The notes under the pieces are model-generated. The model did not search any database, was not told the origin of the DNA, and saw only the letters and a program-made list of their open reading frames with translations. This document shows, piece after piece, positions 1 to 64,000 of a DNA stretch of 64,000 nt; positions within the stretch are counted from its first letter, which is position 1; the number at the start of each line of letters is the position of its first letter. This stretch comes from Longimicrobium sp. (GTDB taxonomy: Bacteria; Gemmatimonadota; Gemmatimonadetes; Longimicrobiales; Longimicrobiaceae). The stretch is from positions 62,001 to 126,000 of the forward strand of contig NZ_DATIND010000149.1 of NCBI RefSeq assembly GCF_035474595.1, written 5' to 3'. Made by a program: the position numbers and the translations under genes.

Positions 1-56
1 CAGCTATAATCATGTTTCCGGAATTTTTCTGCGCAAGAAAGATGCGCGGCTGCACC

Positions 57-338
57 TCAGGCGGGGTCGTTCGTGGGTGCGAACGCGGCCGCCGCGTCCG
101 CGGAAGTGACGACGGGCACGACCTCGAAGTCGACCAGATCGCTCCACGCGGCGATCCATTCGTCCAGCAGGCGCCGGTCGTCGCACTCCATCACCTGGTA
201 GCAGCGGCGCAGGTCGGCCGTCACCCAGCTGGCCACGTAGCGCAGCCCGTCCGGCGCCAGCCGCCCACGCTCGCGGAACCGCGCGTACACCGGCGCCGCA
301 TCACCCCCGCGAAAGTGCTCGACCACCATGTAGAGCAT
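57..338 (-). CDS. DUF3303 family small protein
   Basis: A 93-residue protein beginning MLYMVVEHFRGG. The pattern of an N-terminal strand, a GLRYVASW segment, a CYQVMECDD segment and WSDLVDFEVVPV near the C-terminus matches the DUF3303 family of small ferredoxin-like-fold proteins, whose function is unknown. The start at 338 is chosen because the family begins with this MLYMV-type strand; the open frame continues far upstream only as a GC-rich shadow. The C-terminal 15 residues (Ala-rich) extend past the usual domain. It is followed by repeat elements, not by a partner gene, so the context gives no functional clue. Confidence 0.8.
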   Translation of the reverse strand: MLYMVVEHFRGGDAAPVYARFRERGRLAPDGLRYVASWVTADLRRCYQVMECDDRRLLDEWIAAWSDLVDFEVVPVVTSADAAAAFAPTNDPA

Positions 339-390
339 CGGCCGTTCAGGCTGGGAGTGAGATGGAGGTGGTCGGCCCAGGGTAACTGAA

Positions 391-440
391 GGCGAATGAA
401 TTCGCGGCAACAACAGCACAAAGTCCCTGCGGGACTGCTG
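391..440 (+). repeat. Two-hairpin dispersed repeat, copy A
   Basis: Hairpin 1 is GCGAAT-GA-ATTCGC (392-405), followed by a spacer containing GGCAACAACAGCACAAA, then hairpin 2 GTCCC-TGC-GGGAC (423-435). The same layout recurs at 2697-2741, 56549-56604 and, on the minus strand, at 475-522 and 61292-61339. Copy A faces copy B, so the two make a convergent pair as seen for REP/BIME elements. Confidence 0.85.
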
Positions 441-474
441 CCTCGGCGCCTGCGCGTTCGCCAGGCATCGGGGA

Positions 475-522
475 AGTCCGCGCGGGCGGACTGTGTGCCG
501 TTGTAGCCGCGAGTTCACTCGC
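475..522 (-). repeat. Two-hairpin dispersed repeat, copy B
   Basis: Read on the minus strand: hairpin 1 GCGAGT-GA-ACTCGC, spacer GGCTACAACGGCACAC, hairpin 2 AGTCCGC-loop-GCGGACT. Relative to copy A, the fifth base pair of stem 1 changed from A-T to G-C and stem 2 is different but still fully paired. Confidence 0.85.
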
Positions 523-568
523 ATCTTCCAAGCATTCAACGCCGTGGAGATGGAGCTTGCCGCGATTC

Positions 569-1912
569 CTACCTCGCCGCCGCCATGCCCGGCGCCGCGG
601 TGACGCGCCAGATGGTGTTGCCGACGTCGTCCGCGACGAGGAGGGCGCCGCGGCGGTCGAGGGCCACGCCCACGGGGCGGCCGTACGCGTTGCCGGCGGG
701 GTCCAGGAAGCCGGTGAGCACGTCCACGGGCTGGCCCCGCGGCGCGCCGCCGGCGAAGGGGACGAAGATGACCCGGTAGCCGCTGCGGGGCTCGCGGTTC
801 CACGATCCGTGCTGGCCCACGAACATCCCGTGTGCGAAGGTGCCCGGCAGGCTCGTTCCCGCCGACCAGGCCAGCCCGATCGAGGCGGTGTGCGGCCCCA
901 GCGCGTAGTCCGGCCGGATCGCGCGGGAGACCAGGTCGGCGCGCTGCGGCTTCACGCGGTCGTCCACCGTCTGCCCGTAGTAGCTGTACGGCCAGCCGTA
1001 GAACCCGCCGTCGCGCACCGAGGTGATGTAGTCCGGCACCAGGTCGCTGCCGATCTCGTCGCGCTCGTTCACCGCCGTCCACAGCGCGCCCGTCTCGGGC
1101 ACCCACGCCAGCCCGTTGGGGTTCCGCAGGCCGGTGGCGAACACGCGGTGCGCGCCGGTGCGCAGGTCCACCTCCCAGATCGCCGCGCGCCCCTCCTCGG
1201 CCGCCATCCCGTTCTCGCCCACGTTGCTGTTGGAGCCCACGGTCACGTACAGCTTCGTCCCGTCGCGCGAGGGCAGGATGTTCTTGGTCCAGTGGTGGTT
1301 GATGCGCCCCGCCGGCAGGTCCACCACGCGCGTGGAGCCGCCGCTGATGCGCGTGTCGCCCGGATTGTAGCGGAACCGGACAACCGCGTCGCTATTCGCG
1401 ACATACAGGTCGCTCCCGATCAGCGCCATCCCGAACGGCGAGTTCAGCGCCTCCAGGAAGGGTGTGCGCACCTCGGCCACCCCGTCGCCGTCGGCGTCGC
1501 GCAGCAGGGTGATGCGGTTGGCGCTCGGCACCCCCGCGCCCGCCTTCCCCTGCAGGCGCCGGAAGAACCATCCCTTGATCCCCCTGCCGTCGTCGGGCCG
1601 CACCGGCGCGTTGGTCTCGGCCACCAGCACGTCGCCGTTGGGGAGCACGTACAGCCAGCGCGGATGCTCCAGCCCCGTGGCGAACGCGCCCACGGCGGTG
1701 CCCGGCGCCGCCTGCGGCATCACCCCCCGGGGCCAGCCGCGCGCCGGGGCGATCAGCACGTTCGGGAGCAGCCCCACGCGCGGCGCGGGCAGCATCGGCG
1801 CGGGCCCCGTCCCCGCGGCCACGGACAGGCGCGCCGGGCTGCTGCACGCGGCCGCGGCCATCGCGGCGGCCACGAGCGCGAGCGAACGGCGCGGGAAGAT
1901 GGAGATGGTCAT
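569..1912 (-). CDS. PQQ-dependent sugar (glucose/sorbosone) dehydrogenase, lipoprotein
   Basis: A 447-residue exported protein. The N-terminus has Arg-Arg, a hydrophobic stretch and a lipobox ending at Cys23 (MAAAACSS), so it should be a lipid-anchored periplasmic protein. The body has beta-propeller features of the soluble glucose/sorbosone dehydrogenase family: [19 protein letters not shown] near residue 80, [19 protein letters not shown] in the middle, a [10 protein letters not shown] blade and a C-terminal [10 protein letters not shown] blade. Members oxidise aldoses or sorbosone with PQQ and pass electrons to the respiratory chain; the actual substrate here cannot be read from sequence. 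It is transcribed alone or with the lipoprotein gene upstream (2080-2583), 167 bases away. Confidence 0.85.
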
Positions 1913-2079
1913 TCGGCCCTCCCCTGCGGAAACGCGGAAAGCGTCGCCAGCCCGGACGGCCCGGGTGGCGGCCGCCGATCAATGCAGATCGCGCACCGGA
2001 TTCCCGCCGCACGGCTTCGCGCGGCGGATCGAGGTCATGGGAAGATGGAGATGGCGATCGGGAGAGGCGGAGACGGCGC

Positions 2080-2583
2080 TCAGCGATGCGCGCCCGCGGC
2101 GGGCGCGGATGTGGTCGCCCGCAGCGGCTCGGCGGAGACGATGAGGTCCACGGTGTCGCGGCGTGCGCACTCCGGGTCGCCCTCGCACGAGGCGGCGAGC
2201 ACCCACGCGCGGCGGCGCTCCACCCGCACGCGCTTGCCTACCAGCTCGCGGCGCTCGCACAGGCCGAAAGCGGCCTCCTGCTGCCCCTTCACGGCGCCGC
2301 CGGACTCCAGGTCCATGTAGCACGCGCGGTCGCCGCCGGTCAGGCCGCGGACGGTGGCCACCTCGCCCATCGTGCTGTCGGCCGCCGGGTCCACCGCCGG
2401 CGCGCGCGCCGCCTCCGCGGTGTCCGGCGCGGCCACGGCCGTCGCGCGCGCCCGCTCGCCCACGGCAGCCGTCTCCTTCGCGTCGCCCCTGCACGCCGCC
2501 GCCCCCAGCGCCGCCGCGATCAGGAGCGCCGGGAGACGGACGTGGCGGAGGGCGCGGCGCCCGCGCGGCTGCAATGCGGTCAT
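2080..2583 (-). CDS. Small lipoprotein of unknown function
   Basis: A 167-residue protein with a signal sequence and lipobox (LGAAACRG, Cys31), followed by an Ala/Thr/Pro-rich linker to about residue 75. The C-terminal part has two Cys pairs: CYMDLES with LCERREL, and SCEGDPECARRD. The segment after the first Cys (YMDLESGG.VKGQQEAAFGLCE, VGKRVRVERRRAWVLAASC) is typical of small OB-fold-like periplasmic domains but I do not recognise the family. Start at 2583 fits the signal peptide; the longer open frame upstream runs through repeat DNA. Confidence 0.65.
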   Translation of the reverse strand: MTALQPRGRRALRHVRLPALLIAAALGAAACRGDAKETAAVGERARATAVAAPDTAEAARAPAVDPAADSTMGEVATVRGLTGGDRACYMDLESGGAVKGQQEAAFGLCERRELVGKRVRVERRRAWVLAASCEGDPECARRDTVDLIVSAEPLRATTSAPAAGAHR

Positions 2584-2696
2584 GGCTCGGGATTCGGGAG
2601 ATGGGGATCGGGATGGAGAGCGCGGAGGTGCGCGAGCTTCGATGGTACCGGTGCAGTCCTGCGCGGGCAAGACATCGGGACGCCGAAGCCGGGAAG

Positions 2697-2741
2697 GCGA
2701 ATGAATTCGCGGGCAACAACTGCACAAAGTCCCTGAGGGAC
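2697..2741 (+). repeat. Two-hairpin dispersed repeat, copy C
   Basis: Hairpin 1 GCGAAT-GA-ATTCGC, spacer with GGGCAACAACTGCACAAA, hairpin 2 GTCCC-TGA-GGGAC. It is nearly identical to copy A, and both share the downstream GACTGCTG and a following GGCATCGGGG. Confidence 0.85.
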
Positions 2742-2798
2742 TGCTGTCCGGCATCGGGGCGCGCCGGAAGCATCTTCGCTCGTCTCGTTCTCTGAATG

Positions 2799-2881
2799 AA
2801 TCACACGGAGGGAACGGAGGGAACGGAGGGAACGGAGGATAGCTCGATCAGTCCTCCGTTACCTCCGTTCCCTCCGTGTGA
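2799..2881. repeat. Long intergenic hairpin with 9-base tandem units
   Basis: The left arm starts ACACGGAGGGAACGGAGG and contains three 9-base units (GGGAACGGA register). The right arm is its complement with one unit fewer, ending CCTCCGTGTG. The arms can pair over about 28 bases with a short loop near 2840-2850. It sits just downstream of the esterase stop codon, so it may end that transcript. There is no U-run. Confidence 0.7.
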
Positions 2882-3824
2882 GATCCTGCCGTTCAGAGGA
2901 GGGCGCCTGTGACCGCGGATGCGCCGCGAAGAAGTCCCAGATGACGCGGGATGCGTCCAGTGCGTCGCTCGGGCGGTCGAGGAAGCGGGCCATCCGCTCC
3001 CCGCCGGGCCACGCGTGCGGGCCGCCCTGGATGGCGATCAGCTCCACCGTGGTGCCGCGCGCGCAGGGGCCGTAGCTGGTGCGCACGACGGTGCCGCTGC
3101 GGGCGGCGGCGGGCGCGGCGGAGCAGCCGTCCAGCCGCCGCCAGGTGTCGATCGCGTAAGCCACGCTCCGCGCGTCGTGCCGCGCCAGCGCCTTGCTTCC
3201 CACGCCGCCGTTGAAGGGAATGTGGTCGTCCGCGGTGCCGTGGATGGCCAGCACGGAGACGGGGCGCGGCGGGCGGCAGACCGGCACCGTCAGCTCGCCC
3301 GACACCGGCGCGATCGCGGCGAAGCGGTCGGCGAGCGCGCAGCCGGCCGCGTACGCCATCATCCCCCCGTTCGACATTCCCGTGGCGTAGACGCGAGCGG
3401 GGTCGATGCGCAGCGTGCGCTGCAGCGTGTCGAGCAGCGCGCGCACGAACGCGACCTCGTCCACGCGCTGGGCCTGGGCGTAGCCGCAGCAGCTCCACGC
3501 GTTCCAGGTCAGCAGCCGGCCGCGGAAGCGCCCCGTCCCGTTCGGGTACACGGCAATGAACCCCGCGCCGCGCGCGACCTCGCTGAGCCCCGTCTGCCGC
3601 CGCGCGCCGGCCGCGTCCCCGCCGCCGCCGTGGAACATCAGCACCAGCGGCAGCGGATGGCGTCCGTCGTACTGCGGCGGCAGGTCCACGAGGTAGCTGC
3701 GGCCGCGCCCGCCGATGCGGAGGTGGCCTTCCCAGCTCCGCGCGCCGCCCGTCTGACTCCACAGCGCGGCGGGAACGAGCACCACGAACGTCATCACCAG
3801 CGCGAGCGAGCGGCGCATCCGCAT
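2859..3824 (-). CDS. Secreted PHB-depolymerase/feruloyl-esterase-like hydrolase (LpqC type)
   Basis: A 321-residue alpha/beta hydrolase with an N-terminal signal peptide (cleavage near residue 23). The oxyanion segment is MFHGGGGD (63-70). The nucleophile elbow GMSNGG places Ser at residue 151, an Asp in the GTADDHIPF segment (about 199) is the likely acid, and the His lies in GGPHAWPGG near residue 270. This order is that of the esterase PHB depolymerase family, which hydrolyses short polyester or feruloyl esters outside the cytoplasm. WNAWSCCG (107-114), a conserved Cys pair region of the family, is present. The last 20 residues run into the hairpin at 2859-2881. Monocistronic as far as I can see. 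Confidence 0.85.
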   Translation of the reverse strand: MRMRRSLALVMTFVVLVPAALWSQTGGARSWEGHLRIGGRGRSYLVDLPPQYDGRHPLPLVLMFHGGGGDAAGARRQTGLSEVARGAGFIAVYPNGTGRFRGRLLTWNAWSCCGYAQAQRVDEVAFVRALLDTLQRTLRIDPARVYATGMSNGGMMAYAAGCALADRFAAIAPVSGELTVPVCRPPRPVSVLAIHGTADDHIPFNGGVGSKALARHDARSVAYAIDTWRRLDGCSAAPAAARSGTVVRTSYGPCARGTTVELIAIQGGPHAWPGGERMARFLDRPSDALDASRVIWDFFAAHPRSQAPSSERQDLTRRERR

Positions 3825-3907
3825 CTCCCTTCCCGTGAGCGTTTCGATGGCGATCCTGCGCTATACAACAGCCATCGCCCCGCCCGCGTTGGGAATGAGG
3901 ATCACAC

Positions 3908-3976
3908 AGAGGCATGGAGATACGGAGGCACGGAGAACCGCGATGAGTTCTCCGTGCCTCCGAGTCTCCGTATGCA
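3908..3976. repeat. Intergenic imperfect hairpin of GGAG-rich arms
   Basis: The left arm contains GGAGATACGGAGGCACGGAG, the right arm CTCCGTGCCTCCGAGTCTCC. The inner 14 bases pair perfectly and the outer part has mismatches. It lies between the oxygenase stop (3997) and the start of the esterase (3824), and belongs to the same sequence style as the hairpins at 2799 and 49129. Confidence 0.65.
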
Positions 3977-3996
3977 AACCGCCGCCGGATCGGGTC

Positions 3997-4578
3997 CTAC
4001 GCCGGCGCGCGGAAGAACGCGGCGATGGTGTAGCGCACGCCGTGGGTGACGGGGAGCACCTCGTGCGTCGTTTCCGCGCGGAAGGCGACGAGCGAGCCGG
4101 GCCGCGCGCCCGCAGCGACGCGGAGGGTGGGCCCGGTGTACGGCCCGTGGAAGACGAGCTCGCCGCCGCCGTATGTCCCCGCCGCGGGCTCCGGCGCCTG
4201 CGGGTTCAGGAAGACGACGGCGGAGACGCGGCGGAAGCGCGATTCGTCCCACACCAGCGGCGTGTTGCCGTCCTGGTGCGCCACGAAGAAGTCGCCCTCC
4301 TGGTAGCGCAGGAACTGCGGCTCCTCGCACTCGCCCAGCGCCACGCCGAAGTGCTTCTCCAGCGCCGGTTTGCCGTCCATCAGCCGGCGCTTCACCTCCT
4401 CGCGCACCTCCGGCGGCAGCGCGAGCCGCGTCGTCCGGCGCGTCGCGGGGCGGACGGCGCCGTCGGGCGTCTGGCTCAGCACCGTGGCCGGCCCGCCGCC
4501 CGCGCGCTCCATCTCCGCCGCCAGGGCCGCCAGCGCGCCGGCGTCCAGGAAGGTCTCGATCTCCAGCAGGTCGATCAT
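3997..4578 (-). CDS. 2OG-Fe(II) oxygenase, prolyl-4-hydroxylase type
   Basis: A 193-residue protein whose second half is a double-stranded beta-helix of the P4Hc family. The iron ligands are visible as His101 and Asp103 (HQD) and His172 (TTHEV); Arg182 (GVRYT) fits the 2-oxoglutarate carboxylate ligand. The segment RYQEGDFFVAHQDG is typical of bacterial prolyl-hydroxylase-like proteins. It should use iron, O2 and 2-oxoglutarate to hydroxylate a protein or small molecule; the substrate is unknown. The start at 4578 is chosen because upstream sequence in frame overlaps the next gene's coding strand and lacks family similarity. The gene is 50 bases downstream of the Helicase_C_3-like gene, so it is probably co-transcribed. 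Confidence 0.85.
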   Translation of the reverse strand: MIDLLEIETFLDAGALAALAAEMERAGGGPATVLSQTPDGAVRPATRRTTRLALPPEVREEVKRRLMDGKPALEKHFGVALGECEEPQFLRYQEGDFFVAHQDGNTPLVWDESRFRRVSAVVFLNPQAPEPAAGTYGGGELVFHGPYTGPTLRVAAGARPGSLVAFRAETTHEVLPVTHGVRYTIAAFFRAPA

Positions 4579-4628
4579 GGGGGCGATGTCGGAGTGAAAG
4601 TTCGAGTGCGCCGGGGCGCCGAGCGGGA

Positions 4629-6677
4629 TCACTCCTGCACGAAGATCCCCTTCGCGCGCAGCTTCTTCACCAGCGTGGACACGGTTTTCGCGTCGCCGTC
4701 CAGGCGCAGGAGCGTGCGGGTGACGGAGGAAACCTGCGGGCCGCCCAGCGCGCTCACCCGGGCCGCCGTCTCCATGTCGGGGCACTCCACCAGCACCGCG
4801 GGGCGGATGCGCACCCGGCGCGTGCCGCCGAACCAGTCGCGCACCTGGCGCGCCACGTTGGCCGGCACCGGCGCGCGCGACACCCCGGCCAGCGTCTTCA
4901 GCATGCGGTCGGCCGTCACCCCCTGCTCGGCCGCGCGCAGCACCGACGCCTGGGTGATGCGGAACAGCGCGCCGACGCCCGTGCCCGTGCGCTCGGCGAA
5001 GCGCGCCAGCTCCGCCTCCAACCGCGGCGAAGCGGAAAGGAAGACGATCTCGAAGTCCGGCTGCACCACCACCTCGCCGTCCACCGCCGCCGCCAGGCGC
5101 AGCTCGTCGGTGGCGCCCAGCAGGTAGCGCCCGGCATCGGTCAGCGCGAAGGCCGCGTCGTCGCCCACCCGTCCCAGCCGCGCGCCGCCCAGCGGGACCA
5201 GGCGGACCCGCAGGAAGATGTCCAGGAGCTCCTCCCACACGCCCTCCCAGCCCTCGCGCGTGCGCGGCGCCCCGCTGTAGCTCGAGCGCTTGCGCAGGGC
5301 TGCCGCGTCGGGCCCCAGGAACGGGTTCCGCAGCTCCGCGTGGTAGCGGGTGAACGCGTCCACCCGCACCATCCCGTCCGCCGGCGCCGACAGGAAGGCC
5401 GCGGCAAGCGCGGCGCGCAGGTCCGGCTTCGCCTCGTCCACCCCGAACGGGAGGCGCACGCCGAAGAAGTCGATCGTGGCGAGGCGGGCCGGCGTCCACC
5501 CCGGGTTGCGCTGCGGCGAGGCGCGCAGCGCATCCAGCACGTGCTTCAGCCGCTCGCCCTCGGACAGGGCCAGCCACTCGCGCCCGGCCGTGGTGGCGGT
5601 GAAGGTGAAGCGCTCGCCCGACCTCACCCCCGCCAGCCGCAGCCCCTGCAGCGCCTCCATGGCCAGGTCGATGCGGGCCGCCAGCTCGGGTGGCAGCGCC
5701 GGGCTGTCGTCCTCGTCGGGGTCGCCGGCGCCGACCACGGCCAGCGCCGCGTCGGCCCAGGCCGGCGGCCGCAGCAGCCGCGACGCGAGCGCCTTCTGCG
5801 AGCGGACGTACAGGCTGCCGTCGTTGCCGCGCACGGGGATGGGCTCGGCGGCGGCGTCCACCAGCACCGTGGTCATGTCGCTGACGCGGAACGGCGCCTC
5901 GAAGGTCTCCGTCACCTCCACCGGCTCGGGCGGAGACGGAGGCGGTCCCATCCGCCGCACGATGGCGGGAAGGACGCCGAGCACCGCGTCCGGCCCCGGC
6001 TCCCGCAGGGAGACGAAGACGAGCAGGTAGCGCAGCCCCGCCGCGAGTGCCACCGCGCGTTGCCCGGGCGTCGCGTCCGGCAGCAGCTCCGCCAGCGAGC
6101 GGAGGGGAACGCCGGCGGGGTGCGCGGCCAGGGCGCGCACCAGCCTCCGCAGCGCCTCGCCCACGACCGGGACGAAGAGCCGGGGCTGCTCGCTGCGCGG
6201 GAGGTGCGCCCGCTCCCATGCCAGCAGCGGGGATCCCGGCGCGGTGGCCAGGAAGCCGTTCAGCCAGTCGACCGACGACACCATGGCCGCCACCGCGCCG
6301 CGGTCGGACCACCCGTAGTAGCCCGTGGACTGCCCTCCGGCCAGCGCGTTCGTCTCCTCGTGCGTGAGCTGGTCCTGCAGGTACGCGTCGGAGAGCGCAC
6401 CGCGCAGCCCGTCCAGCGGGCGCACGCGGTCCATCGCCCGGAGCGCGGACAGGAGCGGCTTCAGCTCCGGCGCGTGGGGATACAGCTGCCCCCTGGGCCC
6501 CGGCGGCGTGACGAACCCCGCCGCCACCAGCTCGTCCACCGCCGCGCCCAGCACCGCGGGCTCCGCGGCCGCGCCGGGCTTGATCTGCAGGAAGGCGAGG
6601 CGGGCGGCGCGCGAAAGCGCCTCCCACCGCGGCAGCGCCTCCAGCGCCGCGCCCCAGTCGATGTCCGCCAGCTTCAT
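4629..6677 (-). CDS. Helicase-associated (Helicase_C_3-like) protein, XPB partner
   Basis: A 682-residue cytoplasmic protein lacking Walker motifs. The N-terminal third is winged-helix-like (LAFLQIKPG, VDELVAAGFVTPPGPRGQLYP). The C-terminal third (about 490-682) contains DGEVVVQPDFEIVFLSASP and VLVECPDMETAARVSALGG, which match the helicase XPB/Ssl2 N-terminal-domain family (Helicase_C_3). In bacteria such proteins are often encoded beside XPB helicases, and here the XPB gene lies 243 bases upstream on the same strand. The likely role is to load or regulate that helicase in DNA repair. The pairing is directly seen; the role is inference. Confidence 0.75.
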   Translation of the reverse strand: MKLADIDWGAALEALPRWEALSRAARLAFLQIKPGAAAEPAVLGAAVDELVAAGFVTPPGPRGQLYPHAPELKPLLSALRAMDRVRPLDGLRGALSDAYLQDQLTHEETNALAGGQSTGYYGWSDRGAVAAMVSSVDWLNGFLATAPGSPLLAWERAHLPRSEQPRLFVPVVGEALRRLVRALAAHPAGVPLRSLAELLPDATPGQRAVALAAGLRYLLVFVSLREPGPDAVLGVLPAIVRRMGPPPSPPEPVEVTETFEAPFRVSDMTTVLVDAAAEPIPVRGNDGSLYVRSQKALASRLLRPPAWADAALAVVGAGDPDEDDSPALPPELAARIDLAMEALQGLRLAGVRSGERFTFTATTAGREWLALSEGERLKHVLDALRASPQRNPGWTPARLATIDFFGVRLPFGVDEAKPDLRAALAAAFLSAPADGMVRVDAFTRYHAELRNPFLGPDAAALRKRSSYSGAPRTREGWEGVWEELLDIFLRVRLVPLGGARLGRVGDDAAFALTDAGRYLLGATDELRLAAAVDGEVVVQPDFEIVFLSASPRLEAELARFAERTGTGVGALFRITQASVLRAAEQGVTADRMLKTLAGVSRAPVPANVARQVRDWFGGTRRVRIRPAVLVECPDMETAARVSALGGPQVSSVTRTLLRLDGDAKTVSTLVKKLRAKGIFVQE

Positions 6678-6920
6678 CTCAGCTCGAACTCGATTGTTCG
6701 CGATTCAGGACGATACCGGATTCGAGAATTGATCGCGCAATCCGGCAGCGCACGTGCGACCTCGCTTATGGATCCTTTGGCCTGCAACCATTCGTGCAGG
6801 GGAAGACGGTGTGGCCGGCCTCAGGATGACGTCTCTCTGTGCGTTTCTAGTGCGGGTGCGTACCCGATCCGGTGGCACCCGGCACTTGGCACTTGGCACT
6901 TGGCACTTGGCACTTTCACC
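6678..6920. other. Intergenic region with 7-base tandem array
   Basis: No gene is visible. At 6881-6915 GGCACTT is repeated five times without a mismatch. A short inverted repeat (CCTGCA...TGCAGG) lies near 6781-6801. Confidence 0.7.
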
Positions 6921-8600
6921 TCAGATCTCCCGCGGATCCGCGATGCGGTACGCATATCCCTGCTCGCAGAGAAAGAGCTGCCGCTTCATCGCGAACTCCT
7001 GCTCCGAGGTGTCGCGGCTGACCAGGGTGTAGAAGTGGGCCTGGTTGGCGCCCTTCTTGGGGCGGAGGATGCGGCCCAGGCGCTGCGCCTCTTCCTGCCG
7101 CGAGCCGAAGGTCCCCGACACCTGCACGGCCACCGCGGCATCCGGAAGATCGACGGCGAAGTTGGCCACCTTGCTCACCGCCAGCACGGGAAGCCGCCCC
7201 TCGCGGAAGTCGCGGTACAGCGCGTCGCGCTTGCGCTGCCCGGTGGTTCCCGTCAGCACGGGAATGCCGAGCTGGCCCGCCATCCACTCGATCTGCTCCA
7301 CGTACATCCCGATCACCAGCGCCGGCTCGCCCGGGTGGCGCTCCAGGATGCGGCGCACCACGCCCAGCTTGTCGGGGTTCTCGCTGGCGATGCGGAACTG
7401 CTGCCGCGCGTCGGCCACCGCGTACGGCATCCGCAGCTCCTTCGGCATGGGCACGCGCACCTCGGTGCACGCCGCCTTCGCGATCCATCCCTGCCCCTCC
7501 AGCTCCTTCCACGGCACGTCGGCCTTCTTCGGGCCGATCAGGGCGAACACGTCGTCCTCGCGCCCGTCCTCGCGCACCAGCGTGGCGGTCAGCCCCAGCC
7601 GCCGCCGGGCCTGCAGCGCGGCCGTCACCTGGAAGACGGGGGCGGGAAGGAGGTGCACCTCGTCGTACACGATCAGCCCCCAGTCGCGCTGGTCGAACAA
7701 TTCCAGGTGGCGGAAGGCCGCATCGGCCCTGTCCCGGTGCGTGAGCACCTGGTAGGTGGCCACGGTCACCGGGCGCACGTCCTTCGCCTGCCCGGTGTAC
7801 TCGCCGATCTGGTCCTCGTGCAGGGTCGTCTTGTCCAGCAGCTCGCCGATCCACTGGCGCACCGCGGTCACGCTGGTGGTCAGGACCAGGGTGGAGCTGC
7901 CGACCCGCGCCATGCACTCCATCCCCACCACCGTCTTTCCCGCGCCGCAGGGGAGCACCACCACGCCGCTGCCGCCGCGCTCGCTCCCGCCCGCGTGGAA
8001 GGCGCCCGCGGCCTCGGCCTGGTACGCGCGCAGGCCGAACGCCTCGCCGCCGCGCGTGGTGGCGCGCAGCGAGATGGGGAGCGGCTCGCCGCGGGTGTAG
8101 CCGGCCAGGTCCTCGGCGGGCCACCCGGCCTTCACCAGCGCCTGCTTCAGCCGCCCGCGCTCGGTGGGGGGCACGGCGAACGCGGTGGGAGACACGCGCT
8201 CGCCCAGGTGCGATGCCACGCCGCGCACGCGCGCGATCATCTCCGCCAGCTCCGGCTCGTCGGCCGACAGCACGATCCCGTCGGGGCCGCGCTCCATCCG
8301 CAGCCGGCCGTAGCGGGCGGCCGCGTCGCGGATCGAGGTCTCGACCACGGCGGGCACCGGGTACTTGGCGTACTCGCGCAGCGCCGCGATGATCTCGCCC
8401 GGGTCGGTCCCGGCCGCGCGGGCGTTCCAGACGGAGAGCGGGGTGATGCGGTAGGTGTGCACGTGCTCGGGGCTCTTCACCAGCTCGGCGAAGGGCGCGA
8501 TGCGGTCGCGCGCCTCGGCGAAGCGCGGGCTGCCGACCTCGGCCAGCACGCTCTGGTCGCCCTGCACGATCAGCGGGTTTTCGGGGCGGTACTCGCTCAC
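6921..8600 (-). CDS. XPB-type DNA repair helicase (superfamily 2)
   Basis: A 559-residue DNA-dependent ATPase. Walker A is CGAGKT (218-223), the DEVH box is at 313-316, and the XPB-specific RED motif (LVREDGRED, Arg343-Asp345) follows motif III (GLTAT). The second RecA-like domain includes VLTGTTGQRKRD and the SKVANFAVDLPDA region with a C-terminal QRLGRILRPK motif VI. The N-terminal 180 residues carry the damage-recognition-like region of bacterial XPB. It should unwind or remodel DNA at damage or transcription sites. Length matches bacterial XPB homologues. It is followed by a Helicase_C_3-like gene on the same strand. Confidence 0.9.
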   Translation of the reverse strand: MSEYRPENPLIVQGDQSVLAEVGSPRFAEARDRIAPFAELVKSPEHVHTYRITPLSVWNARAAGTDPGEIIAALREYAKYPVPAVVETSIRDAAARYGRLRMERGPDGIVLSADEPELAEMIARVRGVASHLGERVSPTAFAVPPTERGRLKQALVKAGWPAEDLAGYTRGEPLPISLRATTRGGEAFGLRAYQAEAAGAFHAGGSERGGSGVVVLPCGAGKTVVGMECMARVGSSTLVLTTSVTAVRQWIGELLDKTTLHEDQIGEYTGQAKDVRPVTVATYQVLTHRDRADAAFRHLELFDQRDWGLIVYDEVHLLPAPVFQVTAALQARRRLGLTATLVREDGREDDVFALIGPKKADVPWKELEGQGWIAKAACTEVRVPMPKELRMPYAVADARQQFRIASENPDKLGVVRRILERHPGEPALVIGMYVEQIEWMAGQLGIPVLTGTTGQRKRDALYRDFREGRLPVLAVSKVANFAVDLPDAAVAVQVSGTFGSRQEEAQRLGRILRPKKGANQAHFYTLVSRDTSEQEFAMKRQLFLCEQGYAYRIADPREI

Positions 8601-8776
8601 GCGGGGAACTGCAAAGGGTGGGGGATGTGGATCGCGTACGGTGTTTCCGGTGGAAGCGCGGGAATTCTAGCGGATCGCGGCCGGAGACGAAAGTGTCTGT
8701 GGTAAACGCGAGCGGCCGCGCGGAAGGGAAAGGCGGGTGGGGGAGATGAGGATCCGGAGACGCGCGGAGATGGCGG

Positions 8777-9334
8777 TCAGCGCAGGTCGATGCGGAAGCG
8801 GAGTCCTTCCTCGTGGGCGTACTGCGCCGGCTTGGTGAAGTGCTCCACCAGCACGCCGCCGTTGGCCGTGATCACGCGCTGCGACGCGACGTTGCCGGGA
8901 TCGGTGGTGAGCTCCACGTACTCCAGCCCGAGCGCCTTCGCCTCGGGGAGGAGGAGGCGGAGCGCGAGGGTGGCGTAGCCGCGGTTGCGCTTCCACGGCA
9001 CCGTTGCGTAGCCGATGTGCCCCAGCACGTGCGGCGGCAGCTCCGCGGTCCCCGGCTGCCAGCGAAAGCCGATGCTCCCGCAGAACTCGCCGTCCCACAT
9101 CCACTTGCGGTAGCCGGGAAGCCGCGGAACGGTGGAGCCGTCGGGAAGGGTCACCGCCGGCCCCTTCGCCTCCAGGTCCACCATTCCGCGCAGGAACGCC
9201 GCCGGGTCGCTCGCGATCGCGGCGAGCTGCTCGCGGATGGCCGCCTCGGGACGCGTGTTGTCCGGCGACCATCCCCGCTCCAGCGCGGCGACGTATCCGG
9301 GGAGATGCTCGTCGGAGGGGAAGACGAGGTGCAT
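8777..9334 (-). CDS. GNAT family N-acetyltransferase
   Basis: A 185-residue protein beginning MHLVFPSDEHLPGY. The acetyl-CoA-binding region is visible as HIGYATVPWKRNRGYATLALRLLL, with the family's RGYAT pattern, followed by LEYVELTTDPGN and SQRVITANGG near the C-terminus, which are GNAT motifs A and B. The start at 9334 gives a normal-length GNAT protein; the longer frame upstream is GC shadow. It probably acetylates a small amine or protein N-terminus. It is divergent from queG with about 149 bases between the starts. Confidence 0.85.
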   Translation of the reverse strand: MHLVFPSDEHLPGYVAALERGWSPDNTRPEAAIREQLAAIASDPAAFLRGMVDLEAKGPAVTLPDGSTVPRLPGYRKWMWDGEFCGSIGFRWQPGTAELPPHVLGHIGYATVPWKRNRGYATLALRLLLPEAKALGLEYVELTTDPGNVASQRVITANGGVLVEHFTKPAQYAHEEGLRFRIDLR

Positions 9335-9483
9335 TCGATCGAGTCCGGAGTGCCAGGTCCTGAGTGCCAAATGCGATGGCGATGCCGTGGGTGTCGCTGA
9401 AGCCCAGCGCGCTGCGGAAACGTACAGCACGGATGCGGAGGGCGGAAGGGCACGCCCGCACGTGCACGGGTGTATGCGGCGGG

Positions 9484-10662
<1,179 letters not shown>

Positions 10663-10686
10663 AGGAGCCGAAACGAGAGGAAAGAC

Positions 10687-11139
10687 CTATCCCCATTCCC
10701 GGAGCAAACGCTGGACGGCGTCGGCGTTTGCGTCCCCGATTGCGTGGAAGATTCTCCACGCCGCCCGGGCGTTGGACCTGGCGCTCTCCATCTCGCCCAA
10801 GTCCCGGCAGGCAAGGCTGGCGTTGAAGAGCGTGATCGCTTCTCCTCGCCGGTCCCCCAGTTCCCGCGCCAGGCGGACGCGCTCCTCGAAGAGCTCGATG
10901 GCGCGGCGCGCCTTGCCCAGGTTGCGTTCGAGGATGGCAAGGTTGCCCATTGCCTGCCCCTCGCCCAGCCGGTCGCCGATCTCGCGGGCCAGCGCCAGGT
11001 CGCACTCGATGTACTCCCGCACGCGGTCGAACTGGCGAAGGCGCCGGTACGCCGCGCCCAGGTTCCCCAGCATGTGCCCCTCGCTCCTGCGGTCGCCGCG
11101 GGCGCGGCTAATCTTCAGGCGCCGCTCGAACAGCTCCAC
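10687..11139 (-). CDS. TPR repeat protein, probably an N-terminally truncated remnant
   Basis: About 150 residues of tandem 40-residue TPR_12-like repeats (RRSEGHMLGNLGAAYRRLRQ, then GEGQAMGNLAILERNLGK, then GEAITLFNASLACRDLGE). The only plausible start is GTG at 11139, inside a TPR helix; the frame stays open upstream to a TAA at 11253 and still encodes TPR-like sequence (AAGNLQKAVELFERRL) with no ATG. It therefore looks like the C-terminal remains of a larger TPR protein, of the kind usually fused to CHAT or NB-ARC domains. It ends 24 bases from queG, tail to tail. Confidence 0.6.
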   Translation of the reverse strand: MELFERRLKISRARGDRRSEGHMLGNLGAAYRRLRQFDRVREYIECDLALAREIGDRLGEGQAMGNLAILERNLGKARRAIELFEERVRLARELGDRRGEAITLFNASLACRDLGEMESARSNARAAWRIFHAIGDANADAVQRLLREWG

Positions 11140-11544
11140 CGCCTTCTGGAGATTGCCTGCCGCGAAGTGCCGGCCGGTCCAAGCCTTGATCCCGGAGCTG
11201 CACGGAGGGGCAAGCGGAAAGCCCCGCGTGCGCGCGCAGGAAGGCCTGCTTTAGGCGACTCCCCAGTCCCCGCAGGTCTTCGTGTGGAGGCGACGATCTG
11301 AAGGAAAACACCCCGGCTCGGTTTCCTCGATCTTGAAAGGTTGTTGAACGCGTTCGGATACGCGAACTTCGAACCGTCGCACAGCCCGTTCACTGCAGTC
11401 GGCTCATCGGCTGGTCCCCGGGCGCCACGCTCGCCTCGGCTTCATCCGCGATCGATCTTTCGATCCTGATTCCGCCGTTCCTCCCCGGTGGTGACAGCGG
11501 GGGATTTTCCCCGGCTGCGGAAGTCGTGTTCCTCCATCGCGATC
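11140..11544. other. Non-coding stretch upstream of the first CHAT gene
   Basis: This 405-base stretch holds the decayed upstream part of the TPR frame (to 11253) and then the leader of the CHAT gene. I see no convincing promoter hexamers. Base composition is lower in GC near 11300-11400 (AAAGGTTGTTGAACG), as expected for a promoter zone. Confidence 0.5.
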
Positions 11545-12996
11545 ATGAGCAAACTCAAAATCCTCTTCTTTGCCGCCGACCCACTTTCCCTTCCGCCGGG
11601 TGGGCGCCGGCCGCGACTTCGGCTGGACGAAGACGTCCGGGGCATCCGGGAAAAAATTCGCCTGTCCGAGTACCGCGACGCGGTGGAGGTCGACCTCCGT
11701 CTGGCGGCGCGACCCGACGACCTGCTCCAGGCCCTGTACGAGGTACGGCCGCAGGTGGTTCATTTCAGCGCCCATGGCTGGAGCGAGGGTCTGATTCTCA
11801 TGGATCCGGCAGGTCAGCGGCCACACAGGGTGCAAGGGGAGGCGCTCACGACGCTGTTCCGATCTTTCCCAGGCAACATCCGGCTGGTTGTGCTCAACGC
11901 CTGCGATTCTTACGCGCAGGCGGAAGCGATCGCCGGCGTGGTCGGATGCGCCATCGGGATGCGCGGAGAGATCACCGACGAGGCGGCGATCACGTTCGGC
12001 AGCTCGTTCTACCGCGCCATGGGTTTCGGCGAATCGATACAGGCCGCGTTCGACCAGGCGCGCAGTGCCGTGGGACTTTCGCACTTCTCCGAGCGCGACT
12101 GCCCGCGACTGGCGGCGCAGCCGGATATCGATCCCGCGCGGCTCGTGCTGGTTTCGCCCACGAGCAGGCCGCCACGCGCGCCAGGCTGGACGAAGCGAGC
12201 GGTCATCACGTTGGCGGTCGCCGGTGCCGCCGGGGTGGGAGCTGTGTACCTCCGCCCGGACCGGAACCTGGAACCCAGCCTCCCCGCACCTCCCTCCTCC
12301 CCCGACTCGGCAGCCGCCCGGGTCGCCCCGCCGCCCGCGGCCCCTTCCCCGGTCCCAGATTCGGCCTACCGGCCACCACCGCTGGACGAATCAGGAAACA
12401 CGGTCCAGAACGGCGGATTCCAGAACCGCTTTGCGGAATGGACCCGCTCGGCCGATCGGGTCGGGGGCAAGGGCACCAACGAGATCGTATCGTTCGCGGA
12501 CGCACGTTCCGGGTATGCGCTTCATCTCACCTACGAAGGGAGGGGCAGTCTCCTGTTCACGCAGAAGGTCTCCGTTCCCGGACCTGACTACGTATTTCGC
12601 GGAACGTTTCGCGCCTCGTCGCACGAGGGGCCGATGATCGGTTTCAGCGGGACGGGCATCGCGACGGTGATGCTGCAGTATCTGGACGCAGACGGCCGGT
12701 TTCTCGGTATGACGAGCTTCTACAGCTACGTGCAGAACCCGTTGGCCAATACCCCGCTCGTCGGCGTGCCAAGGCGCGGGAACGGCGGAAACAACGTTCA
12801 TTACATCGACGTCGAGAAGGAGCGGCTCTACAAGGACTACGAGCTCGACATCCGGAGGGAGATCGAGGAGAACCTGCTCGGCGTGGTTGCCGAGCAGGTA
12901 CGCACGGTTGCGATTGCGCTGTACTGCGGCGCCACCGACGATGGCGCCGGAGCCGAGCTCTGGGTTTCCGATCTGTCCCTGCGGCCGAGGCGTTAG
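11545..12996 (+). CDS. CHAT-domain protease with TM segment and C-terminal beta-sandwich domain
   Basis: A 483-residue protein. Residues 1-205 are a CHAT (caspase-like) peptidase domain of the family starting KILFFAADP; the catalytic pair is His77 (VVHFSAHG) and Cys120 (VVLNACDS). Residues about 217-236 form one TM helix, followed by a Pro/Ser/Ala-rich linker to 285. The C-terminal part (NGGFQNRFAEWTRSADRVGG onward) looks like a jelly-roll carbohydrate-binding domain that would face the periplasm, ending ELWVSDLSLRP. The design suggests an outside sensor coupled to an inside protease. Paralogues are at 29052 and 37392. Start at 11545 is chosen for MSKLKIL, the family N-terminus. Confidence 0.85.
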   Translation: MSKLKILFFAADPLSLPPGGRRPRLRLDEDVRGIREKIRLSEYRDAVEVDLRLAARPDDLLQALYEVRPQVVHFSAHGWSEGLILMDPAGQRPHRVQGEALTTLFRSFPGNIRLVVLNACDSYAQAEAIAGVVGCAIGMRGEITDEAAITFGSSFYRAMGFGESIQAAFDQARSAVGLSHFSERDCPRLAAQPDIDPARLVLVSPTSRPPRAPGWTKRAVITLAVAGAAGVGAVYLRPDRNLEPSLPAPPSSPDSAAARVAPPPAAPSPVPDSAYRPPPLDESGNTVQNGGFQNRFAEWTRSADRVGGKGTNEIVSFADARSGYALHLTYEGRGSLLFTQKVSVPGPDYVFRGTFRASSHEGPMIGFSGTGIATVMLQYLDADGRFLGMTSFYSYVQNPLANTPLVGVPRRGNGGNNVHYIDVEKERLYKDYELDIRREIEENLLGVVAEQVRTVAIALYCGATDDGAGAELWVSDLSLRPRR

Positions 12997-13668
12997 AGCG
13001 GTTTTCTCTCCGGTCCGGAGTTCGTCTCGCATCCGCGGCCGCGGCGCCCTCTCCCTGCGCCTTGGAGCGCAATCCCTCTCCCGTACCGGGAGAGGGGGTA
13101 TGCCTCGGCATCGTCCTCCCTGCGGACACCCGTGCGAGGCAGACGCAGCGGTGCCGGTGAGGAGTGGCGCAGGCGCTGGAGAATCCTATCTATCCCCGGA
13201 CGGGAGAGGTGGCGAGCCTGAGCGAGCCGGAGAGGGCGCTGAGCCTGAGCCAGCGCCGGAGTGATGGGCATCCGCTCCAGCCCGGCTGGTCGTCGACAAG
13301 GCGGCCATCGGCCATGCACCGCCATGGCCCTACCCAGGCGCCGGGCTGCTGCGCAATGTCGTGGTCGCGCTCGGGAACCGGGGCGCGCCCGGGGCGGTAC
13401 CGGCGCTGACGGCCGGCGCCGAACGACGAGGAGCCGCTGGTGCGTGGCCCCGTCGCACTGCCTCCGTGGATGCGCCCCAACGGCCCACGGTTAGCCATCG
13501 CCGGCCGCGCGGAGGGATGGGTGCGGGTGAGCTCGACGTTGCGCTTGCGGCCGCGTGAGTGGCGCCCGTGGCGACGCGGTGCATTCACGCACCTTGAGCG
13601 CAAGGTGCTTGTGACCGGCCCGCCTCAAGTGCCGTCCTCATCATCGCGCTGCCAGCCTCACCCGCGCA
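12997..13668. other. Intergenic region with hairpin and queG fragment
   Basis: It contains a 10-base-pair hairpin at 13074-13096 (CCCTCTCCCG-TAC-CGGGAGAGGG), then GGAGAGGTGGCGAGCC-type intergenic repeat sequence at about 13200-13240, then the queG fragment (13340-13460). The rest shows nothing recognisable. Confidence 0.65.
13340..13460 (+). pseudogene. Decayed fragment of queG 3' region (copy 1)
   Basis: About 100-120 bases align with intact queG from the codons for LLRNVAVALGNWGSPEAVPAL to DEEPLVRG: here CTGCTGCGCAATGTCGTGG, then GGGAACCGGGGCGCGCCCG, then GAACGACGAGGAGCCGCTGG. An extra base after the ALTAG segment shifts the frame. Neither the Fe-S motifs nor the C-terminus are present. 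It lies on the same strand as queG. Confidence 0.8.
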
Positions 13669-14076
13669 TCAATCGTACGTGTCCCGGCGAACACCGTCGT
13701 CCCCGGTGGATCGACCGGGGAGAGTCACGGTCGAGGAGGAACTCCGCTGCGGGGCTGAGGCTGGGGCCGGGGCGGGGGAGGGAGGAGCCGCAGCCCCGCC
13801 GGGAAGGAGCCGGCCCACGAGATCGATCGCCGCGTTCCAGAGCGCGGTGATCCACAGCTTCTCTCCGGACGTGGGATCACTGCTGCGTACGAAGAAGCGG
13901 AAGGCCGCGACGGAGAGGATGATCCCGAAGCTGGCGAAAGAGCTCGCAATTTCGCCAAAATCCGAGCCGGAACGCCATTCCAGCGTCAGCGACACCAGCG
14001 CGAGAACCACGATCACCGTCACGGCGTTGGCGAAGGTGCGGCGCTCCGCTGCGGTTCGCACGTCCTGAATCTTCAT
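13669..14076 (-). CDS. Small two-TM membrane protein
   Basis: A 135-residue protein with two hydrophobic segments: FANAVTVIVVLALVSLTLEW (about 15-34) and IASSFASFGIILSVAAFRFF (about 43-62), then a cytoplasmic or periplasmic tail rich in Ala, Pro and Ser. No family is recognised. It is the last gene of the ten-gene operon 1, starting 15 bases after the vWA protein stop, so it probably associates with that membrane assembly. Confidence 0.65.
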   Translation of the reverse strand: MKIQDVRTAAERRTFANAVTVIVVLALVSLTLEWRSGSDFGEIASSFASFGIILSVAAFRFFVRSSDPTSGEKLWITALWNAAIDLVGRLLPGGAAAPPSPAPAPASAPQRSSSSTVTLPGRSTGDDGVRRDTYD

Positions 14077-14091
14077 GATGGCCCGGTAGAT

Positions 14092-16134
14092 TCAGTCGGT
14101 GAGCAGGAACTCTTCCACGTGCTCGGGCACCAGCGTGGCTGCCAGCAGCTTGACCATGTGCGCGAGCACGGACAGCGCGAAGATGACAGGAATTCTGTCC
14201 GAGTCTACATCGGTTTCCATCACCAGCACCACGAACTCCGCCACCACCGCCACGATGATCCCCGAAACCACTGCACCGCTCCACGTGGCGATTCGGCCAA
14301 GCCGGTCTGCGTGGAACCCGCGGCTGGTCACGCACGCGTAGACCATCTGCACCACCATTCCGCCCATGAACGAGAGACCGAGGTACAGCCACGACAGGAA
14401 CAGCTTTCCATCTCTCTTCAATGTGACCGGTACCCACTCGCCGTACTGCGGGCTGTCCGGATCGTCGTTCTCATTCACCACGAACACCTCCGCCGAGCCG
14501 CGGTCGGTGTGCTCCAGCCCCACCAGCCCCGAAAACGCGGCTACGCCCGAGGCGGCGCTGGCGCAGCGGCGGCCACGCTCGAGGGTCAGCAGGAGAAACC
14601 TGTCGCCGAGATGCATCCACATCCGCTCGTGCCCGGAGAGCGCCGGCCGGGTTCTGACGCACACCCGCACGAGGGCGATCCGGTCCGAAGGGAACGGCAG
14701 CCCGCCCGGGCGGATGTACGCTTCCATGACCTGGCTGCGTGCGGAGTCCACGGTCACGCGGAACACCGAGGTCCTGTCATGGGCGACCTTCACGAAGTAA
14801 TCGCCGGGGGAACCTGGCCACTCTCCGCTGGTGAAGCGTGGGACCACACAGCCGGCGCTACCCAGCCGGATCAGCTCGATCGGCTCACTCCACGTGATGA
14901 TGTCGACGGGCGAGATGCGAAGCTCGCCCACGTGCGGTGCGTCGGGCGGGGGCCACCGGTTACCACGGGCGAAGTAATTTCTCACGCTTCCCCCGCTGCA
15001 CTCGTTGCTCGAATCCCGCAGGAGCACGTCGTTCAGGCCGCGGACATGGTCGGTGCTGGCGGCGGGCCACAGCGACGTGCCCTGGCGGAATGCGTAGAAC
15101 CTGGACGAAACGTGAATCGCGGCGATCTGCGCCGGGGTCGGGTGGCCGAGGCTGCACAGGACCCCGCCGGCCACGGCATACCCGGCCTGCTCGACCCTCG
15201 CCGGCACGCTGTCCGCGGCGGGCAGGGCGCATGACGTGCTTCCACCCGGGCCGCCCGGAACGTACACCAGGTGCTGCACGGAGAGCGTGCTCACCTCGTT
15301 CCAGGGAAGGTCGCGGTCGGTGAGATAACCCAGGCGCCGCGCCCACACCGACTGCGGCAACCCGACCAGGACGTCCCAGAGGGAGAGGTCCGACAGGCCG
15401 ATGTACCGCGCGCCGAACACCGCGCCGAGCAGGTCTTCCCCGTGGTCGTCGAGCAGGTCGACGTTCTTCCAGCGGCGCTGCGACGAGGCGGCGGGCAGAA
15501 CCGCGTCGAGCTGACGGTCGACCGCGTAGCTGTTTGCGGCGTTCACCCCGATCACGAACACCCTCGAGCTGTCCGGCCGCACCGAGTCGGTGACGAAGGT
15601 GGCCAGCGCCGTGAGGCGGTCCCGCACCCCGGCGAGCGTGCGGTCACCGGGGGTGGGGCGGAGCGGGTAGTACGATCCGTCGGTGACCACGAAAATCGCA
15701 TCCGGCGCCATGTCGGGGATCACGTCGCGGACGATCCCGCGGGTGACCAGCTGAAGGTCCGTGTGGCTCGAGCGGGCTTCGATCACCCGTTGCGCGGTGA
15801 CGCTCAGGAGCGAGGGCGTGCGCGAAGACGACGTGATCTCCACCAGCGGATCCATGCGGGTGGCGCTGTCGGCCACGAAGGTGTAGACCGCGAGCTTGTC
15901 TCCGGTGCACAGGAGGCCGGCGAGCAGGCCGAGGAGCTTGCGGTAGCTTGCTTCCGTCTCGGCGCGCAGGGCCGGGTTGTCGCGCACGCTCGACGAGGCG
16001 TCGAAGACGGCGGCGTACCGCATGGGAGGGCGGGCGCCGCAGTCCGCAAGCCCCTCGCGCGGCTGGCCCCAGGCCGGGGTGAAGGCGGCCGCGGTGGCGA
16101 GGACGGCCAGTTTCGATGCAACCACGATCCTCAT
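14092..16134 (-). CDS. Exported vWA-like protein with C-terminal TM helices
   Basis: A 680-residue protein. It has a signal peptide (cleavage after AWG, about residue 23), then a vWA-like domain whose MIDAS is FDASSS (Asp45, Ser47, Ser49) with a second-strand FVVTDGSYY near 170. A large middle region is probably periplasmic and Cys-containing (SCALPAA, NECSGGS). The C-terminus (about 570-680) holds four or five TM helices, for example LYLGLSFMGGMVVQMVYACV and VVSGIIVAVVAEFVVLVM. The layout suggests a metal-dependent ligand-binding head outside the inner membrane. It follows the 705-residue gene by 62 bases in operon 1. No close family recognised. Confidence 0.65.
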   Translation of the reverse strand: MRIVVASKLAVLATAAAFTPAWGQPREGLADCGARPPMRYAAVFDASSSVRDNPALRAETEASYRKLLGLLAGLLCTGDKLAVYTFVADSATRMDPLVEITSSSRTPSLLSVTAQRVIEARSSHTDLQLVTRGIVRDVIPDMAPDAIFVVTDGSYYPLRPTPGDRTLAGVRDRLTALATFVTDSVRPDSSRVFVIGVNAANSYAVDRQLDAVLPAASSQRRWKNVDLLDDHGEDLLGAVFGARYIGLSDLSLWDVLVGLPQSVWARRLGYLTDRDLPWNEVSTLSVQHLVYVPGGPGGSTSCALPAADSVPARVEQAGYAVAGGVLCSLGHPTPAQIAAIHVSSRFYAFRQGTSLWPAASTDHVRGLNDVLLRDSSNECSGGSVRNYFARGNRWPPPDAPHVGELRISPVDIITWSEPIELIRLGSAGCVVPRFTSGEWPGSPGDYFVKVAHDRTSVFRVTVDSARSQVMEAYIRPGGLPFPSDRIALVRVCVRTRPALSGHERMWMHLGDRFLLLTLERGRRCASAASGVAAFSGLVGLEHTDRGSAEVFVVNENDDPDSPQYGEWVPVTLKRDGKLFLSWLYLGLSFMGGMVVQMVYACVTSRGFHADRLGRIATWSGAVVSGIIVAVVAEFVVLVMETDVDSDRIPVIFALSVLAHMVKLLAATLVPEHVEEFLLTD

Positions 16135-16196
16135 TGTAACCCGCCTCGATTGATGGTTTCTTCCGGATTCTCACCCGCTGCCGGGGTTCGCCCGGC

Positions 16197-18314
16197 CTAC
16201 CCGGCGGCGATCAGGGCTTCGCCTTGTCCGGCGAGCGCCGCGACCCGGAGCACCAGGTCGCCCGAAGCTCCCGCGGCGAGCCCGTCGACCAGTCCGGCCG
16301 CCACCTCCGGCTCCCGGAAGGTCCGCTGCGGAGCCGAAAGCCGGGCGACGAGGTCCTCCCATTGCTCCGGTACGCTTTCCAGCGGAGCTTCGGCGAGCAG
16401 GTCCAGCGCGTACACCGCGAACAGCGCCGCCTCGGTTTCCCGGCTCGCGGGCGTTCCCGCGGCCTGGGCGGGATGCGGCGGAAGGCGTCCCAGGCGATCC
16501 AGCGGGGGGATGCCGGCCGGCGCGGCGCGGTAGGGCCTGCCGAGCAGCGTACCCAGGGGGGCAGCCAGCGCCACCGCGTGCAACGCGGCGGCGGACCCGA
16601 ACGGCCCCCCGGCCACGCGATACCCGATGGCAGCGGGGTGGTACATCCCCAGTCCGAGTCCAACCACCGAGAGCTCACGCCACAGCCGCGCGGCTGCGGC
16701 AACCAGCGCGCGGGGATCCTGATCGCGCCACGCCCGCAGCGCGGCGGAGGACGCGAGGGGCAGGGCCACCGGCGGCGCATAGAGATAGCCCGGCCCCCGC
16801 GCGGGGCGGCCCAGGCACCGCGGCGAGCGCCCCGTGGTTCGGGTTTCCAGCGCACGGAAGAAGGCGTGCTCGTGCCGCACCGCGCGTTCTCCGGCTTCGG
16901 TGGAGGCGGTGCGCAGCCAACCGTGCGTCAGGTCGCGCAGGGGGAGCGGAACCACCCGCGTCTCGCAGCCGAAGGCCTGCTCGGTGCGGACGGGCTTTCC
17001 GGTCGCGAGCACCGCGTTGCCTGCGACCGCGCCGGCGGGAGCGAGGATGCGGACCGACGCCCGCGACCGCCGCGGCAGGCGCTCCCAGGCGGGGGTCGCG
17101 CCCACCCGCAGGGTGCCCCGCGCCACCACCTCGGCCAGCCACCGATCGGCGGAAATGCGGGCGAAGGGGAGGACGACGGCCGGGGTGCCGGTTTCCAGCC
17201 AGTAGCCCCCCGGGTCGGCCGGGAGGTCGAACAGCGGTCCCGCCCAGGCCGCGGGATCCACGGCCACGGCGTCGGCCCGCGGAGGGACGGCGGCCACGCA
17301 CTCGGCCCGCACACCACAGCGGACCCCGCGCCCCCGCACCTGCACCGGCCACCCGTCGCCCATCCGGATGAGGACGTAGGGACCGAAGAGCGGAACCACG
17401 TACAGGGTGGATGCGGGGGCGGGCTCGCGGGGCTCCGCCGCCGACGAGGGATCAGCAGGGGAGGGAGCCCGGTTGCGCGCCGCGTGGCGGAGAAGGACGC
17501 CCCACGCGTCGAGGTCGGCGGTGCCGGGCGCGAGTTTCGCGTCCACCAGCGCCACCGACTCGCGGGCGGCGATCTCGTCGAGCGCGGGGGCCGGGCGTGC
17601 CGCTCCCGGGCGTCCGCGCAGGCGCGCCAGGTGCCGCGCGGAAAGCGTCCGCAGCGCCTCGGCCCGGCCGGGTGACGCACCCGCCGCGCGGGACGGGTCG
17701 GCCTCTTCCACCGCCGCCGCAAGCTCCGCACGCGAAACCGCGTCGGGCCAGCGCTTCACCTCCAGCGGCTCGTCCACGTACGCGGGAAGCCGGCGCTCGG
17801 CCGCGGCGAGCTCCTCCTCCACCCGCTGCAGCCGCTCGTGGCGGGCCCGCAGCCACGCGGATTCGCGGGTGCGGAGCGTGCCCTCGTCCACGCCGGCCGC
17901 GTCCAGCGCGCGCGCCAGGTGCCAGGGCAGCCGCCCGGAGAACCGATCACGGACGCGGCGCAGCATGCGCTCCAACTCCACCGCCACGTCGTGGCGCTCG
18001 ATCGCGCGGGTGGCGCGCCCCCGAACCGCGTTCCAGGCGTGGTCGAGCGACCTGCGGGCCAGCCCGCCCGCGTCGAGGTCGCTGCCCCGCCGCCCGAGGG
18101 CACGCAGCAGCGGGCTCTTCACGCCGGCCAGGAAGCCCGTGAGGTCGGCGGCCGATGCGGCCAGCGCCGGGTCGCCGCCGGCCAGGCGCGTATCGAGCGC
18201 GGTCAGGAGCTCGCAGGCCTCGCTCTCCACCCGGACCAGGTGCCGGCGCGCATCGTCGGACACGTCGAGGCGGCCGCGAAGGGCGTCGGCCGAAGAGGGC
18301 GCGGCGGCGTTCAT
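16197..18314 (-). CDS. Conserved-looking 705-residue protein of unknown function
   Basis: The first 240 residues are helical and Arg/Ala/Glu-rich, probably coiled coils (LERMLRRVRDRF, RHERLQRVEEELAAAERRLP). The middle (about 300-480) has strand-rich segments such as LYVVPLFGPYVLIRMGDG and PLFDLPADPGGYWL. The C-terminal 200 residues (LGMYHPAAIGYRV, PLGTLLGRPYRAAP, ALFAVYALDLLAEAP) weakly recall a kinase C-lobe, but the HRD and DFG motifs are missing. No Walker motif, signal or TM segment is seen. It overlaps the MotB-like gene by 4 bases (ATGA), so it is translationally coupled to the motor pair. Its role is unknown. Confidence 0.6.
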   Translation of the reverse strand: MNAAAPSSADALRGRLDVSDDARRHLVRVESEACELLTALDTRLAGGDPALAASAADLTGFLAGVKSPLLRALGRRGSDLDAGGLARRSLDHAWNAVRGRATRAIERHDVAVELERMLRRVRDRFSGRLPWHLARALDAAGVDEGTLRTRESAWLRARHERLQRVEEELAAAERRLPAYVDEPLEVKRWPDAVSRAELAAAVEEADPSRAAGASPGRAEALRTLSARHLARLRGRPGAARPAPALDEIAARESVALVDAKLAPGTADLDAWGVLLRHAARNRAPSPADPSSAAEPREPAPASTLYVVPLFGPYVLIRMGDGWPVQVRGRGVRCGVRAECVAAVPPRADAVAVDPAAWAGPLFDLPADPGGYWLETGTPAVVLPFARISADRWLAEVVARGTLRVGATPAWERLPRRSRASVRILAPAGAVAGNAVLATGKPVRTEQAFGCETRVVPLPLRDLTHGWLRTASTEAGERAVRHEHAFFRALETRTTGRSPRCLGRPARGPGYLYAPPVALPLASSAALRAWRDQDPRALVAAAARLWRELSVVGLGLGMYHPAAIGYRVAGGPFGSAAALHAVALAAPLGTLLGRPYRAAPAGIPPLDRLGRLPPHPAQAAGTPASRETEAALFAVYALDLLAEAPLESVPEQWEDLVARLSAPQRTFREPEVAAGLVDGLAAGASGDLVLRVAALAGQGEALIAAG

Positions 18315-18973
18315 CGGCGGCTGTCGACACAGGCGTCGCGCCGGTGCCGCTGCACGGTATCGCCCGGAAGCTGCGGGCGGATCTCCAGCTCGATGCGTCG
18401 GTCGGCGGGGTCGGCTTTCGCGCCCGCGCGGGCGCGAGCGGGGCGCACCGGGTAGTAGTGGCTGCGCCCCAGCGCCGACACGCGGCAGGCGGGGACCCCG
18501 GCGCTGTCGATCAGAAAGAGCGCCACCGTCGCCGCGCGCGCCGAGCTCAGCACCCAGTTGCGCTCGTCGCTTCCCTCGCTGCTGGTGTGGCCGACCACCT
18601 GCACCTGGTCGATCTCGTTGACCAGCCCCCCGGAGAGAAAGCGTCCGAAGTCGTGCAGAATTGCTCTTCCTTCGGGCTTCATGAGGGCGAGCGCGTGCTC
18701 GTTCTTGGGAAAGGTGGCCTCCTCGGCGATGCGCACCAGCACGTAGTCGCCCACACGTTGAACGCTCACATGGCGGTCGGCCGCGCGGAGGAGCACCGAG
18801 TCGATCCGCGCCAGGTTCGAGGCCTGGGCATCGGCCTGGTGGGCACGCTGCATGGCCGGCACGGCGAGCGCCGCGAAGAGGATCAGGAATAGGAGGGTGG
18901 TGGCGGCCAGCAGGTCGGCGAACGCCGGCCACGGCCCGCCGTCGCCCTCCTCGTCTCCTGCGCCAGGTCGCAT
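18311..18973 (-). CDS. MotB/OmpA-like motor stator subunit (ZorB-like), operon 1
   Basis: A 220-residue protein with a short cytoplasmic N-terminus and one TM helix, PAFADLLAATTLLFLILFA, in which Asp20 is at the ion-pathway position of MotB/ZorB. After a linker comes an OmpA/MotB peptidoglycan-binding fold: HALALMKPEGRAIL, QVQVVGHTSSEGSDERNW, LSSARAATVALFLI and RRIELEIRP. The gene ends in a 4-base overlap with the 705-residue gene and starts 5 bases after the MotA-like stop. With the MotA-like protein it should form an ion-driven inner-membrane unit anchored to the cell wall. No flagellar genes are nearby, so it is not a swimming motor. Confidence 0.85.
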   Translation of the reverse strand: MRPGAGDEEGDGGPWPAFADLLAATTLLFLILFAALAVPAMQRAHQADAQASNLARIDSVLLRAADRHVSVQRVGDYVLVRIAEEATFPKNEHALALMKPEGRAILHDFGRFLSGGLVNEIDQVQVVGHTSSEGSDERNWVLSSARAATVALFLIDSAGVPACRVSALGRSHYYPVRPARARAGAKADPADRRIELEIRPQLPGDTVQRHRRDACVDSRR

Positions 18974-18977
18974 TGTC

Positions 18978-20765
18978 CTAGCTCCCGAAGCCGAGGAGCG
19001 GGAGCAGGGCCCGGCCGGTTAGGTACAGGCCGTATCCCAGCCCCAGCGCGGCGAGGGTGCCGGCGGCCTGCGCCGCCGCGAGCTGCCCCCGCGTGGGCCC
19101 GCGCTCCACCTCCAGCGCCGCGGCGATGCGCCGCAAGAGGGCGCCCGCTTCGGGGTCGCGCGGTACTCCGTCGTACGCCGCCGCGAGGGCGGGCGCCGCG
19201 GCCCGGGCGCCGGCCGCCTGCAGCGCCTCGAGGGCCGCGGACAGGCGGCCGTTCACACTCTCTGCCGCCTGGGCCCACGTGGCCGCGGCGCGCTCGTCCA
19301 CGCTGGAGACGCGCTCGGCCACCCGCCGCAGCATCAGGTCGACCGTGTCGATGGCCGGCTCCGCGCGTCCCACCGCGTCGGCCACGGCCTCCATCCGCGC
19401 GACCACCGCCTCGCTCCCCTCCCGCAGCGCGTCGAGCGTCTGCTGGACTCCCGCGGCGGTGCGCTCCGCGCCCGCCTGGTAGCCGCCCAGAGAGCGGAGC
19501 GCGTCGTGCAGGGAGACGGCGCTCTGCCGCATCAGGTCGATGGCCTGCTCCGAGGCCTGGGAGCGCTCCTGCACCGTGTCGACGATCCCGTGGTAGGCCC
19601 GCGCGACGCCTTCGACCATCTCGGCCAGCGTGCCCACCCGGCGCTGCAGCTCGCGCAGCTCGCTCCCGGTTTTCTCGTGCAGCGCCTCGTCCTGCTGCGC
19701 GGTCAGCTCCACCAGCCGCTCGTTCAGCCGCTCGAACGCCTCGTGGAAGCTCTCCGACAGCCCGTTCATCCCCGACTCGAGCCCCTCGATGGCGCGCCCC
19801 GTGTCGCGGACGGACGCCGCAGTCTCACGCAGCTCGCGCACGGCTTCGGTGAGCGGATCGACCGAGCCGCCGCCGTGCAAGCCGCCGTAGAGGAACTCGG
19901 TGGAGACCAGCTCCAGCCGCTCCAGCAGGTTCCGCCGCCCGGTGGCCAGCCCTTGCGCCATCAGCCCCACGGCGATGGCGCCCACCAGCGCCAGGGCGTT
20001 GCCGCCAAAGGCGTCGGCCACGGCGCGTAGCGGCGCGGCGATGTCTGCGCCGCCGGGCTGCGCCCCGCCCGTCTGCGACACCGCGTCGATCAGCCCGGGG
20101 AGCGCCGTCTTGACTCCGGCGAAGGTGCCCAGCACGGCCAGCAGGAGGAGGAGCGACGAGGCGTAGCGGGCGAACACGCCGTAGCGCGCGGTGCGGGTCT
20201 CCGCGATCCCGCGCAGCTCGTCGGGTGAGACGCGGAGGTAGGGATCGCGGGCCTTCTCCAGGATCCGACGGACGCGGTCGTCCATCAGCGTCTCGACGCG
20301 GCCGCCCGCCTCGGCGTTGTACTCGCGGTCGCCATTGCGGAACAGCGCGCCGCGCCGCGCCGCGGGGGCGAACACCAGCCCCAGCCCCTCGCGCCCGTGC
20401 AGGTTGACCCACTCCACGTCCTCTTCCTCGGCGGCCATCTCGGCCCGGTCCTGACGCACGCTCCACCAGGCCCGCAGCACCAGCATGAAGCCGAGCACGA
20501 TCAGGCCGGTGAGGGCGTAGTTGGGTTCGTCGCCCAGCCCCACCAGCTCGAGCGTCGCCGCCAGGGCGCCCTGCTCGCGCGCGAGCAGCACGCCGAACAG
20601 GGCCGCGCCCGCGGCCAGGTAGAAGAGCACCCCGAACCACTCGTAGACCGCGGCCGACCGGCTCCCGCGCGGTGGGAGCGCCAGGCGCCCCAGGGTCTTC
20701 GGCGCGGCCGGGCGCGGCGGCGGCGGGGTCGGGGCGGTGTGGGGCGCGGACATCGACTCGCTCAT
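18978..20765 (-). CDS. MotA/TolQ/ExbB-like motor subunit with long coiled-coil tail (ZorA-like), operon 1
   Basis: A 595-residue membrane protein. TM helices are visible at about 42-62, 84-101, 202-225 and 256-275; LGTFAGVKTALPGL (212-225) is the conserved MotA/ExbB pore motif. A large insert lies between the second and third helices. Residues about 300-560 are an Ala/Glu/Arg-rich coiled coil (RELRETAASVRDTG, LNERLVELTAQQDEAL), and a further TM helix follows near 570-590. A long cytoplasmic tail is the hallmark of ZorA in Zorya defence, where it transmits the signal from the stator. It overlaps the upstream gene by 4 bases. Confidence 0.8.
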   Translation of the reverse strand: MSESMSAPHTAPTPPPPRPAAPKTLGRLALPPRGSRSAAVYEWFGVLFYLAAGAALFGVLLAREQGALAATLELVGLGDEPNYALTGLIVLGFMLVLRAWWSVRQDRAEMAAEEEDVEWVNLHGREGLGLVFAPAARRGALFRNGDREYNAEAGGRVETLMDDRVRRILEKARDPYLRVSPDELRGIAETRTARYGVFARYASSLLLLLAVLGTFAGVKTALPGLIDAVSQTGGAQPGGADIAAPLRAVADAFGGNALALVGAIAVGLMAQGLATGRRNLLERLELVSTEFLYGGLHGGGSVDPLTEAVRELRETAASVRDTGRAIEGLESGMNGLSESFHEAFERLNERLVELTAQQDEALHEKTGSELRELQRRVGTLAEMVEGVARAYHGIVDTVQERSQASEQAIDLMRQSAVSLHDALRSLGGYQAGAERTAAGVQQTLDALREGSEAVVARMEAVADAVGRAEPAIDTVDLMLRRVAERVSSVDERAAATWAQAAESVNGRLSAALEALQAAGARAAAPALAAAYDGVPRDPEAGALLRRIAAALEVERGPTRGQLAAAQAAGTLAALGLGYGLYLTGRALLPLLGFGS

Positions 20766-21595
20766 AGCGGCCTCGCCACGCCCTTGCGCAGCACGCTGCC
20801 TCCGTTGCCGGACCACGCCACCACCGCCGGCCGGTCGGCCTGGTACCGGGCACCCGGCTCCCGCCGCTCCCAGTCGAAGAAGGTGCTCCAGCGCTGCAGC
20901 GCCGGGTCGGTGAGCGCCACCCGCGGGTTCAGCCACACGTCGCCCTCGCCCCCCCTGCGCTCCAGCCAGGCCTCGGGCGGGTGGCGCTCGCTGGGAATCA
21001 CGGCGTCGTTGCTGGCTGACACGAAGACCGCGTCGGGCGAGGGCTCACGCGGCTGCGCGGCGGCCGGCGCGGACCAGGCCGGGTCGCCCGTGGCCGCCCC
21101 GCGGGTGGGCAGGTTGGCATCGAATCCTCCGTCGTAGTCGTCGTGCTGCTCCTCCCTCCGGCGGCCGCGCCCTCCCTGTTGCCACGGGAAGCCACCGGCC
21201 GGAGCGGTGTCCCGGACCCGCTCGCGCAACGTGTCGCGCGTCGATCCACCCGGTTCCGTCGGCGACAGGTTCAGGCGCGTCGCCTGGAACGCCATCGCTT
21301 CCTCCAGGAGCCGCTCGAGCAGGTCGCCCACGTGCCTGAGGTCGTTGCGGATGACGTGCAGGCCCTGGATGTCGTCGCGGATCAGCTTGAGATCGTCGTA
21401 GGCCAGGCGCACGCACACCGTGTCTCCGGCGCCCGCCTCGTTCGCCGTCCGTCCGTGGATCGAGGATCCCCCGCGGCCGTCGGCGCCCGAGCCGCCCCGC
21501 AACAGCCACGCGGGGACCAGGCCGCTGCGCACCAGTGCCAGCGCTGCGCCCAGGCCGGCCACGGCGCCCGCCGCGGCCCACGCGAGCGGGCTCAT
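20762..21595 (-). CDS. Single-TM protein with helical and disordered region, operon 1
   Basis: A 277-residue protein with an N-terminal TM helix (AWAAAGAVAGLGAALALV), a short helical segment with many charged residues (DDLKLIRDDIQGLHVIRNDLR, shortened here, about 65-95) and a long Gly/Arg/Asp-rich disordered part. The C-terminal 60 residues (RWSTFFDWERREPGARYQADRP) look folded. No family recognised. It overlaps both neighbours by 4 bases, between the Hsp70-like and MotA-like genes, so it may connect the two; that is inference. Confidence 0.6.
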   Translation of the reverse strand: MSPLAWAAAGAVAGLGAALALVRSGLVPAWLLRGGSGADGRGGSSIHGRTANEAGAGDTVCVRLAYDDLKLIRDDIQGLHVIRNDLRHVGDLLERLLEEAMAFQATRLNLSPTEPGGSTRDTLRERVRDTAPAGGFPWQQGGRGRRREEQHDDYDGGFDANLPTRGAATGDPAWSAPAAAQPREPSPDAVFVSASNDAVIPSERHPPEAWLERRGGEGDVWLNPRVALTDPALQRWSTFFDWERREPGARYQADRPAVVAWSGNGGSVLRKGVARPL

Positions 21596-24500
21596 CCGTC
21601 ACCTCGCAGGTAGGAGATGAAGAACGCGTCCATCAGGTGGTCGAGCACGGCCGCGGACTCGACCATGAACAGGGATCCGGGAACGCCCCGGGTCTCCCGC
21701 AGCAGCCTCTCCAGCCGCCCGCGCGTGGCCTGCTGGATCCCCTCGGTGCCCATCCCCCGCAGCGCCTGCTCCAGGTGGTCGGGGAAGCCGGGCCACGGGC
21801 CGCCCACCCCCGCCAGCCGCTCGCGCGCGGCCGCGGCAAGCGCGGCGTGGAAGCGGTCGATCTCCATCGGACCGCTCTCCCAGCGGATGCCGCTGATGGT
21901 GTCGCCGGTGGCCTTCAGGTGCGACGCGATGCGCGAGGTCGCGGCGTAGCGCACCGGCTCGTCGCGGGGACGCGCGATGCTGACCGACTCGCCCACCACC
22001 GACCCCTTGGCGTCGCCGGCCAGCGTGAGCTTCGTGGCGTCGACGCCGGCGGCCAGCCCCAGCGCCACCTCGTGCTTGGGCGCGGGGCTCGGCACCACGC
22101 GCGGCGCCTTCGACTGGGGCACCCCGCGCGCGGACGCGAGCACGGACAGCAGCACGTCGCGGAAGGGGTTGGAGACCGTTTCGCCCCACTCGCGCTGCAG
22201 CCACTCCAGGAAGCGGCTCCCGTTCCCCGCGAGCACCACCGCGTCCAGGCGCAGGCCGGGGTGCGTGGCGTCGAGCGCGCGCAGCAGCAGCCCGGTGTGG
22301 TGGAAGGCGGCGGCAAAGAAGTACAGCACCGCGCCGCGGAAGGCACCGTACTCGGCGCTCTCTCGGAAGCGGAGCGCGCCGTCGGCGCGGTACCAGGGGC
22401 TGCGCAGCAGGTAGCCGAGTGCCAGGGCGTCGTGCCCCTCCTTCTCGAACTTGAGCAGCGGCTCCAGCTGCGAGCCGGGGAGGCCGTTCTCCCGGGCCCA
22501 CGCGGCGAAGGCGCGCACGAAGGGGTTGGTGAAGCCCTTCACGCCGACCTGGCGCACGCGCGAGCTCACCAGGTCGCGCCCGCCCCAGCGCAGCGAATCG
22601 AGCACCAGGGCGGTCCCGCGCGCGTACACGGCCAGGTCGGTGGTCCCCCCGCCCACGTCCATGATCACCGACGCGTCGCCCGCGACCGTCACCGACCCGC
22701 GGCGCAGGAAGTACTGGAGCGCGCTCTGCCCCTCGTCCAGCGGGGCGGCCAGCCGCGGCCGGCCGGGTGCGTCCGCGCCGCCGTCGGAGGTGCCCAGCAA
22801 CCCCCGCCAGCGGGCCTGCAGGTCGCTCAACCGGTCGATCTCGAAGGCGCGTGGATAGGCATACGCGAAGGTGACGTTCTCCGGCCGCACCCCGGCCTCG
22901 CGGGCGCTCGCGAGCGCCAGCGCGGCCACGTTGCGGAGGAACACCGAGGCCAGGAACTCCTCGCGGTCGCTGGTGGACCACTTCAGGTCGTCGGCCACCC
23001 GGTTGCGCGCGTCGTCCTTCACCCACCCCGCGAAGGGAACGTTCACCCGCAGCGCCACCGGCTCGCGGGCCGCCCCGGTGTACGACGGGAGGGCGCTCAC
23101 GTGCACCACCGCGCTGTTGAACGGCTCGGGTGAGATCGTTCCGGGGAAGAAGAACGAGTCGGTGTAGAAGCCCAGGTCGGCTCCCGCCCGGGTGACGGGG
23201 AGGAGGAGCCGCTCGTGCTGGAGCACCGCGGGCTCCTGCACGCCGTCCTTGCGCAGGGCCACCACCGTGTTGGAGGTGCCGAAGTCGACCCCCACCGTCC
23301 ACCGTTCGGCGGAGGGCGCGGGGGCGGCCCGGTAGCGGGGAAGGAGCACCCCGAGCGCCTGCGGCGGCAGCCCCGGCCCGCCGTCGGCCTCGAAGGCGAG
23401 CACCGTGGGGGCACGGTCGAAGGCGTAGGTCGCCGCCTCTCCCGAGCGCTCCGCCTGCCCGATGTCGGGGAGCTCCGCCCCGTCGGCGAACGCCTTCAGC
23501 CGCAGGGTGGTGGAGGGGTGGATCGGCCCGGCGGCGGGGTCCAGGCGGAACACCGCGTAGTGGGGCCAGTCGTCGGCCTGGAAGGCGGGCCACACCACCA
23601 CCTCGGGGCCTCCCTGGTCCTGCCGCATCTGGGCCGCGGTGTAGCGCCGGGTGACGCGGAGCTCTTCGGGGTGCTCGCTCCCCACGGGAATGGTGAGCGT
23701 CACCCGCACCTCGCCGGGGCGCGGCACGTCGATGCGCAGCCACCGCTCCACCTCGGCCGGCTGGAACCAGCGGAAGAAGTCGGGCTTCAGCGGAAGGGCG
23801 ATCTGCGGCTGGGCGAACGGCGCCTGGGTCACCGAGGAGTCGGGGTGATAGCACCCGTGCCCGTACGCCCCCTCGGGGTCCAGGGGATAGCTCAGGATCA
23901 CCAGCGCGTCGGCCAGCCAGTCGGTTTCGGGAAGCACCCAGCGGCGCCGGTGCGAGGTGCCGGGAAGGACCTCGCGGTCGCGGATCCGCTCCAGCCCCGC
24001 GGGGAGCTCCACCCGGGGCAGCCCCTCGCCGTACACGCCGTCGAAGGTGCCGGGAACCAGCACCAGGGGCCGCGGCTCGGGGCCGGCGGTGGCCCGCAGC
24101 GCCCACCGGCTGGGGAGGTGCCCCGGCGCGCCGGTGTACAGGGTGACCCCGGCGAAGGCGTGCTCGCCTGCATGGCGCAGCGACAGCCTGCGGAGCTGCG
24201 CCTCGAGGCTCTCGGGCGCGGCCAGCTCGCCCTGCCGCTGCCCGGCGGCCCGGCGCGCGTCGGCCACCGCGTCGGCCAGCCACTTGGCCACCCCGCGGCG
24301 CACGGCGTCTTCGTCCACGTGCTCCGAGGGCGCGGGGCGGGGCGCAAGCATCTGCGGGAGCACCACCGTGGCCACGTAGCGCTGGAACGAGAACTCGCGC
24401 TCGCGCAGGGGGCGGGCCGGCACGCCCGCCGCGTAGCGGAAGAGGTAGGGATAGCCCTCGTGGGCGGCGTCTTCGGCGGTGAAGAGCACGGTGTAGGGCG

Positions 24501-24993
24501 ACGACGCGAAGACCGGCCGGCCGTCAACCGTGGCGAGGGTGATCACGGGAAGCGCGCTGGCCTCGCGCGTCTCGTGCTGAGCCGTCCGCGGCGCCAGGTC
24601 CACCAGCGCCGACGCGTAGTCGCGCACCCGCGCGGTCACCTCGCTGCCCACCAGGTCGGGTACGCGCAACTGGGCGGTCTCCAGCGGCAGCGACTGGGGC
24701 CCGCACACCCAGGCAAGCTCCAGCGCGTCCAGCAGCTCGTTCTCCACCAGCGCCCGCGCGGGGTGGCTGGGGTCGAGCATGGCGTCGCGGAAGAGGAAGA
24801 GCCGCGCCCAGGGGCTGGGGACCGACTGGACGCCGGTGCGGAACGCACCGCCGTCGTCGTCGCGGGGCACCTCCAGCTTGCCCAGCTCGGCGGGGGCCTC
24901 CACCACGCTCCAGCGGCCGGGTGGAAGGTCGGGAACGTTGGTCTGCGGGCGGAACCGCGGCAGCAGCCGGCGGGCGCGTGCGGGCGTGGCCAT
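21592..24993 (-). CDS. Hsp70/actin-fold ATPase with large N-terminal region (SrfB-like)
   Basis: An 1133-residue cytoplasmic protein. The C-terminal half is an Hsp70-type ATPase: phosphate 1 motif GVDFGTSNTVVAL near residue 565, phosphate 2 motif IMDVGGGTTDLAVY near 780, and adenosine motif LDAVVLAGNGSRFLEW near 930. The N-terminal 560 residues are strand-rich and unlike chaperones (PLDPEGAYGHGCYHPDSS). Size and architecture recall the SrfB family of the srfABC loci, but I cannot confirm membership. No DnaJ or GrpE partner is nearby. The tubulin-like gene ends 2 bases upstream of its start, giving a tightly coupled pair of cytoskeletal-fold NTPases. Confidence 0.75.
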   Translation of the reverse strand: MATPARARRLLPRFRPQTNVPDLPPGRWSVVEAPAELGKLEVPRDDDGGAFRTGVQSVPSPWARLFLFRDAMLDPSHPARALVENELLDALELAWVCGPQSLPLETAQLRVPDLVGSEVTARVRDYASALVDLAPRTAQHETREASALPVITLATVDGRPVFASSPYTVLFTAEDAAHEGYPYLFRYAAGVPARPLREREFSFQRYVATVVLPQMLAPRPAPSEHVDEDAVRRGVAKWLADAVADARRAAGQRQGELAAPESLEAQLRRLSLRHAGEHAFAGVTLYTGAPGHLPSRWALRATAGPEPRPLVLVPGTFDGVYGEGLPRVELPAGLERIRDREVLPGTSHRRRWVLPETDWLADALVILSYPLDPEGAYGHGCYHPDSSVTQAPFAQPQIALPLKPDFFRWFQPAEVERWLRIDVPRPGEVRVTLTIPVGSEHPEELRVTRRYTAAQMRQDQGGPEVVVWPAFQADDWPHYAVFRLDPAAGPIHPSTTLRLKAFADGAELPDIGQAERSGEAATYAFDRAPTVLAFEADGGPGLPPQALGVLLPRYRAAPAPSAERWTVGVDFGTSNTVVALRKDGVQEPAVLQHERLLLPVTRAGADLGFYTDSFFFPGTISPEPFNSAVVHVSALPSYTGAAREPVALRVNVPFAGWVKDDARNRVADDLKWSTSDREEFLASVFLRNVAALALASAREAGVRPENVTFAYAYPRAFEIDRLSDLQARWRGLLGTSDGGADAPGRPRLAAPLDEGQSALQYFLRRGSVTVAGDASVIMDVGGGTTDLAVYARGTALVLDSLRWGGRDLVSSRVRQVGVKGFTNPFVRAFAAWARENGLPGSQLEPLLKFEKEGHDALALGYLLRSPWYRADGALRFRESAEYGAFRGAVLYFFAAAFHHTGLLLRALDATHPGLRLDAVVLAGNGSRFLEWLQREWGETVSNPFRDVLLSVLASARGVPQSKAPRVVPSPAPKHEVALGLAAGVDATKLTLAGDAKGSVVGESVSIARPRDEPVRYAATSRIASHLKATGDTISGIRWESGPMEIDRFHAALAAAARERLAGVGGPWPGFPDHLEQALRGMGTEGIQQATRGRLERLLRETRGVPGSLFMVESAAVLDHLMDAFFISYLRGDG

Positions 24994-24994
24994 C

Positions 24995-26557
24995 TCAGTC
25001 CTCCTCCTGGACAGGCTGTTCGGCTTCGGGGAAACGGTCTTCGGAAAAGCGCTCGCTCCCTGCGCGCAGCACCTCCATGAAGGCGCCGAACCCGCCGTTC
25101 CTGCGGCGCGCTGCCTCGGTGTTCCAGGCGCGGAACACGCTGAACACGTCGTCGGAGCGCCGCCCCCGCTGGCCGCCGCGCCCAAAGCCTTCGATCAGCG
25201 CGTGGGTGGGCACCCGGGCCGGCTGGTCGGCGGTGGCGGCGGCCAGGCGCAGCGCGGGGGTGGAGCGCCGCAGCTCGCGAAGCCACTCCCAGGTGCTCAT
25301 CCAGCTGCGCCCCACGGCGTCGAGCGCGTCGGAGCGGTCCGACCAGGTGGCGGGCGGCAGGCGCAGCAGCCCCGCCCAGGTCACGCCGTGCAGCGCCGCC
25401 GCGAGGTCGGCCGGCGAGCCGCCGTTGGGGCGGAAGAAGGAGAGGAAGGTGTGCAGGGCCACCAGCGCACCCTTGAGCGCGCGACGGGTCCCCCGGTCCA
25501 CCGGGAGGTCGCCCCACCCCGGCTCGTCGCTCCCCACGCCGGTGGCCCGGTAGATGGGGAGCCGGTCCTCGCGCTCCTCGCCTCCGCGCGCGGTGAAGTC
25601 GAGCGCGGCCAGCGCGGCGAAGAGCTCCACGTAGTGCGCCGCGTTGGCCTGCGCCTCGCCGCCCAGCTCGTTGCGCGCCTGCTCGCGCGGGAGGCTGTCG
25701 CCCACCAGGTAGTACGCCCCGTAGCCGGGGTCGCGCTCGCGGTCCAGGTACGTGGGGAGGGCGCCCGCCGCGTTGTGCGCGAAGAGCGCGTTCTCGGGGC
25801 GGGGCCCTCCGTCGGCCGGCGCGCCGCCCGGGGTGGGAAGGGTGAAGTAGGGGAGGAGGAGCGCGGCGCCCAGGCGGGCGCGCGCGGCGCCGCGGATGGC
25901 CGACGCGCCGGGCCGCTGCTGCACCCCGTCGCGCAGCGCCCGGCCGACCACGGGAAGCGCGGCCGCGCCGGTGCCGCCGAACACCGACCCGGCGGCGAAG
26001 AACACGGTGGCGCCCGCGGCTCCGTGGTACTGCGAGAGGAGCTGTGCGAAGAAGGCCTCGTCACGCAGGCGGTTCATGAACACGGTGCCCACCGAGGGAA
26101 CGCCGCGGAACCCCATCGCCAGGTCCATCTCCCGCACCCGGCGCGAGTTGAGCAGGTCGAACAGCATGCCCAGCTCGGGCGCGTCGGCATCCATCACCTG
26201 CCGGTCGACCCCCGCGGCGAAGCGCGTGTCGGGCATGTAGCCGTCGTCGGCGAGGGGCGACCACACGCGCGACTCGGGAAGCGCATCCACCACCTCGGTG
26301 CGGAAGAAGCTCCCCGCGGCGCCGGCGTCGGCCAGCCGTTCGCGGGCGGCGCGGTACTGGTCCAGCACGCGGCCCACGCGGGTGACCGCGGCGTTCCCCT
26401 GGTCGGGGTCCAGCAGGAGCACCCGGAGCTGCGCCGGCCCCAGCCCCAGCGCGCACAGGTGCAGCAGTGGCTCCAGCGCGCGGGCGCCGCTGCCGCCCAG
26501 GGCCAGGTACACCAGCGTGCGCTGGCGGTAGTCGGGTGAGAGAAGGTTGGCGCTCAT
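24995..26557 (-). CDS. Tubulin/FtsZ-like GTPase-fold protein
   Basis: A 520-residue protein. LALGGSGARALEPLL (18-32) is the nucleotide-binding loop of the tubulin superfamily, and AAGSVFGGTGAAALPV (188-203) is the tubulin signature GGTGxG in slightly altered form. FGG is followed by Ala where FtsZ has Gly-Ser. Between them lie LLDPDQGN (48-55) and a long region including MGFRGVPSVG. Full-length FtsZ is shorter (about 380), and the C-terminal domain here is not FtsZ-like. Such divergent tubulin-like proteins occur in phage, plasmid and conflict-system contexts. It could form filaments or a GTP-dependent switch with its partners in operon 1. Confidence 0.75.
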   Translation of the reverse strand: MSANLLSPDYRQRTLVYLALGGSGARALEPLLHLCALGLGPAQLRVLLLDPDQGNAAVTRVGRVLDQYRAARERLADAGAAGSFFRTEVVDALPESRVWSPLADDGYMPDTRFAAGVDRQVMDADAPELGMLFDLLNSRRVREMDLAMGFRGVPSVGTVFMNRLRDEAFFAQLLSQYHGAAGATVFFAAGSVFGGTGAAALPVVGRALRDGVQQRPGASAIRGAARARLGAALLLPYFTLPTPGGAPADGGPRPENALFAHNAAGALPTYLDRERDPGYGAYYLVGDSLPREQARNELGGEAQANAAHYVELFAALAALDFTARGGEEREDRLPIYRATGVGSDEPGWGDLPVDRGTRRALKGALVALHTFLSFFRPNGGSPADLAAALHGVTWAGLLRLPPATWSDRSDALDAVGRSWMSTWEWLRELRRSTPALRLAAATADQPARVPTHALIEGFGRGGQRGRRSDDVFSVFRAWNTEAARRRNGGFGAFMEVLRAGSERFSEDRFPEAEQPVQEED

Positions 26558-26560
26558 GGC

Positions 26561-27091
26561 TCACCCCTGGCCCGGGTTCCACCGCGGCCGAGGGCAGCCG
26601 CGGTAGTGGAAGAAGCCGCCCGCGCCGGACCACCTGCCCAGCAGCCAGGTGGCGAGCAGCGAGACAACGGCGAACGCGAGAGGCCCCCACACCAGCCCCG
26701 CGAGCATCCGAGGGAGGAGGAGGTCGAACGGGAGGTCGACCAGGAACGCCGCCGGGCGCGTGCTGCAGCTGCCGGCACGGGCGTGCACGGGGGAGTACAT
26801 CCCCACCGCGAGCGGAACGAACAGGCACAGCACCGCCGACACGGCCAGCGTGATCCACCAGCGGACCACGAAGGCGCGGTTCAGGCTCGCGCGCGGAAGG
26901 AGGTAGCAGCCCAGCAGCAGCGCCACGACCACGGCCATCGAGACGCTCGCCATCATCTGCCACCGGGCCGCGATCTCGGCCGCGAGGTAGAGGCCGCCGG
27001 GGTCAGGCGGATCTCCCGCACGGGGCGGCGGGCAGACGAGGACGGCGCCGATCGGCGGCTGTGCCCACAGGTGAAGGAGCCAGAGCAACAT
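26561..27091 (-). CDS. Four-TM membrane protein, operon 1
   Basis: A 176-residue protein with an N-terminal hydrophobic segment and TM helices MMASVSMAVVVALLLGCYLL, WWITLAVSAVLCLFVPLAV, and a C-terminal LAGLVWGPLAFAVVSLLATWLL. A loop with Cys (HARAGSCSTRP) probably faces the periplasm. The start at 27091 precedes MLLWLLHLW. No family recognised. It sits 3 bases upstream of the tubulin-like gene start and 73 bases after the vWA-like lipoprotein. Confidence 0.65.
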   Translation of the reverse strand: MLLWLLHLWAQPPIGAVLVCPPPRAGDPPDPGGLYLAAEIAARWQMMASVSMAVVVALLLGCYLLPRASLNRAFVVRWWITLAVSAVLCLFVPLAVGMYSPVHARAGSCSTRPAAFLVDLPFDLLLPRMLAGLVWGPLAFAVVSLLATWLLGRWSGAGGFFHYRGCPRPRWNPGQG

Positions 27092-27164
27092 GGGATCTCT
27101 TGGCGGTGTGAGTGGATGCCGGCCGGTTCGCGGCGCGGCGACGACGGAATTCCCGGTGCTTCCA

Positions 27165-28487
27165 TCAACGGACGAGCAGGTAGGTCCTGGCCAGCGGGGG
27201 CGCGGTGGCGCCCAGCGGGAGGAACGGCTCGAACAGGCGCCCCAGCCCGAAGGTGCGCTCCGCGTCGGCCGCCTCACGCGCCTCGAAGCGGGGAAGCCAC
27301 GGGGGAGCGCCCGGCGCGCGTGCCTCGATGCGGTAGAGTGTACCGCAGGGTTCGCCCTCACTGACGGAGACGCAGTCGTCGCCGCCGGGGCTGAACACAT
27401 CGATACCCGATCCGTCGGCGCCGGCGCGCAGGGGTCCGTCGCGGCCGTTCTGGCGCGCCCACGGCGGGGCGGTGGAGTCGGACGTGACCGGGCGGGCGAA
27501 GAGCTCCAGGTGCGCGCCGTCGGCGAGCAGGCGGGCCAGGAGCCTACCCGCCGGGGCGGAGGTGTCGGTCGGGACCAGGTTCGCGTGGAAGGGGCGGGTG
27601 GCGGGTGAGTCCGCCTCGAGCTTGGGGACCGACGGAGGGCCGGAGAGCCAGACGGCATCGTATCCCACGCCCGGCTCCGGCGCCGCCTGGCCCGGCCGCA
27701 GCGTGATCGCGTCGAGTGGGGCGGTGGGGAGTGGATAGCCCCACACGTGCTCGAAAAGCCCGGCGAGCTCGGCCGCGATCCGGATCCCATCCCCCGGCGC
27801 GGCGAAGACGAAGGCGTAGAGGGGGCACTGGCGGGCGGAATCGCCCCGCTCGCCCGCCGAGGCGGCGTGGCAGCCGGACGGATCTCCCTGGACGGGCCGG
27901 AACGGCGCGCGTGAGACCGCCACGAGGAAGGTCCCGCGTGCCCGGCTCCACCGCAGCGCGAGCTCGCGCATCCTCACGAACTGGCGGTGGGCCAGGTCGG
28001 GGTCGCTGCGGCGCGCGTCGCCGATCACCACGTGGCTCCAGGCGAGCAGGGTATCGCGGGCGATGCTGTCCAGTGCCTCCTCCATCTCGGTGTCGCGGTC
28101 GCCGTAGAACTCGCGGTTTCCGAGCACGTCGAGCCCGGCGTTCGGCTCCATGCGAACGCTGCTTCCGAACCCGTACACGCGGCGGGGCCCCAGCCGGGCC
28201 TGCAGCCCGTCGAACACCGTGCGGTAATCGACGCGGGTGGGATACTTCGGATCGAGAAAGCCGCGCATGCTGCGGCTGCGGTCGGCGTAGACGGCCACGG
28301 GATGCGCCAGCGCACCCATCCGCCACCCTCCGCTGTCCGGCGCCTCGACCCAGCTGCGGACCACGTCCTGGGTGCGCGCCTCGCGATCGGGCGGGTGCGG
28401 GCACGCGGCCAGCGCCGCTACGCCGGCGAGAAGCGCGCTCCGGGCGCGGAGAGACAACCGGGAGCCGGGGACACGAGAGAGGTCCAT
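27165..28487 (-). CDS. vWA-like lipoprotein, first gene of operon 1
   Basis: A 440-residue protein with a lipobox ending at Cys29 (AALAACPH), so it should be anchored in the periplasm. VAVYADRSRSMRGFL supplies a MIDAS-like DxSxS (Asp69, Ser71, Ser73) at the end of a predicted strand, and SHVVIGDARRS near 150 may be the second metal-site strand. The rest is not recognised; a short Cys-bearing loop (GGDDCVSVSEGEPCG) lies near residue 370. ATG codons also occur at 28493, so the exact start is uncertain by two codons. As first gene and outside-facing, it is a candidate signal receptor for operon 1. Confidence 0.6.
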   Translation of the reverse strand: MDLSRVPGSRLSLRARSALLAGVAALAACPHPPDREARTQDVVRSWVEAPDSGGWRMGALAHPVAVYADRSRSMRGFLDPKYPTRVDYRTVFDGLQARLGPRRVYGFGSSVRMEPNAGLDVLGNREFYGDRDTEMEEALDSIARDTLLAWSHVVIGDARRSDPDLAHRQFVRMRELALRWSRARGTFLVAVSRAPFRPVQGDPSGCHAASAGERGDSARQCPLYAFVFAAPGDGIRIAAELAGLFEHVWGYPLPTAPLDAITLRPGQAAPEPGVGYDAVWLSGPPSVPKLEADSPATRPFHANLVPTDTSAPAGRLLARLLADGAHLELFARPVTSDSTAPPWARQNGRDGPLRAGADGSGIDVFSPGGDDCVSVSEGEPCGTLYRIEARAPGAPPWLPRFEAREAADAERTFGLGRLFEPFLPLGATAPPLARTYLLVR

Positions 28488-29051
28488 GTTCATCCGGAAC
28501 ATGACGGCAATGTCGGAGTAGGCACGTTCACCATTCCATGACGTGTGGAGCCACACCAGGACGGTCGGGACGGGCCGATCGATTCAGGGCTCCGGGTTGA
28601 CGCTTGCCGGCCAGAACCAACGTCGGGGCGCGGGGGGCCCGACAGGCGGACCGCTGCTCCGTCGGGGCGCTTCTTCGGCACTGCCGCGCGAGGCCGCCGC
28701 AAGATCCATCCACGTGCGTGATGCGAAGCCGGCGTTCGCGCAACGCCACTGCTGGCGCCGCGTTCTGCCCCGCCGAGATCCTTTGTCGGCCTCGTCTCTC
28801 CGTTTTCCCCGCACCTCTCCGCCGGGGCCTCGGACGGAACGGCCCGTTGCACCTGACGGGTTGCCGAATGCCTTCGTACAGACCAACTTCAAGGTTGCCG
28901 CAAGCCCCTCCGCCGCATTCGGCTCATCCGCATTGTTCCCGGCCGCAAAGGGCACCTCCGCCCTGGGGAACCGATCGAACCTTGAATTCGCCGTCCTTTC
29001 TGGCGATGGCGGCAAGATTTCGTACTGCGTCTCGTATCACCCGATGCCGTC
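28488..29051. other. Divergent regulatory region between operon 1 and the CHAT-SEL1 gene
   Basis: A 564-base region with no supported gene. The two transcription units diverge from it, so promoters must lie here, but no clear -35/-10 pair is visible on either strand, which would fit use of the alternative sigma factor at 40183. Confidence 0.5.
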
Positions 29052-30605
29052 ATGAAAAAATCCAAAGTCCTCTTCTTTGCCGCAGACCCGCATTCCGTCG
29101 GGGACGGAGGCACGCCAAGGCTTCAGCTGGACGTGGAGGTACGGGAGATCCGTCAGCGGGTGAGCACGGCCAGCTACCGCGACGATCTTGACTTCGATAC
29201 GCGCTGGGCCGCGCGCCCGGGCGACCTGCTGCAGGCCCTGGACGAAACCCATCCTCAGGTCGTGCACTTCAGCGGGCATTGCGGTGATGCCGGTCTGGTG
29301 CTCGTGGGCTCCGAGGCGTCTCACGGGCACTGCGTGGGCGCTTCGGCGCTCGCACAGCTGTTCCAGGCCTATCGCGGCGACATCCGGGTCGTCGTGCTGA
29401 ACGCATGCCTTTCCCTTCCACAGGCCAGGGCGATCGCCGCGGTCGTGGGGTGCGCCATCGGCACCCGCACCGAAATCACGGACGCGGCTGCGATTACCTT
29501 CAGCTCCTCGTTCTACCGCACCATCGCGTTCGGCAATTCCGTCCAAACCGCTTTTGACAAGGCGCGTGCAGCGCTGGCGGTGGAGCACTTCGAAGAGCGG
29601 GAGTGCCCACAGTTGGTGGTGCGTCCAGGGCTGGACGCCTCGAAAGTGTTCGTGGTCAGGCCGAAGCGAAGGCGGGCGGGGTTGGCGGCAGCTGGGCTCG
29701 TGGGTGCGGTGCTGGTCGGGGTGAAACTGCTTCACGGTGGAGGGGGAGAGCCGTTCTCGGCCTGCGCCTGGGCCGGAGCACCCCACGCGCTCATGGCGCC
29801 GTCCGGGTCTTCGACGGCGGGACCGCCAGGGGTGCAGTCGGATCTCGATCGGGCGAAGCTGGACTACGAAGCGGGGCGGTATGCCGCGGCGTTCCCCGTC
29901 TTCAGGCGCCTTGCGAAGAGCGGGAACCCCGAAGCAATGGGATTTCTCGGAGTCATGTTTTTGCGGGGGCAGGGAACCAGGGCATACCCCGACTCGGGGG
30001 TCCACTGGCTGCACGAGGCGGCGGAGAGGGACGATGCGCGTGGAATGACCGAGCTGGGCTCCGCGTACCAGAACGGAGACGGGGTGAAGCGCAACCGGGG
30101 TTGGGCTCGGCACTGGCTGCACAAGGCCGCAGATGAAAAGCGCTGGGCGGACGCGATGCGCAGGCTGGGCGCCATCTACCGGGACGAGCAAAACTATGGG
30201 ACCGCGCTAACCTGGTTCCAGAATGCCGTGAAGGCGGGATCGCTGGACGCCCGGATCGAGACCGGTGAGTTGTACGAGCGGGGCCAGGGCACCCCTCAAG
30301 ACCTGGAGGCGGCATTCTGCCTCTACCGCACGGCCGCGGAGGCAGGTTCGGTCCGCGGGATGCTCATCATGGGCCGGACCTACCGGAACGGGATCGGCGT
30401 GCCCCGAAGCTATGACCGGGCGGCGGGGTGGTACCGGAAAGCCGCGGCCGCAGGCTCCCCCGAAGGGATGTACGCGCTGGGCGAACTGTACCTGGACGGC
30501 CTGGGCGTGCCACGTGACACCGCCCAGGCAGACCTGTGGTTCGGAAGGGCGAAGAACGCGGGTTACAGGATCGCGGAAGGCAGGGTCGTCCCGGGAGCGG
30601 ACTGA
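29052..30605 (+). CDS. CHAT-domain protease with TM segment and SEL1 repeats
   Basis: A 517-residue protein. Residues 1-210 are a CHAT peptidase close to the one at 11545 (start KSKVLFFAADP), with catalytic His76 (VHFSGHC) and Cys119 (VVLNACLS). One TM helix follows (AGLAAAGLVGAVLVGVKLL, about 218-236). The rest is six to seven SEL1/TPR-like 36-residue repeats (AMGFLGVMFLRGQGT, GMTELGSAYQNGDGV, ARIETGELYERGQGT, GMLIMGRTYRNGIGV, GMYALGELYLDGLGV). SEL1 repeats bind proteins or peptides, so the periplasmic part is probably a sensor. Its last 43 bases overlap the small gene on the opposite strand. Confidence 0.85.
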   Translation: MKKSKVLFFAADPHSVGDGGTPRLQLDVEVREIRQRVSTASYRDDLDFDTRWAARPGDLLQALDETHPQVVHFSGHCGDAGLVLVGSEASHGHCVGASALAQLFQAYRGDIRVVVLNACLSLPQARAIAAVVGCAIGTRTEITDAAAITFSSSFYRTIAFGNSVQTAFDKARAALAVEHFEERECPQLVVRPGLDASKVFVVRPKRRRAGLAAAGLVGAVLVGVKLLHGGGGEPFSACAWAGAPHALMAPSGSSTAGPPGVQSDLDRAKLDYEAGRYAAAFPVFRRLAKSGNPEAMGFLGVMFLRGQGTRAYPDSGVHWLHEAAERDDARGMTELGSAYQNGDGVKRNRGWARHWLHKAADEKRWADAMRRLGAIYRDEQNYGTALTWFQNAVKAGSLDARIETGELYERGQGTPQDLEAAFCLYRTAAEAGSVRGMLIMGRTYRNGIGVPRSYDRAAGWYRKAAAAGSPEGMYALGELYLDGLGVPRDTAQADLWFGRAKNAGYRIAEGRVVPGAD

Positions 30606-30781
30606 TCCGTCGGCGCCATCGGGGACAGCGCGTCCACCGACGCTTCGCTGGCGGACCGCACCGAGCCGTCCGCCAGCACCCCCTCGGCGGCGAGCGACAC
30701 GATCATGTGCTGCAGCTGGGCGGCGGCGGCACCTTCGTTGTTCGCGATGTTCGCGGTGAATGGAATGACGCGATATTGCAT
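30563..30781 (-). CDS. Small DUF4177-like protein, last gene of operon 2
   Basis: A 72-residue protein beginning MQYRVIPFTANIANNEG, with AAAAQLQHMIVSLAAEG following. This resembles the N-terminal strand and helix of small DUF4177-type proteins, which usually continue with a second strand (GWEYV); here that part is replaced by a Ser/Ala-rich tail. The stop lies 43 bases inside the end of the opposite-strand CHAT-SEL1 gene. It starts 51 bases after the sensor NTPase gene. Confidence 0.5.
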   Translation of the reverse strand: MQYRVIPFTANIANNEGAAAAQLQHMIVSLAAEGVLADGSVRSASEASVDALSPMAPTDQSAPGTTLPSAIL

Positions 30782-30831
30782 GGTCTTCCTCCCGATGAAG
30801 GGCTGGATGAGCTGCGGGGAACGCGGCGGTA

Positions 30832-33315
30832 TCACACCCGCACCGACGCGGCGAAGGCGCGCATCCCGCGGTCGTCGCCGGTGAACTCGGGGCCGGCGAG
30901 CAGGCTCAGCAGGGGGTCGCGCAGGACGCCGTCGTGCGTGCTCGCCAGCGACTCGAAGAGGCCTCGCATGGCATCGGCGTGCTCGGGGACCGGAAGCGCG
31001 TCGCGCACCCAGTCCACCAGGTGCGCCTGCAGGCTCTCCAGGCAGTAGCGCTGCAGGTGCGGCGAGGCCGCGAAAGGAGTTCGCAGGCTCTCGTACATCT
31101 CGCCCAGAAACCGCGCCGTCTGCCGGACCTCGGCCTCTCCTTCGACCAGGGACGCCACCAGCGGATTGCACGATGCGCCGGGTCCGCCTTCCACCGGGGC
31201 CGTATCCACCGGCGGCTCCTTGAGCTGGTCGGCGATCCCGCGCTCGTGCAGGAACATGAGCGCCACCACCACGCCCGCCTGCCACCCGCCGTCGGCGATC
31301 CACCTGCGCAGCTCCGTGAACACGGGCACCGGGCCGCGCGTGGCGCACAGCGACGCCACGGAGAACTGCACGCCCAGGAACGCGCGGTCCTGCCCGGCGT
31401 AGATGTGCGATGCCACGCCGCGCAGCACGGCCCGGCACGACCTCAGCACCGCCGCACCGCGCGCGGACGGCTTCTGGCCGGTGGCGCGCTCCACCTTCCC
31501 GAGCAGGCGCTCGATGCATTGGGTGTCTTCGATCATGGGCACCAGTCGCTCGCGCGCGATGGCGCCCAGCTCGCGCATGGCCAGGGACAGGTCGTGGTCG
31601 CCCACCCACGACCAAGCCGCGATCACGGCCGGGAGGTGCGCGTCGGGCTCCTCGTCCGACGACGCGGCGCGCTGCAGCGCCCGCAGGTGGCGCAGGCACG
31701 CGTCGCGGTAGCGCTCGGCCCGGCTGGCCAGCACGCCGTCCATCAGCGCGCCCAGCGCGGCCCGCCGCTGCTGGCTTCCCGAGTGCGCCCACCGGTCCAT
31801 CAGGGGAAGCGTGATGCGAGCCGCGTCCATCTCACCGATGCGGCCCAGGACGCGCGCGGCCAGCACGCGCAGCGTCTGCAGCTCCTCGTCGCCCCGCTCG
31901 GCCAGGGTGCGCAGCCCGGGGGTCACGGTGAGCAGCGCGCGGCGGTGGCGGTCGAGCATCGCCTTCCACATCCCTTCCGGCGGCGCGCCGTCGCGGAAGC
32001 GGACGGTGTGCGACAGCGCTCCGGCCTCCACCTCGGCGTGCGCGCGCTTGAGCAGGCGCGTGTCGGAGAACTCCAGCCGTGTGTCGGCATCGGCATCGGC
32101 GTCCACGCCGGCGCCCTGCGCGTCGGCGTAGCGCAGGTTCAGGTCGCGCCGCAGCCACTGGCGCACGTGCCGGTGCAGCCGGTCTACATCGACCCAAGGC
32201 ACCCCGCCCGCCTCACCCCCGCATTGCGCCAGCGCCAGGGTGAACGCGAACGACCACCCCTCGAAGTCGCCGTCCAGGTCCTGGAGGATCCTCCCGTCGG
32301 CGTTCTGCATGCGGCGCCACGCCTCCTCCAGCCCGAACCCGGGGGTCGCCAGCTCCAGGTACTGGTCCACGAACTCGAGCACCTGCGGCGCGTAGCGGAA
32401 GGTCGCGAGCAGCCACTCGCGCCCCTCTCGCAGCGCGGCCAGCTGTTCTGCGTCGACGCCGTCTGTGCCCGCGAGCGTATCCAGCTTCCGCTCCAGCTCG
32501 TCGGCCAGAAGGTCGGGCGGGTGCGGGGAGAGCCGGCGGTGCACGCCCTGCGCGGCCTGCAGCTCCTCCACCCGGCCGGCGCCGCCGGGGTCGGTGGTGA
32601 ACACCACGTACGCGCCGCGCGCTCGGAGCTGCTCGCCCAGCTGCTGCCAGCCGGACCGGTCGGTAGTCTCGAACAGTCGCGTGACGTCGGGGTCGGCGCG
32701 CGAGAAGGCGTTGGGGAAGATCACCAGACGGTTCCTGAAGCCGTGGTCGCGGGTGGCGAGGTGGCGCACGTCGATGCGAACCTTGCGGTCCAGCGACTCG
32801 GCGAGCAGCGTCGCCTCCATGCAGCGCCCCCGCTGGCGCAGGTGCCACCCCAGGTACAGCGCCGTCTTCACCTTGCCGGCCCCGCGCTCGGCGGTGAGCA
32901 GGAGCACGCGCCGCTCCTCCAGGTGCCTGAGCAGCTCGTCCACCTCCGCGTCCGTCCCGCGGAAGCTCAGCGCGCTCTCCTGCTCCCACTGCGGAGGCAC
33001 CGGCTCCACCTCCGCGCACGAGAAGCGGCGGGTGGCCGATCGGGCCTGGTAGAGCTCGAAGACCTGGCGCTCGACGTTGATGCCGATGCTGCGCTGGTCG
33101 AGGTTGTCGACCTCCAACCGGCCCTCGAAGTAGTTGTTCTGCGTGGGGCCGACGCCGGGCGGCGGGGCGCCGTTCCCAGCTCCTCCACCCTCCGCCGGAC
33201 TCCCCGTCCCGGCGGAGGGTGGAGCGGGGGGTGAAGAAGGGGAGGAAGGCTGGGACGGAGGAGGAGGGGAGGGGGGAGGGGCGGGCTTCTCCGGGCCGGC
33301 GGTCGGGTCGGACAT
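30832..33315 (-). CDS. Large STAND-like sensor NTPase with degenerate Walker A
   Basis: An 827-residue protein. The N-terminal 60 residues are Pro/Ser-rich and end in TQNNYFEGRLEV, a short strand often found before NTPase domains of conflict proteins. The P-loop is LTAERGAGKVKTALYLG (140-156): GAGK is present, but the first Gly is Ala and the Ser/Thr after Lys is Val, so nucleotide binding may be altered. Segments such as RGAYVVFTTDPGG suggest Walker B/sensor strands. The C-terminal half (about 400-827) is helical, probably HEAT/TPR-like. Start at 33315 is favoured by GGAG 9 bases upstream; an ATG at 33330 is possible. It stands in the sensor position of operon 2. Confidence 0.6.
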   Translation of the reverse strand: MSDPTAGPEKPAPPPSPPPPSQPSSPSSPPAPPSAGTGSPAEGGGAGNGAPPPGVGPTQNNYFEGRLEVDNLDQRSIGINVERQVFELYQARSATRRFSCAEVEPVPPQWEQESALSFRGTDAEVDELLRHLEERRVLLLTAERGAGKVKTALYLGWHLRQRGRCMEATLLAESLDRKVRIDVRHLATRDHGFRNRLVIFPNAFSRADPDVTRLFETTDRSGWQQLGEQLRARGAYVVFTTDPGGAGRVEELQAAQGVHRRLSPHPPDLLADELERKLDTLAGTDGVDAEQLAALREGREWLLATFRYAPQVLEFVDQYLELATPGFGLEEAWRRMQNADGRILQDLDGDFEGWSFAFTLALAQCGGEAGGVPWVDVDRLHRHVRQWLRRDLNLRYADAQGAGVDADADADTRLEFSDTRLLKRAHAEVEAGALSHTVRFRDGAPPEGMWKAMLDRHRRALLTVTPGLRTLAERGDEELQTLRVLAARVLGRIGEMDAARITLPLMDRWAHSGSQQRRAALGALMDGVLASRAERYRDACLRHLRALQRAASSDEEPDAHLPAVIAAWSWVGDHDLSLAMRELGAIARERLVPMIEDTQCIERLLGKVERATGQKPSARGAAVLRSCRAVLRGVASHIYAGQDRAFLGVQFSVASLCATRGPVPVFTELRRWIADGGWQAGVVVALMFLHERGIADQLKEPPVDTAPVEGGPGASCNPLVASLVEGEAEVRQTARFLGEMYESLRTPFAASPHLQRYCLESLQAHLVDWVRDALPVPEHADAMRGLFESLASTHDGVLRDPLLSLLAGPEFTGDDRGMRAFAASVRV

Positions 33316-33353
33316 CGAAGGGATCTCCATGATTGAGGCAGGCTTGCGCCGTT

Positions 33354-34523
33354 TCAGCCGCGCAACGACCGTTCGAGCTCCGCCGGGTCGCACAGGGTGC
33401 GCAGGGCATCGAGCTCGTGCGGCACCAGGCTGCGCTCCAGCGAGGCGAACAGCTGGTGCGCGCGGTCGGCGTACCGCGTGCGCATTGCCGGTTCGGCCAG
33501 GTCTTCGAGCAGCACCTCGGCGACCAGGTGCAGCAGCGCCGAGCGCAGCTCCAGGCGCCTTCCCGAGCCGCTGACGTTCTGCGTGGCCCAAACGACCTGC
33601 TGCAGCAGCGCCGACAACCCGCCGGTCCCCGGCGTGAGCGCGGCGTTGGTCGAGGTGTCGGGCACGGAGAGCATGCCGGGCGTCGCGCCAGGGGTGCCTA
33701 CGGGGTGGATGCCTCCCTGGAACACCGCCCGGAACTCGTCGGGCGTGGAAACCTCGCCCGCCACCGCTCCGATGGCGCGGATGCGGCCGTCCACCGCGGC
33801 GGCACGGATCCGTGCGGTGTCGCGCACGTCCTGCGCGGCCGTGTCCATGTCGGCGCTTCCCAGCGTGTGCAGGTTCGCCGCATCGCCGATCCGACGCGCG
33901 CTGTCCATCCCGGCTACGGTAACGCGCTCGCCGCGTCTGATCTTGTCCAGTTCGCGCTCTTCCTCGGCCGCGGGTCTGGTGGCCTCTTCAGGAAGGAGCC
34001 TTCCAACCTCCACCGTCCTGAGGACGATGCCGTACGCGGCCGCGAAGGCCCTCAGCTCCGGCAGCCTGTGCCGCAGAACCTCCTGCGCGGAGACCGCGAA
34101 TCCGAACACGATCTCCGTCCACTGCAGCTGCCTGACGTCGCGGCCGATCACCTGGCGCGCGCGCTCAGAGACCAGCCCGAGCGGATCGCGGTTGCGGAGG
34201 CTGGCCAGCAGGTGCGGGTCGCTCACCGAGTAGTACAGGTCCAGGAGAAGGTCGAAGCGGTGCGCTTCCTCGTCCTCGAGCACCACGTGCTGGTTGACGT
34301 CCAGGTGCAGGTCCGGCGATGCGTCCACCGCGATGGCGAAGAACCGCCCCTGCGGCCAGAGCCGCTCCAGCAGCCCCCGTTTCAGCGGCGTGCCGGGAGG
34401 AAGGATGGTCCGAAACTTCTCGCCCGACTCGCCCACCCGCTCGAACACCACCACGTTGTGCCCCTCCAGCGGCTCGGCGGGGTGGTCCCTCACCAGGCGC
34501 TCCTCGAAGGTCTGATTGCTCAT
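33354..34523 (-). CDS. SPFH/band-7-like protein
   Basis: A 389-residue protein without a clear TM segment. Residues about 80-200 (HVVLEDEEAHRFDLLLDLYYSV, shortened, LGLVSERARQVIGRDVRQLQWTEI and LRAFAAAYGIVLRTVEVGRLLP) match the pattern of the stomatin/prohibitin SPFH domain, including the late GI.L..VEV strand. The middle is Ala-rich and the C-terminus helical. SPFH proteins scaffold membrane assemblies. It overlaps the helical gene upstream by 4 bases, next to the MotB-like gene. No known partner proteases of the NfeD type are present. Confidence 0.6.
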   Translation of the reverse strand: MSNQTFEERLVRDHPAEPLEGHNVVVFERVGESGEKFRTILPPGTPLKRGLLERLWPQGRFFAIAVDASPDLHLDVNQHVVLEDEEAHRFDLLLDLYYSVSDPHLLASLRNRDPLGLVSERARQVIGRDVRQLQWTEIVFGFAVSAQEVLRHRLPELRAFAAAYGIVLRTVEVGRLLPEEATRPAAEEERELDKIRRGERVTVAGMDSARRIGDAANLHTLGSADMDTAAQDVRDTARIRAAAVDGRIRAIGAVAGEVSTPDEFRAVFQGGIHPVGTPGATPGMLSVPDTSTNAALTPGTGGLSALLQQVVWATQNVSGSGRRLELRSALLHLVAEVLLEDLAEPAMRTRYADRAHQLFASLERSLVPHELDALRTLCDPAELERSLRG

Positions 34524-35542
34524 CGTTTTCTTAGGTTGATGAAGTCAGTGTACGCCTCTCGACCGGCTCCTTCGCTTCCCCGTGCCCCGGCAGTCGCCCC
34601 TGCGTCCAGCAGGGCGCGCGCGTGTTCAATGCGGTCGCGCTGCGCGGCTACCCGGCGCATCCCGGCCTCCACCCGCGAGCGCCAGAGCGCGGCGGTGGCC
34701 CACGCCCACGCCTCCGGCCCCGCGCCCGCCGCCGTGCCGCGCAGCACGGCAGCGTCGTCGGGGCTCTGCGCGCCGGCGCGGCACAGTTCGCGGTGCAGCC
34801 GGCCGCGCGCCGCCAGCGAGAACGCCACCTCGTCGGCCATCCGCTCCGCCAGCGCAACGAGGCCGTCGCGCGCGAGCGCCGCCACCGCTTCCAGGCTGCC
34901 GTCCGCCACGGGATCGGCCTCGTTCTCGCCCGCCAGGGCGCGCGTGCTGGCGCAGAGCGAGCGGACCTCGTCGATACGCGCCTCCAGCGCCTCCCGGCGC
35001 GCGGCCGACGCGCGCTCGCGACGCTCGAGCGGCGAGGATTCGGCGAGAGACGCCTCCGCCAGGTACCGGGCCTGGGCGTAGCGCTTCGCCGCCGTGCGCG
35101 CGCGCGCCGCCGCCAGCAGCTCCGCGGGCGCCTGGATGCAGGGAAGAGCGCGCAGCCGGGGCACCCGCGCGTGGTCGTGCAGCCTTTCCACGGCCTTGGC
35201 CGCCTGATCGATCCTGGCGGCCGCCTGCACCAGCGCCTGCATGGTCGCCAGCGTCCTGCGTCCGCGAAGGATCTCGTCCAGCGCGGCGCGGAAGTGCTCG
35301 CCGCGGAGCGCGTCGTCGGCGCGGGCGCGGAAGGCGTCGCGGCCGGCCAGAAGCGCCGGGTCATGCCGGCGCACCGCGGGCACGCCGGCCTCCAGCGCGG
35401 TGAAGTCGCGCGCGGCGCGCAGGTACGCCGCGCGGAACAGCCGCTTGATGCGCCGGTCGGACAGCTGCCCGTATTCGAAGCGCCAGATGGCACGGCGCAG
35501 CGCGGTGTCGTCGGTACGGAGGCTCTCAGGAGGCGGGCTCAT
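34520..35542 (-). CDS. Helical protein of unknown function, operon 2
   Basis: A 340-residue, almost entirely helical protein rich in Ala, Arg and Glu, with likely coiled coils (RREALEARIDEVRSLCAS, RVAAQRDRIEHARALLDA). No motif, signal or TM segment is seen. It overlaps the MotB-like gene and the SPFH-like gene by 4 bases on each side. This position between the motor and the SPFH-like gene parallels the 705-residue protein beside the motor of operon 1, suggesting an adaptor role; that is inference only. Confidence 0.6.
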   Translation of the reverse strand: MSPPPESLRTDDTALRRAIWRFEYGQLSDRRIKRLFRAAYLRAARDFTALEAGVPAVRRHDPALLAGRDAFRARADDALRGEHFRAALDEILRGRRTLATMQALVQAAARIDQAAKAVERLHDHARVPRLRALPCIQAPAELLAAARARTAAKRYAQARYLAEASLAESSPLERRERASAARREALEARIDEVRSLCASTRALAGENEADPVADGSLEAVAALARDGLVALAERMADEVAFSLAARGRLHRELCRAGAQSPDDAAVLRGTAAGAGPEAWAWATAALWRSRVEAGMRRVAAQRDRIEHARALLDAGATAGARGSEGAGREAYTDFINLRKR

Positions 35543-36192
35543 GGTGCCCCCGCGGCGGCGCTGGCCAAGCGGCCGGAGAAGTAGATGCGGAGCTCGATCC
35601 GCCGGTTGCGGCTGCGATGCCCGCTCACCGGGCGGTTCTGGGCGTAGCCGTTCACCGACATCCGCCGCTCCTCAAGCGGCCGTGCGCCGCGGGTCAGGAA
35701 GCGCATCACAGCGGTGGCGCGCGCGGTGGAGAGTTCCCAGTTGTCGCGCGGGTAGGCGGGGCGTCGGAAGGGGAGATCGTCGGTGTGGCCCTCGATCTGG
35801 ATCTGCTCGTACAGGAGGCCGGCCCCCTGGCCGTCCACCCGGTGGAACACGTCGCGCAGCCGCCGCAGCAGCGCGGCGCCGCGCGGGTGCAGCTCGTAGC
35901 TGCCGGGCTCGAACAGCACCCCGTCGCCGAAGCGGATCTGCAGCAGGTTCAGGTCGGTAGAGTCGGCCACCTGGCCCGCCGCGATTTCGGCGGCGAACTC
36001 CTGGTGCAGCACGGACACGAACAGCGCCTGCTTCTGCCGGGCGATCGCCAGCTGCGCGCTCGCCGAGCCGAAGTTGCTCTCCACGAAATAGATGAGCAGG
36101 AAGAACATCAGCATCGACGTGAGCATGTCGATGAGGCCAGGCCAGTAGTGGACGCGGGTATTCACCAGGTTTTCCGCGAGCGCGCGCTTCAT
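35539..36192 (-). CDS. MotB/OmpA-like motor stator subunit (ZorB-like), operon 2
   Basis: A 217-residue protein. The single TM helix is LIDMLTSMLMFFLLIYFV with Asp22 at the ion-pathway position. A plug-like helix follows, then an OmpA/MotB domain: GSYELHPRGAALLRRLRDVF, QIQIEGHTDDLPF, NWELSTARATAVMRFL and RSRNRRIELRIYF. Unlike the operon 1 copy it has the canonical GHTDD and NRRIEL motifs. It overlaps the helical gene by 4 bases and starts 16 bases after the MotA-like gene stop. Confidence 0.88.
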   Translation of the reverse strand: MKRALAENLVNTRVHYWPGLIDMLTSMLMFFLLIYFVESNFGSASAQLAIARQKQALFVSVLHQEFAAEIAAGQVADSTDLNLLQIRFGDGVLFEPGSYELHPRGAALLRRLRDVFHRVDGQGAGLLYEQIQIEGHTDDLPFRRPAYPRDNWELSTARATAVMRFLTRGARPLEERRMSVNGYAQNRPVSGHRSRNRRIELRIYFSGRLASAAAGAP

Positions 36193-36208
36193 TGCAGGGC
36201 ACTCCGGG

Positions 36209-37357
36209 TCAGAAGAGGAAGACCAGCAGCGCCGCGAGCGCGCCCGCGCCCAGCAGCGCCGGGAGCGGGTTGCGCCGCGCGAGGGTAAGTCCGTCGTCCA
36301 CCCACGCGCCCACGCTCGCGCGCCGCAGCGGCACCTCCTGGCGCTGGTGCACCGCGCGCATCGCCACCGACTCCGCCACCTTCACCAGCGCGTCGTTGGC
36401 GTCGGCGAGCTGCTTCACCAGGGCGGTGAGCGCGCCCGCCGCCTCCTCCGCGGGTCCGCGCGCGGACTGCTGCGTGATCGCGCGGATGCTGCCGACGATG
36501 GCGCCGAACGCGTCCTGCATCTCCTGCAGCCGCTCCAGGTTGCCGGCCTGGTGCTCCGACAGGCTGCCCAGGCTGGCGAAGGTGTCGCTCAGCTGCAGCG
36601 ACAGCTTTTCCATCGCTGTCTCGTCCTCCACCGTGGCCACGGTGGCGGGGAGCAGCTCCTCGGTGGTGAACCGCTCCAGCGCGTCGTAGCACGCCGACTG
36701 CGCGCGGGCGAGGAGAAAGTTCAGGAACGAGACGGCGATGGCGCACGAGAGCCCTACCAGCGTGGTGACGAACGCCGTCTTCTTGCTGGCGATAATGCCG
36801 CCCAGGCTCTGGGCCGCCTCGGCGAACCCGCCCGCCGCCGGCACGCCGGAGGCGCTGGGGAGCACCCCCTGCATCTGCAGCAGCATCAGGCACAGCCCCA
36901 CGAAGGTGCCCAGCATCCCCAGCATCATCGCCAGGTCCACCGCGTAGGCGGGAAACGCGAGTCCCGGACTGGCGTTCTCGCGCAGCAGGGTGATCTGCTG
37001 CAGCGCCTCGACGTTCACCTTCACCCGTGCCTGCTTCATTCGCGCGAGGGCGGCCAGGCGGTCGCCGATCAGGGTGCCGGGCGGCACGTTCTCGCGCAGC
37101 TCGGCCAGGTCTACCGGCGCCGGCGCGGCGGGGCGGCTTCCCTCCGGCTCCCCGGCCTCTTCGCGATCCCGGATCCCGCGCAGCTTCGCGCGTACGCTGT
37201 CCAGCGCGTGCCGCTCCACGCTGCGGTAGCGGTGCAGGTGCCGCAGCGCCGCGGCCGCCGCGGTGCCGCCAAGGGCGAAGAGCATCAGCAGGATCAGGCG
37301 GCCGATGCCCGTGTTCTGCTGCCAGAGCAGGCCGAGGAGGCCGTGGTTGGTGGTCAT
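36209..37357 (-). CDS. MotA/TolQ/ExbB-like motor subunit (ZorA-like), operon 2
   Basis: A 382-residue membrane protein with TM helices near 17-38, 136-160 (MMLGMLGTFVGLCLMLLQ) and 192-217 (FVTTLVGLSCAIAVSF), the typical ExbB/MotA pore helices. A final hydrophobic segment (LLGAGALAALLVFLF) closes the protein. Residues 230-330 form a helical tail (LSLQLSDTFASLGSLSEHQ, shortened), shorter than that of the operon 1 copy. With the MotB-like gene it should build an ion-driven unit whose tail reaches into the cytoplasm, close to the CHAT and SPFH-like proteins of the same operon. Confidence 0.85.
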   Translation of the reverse strand: MTTNHGLLGLLWQQNTGIGRLILLMLFALGGTAAAAALRHLHRYRSVERHALDSVRAKLRGIRDREEAGEPEGSRPAAPAPVDLAELRENVPPGTLIGDRLAALARMKQARVKVNVEALQQITLLRENASPGLAFPAYAVDLAMMLGMLGTFVGLCLMLLQMQGVLPSASGVPAAGGFAEAAQSLGGIIASKKTAFVTTLVGLSCAIAVSFLNFLLARAQSACYDALERFTTEELLPATVATVEDETAMEKLSLQLSDTFASLGSLSEHQAGNLERLQEMQDAFGAIVGSIRAITQQSARGPAEEAAGALTALVKQLADANDALVKVAESVAMRAVHQRQEVPLRRASVGAWVDDGLTLARRNPLPALLGAGALAALLVFLF

Positions 37358-37391
37358 GGTCGGGTGATACGCGGAGACGGATGGACGCAGA

Positions 37392-38192
37392 TCAGCGGGA
37401 CCCGCCGGCCCGGAAGGTGAAGCGGTTTCCGGAGGCGTTGCCGAAGCGGTTTTCCTGCTTCTCGTTCCCGGAGCCGGGAGCGACTTCGAAGAGCGCGTCG
37501 TCTCCGCGGAACGTTTCGAAGACGTTCACCTGGCGGGCATCGGCCGGCTGCGCGCTCCCGCCGTCCGGCAAGCGGGCTTCGGCCGGCGGCGTGACGAGGG
37601 GCACCGCCGGGTCCACGCCGGGGCGGACGCGCAGCACGGGGATGGCGGCCTCGACGTTCCCTTCGAGCTCGAGCTGGCTGATGGCGAGCTCGAACGATGC
37701 CTGCACCGTCTGCCCCATCGCCAGCGCGCCGTAGAAGGCCTGCGCGAAGACGACCGCCGACGGATCGGTGAGGGGCCGGTTCATCCCGATGGCGTAGTCC
37801 ACCACCTCGCCCAGCGCCTCGACGATGGGCAGGGTGTCGCACCCGTTCAGGAACACCACGCGGATACACTCGCGCAGGATGCCGAACAGCTTCGCCAGCG
37901 CCTCCTTTCCCACCGGGCGCGGCCGGCCGTGCTCGTCGCCCAGGTAGAGCACGCCGGTGCCTCCGCCGTGGCCGGCGAAGTGCACGATCTGCGGGTCGTG
38001 CCGCAGCAGCGCGTCCTGCAGGTCGCGCCTGCGCGTGGCGAAGCACGCCACCAGCTCCACCCGGTCGCGTGCGCTTCCCTTCCGGATGGCATGGTCCATG
38101 GCGCGCACCTCCTCGTCGAGCCGCAGCGGCGCCCGGTCGCGGAACGGGTCCGACGCCAGGAACAGCACCTTGATCTTGTCCATCATGCGCAT
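37392..38192 (-). CDS. CHAT-domain protease, soluble, operon 2
   Basis: A 266-residue protein of the same CHAT family as 11545 and 29052: start KIKVLFLASDP, LRLDEEVRAMDHAI, catalytic His75 (IVHFAGHGG) and Cys118 (VVFLNGCDT). Unlike the other two it lacks a TM segment and ends in a disordered tail (SAQPADARQVNVFETF). It is thus probably cytosolic. GGAGG stands 4 bases before the ATG at 38192; ATG codons at 38186 and 38183 are also possible. It lies between the motor genes and the caspase-like gene, so it is a candidate executioner. Confidence 0.88.
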   Translation of the reverse strand: MRMMDKIKVLFLASDPFRDRAPLRLDEEVRAMDHAIRKGSARDRVELVACFATRRRDLQDALLRHDPQIVHFAGHGGGTGVLYLGDEHGRPRPVGKEALAKLFGILRECIRVVFLNGCDTLPIVEALGEVVDYAIGMNRPLTDPSAVVFAQAFYGALAMGQTVQASFELAISQLELEGNVEAAIPVLRVRPGVDPAVPLVTPPAEARLPDGGSAQPADARQVNVFETFRGDDALFEVAPGSGNEKQENRFGNASGNRFTFRAGGSR

Positions 38193-38264
38193 CTTTCCTC
38201 CCAGATTGGCTTTAAGAGCGCTGCTGCGCGTGTCGTTCGTCTGGTGTCGGGAGCGCGGCTCCGG

Positions 38265-39104
38265 TCAGTCCCGCCACCCTCCGCGCATCACCGGACGGTC
38301 CAGGTGAAACGCCATCTCCAGCGGGAAGTCGGGGTCGGGCGTTCCCAGCATCATGATCTGCGGCTCCTGCTGCGGGTTCTCGTACCGCACGCATTCGCAC
38401 AGACGCCCGTGCAGCGCGCAGAAGCTGTCGCGGAACGCTCCGCCCTTCCAGAGCTCCAGCAGGTGGCGGGTGTAAAGTCCCTCCCGCGCCCTCTGCCCTT
38501 CGGCTGCGCCCGTCATCATCAGCACGCTGGCCCTGATCCCGTCGTCGTGAGAGGGCGCGCGCGAGATGCACGACGCCACCGGCTGCGCGAACTGCTTCAC
38601 CCCCCGCAGCACCGGTTCGGCGGAGCGGTAGACGGGCCGGTCCAGGGCGGGCGACAGGTTGGGATACCGGGCCATCACGTCGCCGTAGCGGCCCATCCCA
38701 CCGCCGAAGCAGCTCTCGCTCACGACCAGCACGCGCGTTCCGGGCGCCGCCACCCTCCAGATCGCCGCAAGCTCGTCGTCGATCAGGTCGGCGTCGTGCA
38801 GGCACCACGTCTCGTCCCACCCGTCCCGCTCGTCGCCGTCCGCGTCGGGCACGTGCGAGCCATGGCCCGAGAAGGAGACGAAAAGGGTGTGGCCGGGCTC
38901 CAGCGCCCGCGCGGCGGCGGAGAGAAGGCCGCCGACCGCGTTCCGGGTGGCGTCGGCGCCGCGCAGCACGTGGATGGCGCCGTAGCCCGCCTGGTGTGCG
39001 AGCTCCGCCATCTTCCACGCATTCTCTTCGCTCAGTGACAGCGGGCACTCGCTGGTCGAGGCCGGATGGTTCACTCCGATGTGGATCGAGGTACCGCGTG
39101 CCAT
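38265..39104 (-). CDS. Caspase-like (peptidase C14/metacaspase) protease
   Basis: A 279-residue protein. The p20-like domain shows SIHIGVNHP at the start, catalytic His81 in FVSFSGHGSHVPD followed by DGDERDGWDETW, and catalytic Cys132 in VVSESCFGGG. This order is that of metacaspase-type C14 peptidases, which cut after Arg or Lys; acidic residues around the pocket (DETW, DDE) fit. C-terminal sequence (LDRPVMRGGWRD) is unremarkable. A second, distinct clan CD protease beside a CHAT protease in one operon is unusual. Start at 39104 gives the family N-terminus. Confidence 0.85.
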   Translation of the reverse strand: MARGTSIHIGVNHPASTSECPLSLSEENAWKMAELAHQAGYGAIHVLRGADATRNAVGGLLSAAARALEPGHTLFVSFSGHGSHVPDADGDERDGWDETWCLHDADLIDDELAAIWRVAAPGTRVLVVSESCFGGGMGRYGDVMARYPNLSPALDRPVYRSAEPVLRGVKQFAQPVASCISRAPSHDDGIRASVLMMTGAAEGQRAREGLYTRHLLELWKGGAFRDSFCALHGRLCECVRYENPQQEPQIMMLGTPDPDFPLEMAFHLDRPVMRGGWRD

Positions 39105-39166
39105 GGCCGGTCTCCGGGCGTGGGGGCGGGCCGCCGCAGACACGGCGGCACCGGATCGAGCCTGGA

Positions 39167-40006
39167 TCAGCCGCCCCCCCCGCCGCTGACGCCGGCGACC
39201 AGGCAGGTGTACGGCATCCCGCCCATGTCGGGGGGAATGGCCTCGCACGGGTTGGCGAGCGGCGGGCAGTCAGCCAGCTTTCCCCAGTACCGGGGGAGCA
39301 CGGTGGGGACGGGCCCGCCGAAAAGGGTGTAGTAGGCGGAGAAGTGGTGTGGGGTGAAGCCCGGCGCGGGAACCGGCTGGCGGGCGACGGGGAGCGGCTC
39401 CGGCGGCAGGTCTTGCGTGGTCTCGTGATACATGACCAAGTTCACCCGGCCGTTCATGGGGAACAAGGTTCCCAGCGCCTTCTGCTCGCCGCCTCCGCCG
39501 ATGGGTTCAGACACCAGCGTGAGCTGCTCGCCCTCCACGTCGGAGATCTCCCACTCCACCCGGTGCGCGATCGGGCGGAACTCGCCGGGGCGCCACTCCC
39601 AGCACACCCCCGGCGACACTCGCGTGATCCGCCCGGCGCCCAGCGTCATGCGTGCCGTCAGCTTTTTCCCCGTGTCGGAGCCCAGGTGGTCGGGGTCCAC
39701 CGCGCGTTGCGTGATCTCGCGCAGGTCCACGATGTGGCTGCACAAGGCGAGGTCGGCTTCGTCGCCGGCCACGGGTGTCACCTGCCGGCCCGAAAGCGGG
39801 GCCATGGCGGTGATGCCGGTGGGCGTACCCGCTGCCGCCAGGTGCCCCGTGTCGAACGCCAGTGCCGCCACGTGCCGGTCTGCCCCGCAGTGGTCGCCGA
39901 ACATCCCCGGCATCAGCACGTGCATCCGGCCGGTGTTTCCGCCGCTGGCGGGCTCGGGCACGAAGAGGCAAAGTCCCGAGAACGTGATCCGAAGGGTGAA
40001 GGCCAT
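39167..40006 (-). CDS. Unknown 279-residue protein, first gene of operon 2
   Basis: The protein begins MAFTLRITFSGLCLFVPE and is strand-rich throughout, with ARMTLGAGRITRVS, WEISDVEGEQLTLVSEP and VNLVMYHETT segments, suggesting a beta-sandwich. Cys residues are scattered. There is no signal peptide or TM segment. I do not recognise the family. It is 62 bases upstream of the caspase-like gene, so it may be its substrate, inhibitor or sensor. Confidence 0.6.
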   Translation of the reverse strand: MAFTLRITFSGLCLFVPEPASGGNTGRMHVLMPGMFGDHCGADRHVAALAFDTGHLAAAGTPTGITAMAPLSGRQVTPVAGDEADLALCSHIVDLREITQRAVDPDHLGSDTGKKLTARMTLGAGRITRVSPGVCWEWRPGEFRPIAHRVEWEISDVEGEQLTLVSEPIGGGGEQKALGTLFPMNGRVNLVMYHETTQDLPPEPLPVARQPVPAPGFTPHHFSAYYTLFGGPVPTVLPRYWGKLADCPPLANPCEAIPPDMGGMPYTCLVAGVSGGGGG

Positions 40007-40089
40007 CGTCTTTGCAGCCTTGTCTGAGGGTGGTCTTTCCATTCCGCGGGACGCGGACCCCGGCCGTCGTCCGGGTGCGGCACATTCGT

Positions 40090-40117
40090 CGGACGGGCCT
40101 TCCGCGATTCCCGTCCG
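40090..40117. promoter_or_regulatory. Inverted repeat in the divergent operon 2/sigma-factor region
   Basis: CGGACGGG and CCCGTCCG are separated by 12 bases in the 176-base gap between the two divergent genes. It could be an operator, but such repeats also occur by chance at this GC content. Confidence 0.3.
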
Positions 40118-40182
40118 CCGTCCTCTGGAGTGCTCTCCCGTCTGGCGTGCCGCGCGATCCAACGTTTTGCGGGCGGCTGCAG

Positions 40183-40968
40183 ATGCTTGACCGCGAGGCC
40201 GCCGAGGCGCTCTTCCTGAAGCACCTCGACTGGGTCGACAAGGTCGCCTCCATTGCCTGCAGCAATCATGGCGTCTGGGGCGCCGACGCCGAAGACTTCG
40301 CTGCCTGGGTGCGGATGAAGCTGGTGGAGGACGACTACGCCGTGGTGCGCCGCTTCCGCGGCGATTCCGAGATCAAGACGTACCTGGCGTCCGTGGTCGT
40401 CCGGCACTTCGTCAACTTCAATCGCGCGCAGCGGGGCCGCTGGCGTATTTCGGCGGCGGCGGAGCGGCTGGGCGCGCCCGCGGCGGACGTCGAGACGCTG
40501 GTGCGCCGCGACGGCTACACCCTGCAGCAGGCGGGGGAGAAGCTGCGCACCGCGGGCCGCACCACGCTCTCGGACGCCGAGCTCGCGCGCCTGCTCGATC
40601 AGCTGCCCGAGCGTGCGCCGCTGCGCCCCGTCGTGGGAGAGCCGGCTACGGGGCTGGATGGCGCGCCCGGCGCCTCGCGTGCGGACGAGCGGGTGATCGA
40701 GGCCGAGGCCGAGGGTCGGCGCGCGGAGATGCTGGGTGCGCTCGGGACGGCCATGGAGCAGTTGGAACTGGAGGAGCAGCTGATCGTGCAACTGCACTTT
40801 GCCGAGGGGCACACCCTGGCCGACGTGGCCCGTGCCCTGCGCCTGGAGCAGAAACCGCTGTACCGGCGCGTCGAGCGCCTGCGCGTCCGGTTGCGCGCGG
40901 TCCTGGAAAGCGCAGGGTTGGGCGGAGACGACGTGCGGGGCCTCCTTTACGAGCTTGACGCACCATGA
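40183..40968 (+). CDS. Sigma-70 family (ECF-like) RNA polymerase sigma factor
   Basis: A 261-residue protein. Region 2 is visible at the N-terminus (LFLKHLDWVDKVASIAC, DAEDFAAWVRMKLVED, FRGDSEIKTYLASVVVRHFVNF, shortened), region 4 at the C-terminus (LELEEQLIVQLHFAEGHTLADVARAL, shortened, then LRLEQKPLYRRVERLRVRL). Between them lies an insert of about 90 residues (residues 100-190) with its own helical segments (LQQAGEKLRT), longer than in usual ECF factors. It would direct polymerase to a small regulon, plausibly this island. It is divergent from operon 2 and followed by an anti-sigma-like gene. Confidence 0.8.
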   Translation: MLDREAAEALFLKHLDWVDKVASIACSNHGVWGADAEDFAAWVRMKLVEDDYAVVRRFRGDSEIKTYLASVVVRHFVNFNRAQRGRWRISAAAERLGAPAADVETLVRRDGYTLQQAGEKLRTAGRTTLSDAELARLLDQLPERAPLRPVVGEPATGLDGAPGASRADERVIEAEAEGRRAEMLGALGTAMEQLELEEQLIVQLHFAEGHTLADVARALRLEQKPLYRRVERLRVRLRAVLESAGLGGDDVRGLLYELDAP

Positions 40969-41014
40969 GCGAGCGAAATCGCGGGCGCCGAGAGTCCCTG
41001 GCGGGAGGTTGCCG

Positions 41015-42022
41015 GTGAGCGATCACGGGAGCGACGACGAGCGGCTGGCCGCCTTCCTGGATGGCCGGATGGACGTTCGCAGCCGAAAAGAGATGCTGGC
41101 CCACCTGACCGGGAGCGACGAGGACCGCGCGGTCCTCGCCGGCACCGCGGCCATCCTGCGCCAGCTGGAAGAGGCGGGCGCCGGCGCACCGGGGCAGGCG
41201 TCTGCAGCCGCGTCAGGTCTGGAGTCTGTGGACAGGGTCGTGGCGGAGGGCGTGATCCCCCTGGACACGCGCCGCACCTCGCGGCCCGAGCCCGATCACA
41301 AGGTCCGTCCGACGCGCGCGCCGGTCCTCCGGTGGATGGCTGCTGCGGCGGCGGTGGTGGGCATCGCGCTGATCACCGGACGTGCGCTGCGCACCCGCGC
41401 CTCCGTCGCCGGCGAGCCGGTGCGCCTCGTCACGCGGCTGGCGCACGGCGCCGAGGGGCTGCCCGCGGGGTGGACCGAGCGGCGGCCGTGGACGTCCGTG
41501 CGCGGAGACGACCGGGGCGGCGCCACGTCACCCGGCGAGCGGTTGGCGAGATCCGCACGTGCCGGCGCGATGCTGGTGGACCTCGCCGTGGCAGTGCAGG
41601 CGCGCGACGCCGCGGCAACGCGGGTGCTCGCGATCCAGCTCGCCGGCCGTTTCGATCCACAGGGAGGACGCAGCGGCGCGCTCCGCAGGATCGCCGACGG
41701 CGCGGCGGGGAGCCCGGAGCGGCTGCGGCCGCTGATCGGCGAGGCCACGGAGCGGATCGCAAAGCGGCTGGACCGGGACGCGCTACGGCTGGGCGCCTGG
41801 ACCGAGGCTGCGGGGCTGGCCGCCGCGTGGCAGGACGCCGGCTTCTTCCGCGGCGGCGAGACGCGCCGGATGCTCGACCAGGCCGGGCGGCTGACCGCAG
41901 CGGATCCGCCGGCCCACGCGGCGGTGCAGCAGGTGCGGCTTCTGCTGGCGGCCGATCCCCTGCGATGGGAGGCGCTCGCACCCGCGATCGACGCGTTGGC
42001 CCGCGAGCTCGCGAGCGAGTGA
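41015..42022 (+). CDS. Putative membrane anti-sigma factor
   Basis: A 335-residue protein starting at GTG 41015 with GGGAGG upstream. The N-terminal 60 residues (DERLAAFLDGRMDVRSRKEMLAHL, shortened) resemble an anti-sigma domain but lack the His/Cys zinc ligands of the ZAS type. One TM helix follows near 105-125 (WMAAAAAVVGIALITGRAL), then a helical outside region with Ala-rich repeats. Its place directly after a sigma factor supports an anti-sigma role; the sequence alone is weak evidence. Confidence 0.55.
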   Translation: MSDHGSDDERLAAFLDGRMDVRSRKEMLAHLTGSDEDRAVLAGTAAILRQLEEAGAGAPGQASAAASGLESVDRVVAEGVIPLDTRRTSRPEPDHKVRPTRAPVLRWMAAAAAVVGIALITGRALRTRASVAGEPVRLVTRLAHGAEGLPAGWTERRPWTSVRGDDRGGATSPGERLARSARAGAMLVDLAVAVQARDAAATRVLAIQLAGRFDPQGGRSGALRRIADGAAGSPERLRPLIGEATERIAKRLDRDALRLGAWTEAAGLAAAWQDAGFFRGGETRRMLDQAGRLTAADPPAHAAVQQVRLLLAADPLRWEALAPAIDALARELASE

Positions 42023-42089
42023 GCCGAAGCCGCGGATCGCCGCGAGCTCCCGGACGCGCCGCGGTGGGCGTACGGGAGTCGTTTCACAC

Positions 42090-45000
42090 TCAGCTCCCGA
42101 TGTAGCGGAATCCGGCCCACGCCGCGGGGGAGTGCCGCGCGGGGTCGTTCGAGCGGAGCAACTCCAGCTGGGCCTCGCGCAACGCCGCGGCTGGGTCGGC
42201 CGAGCGGCGGTAGGCGCGATGGAACGCCAGCATCAATGGCTGCGTCAGCCGGTCGTCGGCCTCCCACAGCCTTCCCACCACCCCGCCCGCGCCCGCCGCC
42301 AGCAACGCACCGGAAAATCCCGCCAGCCCGCCCGAGCGCCCCTCGCGCGAGCGCACCGTCCGGCACGCCGCGAGCACAACCAGGCGCACGCCGCGGAGCT
42401 GGAGCGCGTTCACGGCTTCCGCCGTGAGGCGCCCGGTGGTGCCCGACCCCGCGAGCACCAGGGCCGACTGCTCCGGCCGGGCATCGTCGAACACCGCATG
42501 GCCGGCGTAGTGAATGACGCTGGCTCCCGGTGCGCGGTCGCGCAGGGCGTCGCGCGTAGCGGCGGGGCCCTGGAGCACCACGCTCGCCCTGTACATCATG
42601 CGAAGCGAGTCGACCTCCGCCCGCGCGCCACGAAGTCTGTCGAGCGTGGGATACTGCGTCGGGTCGAACGCAGGGTCGGCCACGAGCAGCGCAGGGGCCG
42701 ACCGGTCGGCTGGGGGTGCGGACCGGGCTGCTTCGGCCAGGGTGGCGGCGAAGCGCAGCGGGTGATCTTGCACCAGATAGCGGGCCCGTCTGGCGTCCAG
42801 CAGGACGTCGAAGGGCACGCCGGCGATCTCGCCGTCCACGAGGATCACCAGCGGCGTCTCGGCCCGGCCGAGGCGGTTTTCGACCGGCCGCACCAGCAGC
42901 TCGTAAAGCCGGGCGAGGTCCGGGCGGGCGAACGCCGCCCGGGCCGGCGACTCCAGCGCGGCGACGCTCCGTTCGATCATCGTGAGGACGTTGCCGCGGC
43001 TGACGGTCCGACGCAGCAGGCGCACGTCGGTTCCGCGCAATGTCCACGTGAGCAGCGTGTCGCCGATCAGGGCGTACTCCACCGCCACCTGCCCGGGGGG
43101 TGCCGCAGGCAGGCCGGTACCCAGCGCGGAAGCCCCGTATCCGGGCGCGAACGAGACGCGGCCGCGCTCGACCGCCTGCAGCGCGGCGATGGTGTCGCCG
43201 GCGTGGAGGTGAAGCATCACCAGCTGGTCGAACCGGCTGCGCGCCTGCTCCATCACCGCCACACGTAACGAGGCGTCCCCAAGGCTCTGGGATAGCCCGT
43301 GAATGCGGGTGGTGGCGGCGTTCAGGTCGGCAGTTGCGGACGAGAGCTCCCGCCGCGCGAGCCGCACGTCGGCCCGCTGGAGGAGTGCGGGGAGAAGCCA
43401 CGCCGAGTTGCCGTCTTTGGTGAAAAAGGCCACAGCGGAGTCCAGGTCCGCCACCGATGCTGTGTCGGGGGCTACAAGTGCCCGCGAGTAACCGACTGTC
43501 CTCGTGAGCCACTTGCGAGGTCTCGAGGCGCGAATTGTCCTGACGAGCGAATCGGCGCGATACAAATCCTCTGACGCTTCCTCCTGTCGACCTCTGGCCC
43601 ACCGGGTACGAGCCCTGCCAAGCAGCGCCTCCACCAGGTGGCGCACCCGCTTCTCGCGCAGGGCCACGGAGACGTCTTCATCCTGAACGACCAAGGCCGC
43701 CCGTGGCATCTGATCGACCGTCGCGCAGTTCGCAAGCACCAGAAGCGTGTTGTGGAGCCGAACGGATGAACGATGCTCACGCAGCGACATCAGCCCGCGG
43801 TGCATCAAACGGTACGCGGCCAACGTGTCTCGTTGAGCGTAGGCCGCTTCCCCTTCCATCTGCCACTGTGCCGCTGTGTACTCGGTTTCACCCGCACGTT
43901 CGAACAGCCGGGCTGCGGCTTGGTACGCAGCGCGGGCTTCCGCGGGATGGCCGTTGCGAAGCAGCCCGGAACCTCTGATCCAGAGTGCACGCGCGACCAG
44001 CGCCGGGTTCCGTAGCGAATCGATCCGGAGCAGCACGGCTTGGAGCCTTGAATCCGCTTCGGCGAACTGCCCGTCGAAAATGAGTGTCGCGGCGCCAAAG
44101 ACTTCCGCCGAGCGCGTCAGAACTGGAGAGAACGGTGCCGCACGCGCCGCGCGGGCGAAGGAGTCTCGGGCGGCGGCGTGCTCCCCGCTTTCATTCAGCA
44201 CTTGACCTGCCGCGTAAGCGCGGTGCGCGCGGGCTAACAGGCGAGTCGCTGCTGGATCGTCCCTGACCGCCCGAATCGCTCGGACCGCGTCCGCGAGCGA
44301 GGCATCTCCACCGCGCGCTTCCAACGCGCCGCCCAGTTGTTCCGCGAGCTGCAGCAACTCCGCGGTCCGGGCCGGGTTCCCGGCCTCGTGCGCGCTCCCC
44401 CAGTCACCCAGCACCGAATCCCAGCCGTACAGCCGCGCCTCCTGCGGATTCGCCCCGGCGAACGCGCGCACCTCCGCTTCGGGAGCTCCGGGCTGGGGCG
44501 GCTCTTCGGTCATCGGGGGATGGCGAAGCAAGCTGCGCCGCTCCCGCGCCTCTTCGGCCCACCTGCTCGTCGAGTCGCTGCGCAGGTAGTCTGTCCAGGC
44601 GATCTTGGCCTGCTCATCCAGTCCCAGCGTTTGCAGCGCGAGAGCGGTGTTGAACCGCGCGGCCGGGTTGTGGGGCTCGGTGGCGACTGCCTCGAGTGCG
44701 TAGTTCAACCCTTCCAGCAGGTCGCGCGGATTCTGGGTGCGCTGGGCGCGGACGAGGTGCGCGGCCGACAGGTCGACCAGCAGCGGCACCCGCCGGCGCG
44801 AGAGCCGCAGCGCCCTGGACAGCCGGGTGATCGCCGCGCTGGCCGCCTGCTCCGTGTCGTCATCGCCGACGATCGCCAGCAGCGCCGATGCCTGAAGCGA
44901 ATCCGGATCGGAGCTTTCCCCCGCATCGGCCAGCGCCTCGAAGCCATCCAGTCGGCCGGCGTCGGCTCCGCACGATTCCCGGGGCACCGTTTCACCCGTC

Positions 45001-45227
45001 CGAGGCCGAAGGACGGAGCACGGGTGGTATTCGACCGGGATGGAGAAACGCGGCGAGAGAACGCGGGCGGGCCGCGAAGCCACGAGCTTGCTCACAACCG
45101 TGACGTGCGAGAACCCACGGCGGGTGCCGGCCACCATCACTCCAAGGACGGTGGCGCCGCCCAGCAGCAGAAGGGGCCAGCATTTCAGCAGTGGGCGCGG
45201 CGAGCGCCGTAATGAGGGCTGAGACAT
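42090..45227 (-). CDS. TPR-CHAT protein with N-terminal membrane anchor
   Basis: A 1045-residue protein. A TM helix near residues 20-38 (LLLLGGATVLGVMVAG) anchors it, with the rest probably periplasmic. Residues about 100-650 are TPR-like (LEGLNYALEAVATEP, ARFNTALALQTLGLDEQAK). The C-terminal CHAT domain (about 750-1045) has LLVADPAFDP, catalytic His in SVIHYAGHAVFDD, Cys in LVVLAACRTVRS and ends AAWAGFRYIGS. This is the classical TPR-CHAT architecture. It is convergent with the anti-sigma gene and has its own promoter, so it is probably a separate sensor protease. Confidence 0.85.
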   Translation of the reverse strand: MSQPSLRRSPRPLLKCWPLLLLGGATVLGVMVAGTRRGFSHVTVVSKLVASRPARVLSPRFSIPVEYHPCSVLRPRTGETVPRESCGADAGRLDGFEALADAGESSDPDSLQASALLAIVGDDDTEQAASAAITRLSRALRLSRRRVPLLVDLSAAHLVRAQRTQNPRDLLEGLNYALEAVATEPHNPAARFNTALALQTLGLDEQAKIAWTDYLRSDSTSRWAEEARERRSLLRHPPMTEEPPQPGAPEAEVRAFAGANPQEARLYGWDSVLGDWGSAHEAGNPARTAELLQLAEQLGGALEARGGDASLADAVRAIRAVRDDPAATRLLARAHRAYAAGQVLNESGEHAAARDSFARAARAAPFSPVLTRSAEVFGAATLIFDGQFAEADSRLQAVLLRIDSLRNPALVARALWIRGSGLLRNGHPAEARAAYQAAARLFERAGETEYTAAQWQMEGEAAYAQRDTLAAYRLMHRGLMSLREHRSSVRLHNTLLVLANCATVDQMPRAALVVQDEDVSVALREKRVRHLVEALLGRARTRWARGRQEEASEDLYRADSLVRTIRASRPRKWLTRTVGYSRALVAPDTASVADLDSAVAFFTKDGNSAWLLPALLQRADVRLARRELSSATADLNAATTRIHGLSQSLGDASLRVAVMEQARSRFDQLVMLHLHAGDTIAALQAVERGRVSFAPGYGASALGTGLPAAPPGQVAVEYALIGDTLLTWTLRGTDVRLLRRTVSRGNVLTMIERSVAALESPARAAFARPDLARLYELLVRPVENRLGRAETPLVILVDGEIAGVPFDVLLDARRARYLVQDHPLRFAATLAEAARSAPPADRSAPALLVADPAFDPTQYPTLDRLRGARAEVDSLRMMYRASVVLQGPAATRDALRDRAPGASVIHYAGHAVFDDARPEQSALVLAGSGTTGRLTAEAVNALQLRGVRLVVLAACRTVRSREGRSGGLAGFSGALLAAGAGGVVGRLWEADDRLTQPLMLAFHRAYRRSADPAAALREAQLELLRSNDPARHSPAAWAGFRYIGS

Positions 45228-45350
45228 GTGTGCGTCACGGATGCGGGAACGTGAAGGAGATGGCAATGATGGAGAGGGAAGAAACCGCAGATCCCAGCGC
45301 AAAGGTGGGGCGCCTGGTTGGGGGAATCGCGCGCCGCCCGCCTCTTGGGA

Positions 45351-45379
45351 ATTGTCTCACGTTACACCAGCAGAGTCAA
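45351..45379 (-). promoter_or_regulatory. Promoter of the TPR-CHAT gene
   Basis: On the minus strand TTGACT (45379-45374) and GACAAT (45356-45351) are separated by 17 bases, matching the sigma-70 consensus at five and four of six positions. The expected start is about 115 bases upstream of the ATG. Confidence 0.55.
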
Positions 45380-45649
45380 CGGTTTATCGGAAGGACACAA
45401 CCTCCCGTGCGCGTCATCACGATTTGGGGGGTTATTTTTTTGGCAACGTGCCGCCGTGCAGTGAGTTCGCCGGCCTGCGGAGCTCGACAGATTCCGGCGA
45501 TCCTGCGCGCGTGGCCTGCCCTCTCTCGCTGTTAAGCCGGTGATCGGGCTTTTCAAGCGCCTTCAAACGGTTGTTCTGCGAGTACGCCGTACTCCCCGTG
45601 TGGTCCGGTAGCCCGAGAGTAAACGATTGGAGTGATGGCTGAATGGATG

Positions 45650-45990
45650 GATGGATTGGATACATCTGTCAGAAGGTCTGTTCGTGGAAGCGTCCGCCCA
45701 ACCGACGAACGAGGCGTCGTTCCTCGCGCGCGAAGGCCCCGCCGATCAAGCGGACAAATCACCGCGGGCTCCTGCGCAACGTCGCCGTTGCTCGGCAACC
45801 GGGGCGCGCCGAAGTCCGTCCCCGCGCTCGCGGTCGCGCTGAACGACGAGGAGCCGCTTGTGCGCGGGCACGCGGTATAGGCGCTCGGCCGCATCGGCAC
45901 CGACGGAGCGAGGCAAGGGCTCGCGAGTAGAGCGGAGGTGGAGATGGATGCGGGATGTGTGAGGAAATCGAGATCGCAATGGAATCCGCA
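45650..45990 (+). pseudogene. Decayed copy of queG 3' part (copy 2)
   Basis: About 340 bases align with intact queG from codons CDICQEVCPWNR (here GYICQKVCSWKR) through the HEAT-like tail (SVPALAVALNDEEPLVRGHAV) to near the C-terminus. A deletion removes the stretch for WMTMTQEEFSRRF, several frameshifts occur, and a TAG interrupts at about 45878 (GCGGTATAGGCGCTC). The first Fe-S motif and the N-terminal domain are absent. Same strand as queG. Confidence 0.88.
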
Positions 45991-46033
45991 GCCGCTCGAC
46001 CGTGAGCTGCAGGCTTCCGAAATCCCGGCGCAC

Positions 46034-46924
46034 TCAGGCCGCGCGCGACCCCACCCCGGATTCCGGATTAGAGAGCGCACTGGACAGGATGGCGTGCAGC
46101 CTTTCCCGAATGGAGGCATCGTGCTCCGGAACCGCGGAGATCGCCTCGATTCCGCCGTTGTAGCGCACCGGAGGTCCGGGGTAGAGGATCGCCGCGCACC
46201 GGACGACCCGGTTGCCTTCGGGCGTTCGGATCGCGTCGCGGTAGGCGTGCATCTTGTCGATGTCGACCTTCAGGGGCTTCGTGCCACCCTCGGCATCCAG
46301 CGGCTCGCCGTCCAGCTTGTACTTGGGGTCGAAGAGCCACACCCGCGGACTTGCCCCGGGCACCCGCAGCTCCACCGCCACGTCCGGGATCTGCCGGTAG
46401 GTGAACGAGCGCAGTTCTCCCCCCGCGCCATAGGTGCGCTCGGGGATCAGCTTCACCTCGCCGCCGGTGGCCTCGTGCAACAGGGTCACGGCCGCCTGGT
46501 TGCCGGGCAGCGCCTGCACGAACAGCCCGTCTCGCGTACGCTGCACCAGCCGCTGTTCGCTCACCCGCCATCCGTGCCCGGCCGCGGCGTCCAGCAGCGC
46601 GTCGGCCACGTGCAGCGTGCCCCAGAGCTGGTAGAGCGCGGGGAGGTTCTCCAGCGGCGCCTCCATCTCCGGCGCCTGCAGCTGCACGGCGACGCGCCGG
46701 TGCAGCTCCAGCAGGCCGGCGAGCGCGGCGCGGTAGGGGTCGCGCTTGAGCAGCACCATCGTCAGCCGGTCGGGCGTGTGCGCCAGCTCGCCGGCCTGGT
46801 CCAGGAACGAAGCCCGATGGCGCGCCGCCCGCAGCGTCTGCTCCAGCTCCGCGGCTTCCGCCGCCAGGGCGGTGTGGCGCGGGCCGCGCAGCACCGGCCC
46901 CAGGCGGCGGAGGCGGGCGCGCAC
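46034..46924 (-). CDS. DUF2357-type PD-(D/E)XK nuclease, likely truncated
   Basis: A 296-residue protein starting at GTG. The C-terminal half shows a PD-(D/E)XK core: SFTYRQIPDVAVEL with the catalytic Asp, then RVWLFDPKYKLDG with DxK, followed by VDIDKMHAYRDAI and VVRCAAILYPGPP. This matches the nuclease domain of DUF2357 proteins, partners of McrB-like GTPases in modification-dependent restriction. Such proteins are normally about 600-800 residues, so roughly the N-terminal half is missing; the in-frame sequence upstream ends at a TAG near 46995 and a hairpin lies just outside. No McrB-type partner is present. Probably a remnant. Confidence 0.65.
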   Translation of the reverse strand: MRARLRRLGPVLRGPRHTALAAEAAELEQTLRAARHRASFLDQAGELAHTPDRLTMVLLKRDPYRAALAGLLELHRRVAVQLQAPEMEAPLENLPALYQLWGTLHVADALLDAAAGHGWRVSEQRLVQRTRDGLFVQALPGNQAAVTLLHEATGGEVKLIPERTYGAGGELRSFTYRQIPDVAVELRVPGASPRVWLFDPKYKLDGEPLDAEGGTKPLKVDIDKMHAYRDAIRTPEGNRVVRCAAILYPGPPVRYNGGIEAISAVPEHDASIRERLHAILSSALSNPESGVGSRAA

Positions 46925-46936
46925 CAGGTTCGGACC

Positions 46937-46980
46937 CGTGCCGCGCCCGGCTGCCGCTGAAGTCAGCCGGGTGCGGCACG
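46937..46980. repeat. 17-base-pair intergenic hairpin
   Basis: The left arm is CGTGCCGCGCCCGGCTG, the right arm CAGCCGGGTGCGGCACG, with a 10-base loop. Pairing is complete except for one G-T wobble. It lies just upstream of the truncated nuclease gene, where the missing N-terminal part would be expected. Confidence 0.8.
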
Positions 46981-47179
46981 TTTCAGACTATGCAAACGAG
47001 CAGCATTTCATCCCCGCCCGACGCGCCCCCGCGCGCCCACAACTCACCCCCTCGGTGAGGTCCGGCCGGTTCGTTCGCACCGCCGCATCCGCCCCGCCCG
47101 AACCGCGCGCCGATGGCGGGGTAACCTCCCCTGCGTTATCGTCTTCCCGTCACCCGTCCCCAACCCGCGCCGCAGGCCC

Positions 47180-47425
47180 ATGATCGTCCGCTCGCTCTTC
47201 TTCGCGCAGTACCGTGACTTCGCCGGGGCCGACGAACTGGCCGTCGAGCTGCCGGAGGGCGCGAGCGTGGCCGACCTCGTCACGCGGCTCCGCGCCGACG
47301 GGCAGGGGCTGGCGAAGCTCCCCGCATCGCCCGTCGTGGCCGTGAACATGGACTACGCGCCGGCGCACACGCGGCTCCGCGAGGGCGACGAGGTGGCGTT
47401 CATCCCGCCCGTGGCGGGGGGGTGA
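47180..47425 (+). CDS. moaD: Molybdopterin synthase small subunit MoaD
   Basis: An 81-residue ubiquitin-fold protein ending in VAFIPPVAGG; the C-terminal Gly-Gly is thiocarboxylated and donates sulfur to precursor Z. The sequence LFFAQYRDFAGADELAVELPEG is typical. It overlaps moaE by 4 bases (GTGA). Confidence 0.93.
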   Translation: MIVRSLFFAQYRDFAGADELAVELPEGASVADLVTRLRADGQGLAKLPASPVVAVNMDYAPAHTRLREGDEVAFIPPVAGG

Positions 47426-47895
47426 GCGTGCCCGCCGCGTACGCCGCCGTCACCGACCAGCCGATCGACGCCGCGCGCCTCCTGGCCGACTCCGTGTCGC
47501 CCGAAGACGGCGCGGCGCTGCTGTTCTGGGGCGTGGTGCGCAACGAGAACGACGGCCGTCCGGTGAGCCACCTGGAGTACCACGCCTACGCCGAGATGGC
47601 CGAGCGGATGATGCAGCGCATCGCCGACGAGGCCGTGGCGCGCTTCGGCGTGGGCGGCGTGCGCGTGGTGCACCGCGTGGGGCGGCTGGAGGTCGGCGAG
47701 GCGAGCGTGGCCATCTGCGTGGCCGCCCCGCACCGCGGCGAGGCGTACGAGGCCAGCCGCTACGTGATCGAGGAGCTGAAGCGCCGCGTTCCCGTCTGGA
47801 AGCGCGAGGGGTACGCCGACGGCGACTCGGACTGGGTCCCCGGCTTCATACCCGGGGCGGAGGCCGAGCCTGAACTGGGCGGGAGGGCGCTGTGA
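47422..47895 (+). CDS. moaE: Molybdopterin synthase large subunit MoaE
   Basis: A 157-residue protein starting at GTG 47422. It binds precursor Z and receives two sulfurs from MoaD. Visible family features: GAALLFWGVVRNENDGR, LEYHAYAEMAERMM, HRVGRLEVGEASVAICVAAP-type strand, and the catalytic VPVWKREGY lysine region. It overlaps moaA by 4 bases. Confidence 0.93.
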   Translation: MSVPAAYAAVTDQPIDAARLLADSVSPEDGAALLFWGVVRNENDGRPVSHLEYHAYAEMAERMMQRIADEAVARFGVGGVRVVHRVGRLEVGEASVAICVAAPHRGEAYEASRYVIEELKRRVPVWKREGYADGDSDWVPGFIPGAEAEPELGGRAL

Positions 47896-48944
47896 GCGGG
47901 CTGGTGCAGCTGGGCGGCGCGCTGCCGGTGGTGGCGGAGCGGCCGGTGCCCGAGAGCGGGCCCATGCACGACGGCTTCGGGCGGCGCATCGAGTACCTGC
48001 GCATCTCCGTGACCGACAAGTGCAACCTCCGCTGCGTGTACTGCATGCCGGAGGAGGGGCTGCCGTGGCTGCGGCGCGACCAGCTGCTCTCGTACGAGGA
48101 GATCGCCGAGGTGGTGCGGGTGATGGCGGGGATGGGGCTCAGCCGGGTGCGCATCACCGGCGGCGAGCCGCTGGTGCGCCGCGACCTGCCCACGCTGGTC
48201 CGCAAGATCCGCGCGGTCGATGGCATCGCCGACGTGGCGCTCTCCACCAACGCCGTGCTGCTGGGCGACCTGGCGGACGAGCTGCGCGCGGCGGGGGTGG
48301 ACCGGCTGAACGTGTCGCTGGACTCGCTGCGGCCGGAGCGCATCGACGCCATTGCCCGGCGCGCGGGGAGCGCGGAGGCCATCTTCCGCGGCCTGGACGC
48401 CGCCGAGCGCGCCGGCTTCGCGCCGATCAAGATCAACTGCGTGGTCATGCGCGGCCGCAACGACGACGAGGTGGCGGACTTCGCGGCCGTCACCCGCGAA
48501 CGGCCGTGGCACGTGCGCTTCATCGAGGTGATGCCCACCGGCGACAACCTGGACGTCTCGCGCGACGAGTTCGTCTCCGCGGACGAGATGCTGGAAAGCG
48601 TCGCGCGAGTCGGCGCGCTGGAGCCGGTGGCCGGGCCGCCGGGGAACGGGCCGGCGCGCTACTTCGCCTTCCCCGGCGCGCGCGGCACGGTGGGCGTCAT
48701 CACGCCGATGAGCCACAACTACTGCGGCACCTGCAACCGCATGCGCCTGACGGCCGACGGGCAGCTGCGGCCCTGCCTCTTCGGCTCCATCCAGACCAAC
48801 CTCCGCGACCCGCTCCGCCGCGGCGACCCCATCGAGCCGCTGGTGCGCCAGACGCTGCGCATCAAGCCCGAGCGCCACTGGCTGGTGCAGGGCAGCGACG
48901 AGGGCAGCGGCGGCCTCGCGGCGCTCTCGCAGGTGGGGGGATGA
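47892..48944 (+). CDS. moaA: GTP 3',8-cyclase MoaA
   Basis: A 350-residue radical SAM enzyme for the first step of molybdopterin synthesis, converting GTP to 3',8-cyclo-H2GTP. The SAM cluster motif is Cys44, Cys48, Cys51 (TDKCNLRCVYC). The C-terminal cluster is in NYCGTCNRMRL and RPCLFG, and the protein ends in Gly-Gly, needed in the active site. Start at GTG 47892; an internal ATG at MHDGFGRRIEYLRIS also gives the core. The gene order moaD-moaE-moaA with overlapping ends shows one transcript. Confidence 0.95.
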   Translation: MSGLVQLGGALPVVAERPVPESGPMHDGFGRRIEYLRISVTDKCNLRCVYCMPEEGLPWLRRDQLLSYEEIAEVVRVMAGMGLSRVRITGGEPLVRRDLPTLVRKIRAVDGIADVALSTNAVLLGDLADELRAAGVDRLNVSLDSLRPERIDAIARRAGSAEAIFRGLDAAERAGFAPIKINCVVMRGRNDDEVADFAAVTRERPWHVRFIEVMPTGDNLDVSRDEFVSADEMLESVARVGALEPVAGPPGNGPARYFAFPGARGTVGVITPMSHNYCGTCNRMRLTADGQLRPCLFGSIQTNLRDPLRRGDPIEPLVRQTLRIKPERHWLVQGSDEGSGGLAALSQVGG

Positions 48945-49111
48945 TGGAAGACGGTCGAGGGGAGATCGCGAACGGGCCCGCTCCGGAGCCCCGGCTCACG
49001 GTTGCGGAGCGGACGCTACTCCGCAGCCGTTCGGATGCGTACCGGCAGAATCCGGGCGCGGCGATTCCGCTCGATGAGGCGCTCGACCGCATCGAACGCT
49101 CTGTCGCCTGA
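48941..49111 (+). CDS. Small addiction-module-component-like protein
   Basis: A 56-residue protein starting at ATG 48941, overlapping the moaA stop. Its C-terminal half (LLRSRSDAYRQNPGAAIPLDEAL) resembles the C-terminus of the putative addiction module component family (antitoxin-like). No toxin gene follows; the next feature is a hairpin. It could be an orphan antitoxin-like remnant or a non-functional ORF. Confidence 0.45.
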   Translation: MMEDGRGEIANGPAPEPRLTVAERTLLRSRSDAYRQNPGAAIPLDEALDRIERSVA

Positions 49112-49128
49112 TCCGCAAAAGCTTGTTG

Positions 49129-49191
49129 CACGCAGAGACGCAGAGCCGCAGAGAAAAACGCTTTTTCTCTGCGGCTCTCCGTCTCTGCGTG
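49129..49191. terminator. Long hairpin ending in A/T arms, likely bidirectional terminator
   Basis: Two 30-base arms (CACGCAGAGACGCAGAGCC onward, GGCTCTCCGTCTCTGCGTG backward) pair with one mismatch and a 3-base loop CGC. The arms end in five A and five T residues, so a U-run lies inside the stem. It separates the moa operon from the convergent kinase operon. Confidence 0.75.
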
Positions 49192-49300
49192 AGATTATGA
49201 TGAGGCTCTTGCCTGAACGAATGCCTGGAACTAAGCGCCGGGGTCTGGACGCCCCGAGTCTTCTCCCGGCGCCGGATAACCTTGAGCGGGTATGATCTGA

Positions 49301-50479
49301 CTAGATCACGAGGAACAGCAGCACCGCCAGGATCAGGGCGGCCACGATGATCGTCCATATCGGGATCGCGGGGCGCGGCCGCGCCGGCGGAGAAAGCGGC
49401 GTTGGCTGGGCGGGCGGCTGCCCGACGGCGCTCCAGATCACGGACCCGTTGCCCTGAGGTGGCGGCGTTGGAGAGGGCCCAGTCCGCCGTCCCGGCTCGG
49501 ACCGATGGCCGGTTCCCGGCTTCCGCCAGATGACGTGCTCGTTGTCCGGCGGAGGAGCGACGGGCCCGGTGCGTTTCGCCAGCGGGACGACGGCGTTGTG
49601 CAGATCGGACACGGTCGGGCACTCCTGCAGCGACGGGGCGGACCAGGCACGCGCGAAGACCTCGGCGAACTCCGGCGCGGCGTGCGCCAGCCACGGGCGC
49701 GTCTCGGCGTACCGCTGGTCGGCGGAGCCGTCGTCCGGGCTGCCGAACATCCCGGTGTCGCTGGCCAGCGGGGTGAAGGTGGGCTCGGCCAGCAGCAGGA
49801 TCTCGGCCGCCAGCAGCGCGGTCGCGAACCGGTCTCCCTCCGCGCAGAACACCGACTGCCGGGCCCGGTGCCGGTAGTCCGGAGAACCGGCCCGCTTCGG
49901 CCCGGGCGCGGGCGAGCCGGGAAGGTACATGTCCTCGAGGTCCAGGAGCTGGACGGCCGGGCTGTCGACGTGAACGACCACGTTGCCGCAGGCGATGTCG
50001 GTATGGGCGACGCCCCGCCCCTCCAGCTGCGCCATCACGCGCAGGAAGGCCTCGCAGAGGTGCACTGCGCCGGCGAACGGGAGGGTGGCCCCGTGCTGGT
50101 TGGCCTGCACCAGCGTTTCCTGCCACGTCGCCCCTTCCAGCCACGGCATCATGAGCGCGTACTCCAGGTCGGGAAAGCGGCGGACCGCCGCCTCCGACGG
50201 AAGCACCACCTGCCGCTTCGCGGCGGTCAGCCCCTCCAGCGGCTGCAGCCACGCCAGCCGCGATCCCGATTCGGCCAGCGACGGCTCGCGGAAACGCGAC
50301 TTGAACACCTTCAGTGCCATGGGCCGCCCGCGGGTGTCGCGAAGCTGGTAGACCAGCGCGCGGCCGCCTTCCTGGGCATAGGCGGCCTTGATCGCGACGG
50401 CGGGATGCGGCTGGACCGTCCACGGCTCGCCGAAGAGGTCGATGACGTCCTGCGGGGCGGGTCTGAACTGGCTCGGCAT
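49301..50479 (-). CDS. Protein-kinase-like protein with C-terminal TM anchor
   Basis: A 392-residue protein. The catalytic Lys57 (MALKVFK), HTDIACGN (His159-Asp161-Asn166) and DLED (Asp180, in place of DFG) show a kinase fold related to the bacterial kinases of TerY-P triads. A Pro/Gly-rich linker follows, and the last 20 residues are a tail-anchor TM (WTIIVAALILAVLLFLVI). AGGAGG five bases before the ATG at 50479 sets the start. It is the last of five genes. Confidence 0.85.
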   Translation of the reverse strand: MPSQFRPAPQDVIDLFGEPWTVQPHPAVAIKAAYAQEGGRALVYQLRDTRGRPMALKVFKSRFREPSLAESGSRLAWLQPLEGLTAAKRQVVLPSEAAVRRFPDLEYALMMPWLEGATWQETLVQANQHGATLPFAGAVHLCEAFLRVMAQLEGRGVAHTDIACGNVVVHVDSPAVQLLDLEDMYLPGSPAPGPKRAGSPDYRHRARQSVFCAEGDRFATALLAAEILLLAEPTFTPLASDTGMFGSPDDGSADQRYAETRPWLAHAAPEFAEVFARAWSAPSLQECPTVSDLHNAVVPLAKRTGPVAPPPDNEHVIWRKPGTGHRSEPGRRTGPSPTPPPQGNGSVIWSAVGQPPAQPTPLSPPARPRPAIPIWTIIVAALILAVLLFLVI

Positions 50480-50528
50480 TCTGGCCTCCTGCAATGCTGG
50501 GGTCGTGCTGTGCCGGACCGGGCGGCCG

Positions 50529-52298
50529 TCAGGCCGCGGCCGCGGGGGGCCCGCGGCGAGCGGCTGGGGTGTCGGGCATCGTCGCGTTCGGCGGATGCCG
50601 CTTCGCGGGCTTGGCGCGGGCCGTGGAGTCGCCGCGCCCGGTGGGGACGCCGGGAGGCGGGGTGGCGGGTGGGGCCGGCGATGGGACGGTCCCGACCGGC
50701 CGTTGCACGGGCCCCGCGGCGTTTTCGCGCGATCCGCCGCCTGCCCGCGGGTTTTCCCCGGGCATGACCGGTCGGATCGGCGCGGGGCTGCCGCCGGACG
50801 CCGTCTCGCGCGGGAGGTGCTGCCCCGCCGGGCCGTTCCCTCCGGTCCGGGGGGTCCCGCCCACTCCGGGGGTGCCCGGCCCGGCCGGGCCCGCGGAGGG
50901 TTGGCCCGGCAGCGGCTGGGGCTGGCCCACCTGTCCCAGCAGCCCGCCCGGATCGTTCTGCGCGCCCGCCTCCGGCGCCGGTGCCACCATCGGCGCCGGC
51001 GGCCTGGCGGCGGAGTCGACGGACGCTTTCCGCTGCTTCGCGATCGCGTTGGAGTCCGCGGATGGCAGCATGGGCACCAGCCTCCAGGCCGGACCGAGGC
51101 CCCGGAACGGAGGGCGGTCCACCAGCGGCGCGGTGAAGCGGGGCTCCAGGGCGCGGTGCGGCCGGGGATGCAGGAGCGGATTCACCAGCGTGTAGCCCGC
51201 CACCAGCACGGCGACCGTGGCCAGGGCCGCCGCCCCGCCGACGAGCGGCGGGCCTGCGCGTCTCGCCGTACGGCGCGTGACCTCGATCACCGGCGGCGCG
51301 CCGGCCCGCGGGGCCGGTACGGATCGTGGGGTGGAGATCGGGGGCGGGATGGAAGGGGCTCCGCGCGCGGCGTCCGTCCGCGGCTTTCCGCGCGCCACGC
51401 CCGCCTCCCCGGGCGGCCCGGCGGGGACCGGTGCGGCGCCCTCGGCCTCGCGTTGTGGGCGGGGCGGCGCCGATTCGCACGACGCCCCGACGAGCGACAG
51501 CGGTCCGTCCGCCGGTGCGCCGTCCGCCTGCACCGCCACGAACGACACGTCGTCGTATCCAGCCAGCTCCTCGGCGCGCGCGCGGAACGCGTCGGCGGCG
51601 GACGGGTCGCCCCGCAGGTCGCCGAACTCGCGCGCGCCGTCGGAGCGGAGGACCGCGCCCTGCACCCCCCGGTAGTCGCGGACCTCCAGCCGCAGCGCCT
51701 CGGCCGAGTGCGTGCTCCAGCGGGCGCGGGGGTGTTCCGGTGCCACCGGCGTTCCGGCCTCGCCGGTACCGAACAGCACCACGCCCGCGTCGCCCACCTG
51801 GTAGAGCCGCGCCCTGCCGGTTTCCGCGTCGTACACCAGCGCGGCGAACACCGTCTGCGATCCCGCGTCGGCCCGCTGGCGCGCCAGCGCGGTGCGCTGC
51901 ATCTCGGGAAGGTGCTCGGGGATGTGCACGGCCTCGACTTCGGCCAGCGCGCCGGCGGCCAGCCGCTCCAGCTCGGCCACCGTCTCGCGCGGGCCGGGGG
52001 GCGTGCCCGCGCGGCTCCAGAGAAAGTCGAGCAGCCCCGTGGCCACCGCGCGCGCGGCGATTTCGCCGAAGAACGACTGGCTCACCCCGTCGGCCACCAC
52101 ACCCACCACGCGCCGCCCGGCCGCTCTCAGGGCCGCGAAGTCCTGCCCCGGGTGGTCGCCGCGGTCGAACTCGTGCGCGCGGCGGTACCCCAGCGCCAGC
52201 GCCAGCGCGCGGCCGTCGGGGAGTTCCGCGGTTCCGGCCTCGTACTGAACCTCGCGCGCGGCGGGGCGCGAAACCAGCTCAATCGTCGGGCGTTGCAT
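50529..52298 (-). CDS. PP2C-type phosphatase with TM and Pro-rich outside part
   Basis: A 589-residue protein. Residues 1-275 are a PPM phosphatase: GQDF (Asp53), VVGVVADGVSQS (Asp70, Gly71), GSQTVFAALVYD, YQVGDAGVVLF and DDVSFVAV near 262. A linker and one TM helix near 363-382 (ALATVAVLVAGYTLVNPLL) are followed by a Pro/Gly-rich tail with PAGQHLPRETASGG-like disorder. It overlaps the kinase gene upstream by 20 bases. It should reverse phosphorylation by the neighbouring kinases. Confidence 0.85.
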   Translation of the reverse strand: MQRPTIELVSRPAAREVQYEAGTAELPDGRALALALGYRRAHEFDRGDHPGQDFAALRAAGRRVVGVVADGVSQSFFGEIAARAVATGLLDFLWSRAGTPPGPRETVAELERLAAGALAEVEAVHIPEHLPEMQRTALARQRADAGSQTVFAALVYDAETGRARLYQVGDAGVVLFGTGEAGTPVAPEHPRARWSTHSAEALRLEVRDYRGVQGAVLRSDGAREFGDLRGDPSAADAFRARAEELAGYDDVSFVAVQADGAPADGPLSLVGASCESAPPRPQREAEGAAPVPAGPPGEAGVARGKPRTDAARGAPSIPPPISTPRSVPAPRAGAPPVIEVTRRTARRAGPPLVGGAAALATVAVLVAGYTLVNPLLHPRPHRALEPRFTAPLVDRPPFRGLGPAWRLVPMLPSADSNAIAKQRKASVDSAARPPAPMVAPAPEAGAQNDPGGLLGQVGQPQPLPGQPSAGPAGPGTPGVGGTPRTGGNGPAGQHLPRETASGGSPAPIRPVMPGENPRAGGGSRENAAGPVQRPVGTVPSPAPPATPPPGVPTGRGDSTARAKPAKRHPPNATMPDTPAARRGPPAAAA

Positions 52299-53379
52299 CG
52301 GGCTCGCTTTCGACGGCGGCGGGCGCGGGGCGCGGGGTGCTCCGGCTCCAGCGGACCAGCGGCGGACCAGTCCGCGGAGCAGGCAGCGTGGTCCAGAACG
52401 GGCGTGCCTCTTCCGGCGGGGGGACGATGGGGCGGCCGCTGAAGACGGTGCCGGCGTGCGAGGGCCGGAGCGCCCTCTCCCATTCGCGGAACGAGGGGCA
52501 GTCGCCCAGCACGGCCGAGGCCCAGGCCCGCTCCAGCAGCTCGCAGGCCTGGGACACCCCTCCGGCGCGCAGGGCGCGCAGCAGGATCGCCAGCCGCGGC
52601 GAGGCGGGATCCTGCATCTCCGAGGGGGCGAAGAAGCTTTCTCCGGCCGAAGCCGCGCGCACCGCCGCGTCGTGCCATGCCAGCATCTCGCAGATCAGCA
52701 CGGCGCCCGCGAAACGGTCGGCGTCGGGACGCCACATCCCCGCGCCGCTGGTGCGGTGCTGGTACCCGGGGGTGCCCAGGGGAACCGCGCCGGGGGCGGA
52801 AAGGCCGGGGGCGTACACGTCCTCCACGTCCACCAGCTCCACCGCGCCGGTGCGGGTGTCCACGATCACGTTGGCCGCCGACAGGTCGCAGTGTCCCACG
52901 CCGCGCGCCTCGAGCGCCGCCAGCGCCGAGGCCAGCCCCAGCGCCAGGCGCAGCGACCCGGCGGGATCGGGCGGAGGCGGCCCCGGGGCGGCCGTCAGCA
53001 CCTCGAACCAGGTCTGGCCCGCGATCCAGGGCATCAGCACCGCGTACTCCAGGTCGGCGTGCCGCGCCAGCGCCCGCGGGGCGGTTCCGGGAGCCAGGCA
53101 GCGCCGCTCGCACACCCGCATGCCCGGAACCCGCTTCAGCGCATCGAGCGCCGCGCAGCGCGCCTGCAGCGACGCCTCGCGGAAGCGCGGCTTCATCACC
53201 TTCAGCGCGTAGTATCCCCCGCCCGCGGTCTCGCGCACCCGGTACACCACCGCCTTGGCGCCCTCGGCCGCGTGCACGTAGCCGAACCCCTGCGGGTGCG
53301 GCATGGCGCGGAAGCGGTGGGCGCCGCCGTCCACGTCCAGGACGAGCTCGTCGCCGGCGGCCGGGGCGAAGCGGGACAT
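52279..53379 (-). CDS. Protein-kinase-like protein, soluble
   Basis: A 366-residue protein related to the kinase at 49301: Lys60 (YYALKVMKPRFREASL), GHCDLSAAN (His163, Asp165, Asn170) and DVED (Asp184). RFREASL/RFREPSL and the LEYAVLMPW segment are shared with the other kinase, so they are paralogues. The Cys in place of Arg in HCD is a variation. The C-terminus is a Pro-rich tail without TM. The gene starts 15 bases after the vWA stop. Confidence 0.87.
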   Translation of the reverse strand: MSRFAPAAGDELVLDVDGGAHRFRAMPHPQGFGYVHAAEGAKAVVYRVRETAGGGYYALKVMKPRFREASLQARCAALDALKRVPGMRVCERRCLAPGTAPRALARHADLEYAVLMPWIAGQTWFEVLTAAPGPPPPDPAGSLRLALGLASALAALEARGVGHCDLSAANVIVDTRTGAVELVDVEDVYAPGLSAPGAVPLGTPGYQHRTSGAGMWRPDADRFAGAVLICEMLAWHDAAVRAASAGESFFAPSEMQDPASPRLAILLRALRAGGVSQACELLERAWASAVLGDCPSFREWERALRPSHAGTVFSGRPIVPPPEEARPFWTTLPAPRTGPPLVRWSRSTPRPAPAAVESEPDATPDD

Positions 53380-53394
53380 GGCCCGGGGCGCCGG

Positions 53395-54156
53395 TCAGGC
53401 GGTGGGGGTCGCGCCCGACATCGCGAAGGCCAGCTCGATCAGGTCGCCGCTGCTGCTGGGGATGAGCATCCGGGCGCCCGGGCGCAGCGCGTACCCGGCC
53501 GACTCGTTGATCACGCGGGCGTAGCTTTCGGGAAGCGGCGACGACATGTGGAAGAGCTTGCGGGCGTAGGGGTCGGCCAGCTCCCCCTCGCTCATCACTC
53601 CGGGCCACTCGCCCGCGTCGCCGATGGGCGACACGGTCAGCCCCGGGCCCACGTAGATGTTCTCCACCAGCACCGGCCCGTCGGGGGTGGACATGCGCAT
53701 GATCTCCTGCGCCACCGGCGCGGGGTCGGAGCCGGTGCACTGGCCGTCGGTGATGTGGCACACCATGGGCGCGGGGCGGCGCTCGCTCTCCGCGCTCTGC
53801 GCCAGCTCGCGGCGCAGGATCTCGCGCGCGGTCATGAACGCGGCGTGGGTGTCGGTGGTGCGCGACACCGAAAGCGTGGGGGTGCCCAGCTGAGCCACGT
53901 CGGCGATGGTGCGCACGCCGCCCAGGATGTCCTCGGGGGTGTCGCTGTAGGCGATCATGGCCAGGCGGTAGCGCGGGGAGATGACGCCGCCCTTGGTGGA
54001 GCGCTGCACCATCCTCACCAGAACCTGCTCGATCGCCCGGTTCACGTGCTCGATCTTCGGCGCGCCGTCCAGCGGCTCGGACATCGACCCGCTGATGTCG
54101 AGCAGGTATACGATGAGCGCGGGGGTCTTCCCGGTCGCGACGACGTCGTACGCCAT
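53395..54156 (-). CDS. TerY-like vWA domain protein
   Basis: A 253-residue protein made almost wholly of a vWA domain. The MIDAS is LLDISGSM (Asp20, Ser22, Ser24), with Thr near 100 (SRTTDTHAAF) and the later Asp in CHITDGQCTGSD, giving a complete metal site. No signal peptide. A cytosolic vWA followed by kinase, phosphatase and kinase fits the TerY-phosphorylation triad described for tellurite-resistance-linked operons. Confidence 0.88.
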   Translation of the reverse strand: MAYDVVATGKTPALIVYLLDISGSMSEPLDGAPKIEHVNRAIEQVLVRMVQRSTKGGVISPRYRLAMIAYSDTPEDILGGVRTIADVAQLGTPTLSVSRTTDTHAAFMTAREILRRELAQSAESERRPAPMVCHITDGQCTGSDPAPVAQEIMRMSTPDGPVLVENIYVGPGLTVSPIGDAGEWPGVMSEGELADPYARKLFHMSSPLPESYARVINESAGYALRPGARMLIPSSSGDLIELAFAMSGATPTA

Positions 54157-54200
54157 TCTGCTCTCCTTCGGGGTTCGGGTGACAGTGAGAAGGGTCGGGC

Positions 54201-55001
54201 TCAGCAGGCGACCGCGCGCGGCGCGGCAGTCTCGAAGCTCACGCTCTCCACCTTCCACGCGGAGCCGACGTACCGCAGGTACGCGGTCTGGGGCACCGCG
54301 TGCTCCGGAACGCGCGAAACGCAGTGGCCGTCGTCCAGGCTGTAGTAGGTGGTGGTCCAGGTCTCGCGCACCCGCACCTGGGCGGTGGTCTCGTCGGGGC
54401 TCACCCAGAACGAGAGCCACTCGATGTCGCCGAGCTCCGAATCCTCGTACAGCCCCTGCTTGCGGAGCTGCTCTACGCGCTGGCGCTCGGCCTGCAGCAT
54501 GGCGCCCACGTACGCGTCTTCCAGCCCGCTGGCGTCCAGCTCGTGCATGGCGGTGGCCTCGGCCTGGTCGCCGCGCAGCACCGCCTGCTGCAGCTCCTCG
54601 CGATACGCCGAGGCCAGGTCCACCGGCGCCGCCACCGCGGTGGTGTCGGTGGCCGCGGTGGTGTCGGTGGCGTAGACATCGGGGGCGCTCGCCGGGACGG
54701 GCGCCGCGGCGGGTGCGGGCGGGGGCAGCGGAGCCACCGCCACCGTAGCGGGAGGCGGAGGGGGCGCCGCCGTGGCGCTGTCGTGGATCGCCGCCGGGGC
54801 GGGCGGGGGCGGCGGCAGGACCCGGGCGGCGTTGGAGGCGCCGGGGCGGTGCACCGCCAGCACGCCGACGGCCATCAGGCCCAGGACGATGGCGATGGCG
54901 CCGACGAGCCCGCCCAGGATCGAGGCTCGCACCATCGTGTTCTCGGGGCGGCGGAGCGTCTCGGGCTCGCGCTCGTAGTAGCGGGGGGATTCGCCTTCCA
55001 T
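54201..55001 (-). CDS. Single-TM protein with C-terminal folded domain
   Basis: A 266-residue protein. An N-terminal cytoplasmic tail has several Arg/Glu/Tyr residues (ESPRYYEREPETLRRPEN), then a TM helix (ILGGLVGAIAIVLGLMAVGV) and a Pro/Ala/Thr linker. The C-terminal 140 residues, starting YREELQQAVLRGDQAEA and ending AWKVESVSF, look like an NTF2- or ARC6/IMS-like domain that would lie outside the membrane. The Thr residues of the linker might be kinase targets. First gene of the kinase/phosphatase operon, 44 bases before the vWA gene. Confidence 0.65.
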   Translation of the reverse strand: MEGESPRYYEREPETLRRPENTMVRASILGGLVGAIAIVLGLMAVGVLAVHRPGASNAARVLPPPPPAPAAIHDSATAAPPPPPATVAVAPLPPPAPAAAPVPASAPDVYATDTTAATDTTAVAAPVDLASAYREELQQAVLRGDQAEATAMHELDASGLEDAYVGAMLQAERQRVEQLRKQGLYEDSELGDIEWLSFWVSPDETTAQVRVRETWTTTYYSLDDGHCVSRVPEHAVPQTAYLRYVGSAWKVESVSFETAAPRAVAC

Positions 55002-55429
55002 GATGACCCATCGGTGCAAGGGGGGATGGGAACCGGTCTGGACGGGCGGATGTGGGGCGGGGCGGGGAAACGGCCCGGAATGCCTGGCTGCAAGCGACAC
55101 GCCATGCGCGGGAGCACCCGGATGCCCCGATACGGCCGCGTTTCGCCTCGTTCAGTGGGGGCGGAAGCCCGGGTTCTGCTACGCGGTGGGGCATCGTTTC
55201 CGCACCCCCGCCGGGGCATCTCTGTCCCTCCTTCGCGCCGACGTCCGCGGGACGCCTTCCCATGAATGGAGGGACAGGGTCCGGAGATTCGGCGGAGGCG
55301 CGGTCCGCGGGGAGTGGATTTTCGGGGCTCGATGCGTTTGCGAATCCGCGCAAGACGCGGGTGATGGCAGCGGAGGCGGACAGCGGTGACGGGCGGGGCC
55401 GCGTGGGCGAGCGCCGGCCCGGCCAAGCA

Positions 55430-55463
55430 AGTAGTCCTGAGTCCTGAGTCCCAAGTCCTGAGT
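55430..55463. repeat. 7-base tandem array (AGTCCTG), left
   Basis: The unit AGTCCTG or AGTCCCA is repeated about five times with period 7. Confidence 0.75.
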
Positions 55464-55643
55464 GGCCTCGCCCAAATCTCCCTGCGGGTCTAAGTCTGTA
55501 CGCAAAAGTCTTGTCGACTTACATCCTCGCTCGACCGCTACATCGTTGGTCTCACGCGGAGACGCGGAGATTGAGGAGATCGCGCTGAGTTCAGCGGGTG
55601 GCGAGGATCGCTTCTGCCGAATCGACAAAACTTCCGGCTACTT

Positions 55644-55690
55644 ACTTAGGACTCAGGACTCAGGACTCAGGACTTAGGACTTAGGACTTA
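55644..55690. repeat. 7-base tandem array (AGGACTC/AGGACTT), right
   Basis: About six units of AGGACTC or AGGACTT; it is the complement of the left array, so the two form an inverted pair around 180 bases. Confidence 0.75.
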
Positions 55691-55719
55691 TTAACTCGAC
55701 AGGACTTTTGGCACCGACT

Positions 55720-56406
55720 TCAAGACGCGGCGAGCGGTCCCGGGCTTCCTTCCACCCCCAGGTAACCCAGCACCATCCGCGTCAGCTCCTCCTCCACGCT
55801 GAAGTCCTCGCCCAGCAGGAAGCCGGGCGGGGCCTGGTCGGTCAGCACCACGCCGCGGAGCACCAGTCCCACCGTGAGCAGCGCGAAGCGGGCGGCGCTC
55901 TCCGGGTCCGGGTGGCGCATCTCGTCGCGCCTGGAGGCGGCGATGGCCACCAGGTGCGCCAGCGCGGCGCCGTTCAGCTCCGCGGCGCGGAGGCGGAACT
56001 CGGCGTCGCTGTGCGTGTCGGCGTAGCGCAGCATGGCCTGCATCAGCATGCGGTTGCCGCGGTAGTGCTGCACCATCCCCCGCACGATTCCCCCCAGCAC
56101 CCGCTCCAGCGGCACGTCGCGGAACTGTTCGGGGTCCATCTTCTCCTCGTTCAGCTCGCGCATCCGGGCGAACATGCGGAAGTAAACCGCACGCAGCAGC
56201 GCGTCCTTGTCCGGGAAGCGCCGGTACACCGCGCCCACCGACAGGCCGGCGCGCTGCGCGATGGCCGGCACCGTGGCCGCGTCCAGCCCGCTCTCCCCCA
56301 GCACCCCCTCGGCCGCATCCAGCAGGCGCGTCAGCGTTTCGCGGCTGCGCGCCTGGCGGGGGATGTGGCTGGGCGCGGATGCCCTATCGCGATCCGGATC
56401 GGACAA
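55720..56406 (-). CDS. TetR family transcriptional repressor
   Basis: A 228-residue regulator. The N-terminal HTH is visible as LLDAAEGVLGESGLDAATVP (shortened), then IAQRAGLSVGAVYRRFPDK. The C-terminal domain carries a ligand pocket with several Met residues (ARMRELNEEKMDPEQ, MVQHYRGNRMLMQAMLRY). It is divergent from the ABC exporter and a palindrome lies between them, so it probably represses the exporter until a ligand binds. Confidence 0.9.
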   Translation of the reverse strand: MSDPDRDRASAPSHIPRQARSRETLTRLLDAAEGVLGESGLDAATVPAIAQRAGLSVGAVYRRFPDKDALLRAVYFRMFARMRELNEEKMDPEQFRDVPLERVLGGIVRGMVQHYRGNRMLMQAMLRYADTHSDAEFRLRAAELNGAALAHLVAIAASRRDEMRHPDPESAARFALLTVGLVLRGVVLTDQAPPGFLLGEDFSVEEELTRMVLGYLGVEGSPGPLAAS

Positions 56407-56411
56407 GAGCC

Positions 56412-56441
56412 TTGACTCGCCGAAAATGTGAATCTAGATTC
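56412..56441 (+). promoter_or_regulatory. Exporter promoter with TetR-type operator
   Basis: TTGACT (56412-56417) and TAGATT (56435-56440) are 17 bases apart. The perfect palindrome GAATCTAGATTC (56430-56441) covers the -10 box, which fits repression by the divergent TetR. Confidence 0.65.
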
Positions 56442-56548
56442 GCGAACGGGGATGCGAATCGGTGTTCGCAATGTGTCCGGCATCCATCGCAGGCGCAAGC
56501 TCGGCGCCGCGTTTTCGTGGGATGCGGGTCGAGCCGGCCTCCTCACCG

Positions 56549-56604
56549 GCGACTGATTTAGTCGCAGCAACAACGACGGGAAGCCTCGCAAACTGCGCGA
56601 GGCT
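56549..56604 (+). repeat. Two-hairpin dispersed repeat, copy D
   Basis: Hairpin 1 GCGACT-GATTT-AGTCGC, spacer with AGCAACAACGACGGG, hairpin 2 AGCCTCGC-loop-GCGAGGCT. Both stems differ from the other copies yet stay paired. It lies in the leader of the ABC exporter. Confidence 0.82.
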
Positions 56605-56738
56605 GATCCGCTCACTACGCGGCATTGGCGCTCACGACTGATCTCATCCTTGACCCGCGAAGCGCGGGGACTCAGGATGACGTCCTGGGTAAATTCCCGT
56701 TACTGCACGACTTACCCATTTCTCCCGAGAACTCTCGA

Positions 56739-57722
56739 ATGGACGCGGCGATCGAGACGGTGGGGCTGCGGAAGGTGTATCCCGCGCCGAAGATGCCCGG
56801 GCAGCGCAGGGCGAAAGGGCCCGCGTCGCCCGGCGTGATGGCGCTGGACGGGCTGGACCTGCGCGTGGGGCGCGGCGAGATGTTCGGGATGCTGGGGCCG
56901 AACGGGGCGGGGAAGACCACCACCATCGGCATCCTGACCACGCGCGTGCGGGCCAGCGGCGGCGAGGCGCGGGTCGACGGCGTGGAGGTGTCGGCGCACC
57001 CGGTGGAGGTGCGGCGCCGGATCGGCGTGGTGCCGCAGCGGCCCAACCCCGACCAGGCGCTCAACGTGCTGGACAACCTGGTCTTCCACGCCTCGTACTT
57101 CGGCATCCCGCGCGCCGCCGCGCTGCCGCGGGCCATGGGGCTGATGGAGCGGCTGGGGTTCGCGGAGAAGGCGAACGCGAAGGTCGACGCGCTCTCGGGC
57201 GGCCAGCAGCAGCGGCTGATGATCGCGCGGGCGCTGATCCACGAGCCGCGCGTGGTCTTCCTGGACGAGCCCACCGTCGGCCTCGACCCGGCGGCGCGGC
57301 TGGGGCTGTGGGAGATCCTGCGCGAGCTGCACGCGCAGGGGCGCACCATCATCATGACCACGCACTACATGGAAGAGGCCGACCAGCTCTGCGACCGCAT
57401 CGCCATCATCGACCAGGGAAAGCTGCTGGCGCTGGACACGCCCGCCGCGCTGCGGGCCCGGGCGCCCGGCGGCACGCTGGTGGAGCTGACGATGGACGGC
57501 GACGCGGCCGATCTCGTCGCCGCGGCGCAGGCGGTGCCCGGCGTGGACCGCGCGGAGGCGCGCGGGCCGGTGCTGCGCGCGTTCAGCCCGCGCGGGAGCG
57601 AGCTGATCCCCGCGCTGATCGCGTCGGCCGAGGCGGGCGGGCGCGCGGTGAAGGACATCCAGCTCTCGCGCCCGTCGCTCGAGACGCTCTTCATCTCCCT
57701 GACCGGAAGGAAGCTGTCATGA
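56739..57722 (+). CDS. ABC exporter ATPase
   Basis: A 327-residue protein with Walker A GPNGAGKT (53-60), Q-loop PQRPNPDQ, signature LSGGQQQRL, Walker B VVFLDEPTVGLDP and switch His in TTHYMEEAD. It has the C-terminal extension of DrrA-type drug-exporter ATPases (RAPGGTLVELTM). Start at 56739. It overlaps the permease gene by 4 bases. Likely exports a toxic compound under TetR control. Confidence 0.93.
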   Translation: MDAAIETVGLRKVYPAPKMPGQRRAKGPASPGVMALDGLDLRVGRGEMFGMLGPNGAGKTTTIGILTTRVRASGGEARVDGVEVSAHPVEVRRRIGVVPQRPNPDQALNVLDNLVFHASYFGIPRAAALPRAMGLMERLGFAEKANAKVDALSGGQQQRLMIARALIHEPRVVFLDEPTVGLDPAARLGLWEILRELHAQGRTIIMTTHYMEEADQLCDRIAIIDQGKLLALDTPAALRARAPGGTLVELTMDGDAADLVAAAQAVPGVDRAEARGPVLRAFSPRGSELIPALIASAEAGGRAVKDIQLSRPSLETLFISLTGRKLS

Positions 57723-58543
57723 GCACCGCCGCCCCTGCCGCGGACGCGGCGCACGACGGCGGCGCGCGCGTTTCGCCGCTGCGCGTGTTCGGCGCGCTGC
57801 TGCGCCGCGACCTGCGCGTGGCCCGGCGCGAGCTGCCGGCCTTCCTGGTGCGCACCACGCTGCAGCCCATCATGTTCGTCACCGTCTTCGGCTGGCTGCT
57901 GCCGAAGATGGGGTTCATGAACCGTGGCTACACCGCCGCGCTCCTCCTCGGCGTGCTGGCGGTGAGCCTGGCGATGGCCGCCATCCAGGCCGTCGCCCTG
58001 CCGATGGTGGTGGATTTCGCGGCGACGAAGGAGATCGAGGACCGGCTGCTGGCGCCGGTGCCCACCTGGCTGATCGCGGTGGAGAAGATCGTCTCGGGCG
58101 TGCTGCAGGGCCTGGTTTCCGCGCTCTTCGTCCTCCCCGTGGCGCGGCTGATCATGGGGCCCATCCCCGGCCTGACGCTGGCGCACGCGGGCGAGGTGCT
58201 GGCGGTGGCCACGCTGGGCGCCGCGGCGTTCTCGTCGATGGGGCTGCTGCTGGGCACGGCGGTCAGCCCGCAGCAGATCGGGCTGATGTTCAGCATGATC
58301 GTGGCGCCGATGATCTTCTTCGGCTGCACCTACTACCCGTGGCGCGGGCTGGACGCGGTGCCGGTGGTGAAGTACCTCGTCCTGGTGAACCCGCTGGTCT
58401 ACGTCTCGGAGGGGATGCGCGCCTCGCTCACGCCCTCCGTCCCCCACATGCCGCTCCCCGCCGTGCTGGCGATGCTCGTCGTCCTCACCGTGGGCTTCGG
58501 AGGGATCGGGCTGCGCACCTTCCACCGCCGCGCCATCGGGTGA
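57719..58543 (+). CDS. ABC-2 type permease
   Basis: A 274-residue membrane protein with six TM helices and the ABC-2 pattern, including LLRRDLRVARRELPAFL at the start, FGWLLPKMGFM, MVVDFAATKEIEDRLLAPVP, and FFGCTYYPWRGLDAVP near residue 205. It forms the DrrB-like partner of the ATPase. Confidence 0.92.
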   Translation: MSTAAPAADAAHDGGARVSPLRVFGALLRRDLRVARRELPAFLVRTTLQPIMFVTVFGWLLPKMGFMNRGYTAALLLGVLAVSLAMAAIQAVALPMVVDFAATKEIEDRLLAPVPTWLIAVEKIVSGVLQGLVSALFVLPVARLIMGPIPGLTLAHAGEVLAVATLGAAAFSSMGLLLGTAVSPQQIGLMFSMIVAPMIFFGCTYYPWRGLDAVPVVKYLVLVNPLVYVSEGMRASLTPSVPHMPLPAVLAMLVVLTVGFGGIGLRTFHRRAIG

Positions 58544-58570
58544 TGCGGAGGGCGACGCATCTCCATCTCC

Positions 58571-58619
58571 CGAAACACGATGCCCTCCCCGCGACTTGCG
58601 AGGAGGGCATCGTGCTTCG
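58571..58619. terminator. Bidirectional terminator-like hairpin
   Basis: CACGATGCCCTCC (58576-58588) pairs perfectly with GGAGGGCATCGTG (58602-58614), with a 13-base loop; the pairing extends outwards with one mismatch. It sits between the convergent permease and RDD genes. No U-run. Confidence 0.7.
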
Positions 58620-58633
58620 TGAATCGAGCGAGG

Positions 58634-59530
58634 TCACTTGTAGATGACCACCGTGCCGGCGATGTAGTCGTGCAGCGCGCGGTGGCGGCTGTTGGCGAAG
58701 AAGGTGATGATGTCGGCGAGGCTGTAGAAGCCGAACAGGACGTTCAGGAGCCGGGCCCAGAGGGGCGTCGCCCCGCGGAGCAGCTTGAGGCCGTCCCACA
58801 CGCTGTAGGCGCCGTCGAAATCCGGCTGCGTGAGCGTGGCGGCCACCACGAGCATCCCGAGGAACGCAACGAAGCCGACCAGGAGGACCGGGAGGCGGCG
58901 CACGAACGCCGTTCCCCACCCCACCTTCCCGCCGTCGGCCCTGCGCACCTGGATCTCCGCCAGCCGCTTGCCGACCGTCTGCCCGGTGGTGGCGGTCAGG
59001 ACGATGTCGTAGAGGTTGGGCACGATCAGGCCGATCGTGGCGCCGATCGCCAGTCCCGCCGGCGTGCGCGTCTGCAGCCACCACACCAGCGCGGTCACCG
59101 GCAGCAGCACCAGGGCGTCCAGCAGGTACGCGGCCAGCCGCTGGTTGAAGGTGGAGTAGTCCACCGGCACGCGCGGGAAGCGGTGCGGCGCCAGGAAGCG
59201 CGGCTGCACCAGCCGCTCCTCGCAGCGCGGGCAGAAGGTGCGGTTCACGTGGCGCACCCGGCAGAGCGGGCACTCCAGCTCTTGCGGCGCCGCGGGCGCG
59301 GGGGCGTACGCGGCGGGCGCAAACGCGGACGCTTCGGGAGGCCCGTATCCGCCGCCGGCGGCCGCGTTCTCGTAGCGCGCGGACGGCTGCGCGGGAGACG
59401 AGTACGCGGGCGTTTCGCTCCACGACGGCGCGGGGACCTCGGCGAAGGGGCCGGGATGGCCGCAGTGCGGGCACGACGGGGCGGAGCTGGAGAGCTTGCC
59501 CGTGCAGGCGGGACAGGAGATGAGCGCCAT
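58634..59530 (-). CDS. RDD family membrane protein with zinc ribbons
   Basis: A 298-residue protein. Two CxxC-type ribbons are seen (ISCPACTG with SCPHCGHPG, and ECPLCRV with FCPRCEE), separated by a Pro/Ala-rich linker. The C-terminal RDD domain has NQRLAAYLLDALVLLP, TTGQTVGKRLAEIQVRRADG and RALHDYIAGTVVI. RDD proteins are poorly understood, with some acting in ion transport. A paralogue follows at 59747. Confidence 0.85.
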   Translation of the reverse strand: MALISCPACTGKLSSSAPSCPHCGHPGPFAEVPAPSWSETPAYSSPAQPSARYENAAAGGGYGPPEASAFAPAAYAPAPAAPQELECPLCRVRHVNRTFCPRCEERLVQPRFLAPHRFPRVPVDYSTFNQRLAAYLLDALVLLPVTALVWWLQTRTPAGLAIGATIGLIVPNLYDIVLTATTGQTVGKRLAEIQVRRADGGKVGWGTAFVRRLPVLLVGFVAFLGMLVVAATLTQPDFDGAYSVWDGLKLLRGATPLWARLLNVLFGFYSLADIITFFANSRHRALHDYIAGTVVIYK

Positions 59531-59746
59531 GGTTGGATCGGGAGAAAAAGGTGGGATGGAAGATGCGGAAGAGACCGGCCGGAAGGATGCATCGCGCACC
59601 GAAACTAATTGGCCCGTGCGGGATGCGACAGCCTCACGTTCCGAGCGGGATCGCCCCGCGGGATCCGGCCGGCGCTCCGTCGGGAGATGACGTGATCACT
59701 GGATTGCCATCATCCGGCGATCGCATCTCTCTCCCTCGAAGCAACG

Positions 59747-60634
59747 TCACACGTGCACGACGACGGTGCCGGCGATGACGTCGTGCAGCGCGCGGTGGCG
59801 GCGGTTGGCGAAGAAGACGATGACGTCGGCGAGCACGAAAAACGTCATCAGCGTGTTCACCGCCACCGCCCACCCGGGACCGGCCCCGCTGAGCATCCCC
59901 GAGCGGCCCATGAGCCCGCCCGCCAGGTCGAAGTCGGCCTGCGTGAGCGCGGACGCGGCAACGATCTGCCCCAGCGACCCGACCACCAGCTGCACAAGGA
60001 ACGGAAGGTAGCGCATGAACGCCTCCCCGAATCCGACCGCCGAGCCGTCGGCCCTGCGCACCTGGATGTCCATCACCCTCTTCCCCACCGTCTGCCCGCG
60101 CAGCGCCACCAGCCCCACCTGGTAGCCGCCGAACAGGAAGATGGAGAGCACCGCGCCCAGGGCCGCGCTCGCCGGCGAGCGCGTCTCGATCCAGGTGGTC
60201 AAAGCGAGGAGGGGGAGGAGCACCACGACGTCGATCAGCCCCGCGGAAAACCGCGCCCCGAACCCGGCGTAGTCCACCGGCGTGCTGGGAAAGCGGTGCG
60301 GCGGGAGATGGGCGGCGGGCACCAGCCGCTCGTTGCAGCGCGTGCAGTAGGTGCGGTTCGTGGTCCGCAGCCGGCATTCCGGGCATTCCATCACCGGAGC
60401 CGGTCCAGCCTGCTGGCCAGCGTACGGAGATCCGTGGGCCGTCCCCACTCCGGCCGCCGCCTGCGGATATCCCGGCGCGGCGGGCGGCGGATACCCCGCG
60501 GACATCGGCCACACGCCGGGCGCGGCGCCGGAATCGGCAGCGTCCGCGAACGGCCCGGGGCGGCCGCAGTGCGGGCAGGTGCGCGCGGCGGTGGAGACAT
60601 TGCCCCGGCAGTCGGGGCACTGGGCGAGCGGCAT
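59747..60634 (-). CDS. RDD family membrane protein with zinc ribbons (paralogue)
   Basis: A 295-residue protein with the same layout as 58634: AQCPDCRG with TCPHCGRPG, ECPECRL with YCTRCNE, then RDD with GFGARFSAGLIDVVVLLP, GQTVGKRVMDIQVRRADG and RALHDVIAGTVVV. The tandem arrangement shows a local duplication. Confidence 0.85.
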   Translation of the reverse strand: MPLAQCPDCRGNVSTAARTCPHCGRPGPFADAADSGAAPGVWPMSAGYPPPAAPGYPQAAAGVGTAHGSPYAGQQAGPAPVMECPECRLRTTNRTYCTRCNERLVPAAHLPPHRFPSTPVDYAGFGARFSAGLIDVVVLLPLLALTTWIETRSPASAALGAVLSIFLFGGYQVGLVALRGQTVGKRVMDIQVRRADGSAVGFGEAFMRYLPFLVQLVVGSLGQIVAASALTQADFDLAGGLMGRSGMLSGAGPGWAVAVNTLMTFFVLADVIVFFANRRHRALHDVIAGTVVVHV

Positions 60635-60765
60635 TCGGGGCGGGGAGACGGGAGGTGGGAAACGGATGATTCGGCGAGGAAGGTAACAGGCGCCGCCGGG
60701 ATGCGACAACGCCCCGCGCCACGCAGATTGTCCCGCCGGCCGACCACCTCCAGCGCTCACGACCG

Positions 60766-61248
60766 ATGCCGCCGCTCCCGCTCCCCGATCCCCCGCACGT
60801 GGCGCTGTACGAGCCCGAGATCCCGCCGAACGCGGGCAACATCGCGCGCCTCTGCGGCGCCACGGGCACGCCGCTGCACCTGATCGGCCGCCTCGGCTTC
60901 TCCTTCCATCACCCGAAGGCCAAGCGCGCGGTGATGGACTACTGGGAAGATGTAGACTACACGCACCACGTAGCCTGGGCGGACTTCGAGCAGGCCGTCG
61001 CCGGCCGCCGCTTGTGGATGCTGACGACCAAAGCCGAACGCACGCTCTGGGATGCGGACTTCGCGCCCGGCGACGTCCTCCTCTTCGGCCCCGAATCCCG
61101 AGGCCTCCCCGCCGACCTGCTCGCCCGCGACCCGGCGCGCTGCCTGCGCATCCCCATGCGCGAGGGCGCGCGCTCGCTGAACCTCGCGACAGCGGCCGGC
61201 ATCGCCCTCTACGAAGCCATCCGCCAGCTCACGGCAAACACCGGCTGA
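60766..61248 (+). CDS. trmL: tRNA (cytidine(34)-2'-O)-methyltransferase TrmL
   Basis: A 160-residue SPOUT methyltransferase. The N-terminus HVALYEPEIPPNAGNIARLC, and the C-terminal knot VLLFGPESRGLP with IPMREGARSLNLATAAGIALYE, identify TrmL, which methylates the wobble 2'-OH of tRNA-Leu. Length is normal. Confidence 0.93.
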   Translation: MPPLPLPDPPHVALYEPEIPPNAGNIARLCGATGTPLHLIGRLGFSFHHPKAKRAVMDYWEDVDYTHHVAWADFEQAVAGRRLWMLTTKAERTLWDADFAPGDVLLFGPESRGLPADLLARDPARCLRIPMREGARSLNLATAAGIALYEAIRQLTANTG

Positions 61249-61291
61249 CCTCACCACGATCCCGACAGCGCGCGGGGATGGTCGAGCGGCG

Positions 61292-61339
61292 AGTCCGCGA
61301 AGGCGGACTTCGGGCCGTTGTTGCCGCGAATTCATTCGC
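61292..61339 (-). repeat. Two-hairpin dispersed repeat, copy E
   Basis: On the minus strand: hairpin 1 GCGAAT-GA-ATTCGC, spacer GGCAACAACGGCCCGA, hairpin 2 AGTCCGC-loop-GCGGACT. Stem 1 is that of copies A and C, stem 2 that of copy B. Confidence 0.85.
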
Positions 61340-61431
61340 CTTCCCGCGCGGCGCCGAACGCGTGCTGCCCCCCCCTCCGGCTCGCGAATTGCCGTCCCGC
61401 CACGCCGCATAATCGTCGCCAGCGCTGCGGT

Positions 61432-61460
61432 TTGACACGCCCGGAGGCGCGGTCTATGTT
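61432..61460 (+). promoter_or_regulatory. Sigma-70 promoter of mdh
   Basis: TTGACA (61432-61437) and TATGTT (61455-61460) with a 17-base spacer; the -35 box is perfect and the -10 box matches four of six. The start codon of mdh follows 68 bases on. Confidence 0.75.
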
Positions 61461-61527
61461 CCCCGCGCCCGAGGGCGCTCATGCGTCGCGCGGGCCACCA
61501 AGAACGCATCTTGAACTCGGAACGGTC

Positions 61528-62451
61528 ATGGACAGGATAACGGTCGTCGGGGCGGGGAACGTGGGCGCCACGGCCGCCCAGCGCGTCGCGGAGAAGGAGC
61601 TGGCGCGCGAGGTGGTGCTGATCGACATCGCCGAAGGCATTCCGCAGGGGAAGGGGCTGGACCAGTGGCAGTCGGCGCCCATCGAGGGCTTCGACAGCCG
61701 CGTGATCGGCAGCAACGGGTACGAGGAGAGCGCCGGCAGCGGCATCTACATCGTCACCGCCGGCATCGCCCGGAAGCCCGGGATGAGCCGTGACGACCTG
61801 CTGAACACCAACGCCGGCATCGTCCGCCAGGTCAGCGAGAACATCGCCCGCGTCTCGCCGAACGCCATCATCATCATGGTCAGCAACCCGCTGGACGTGA
61901 TGTGCTACGTGGCCATGAAGGCCAGCGGCTTCCCGCGCGAGCGGGTGATCGGGATGGCGGGCGTGCTCGACACCGCCCGCTACCGTGCGTTCCTCGCCAC
62001 GGAGATCGGCGTCAGCGTGGAGGACATCCAGGCCATGGTGCTGGGCGGCCACGGCGACACCATGGTGCCGCTCATCTCCTACACCACGGTCAGCGGCATC
62101 CCCGTCACGCAGCTGATCGACCGCGACAAGCTGGACGCCATCGTGAAGCGCACCCGCGGCGGCGGCGCCGAGATCGTGTCGTTCCTGAAGACGGGCTCGG
62201 CCTACTACGCGCCCAGCTCCGGCGCGGTGCAGATGGCCGAGGCCATCGTGAAGGACAAGAAGCGCATCCTCCCCTGCGCCGCGTGGCTGCAGGGCGAGTA
62301 CGGGTTCAGCGACCTGTTCCTGGGCGTGCCCGTGCTGCTGGGGAAGAACGGGATGGAGAAGGTGATCGAGGTGGAGCTGACCGAAGACGAGCGCGCCGCG
62401 CTCAAGGCCAGCGCCGAAGCCGTCCTCGAGCCGATGCAGCTGGTCAAGTAA
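61528..62451 (+). CDS. mdh: Malate dehydrogenase
   Basis: A 307-residue TCA-cycle enzyme, of the lactate-dehydrogenase-like (MDH type 3) group. The NAD loop is [10 protein letters not shown] (6-15), Asp34 (LIDIAEG) chooses [12 protein letters not shown] supplies active-site Arg residues, [12 protein letters not shown] follows, and the proton relay His is in [10 protein letters not shown]. Start at 61528 excludes repeat DNA upstream. sdhCDA follows on the same strand. Confidence 0.95.
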
Positions 62452-62473
62452 ACGACGCGCCGCCCACGGACGC

Positions 62474-62508
62474 GCGCCGCGCCCCGCAAGCATGCGGGAG
62501 CGCGGCGC
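62474..62508 (+). terminator. Strong hairpin between mdh and sdhC
   Basis: GCGCCGCGC + CCCGC pairs with GCGGG + GCGCGGCGC around the loop AAGCAT with a single bulged A. It may attenuate read-through from mdh or protect the sdh mRNA. Confidence 0.65.
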
Positions 62509-62558
62509 CCGTTCATGGCGGCGGATGCGATTTCCGCCAGAGGGGAGAGACACACGCA

Positions 62559-63074
62559 ATGGGCAGCGCGCACAGGGTCCGCGGGTTGTGGACCGCGCTC
62601 CGCTACCGCGGCCGCGAGGGGATGTGGACGTGGCTGCTGCACCGGGCCACGGGCATCGGCATCCTCCTGTTCCTGATCATCCACGTGGTCGACACGGCCA
62701 TCGTCATCTACTGGCCGGGGCTGTACGACCACGCGCTGAACCTCTACCGCAACCCGCTCTTCCGCTTCGCCGAGCTGCTGATCTTCTTCTCGGTGCTCTT
62801 CCACGCGCTGAACGGGCTGCGCATCATCGTGCAGGACTTCTGGCCGGGGGTGATGCTGCACCAGCGCAGGCTGTCGCTGGCCGCCGTCGGCGCCGCCGTG
62901 GTCCTCATCCTCCCGGTCGCCTGGATCATGCTGGCGCCGCTCTTCGGGCTGCGCGACGAGCCGGGGACGGAGCGCGACCGCGCGCGGAAGGCCGCCATGC
63001 AGAACGACATCTCCGCCTACCACGGCGCGGCCCAGCCGTCCGCCGCGCCGCCGGCCACGGAGGTGCGCCCGTGA
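62559..63074 (+). CDS. sdhC: Succinate dehydrogenase cytochrome b subunit SdhC
   Basis: A 171-residue membrane anchor with three TM helices: LLFLIIHVVDTAIVIYW, LLIFFSVLFHALNGLRIIV and AAVVLILPVAWIMLAPLF. LLHRATGIGI and the His in LFHALNGLR are the usual quinone- and haem-site positions. GGGGAG eight bases before ATG 62559 supports the start. The long cytoplasmic C-terminal tail (about 40 residues) is unusual. Confidence 0.9.
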   Translation: MGSAHRVRGLWTALRYRGREGMWTWLLHRATGIGILLFLIIHVVDTAIVIYWPGLYDHALNLYRNPLFRFAELLIFFSVLFHALNGLRIIVQDFWPGVMLHQRRLSLAAVGAAVVLILPVAWIMLAPLFGLRDEPGTERDRARKAAMQNDISAYHGAAQPSAAPPATEVRP

Positions 63075-63490
63075 GCTCGCTCGTCCGCAACCCCCGCGGC
63101 GGCTACGACCGCCCCCGGAAGGACCACCGCAGCAACTTCGAGCTGTACGCGTGGTTCTTCATGCGCATCAGCGGCCTGCTGCTGATCTTCATGGCGCTCT
63201 ACCACCTCACCTGGTGGAACCTCATCGTGGGCGTCGAGCACCTGGATTCGAACCTGGTCCGCGAGCGCTGGACCAACCCGTTCTGGCGCCTGTTCAACGT
63301 GGGGCTCATCACCTTCGCCATGCTGCACGGGCTGAACGGGCTGCGCTACTCCATCGAGGACTACGTGCGCAGCCCCGGCGCCCGCGTGGCCACCAAGGTG
63401 GTCCTGTACACGATCGTCCTGGCCTCGCTGGCCTGGGGGATCTTCGCGCTGCTGACGTTCAACCCCGCGGTTCCCGCGCACCCGGCATGA
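63071..63490 (+). CDS. sdhD: Succinate dehydrogenase membrane subunit SdhD
   Basis: A 139-residue protein starting at GTG 63071, overlapping sdhC by 4 bases. Three TM helices, with FFMRISGLLLIFMALYHL, FAMLHGLNGLRYSIED and VVLYTIVLASLAWGIFALL; His in LYHLTWW and MLHGLNG are haem and quinone ligands. Confidence 0.88.
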   Translation: MSSLVRNPRGGYDRPRKDHRSNFELYAWFFMRISGLLLIFMALYHLTWWNLIVGVEHLDSNLVRERWTNPFWRLFNVGLITFAMLHGLNGLRYSIEDYVRSPGARVATKVVLYTIVLASLAWGIFALLTFNPAVPAHPA

Positions 63491-64000
63491 TCCACACGCA
63501 CACCTACGACGCCCTGGTGGTGGGCGGCGGCGGGGCGGGGCTGATGACGGCCATCTACCTCTCCCGCAACCCCAGCCTCCGCACGGCGGTCATCTCCAAG
63601 CTGTATCCGACACGCTCGCATACGGGCGCCGCGCAGGGCGGGATCTGCGCCGCGCTGGCGAACCTGGAGGAAGACCACCCCGAGTGGCACGCGTTCGACA
63701 CCGTGAAGGGGTCGGACTACCTGGGCGACCAGGATGCCATCGAGACCATGTGCGAGGAGGCCGTCCCGGTCATCATCGAGCTGGAGCACATGGGGCTTCC
63801 CTTCTCGCGGACGGCGGACGGGAAGATCGCCCAGCGCCCGTTCGGCGGGCACACGCACCACTTCGGGCAGGGGCCCGTGCGCCGCAGCTGCTACGCGGCC
63901 GACCGCACCGGGCACATGATCCTGCAGACGCTCTACCAGAACTGCATCAAGAACGGCGTAGACTTCTACGACGAGTTCCAGGTGGTGGACGTGCTGATCC
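63487..64000 (+). CDS. sdhA: Succinate dehydrogenase flavoprotein SdhA (truncated by window end)
   Basis: The first 171 residues of the FAD subunit, running off the end. The dinucleotide-binding motif is ALVVGGGGAGLMTAIYL; SHTGAAQGGICAALAN contains the His that covalently binds FAD, and RPFGGHTHHFGQG follows. Overlaps sdhD by 4 bases. Confidence 0.95.
   Translation, partial: MIHTHTYDALVVGGGGAGLMTAIYLSRNPSLRTAVISKLYPTRSHTGAAQGGICAALANLEEDHPEWHAFDTVKGSDYLGDQDAIETMCEEAVPVIIELEHMGLPFSRTADGKIAQRPFGGHTHHFGQGPVRRSCYAADRTGHMILQTLYQNCIKNGVDFYDEFQVVDVLI

What the first reader, a model, noticed from the sequence alone, without database searches (positions are those of the whole stretch)
30563..40006. 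Nine-gene operon joining CHAT and caspase-like proteases to a Zorya-like motor
The sequence shows, on one strand with four-base overlaps at several junctions: an unknown beta-rich protein, a caspase-like peptidase (His81/Cys132), a CHAT protease (His75/Cys118), MotA-like and MotB-like subunits, a helical protein, an SPFH-like protein, an 827-residue sensor NTPase with altered Walker A, and a 72-residue protein. In Zorya, ZorAB sense envelope perturbation and pass a signal through the ZorA tail; here the effector would be two different clan CD proteases. The usual Zorya effectors ZorC, ZorD and ZorE are not visible. I infer a system in which envelope or ion-flow change triggers a protease cascade.
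Basis: partly seen in the sequence, partly recalled or inferred. Interest (0 to 1): 0.88.

Follow-up and report, generated by a model that had tools for sequence, protein, structure and literature searches.

The report
Motor-linked defence cassette with swappable effectors
This is a rare bacterial gene cluster in which a flagellar-type ion motor anchored to the cell wall travels with a membrane-scaffold protein, a receptor-like protein and an exchangeable self-destruct enzyme (a caspase-like protease here, a nucleotide-splitting enzyme in a relative); it suggests a new way for cells to turn envelope damage, such as phage attack, into a death signal.

Summary
The nine frames are real and well placed, except that the 72-residue one is a truncated remnant (a deletion of about 330 bp relative to a sister genome). 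They are two modules, not one system. (1) A conserved core, MotA-MotB-helical protein-SPFH protein-degenerate AAA+/STAND-like protein, found in eight genomes of two phyla: six of one Gemmatimonadota family and two Bacteroidota. One gene slot just upstream of MotA is exchangeable: CHAT protease in five genomes, a decayed CHAT in one, a nucleosidase (PNP) in one, no effector seen in one. (2) Beta-rich protein plus caspase, part of a sigma/anti-sigma/TPR-CHAT cassette that also occurs without any motor elsewhere in the same genome; it sits beside the core in only three genomes. The motor resembles ZorAB (ion-site Asp, peptidoglycan-binding domain) but falls far below Zorya model cut-offs and has no ZorC/D/E/F/G; it has SPFH and AAA-like partners instead. 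Most likely it is an envelope-sensing, ion-motor-driven conflict (abortive-infection) system with swappable effectors. The CHAT-to-caspase cascade is possible but unproven. I found no description of this gene set in the held literature. Phage defence is inferred, not shown.

The parts
36209..37357 (-). MotA/ZorA-like ion-channel subunit (382 aa); TM helices near 20-38, 142-160, 199-217, coiled-coil-like stretch, then a C-terminal TM helix 364-382. Core gene.
   Evidence: PF01618 over cut-off; PADLOC ZorA1 1e-5; C-terminal TM in all seven members scanned.
35539..36192 (-). MotB/ZorB-like subunit (217 aa), TM Asp22 and OmpA peptidoglycan-binding domain. Core gene.
   Evidence: OmpA 8e-14; PADLOC ZorB1 5e-21; D22, H136, R158, R197/R198 invariant in seven members; profile matches ZorB chains 8vvi, 8vvn, 8qyd.
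34520..35542 (-). Helical protein (340 aa), no known family, fast-evolving. Core gene.
   Evidence: No Pfam/PADLOC/NCBIfam hit; same slot in all eight loci; alignment.
33354..34523 (-). SPFH (stomatin/prohibitin-like) protein, 389 aa, no TM helix. Core gene.
   Evidence: AF2 model (pLDDT 63) vs stomatin SPFH Z 12.6, FliL Z 8.9; Band_7 1.4e-4 in L021 orthologue.
30832..33315 (-). AAA+/STAND-like protein with degenerate Walker A plus C-terminal helical region (827 aa). Core gene.
   Evidence: AF2 model (pLDDT 65) residues 97-342 match AAA+ (Z 11.7) and Avs5 (Foldseek 2.9e-4); alignment.
37392..38192 (-). Short CHAT protease (266 aa), effector slot of the motor module; His75/Cys118.
   Evidence: PF12770 over cut-off; 8TL0 1.5e-15 with catalytic residues aligned; same slot in L015-L018, decayed in L019, replaced by PNP in L118.
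38265..39104 (-). Caspase-like C14 peptidase (279 aa), His81/Cys132; second module.
   Evidence: PF00656 over cut-off; 3BIJ 2e-35; motor-free paralogue in L122.
39167..40006 (-). Unknown protein (279 aa) that accompanies the caspase; second module.
   Evidence: No family hit; conserved in L015, L016 and near a caspase in L122 (30% identity).
40069..40968 (+). Divergent sigma-70-family factor; second module.
   Evidence: Weak Sigma70 region 4 hits; 80-81% identical in L015/L016; 43% identical paralogue in L122.
40799..42022 (+). Likely anti-sigma factor (true start inside the frame, uncertain); second module.
   Evidence: Weak zf-HC2 hit; position after sigma as in L122.
42090..45302 (-). Large TPR-type CHAT protein (1070 aa) with N-terminal TM-like stretch; second module.
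   Evidence: PF12770 1.5e-57; same partner in L122 and L016.
30563..30781 (-). 72-aa frame, truncated remnant of a small gene intact in L016.
   Evidence: Translation and blastn show a jump of about 333 bp relative to L016 near window 30680.
29052..30605 (+). Convergent Sel1-repeat CHAT protein (517 aa); neighbour, conserved in L016.
   Evidence: CHAT 2.6e-8, Sel1 3.8e-36; 64% identical in L016.

Best explanation
A conflict (abortive-infection-like) system built on a five-gene envelope-sensing core, MotA-MotB-helical-SPFH-AAA/STAND-like, that carries an exchangeable effector. Proposed mechanism: MotB's OmpA domain engages peptidoglycan when the wall is pushed or damaged; ions then flow through the MotA/MotB channel and turn the MotA ring; the movement passes through the MotA cytoplasmic helix (tethered at its end by a fourth TM helix) to an SPFH ring and the helical adaptor, which expose the AAA/STAND-like scaffold; the scaffold clusters the effector, perhaps through short G/N-rich beta motifs present on both; clustering activates it. 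In this genome the effector is a CHAT protease; in a Bacteroidota relative it is a PNP-type nucleosidase. In three genomes a second regulated cassette (sigma/anti-sigma/TPR-CHAT/beta/caspase) sits directly upstream and may act as an amplifier, CHAT cleaving the caspase or the anti-sigma. Shown: gene content, conservation, domain identities, intact catalytic and ion-site residues, effector exchange. Inferred: every signalling step and the phage trigger.
For: Same five genes in the same order and strand in six Gemmatimonadota and two Bacteroidota (in L015 the contig ends before the fifth gene), at only 28-29% MotA and 21% SPFH/AAA identity between phyla, so the association is old. The slot upstream of MotA holds CHAT (five loci), a decayed CHAT (L019, local score 87, 0 of 2000 shuffles) or PNP (PF01048 6.5e-20, PADLOC effector model 1.4e-12). 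PNP, caspase and other effectors are known to replace each other in bacterial conflict systems (PMC8195603). MotB keeps the Asp and peptidoglycan-binding residues whose counterparts Zorya needs (PMC11890865). SPFH fold confirmed. CHAT is closest to SAVED-CHAT, a CRISPR-linked protease. Shared effector-tail/scaffold-head similarity exceeds shuffles in L017 (p 0.006) and L018 (p 0.001) and in a motor-free CHAT pair of this genome (0 of 5000). Four of the genome's eight CHAT domains lie in this window.
Against: No phage-challenge or expression data. The core is rare and was not found on plasmids or viral contigs, unlike many mobile defence systems; three Gemmatimonadota copies partly share chromosomal flanks. 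The PNP swap rests on one locus at a contig edge. In the window itself the shared effector/scaffold motif is not significant (p 0.28). No solved or modelled complex.
Confidence: 0.55

Rival explanations
1. An envelope-stress or programmed-death/developmental system unrelated to phages: the motor monitors wall integrity, and the proteases (with the sigma/anti-sigma pair) execute a regulated stress or lysis programme.
For: Sigma/anti-sigma next to proteases in the window and in L122; chromosomal, not found on plasmids or viral contigs; SPFH-fold proteins such as FliL are normal stator partners.
Against: Effector exchange CHAT/PNP and patchy presence (6 of 21 family genomes; 2 of 388 in a Bacteroidota family draw) are typical of conflict systems; sigma/anti-sigma are absent from five of the eight loci.
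Confidence: 0.3
2. Two unrelated neighbours: a motor-CHAT system and a sigma/caspase cassette that merely lie side by side, with no protease cascade.
For: The cassette exists alone in L122; the core exists alone in L017-L019, L021, L118. The promoter/terminator scan did not resolve the junction.
Against: The same-strand caspase-CHAT junction (72 nt in the window) is kept in three genomes; CHAT-to-caspase activation has a precedent in type III CRISPR (recalled, not read here).
Confidence: 0.45
3. A further Zorya type, with CHAT/PNP replacing the nuclease effectors.
For: ZorB-model hits 5e-21 to 2e-26, ZorA-model hits; the MotA scan beyond this family reached Zorya III loci.
Against: 21 bits against NCBIfam cut-offs of 400-700; none of ZorC-G; extra SPFH, helical and AAA-like core genes; C-terminal TM instead of a free rod; tree placement unresolved.
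Confidence: 0.2

Closest known systems
Zorya (types I-III)
   Same: MotA/MotB-type ion motor with TM Asp and peptidoglycan-binding domain; presumed envelope trigger and recruited effector (PMC11890865).
   Different: No ZorC/D, ZorE, ZorF/G; effectors are protease or nucleosidase; constant SPFH, helical and AAA/STAND-like partners; MotA of about 380-400 aa with a C-terminal TM helix.
Antiviral STAND / effector-associated-domain NTPase systems (Avs; Kaur et al. 2020, 2021)
   Same: AAA/STAND-like scaffold with helical C-terminus; CHAT, caspase and PNP effectors that exchange.
   Different: Walker A degenerate; effector is a separate gene; a motor and an SPFH protein are part of the core.
BASS amyloid signalosomes (effector plus NLR, reviewed in PMC7889193)
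   Same: Adjacent effector (CHAT among them) and NLR-like gene carrying short similar G/N-rich motifs.
   Different: Motif similarity not significant in the window; a motor module is added.
SAVED-CHAT / Craspase TPR-CHAT proteases
   Same: CHAT fold and His/Cys dyad (8TL0 match).
   Different: No SAVED domain and no CRISPR genes in the operon; activation must come from other partners.
Flagellar MotAB with FliL
   Same: Stator-like pair together with an SPFH-fold partner.
   Different: No flagellar context; the SPFH protein has no TM helix and is predicted cytoplasmic; protease effector.

Membership tests
Zorya | ZorA/ZorB-type motor pair | tested here: met
   PADLOC ZorA1 1e-5, ZorB1 5e-21; profile matches solved ZorB chains.
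Zorya | Score above curated ZorA/ZorB cut-offs | tested here: not met
   NCBIfam ZorA2 21 bits vs 700, ZorB1 21 bits vs 400.
Zorya | ZorB TM Asp and peptidoglycan-binding residues | tested here: met
   D22, H136, R158, R197/R198 invariant; importance in Zorya from PMC11890865.
Zorya | Long rod-like ZorA cytoplasmic tail | tested here: inconclusive
   Short coiled-coil-like stretch followed by a C-terminal TM helix in all seven members scanned; no complex modelled.
Zorya | ZorC/D, ZorE or ZorF/G effector genes | tested here: not met
   No such hit among the operon genes; control Zorya III locus L034 does show DUF3348/DUF2894.
Zorya | Placement inside Zorya types in a tree | tested here: inconclusive
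   MotA groups with Zorya away from flagellar MotA, order unresolved; MotB has long branches.
CHAT proteases | CHAT domain with His/Cys dyad | tested here: met
C14 caspase-like peptidases | C14 domain with His/Cys dyad | tested here: met
   SCFGG stands where relatives have SCHSG.
SPFH | SPFH fold followed by long helices | tested here: met
   Model Z 12.6 to stomatin, helices 179-255; model pLDDT only 63.
STAND/Avs NTPases | Intact P-loop (Walker A) | tested here: not met
   GK kept in most, S/T lost in all six aligned.
STAND/Avs NTPases | AAA+/STAND core fold with C-terminal helical repeats | tested here: inconclusive
   AAA+ Z 11.7, Avs5 best Foldseek row; pLDDT 65.
BASS amyloid signalosome | Matching motif on effector and NLR | tested here: inconclusive
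   p 0.006 (L017), 0.001 (L018), 0.28 (window).
Anti-phage defence system | Protection against phage | not testable with these tools
   Needs experiment.

The most novel reading that the evidence does not exclude
A new kind of immune signalosome in which an ion-driven rotary motor, through an SPFH ring, switches a degenerate AAA/STAND scaffold that recruits interchangeable death effectors; here it has captured a sigma/caspase cassette, giving an envelope-triggered bacterial CHAT-to-caspase cascade.
Probability: 0.3. Interest if true: 0.9.

Novelty: new variant of a known kind. Interest (0 to 1): 0.74.

Why it matters
Zorya is the only motor-based defence known to me, and how its motor movement reaches the effector is an open question. 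A second gene context in which a ZorAB-like motor always travels with an SPFH protein, a helical protein and an AAA/STAND-like scaffold, and in which the effector is exchanged, names candidate transmission parts and makes the question testable. It would also link motor sensing to caspase-type cell death, a theme so far known from NLR and CRISPR routes.

Tried and rejected
Plasmid, viral-contig and sampled phylum, class and family searches gave no further core members beyond the eight; the one extra class-level MotA match (G154) is an unrelated ExbB-type locus near formate dehydrogenase-like genes. About 78 mostly Burkholderiales matches were considered as relatives: the one examined by Pfam is Zorya III (DUF3348-ZorA-ZorB-DUF2894), most others have the same long-MotA/MotB pair, and none shows CHAT, caspase or SPFH by tblastn with the window proteins. 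The idea that the 892-aa partner of the C157 CHAT is a motor-free relative of the 827-aa protein failed (hhalign probability 0.2%); only the motif arrangement is alike. A homotypic effector/scaffold motif in the window itself was tested and is not significant. The promoter/terminator scan was uninformative. Literature searches for the gene set returned nothing on it.
Full report
What is there. The window lies in a genome of 6.57 Mb in 163 contigs; the closest titled record is a Gemmatimonadota MAG. Family and solved-structure searches confirm the caspase (C14), the CHAT protease, MotA and MotB. Six of the eight gaps are 50 nt or less and the other two are 62 and 72 nt. Genes compared with their counterparts in L016 show dN/dS of 0.6 or less (the sigma value rests on 12 codons and should be ignored).

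The SPFH and AAA calls. No Pfam family matches the 389-aa or the 827-aa protein. An AlphaFold model of the first (pLDDT 63, seven sequences) has the strand-helix order of an SPFH domain followed by long helices and matches stomatin SPFH domains at Z 12.6 over 111 residues; the Bacteroidota orthologue hits Band_7 at 1.4e-4, just under the curated cut-off. The second model (pLDDT 65) has an AAA+-like domain at 97-342 (Z 11.7), with Avs5 as the best Foldseek row; its Walker A keeps GK in most members but not the following Ser/Thr.

Two modules. In the same family, 6 of 21 genomes carry the MotA. L015 and L016 show the same long arrangement as the window; L017, L018 and L019 carry only the motor module at another chromosomal place, with no beta, caspase or sigma genes. 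In the window's own genome a second copy of the other module (TPR-CHAT, beta, anti-sigma, sigma, caspase) stands at L122 with no motor genes. The 72-aa frame at its end is a remnant.

Core and exchangeable effector. A genome scan with the MotA alignment found a Saprospiraceae genome (L021) with MotA, MotB, helical, SPFH and AAA-like genes in the same order and strand and no CHAT or caspase next to them. A MotB search of that family found a second Bacteroidota genome (L118) with the same five genes, the last running off the contig. Immediately upstream of its MotA, at a 10-nt gap, is a 568-aa protein whose N-terminal domain is a PNP/nucleosidase (PF01048 6.5e-20; PADLOC effector model). This is the slot of CHAT in the Gemmatimonadota. 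In L019 the slot holds a decayed CHAT N-terminus. Exchange of caspase, PNP and other effectors around a constant sensor or switch is a recognised signature of bacterial conflict systems (PMC8195603). This is the main reason for reading the system as a conflict system.

How it may work. MotB has the TM Asp and the OmpA binding residues whose Zorya counterparts are needed for defence, and Zorya's motor recruits its effector after phage attack (PMC11890865). Every MotA scanned ends in a further TM helix, unlike the free rod of ZorA, so the movement would have to be read by a partner near the membrane. The SPFH protein, of a class that forms membrane rings and is alike in fold to the stator partner FliL, is the natural candidate. 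Effector tails and scaffold heads carry short G/N-rich repeats; pairs match above shuffles in L017 and L018 but not in the window, and a motor-free CHAT/partner pair in the same genome matches strongly. This resembles the bacterial amyloid motifs that link NLRs to effectors, CHAT among them (PMC7889193). All of this is inference.

Zorya membership. The pair scores far below the curated Zorya cut-offs, no Zorya effector gene is present, and the tree does not place it. It works like Zorya in part; it is not filed as Zorya.

Chance. Four of the genome's eight CHAT domains lie in this 64-kb window; for a fixed window this has probability about 6e-7, and with a scan bound about 3e-4, so the region is a protease-rich island. 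The five-gene order kept across two phyla at roughly 16-35% identity is not a chance arrangement.

Limits. Eight loci, two of them incomplete at contig ends; one PNP case; middling structure models; no experiments. Searches covered 1,996 genome draws (not all distinct), one pattern-based scan of 85,000 species, plasmids and viral contigs. The pattern-based scan did not return L118, so distant members are surely missed.

Noticed in passing
window 18311-26557 (-): A second MotA/MotB-like pair: MotB2 18311-18973 (OmpA 3e-12, ZorB1 1.6e-15) and MotA2 within 18978-20936 (about 595 aa, long coiled-coil tail, ZorA1 4e-6), with an MreB/FtsA-like actin-fold protein (21592-25185) and a protein that looks tubulin-like by eye (24995-26557, no Pfam hit). 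L016 has a close relative of the latter. Possibly a second, different motor-based system.
   Followed up: partly
window 11488-12996 (+), 29052-30605 (+), 42090-45302 (-): Three further CHAT proteins besides the one in the operon; four of the genome's eight CHAT domains are in this window.
   Followed up: partly
window 49301-53379 (-): Kinase-like, PP2C phosphatase and kinase-like genes in a row (PP2C_2 4e-7; PADLOC kinase models), resembling signalling triads of conflict systems.
   Followed up: no
window 46034-46924 (-): PD-(D/E)XK nuclease-family protein (PF04411 7e-25), neighbour of the sigma/CHAT cassette.
   Followed up: no
L123 7221-10852 (-) (own genome contig C157): Motor-free CHAT plus 892-aa partner with a C-terminal hydrophobic helix; both carry a motif like VxVxGxxNxTxVAGRDxxx (0 of 5000 shuffles reach the score), a candidate signalling-amyloid pair.
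   Followed up: partly
window 14092-16134 (-), 27165-28556 (-): Two proteins with DxSxS metal-site-like (vWA-type) stretches seen by eye, no Pfam hit.
   Followed up: no
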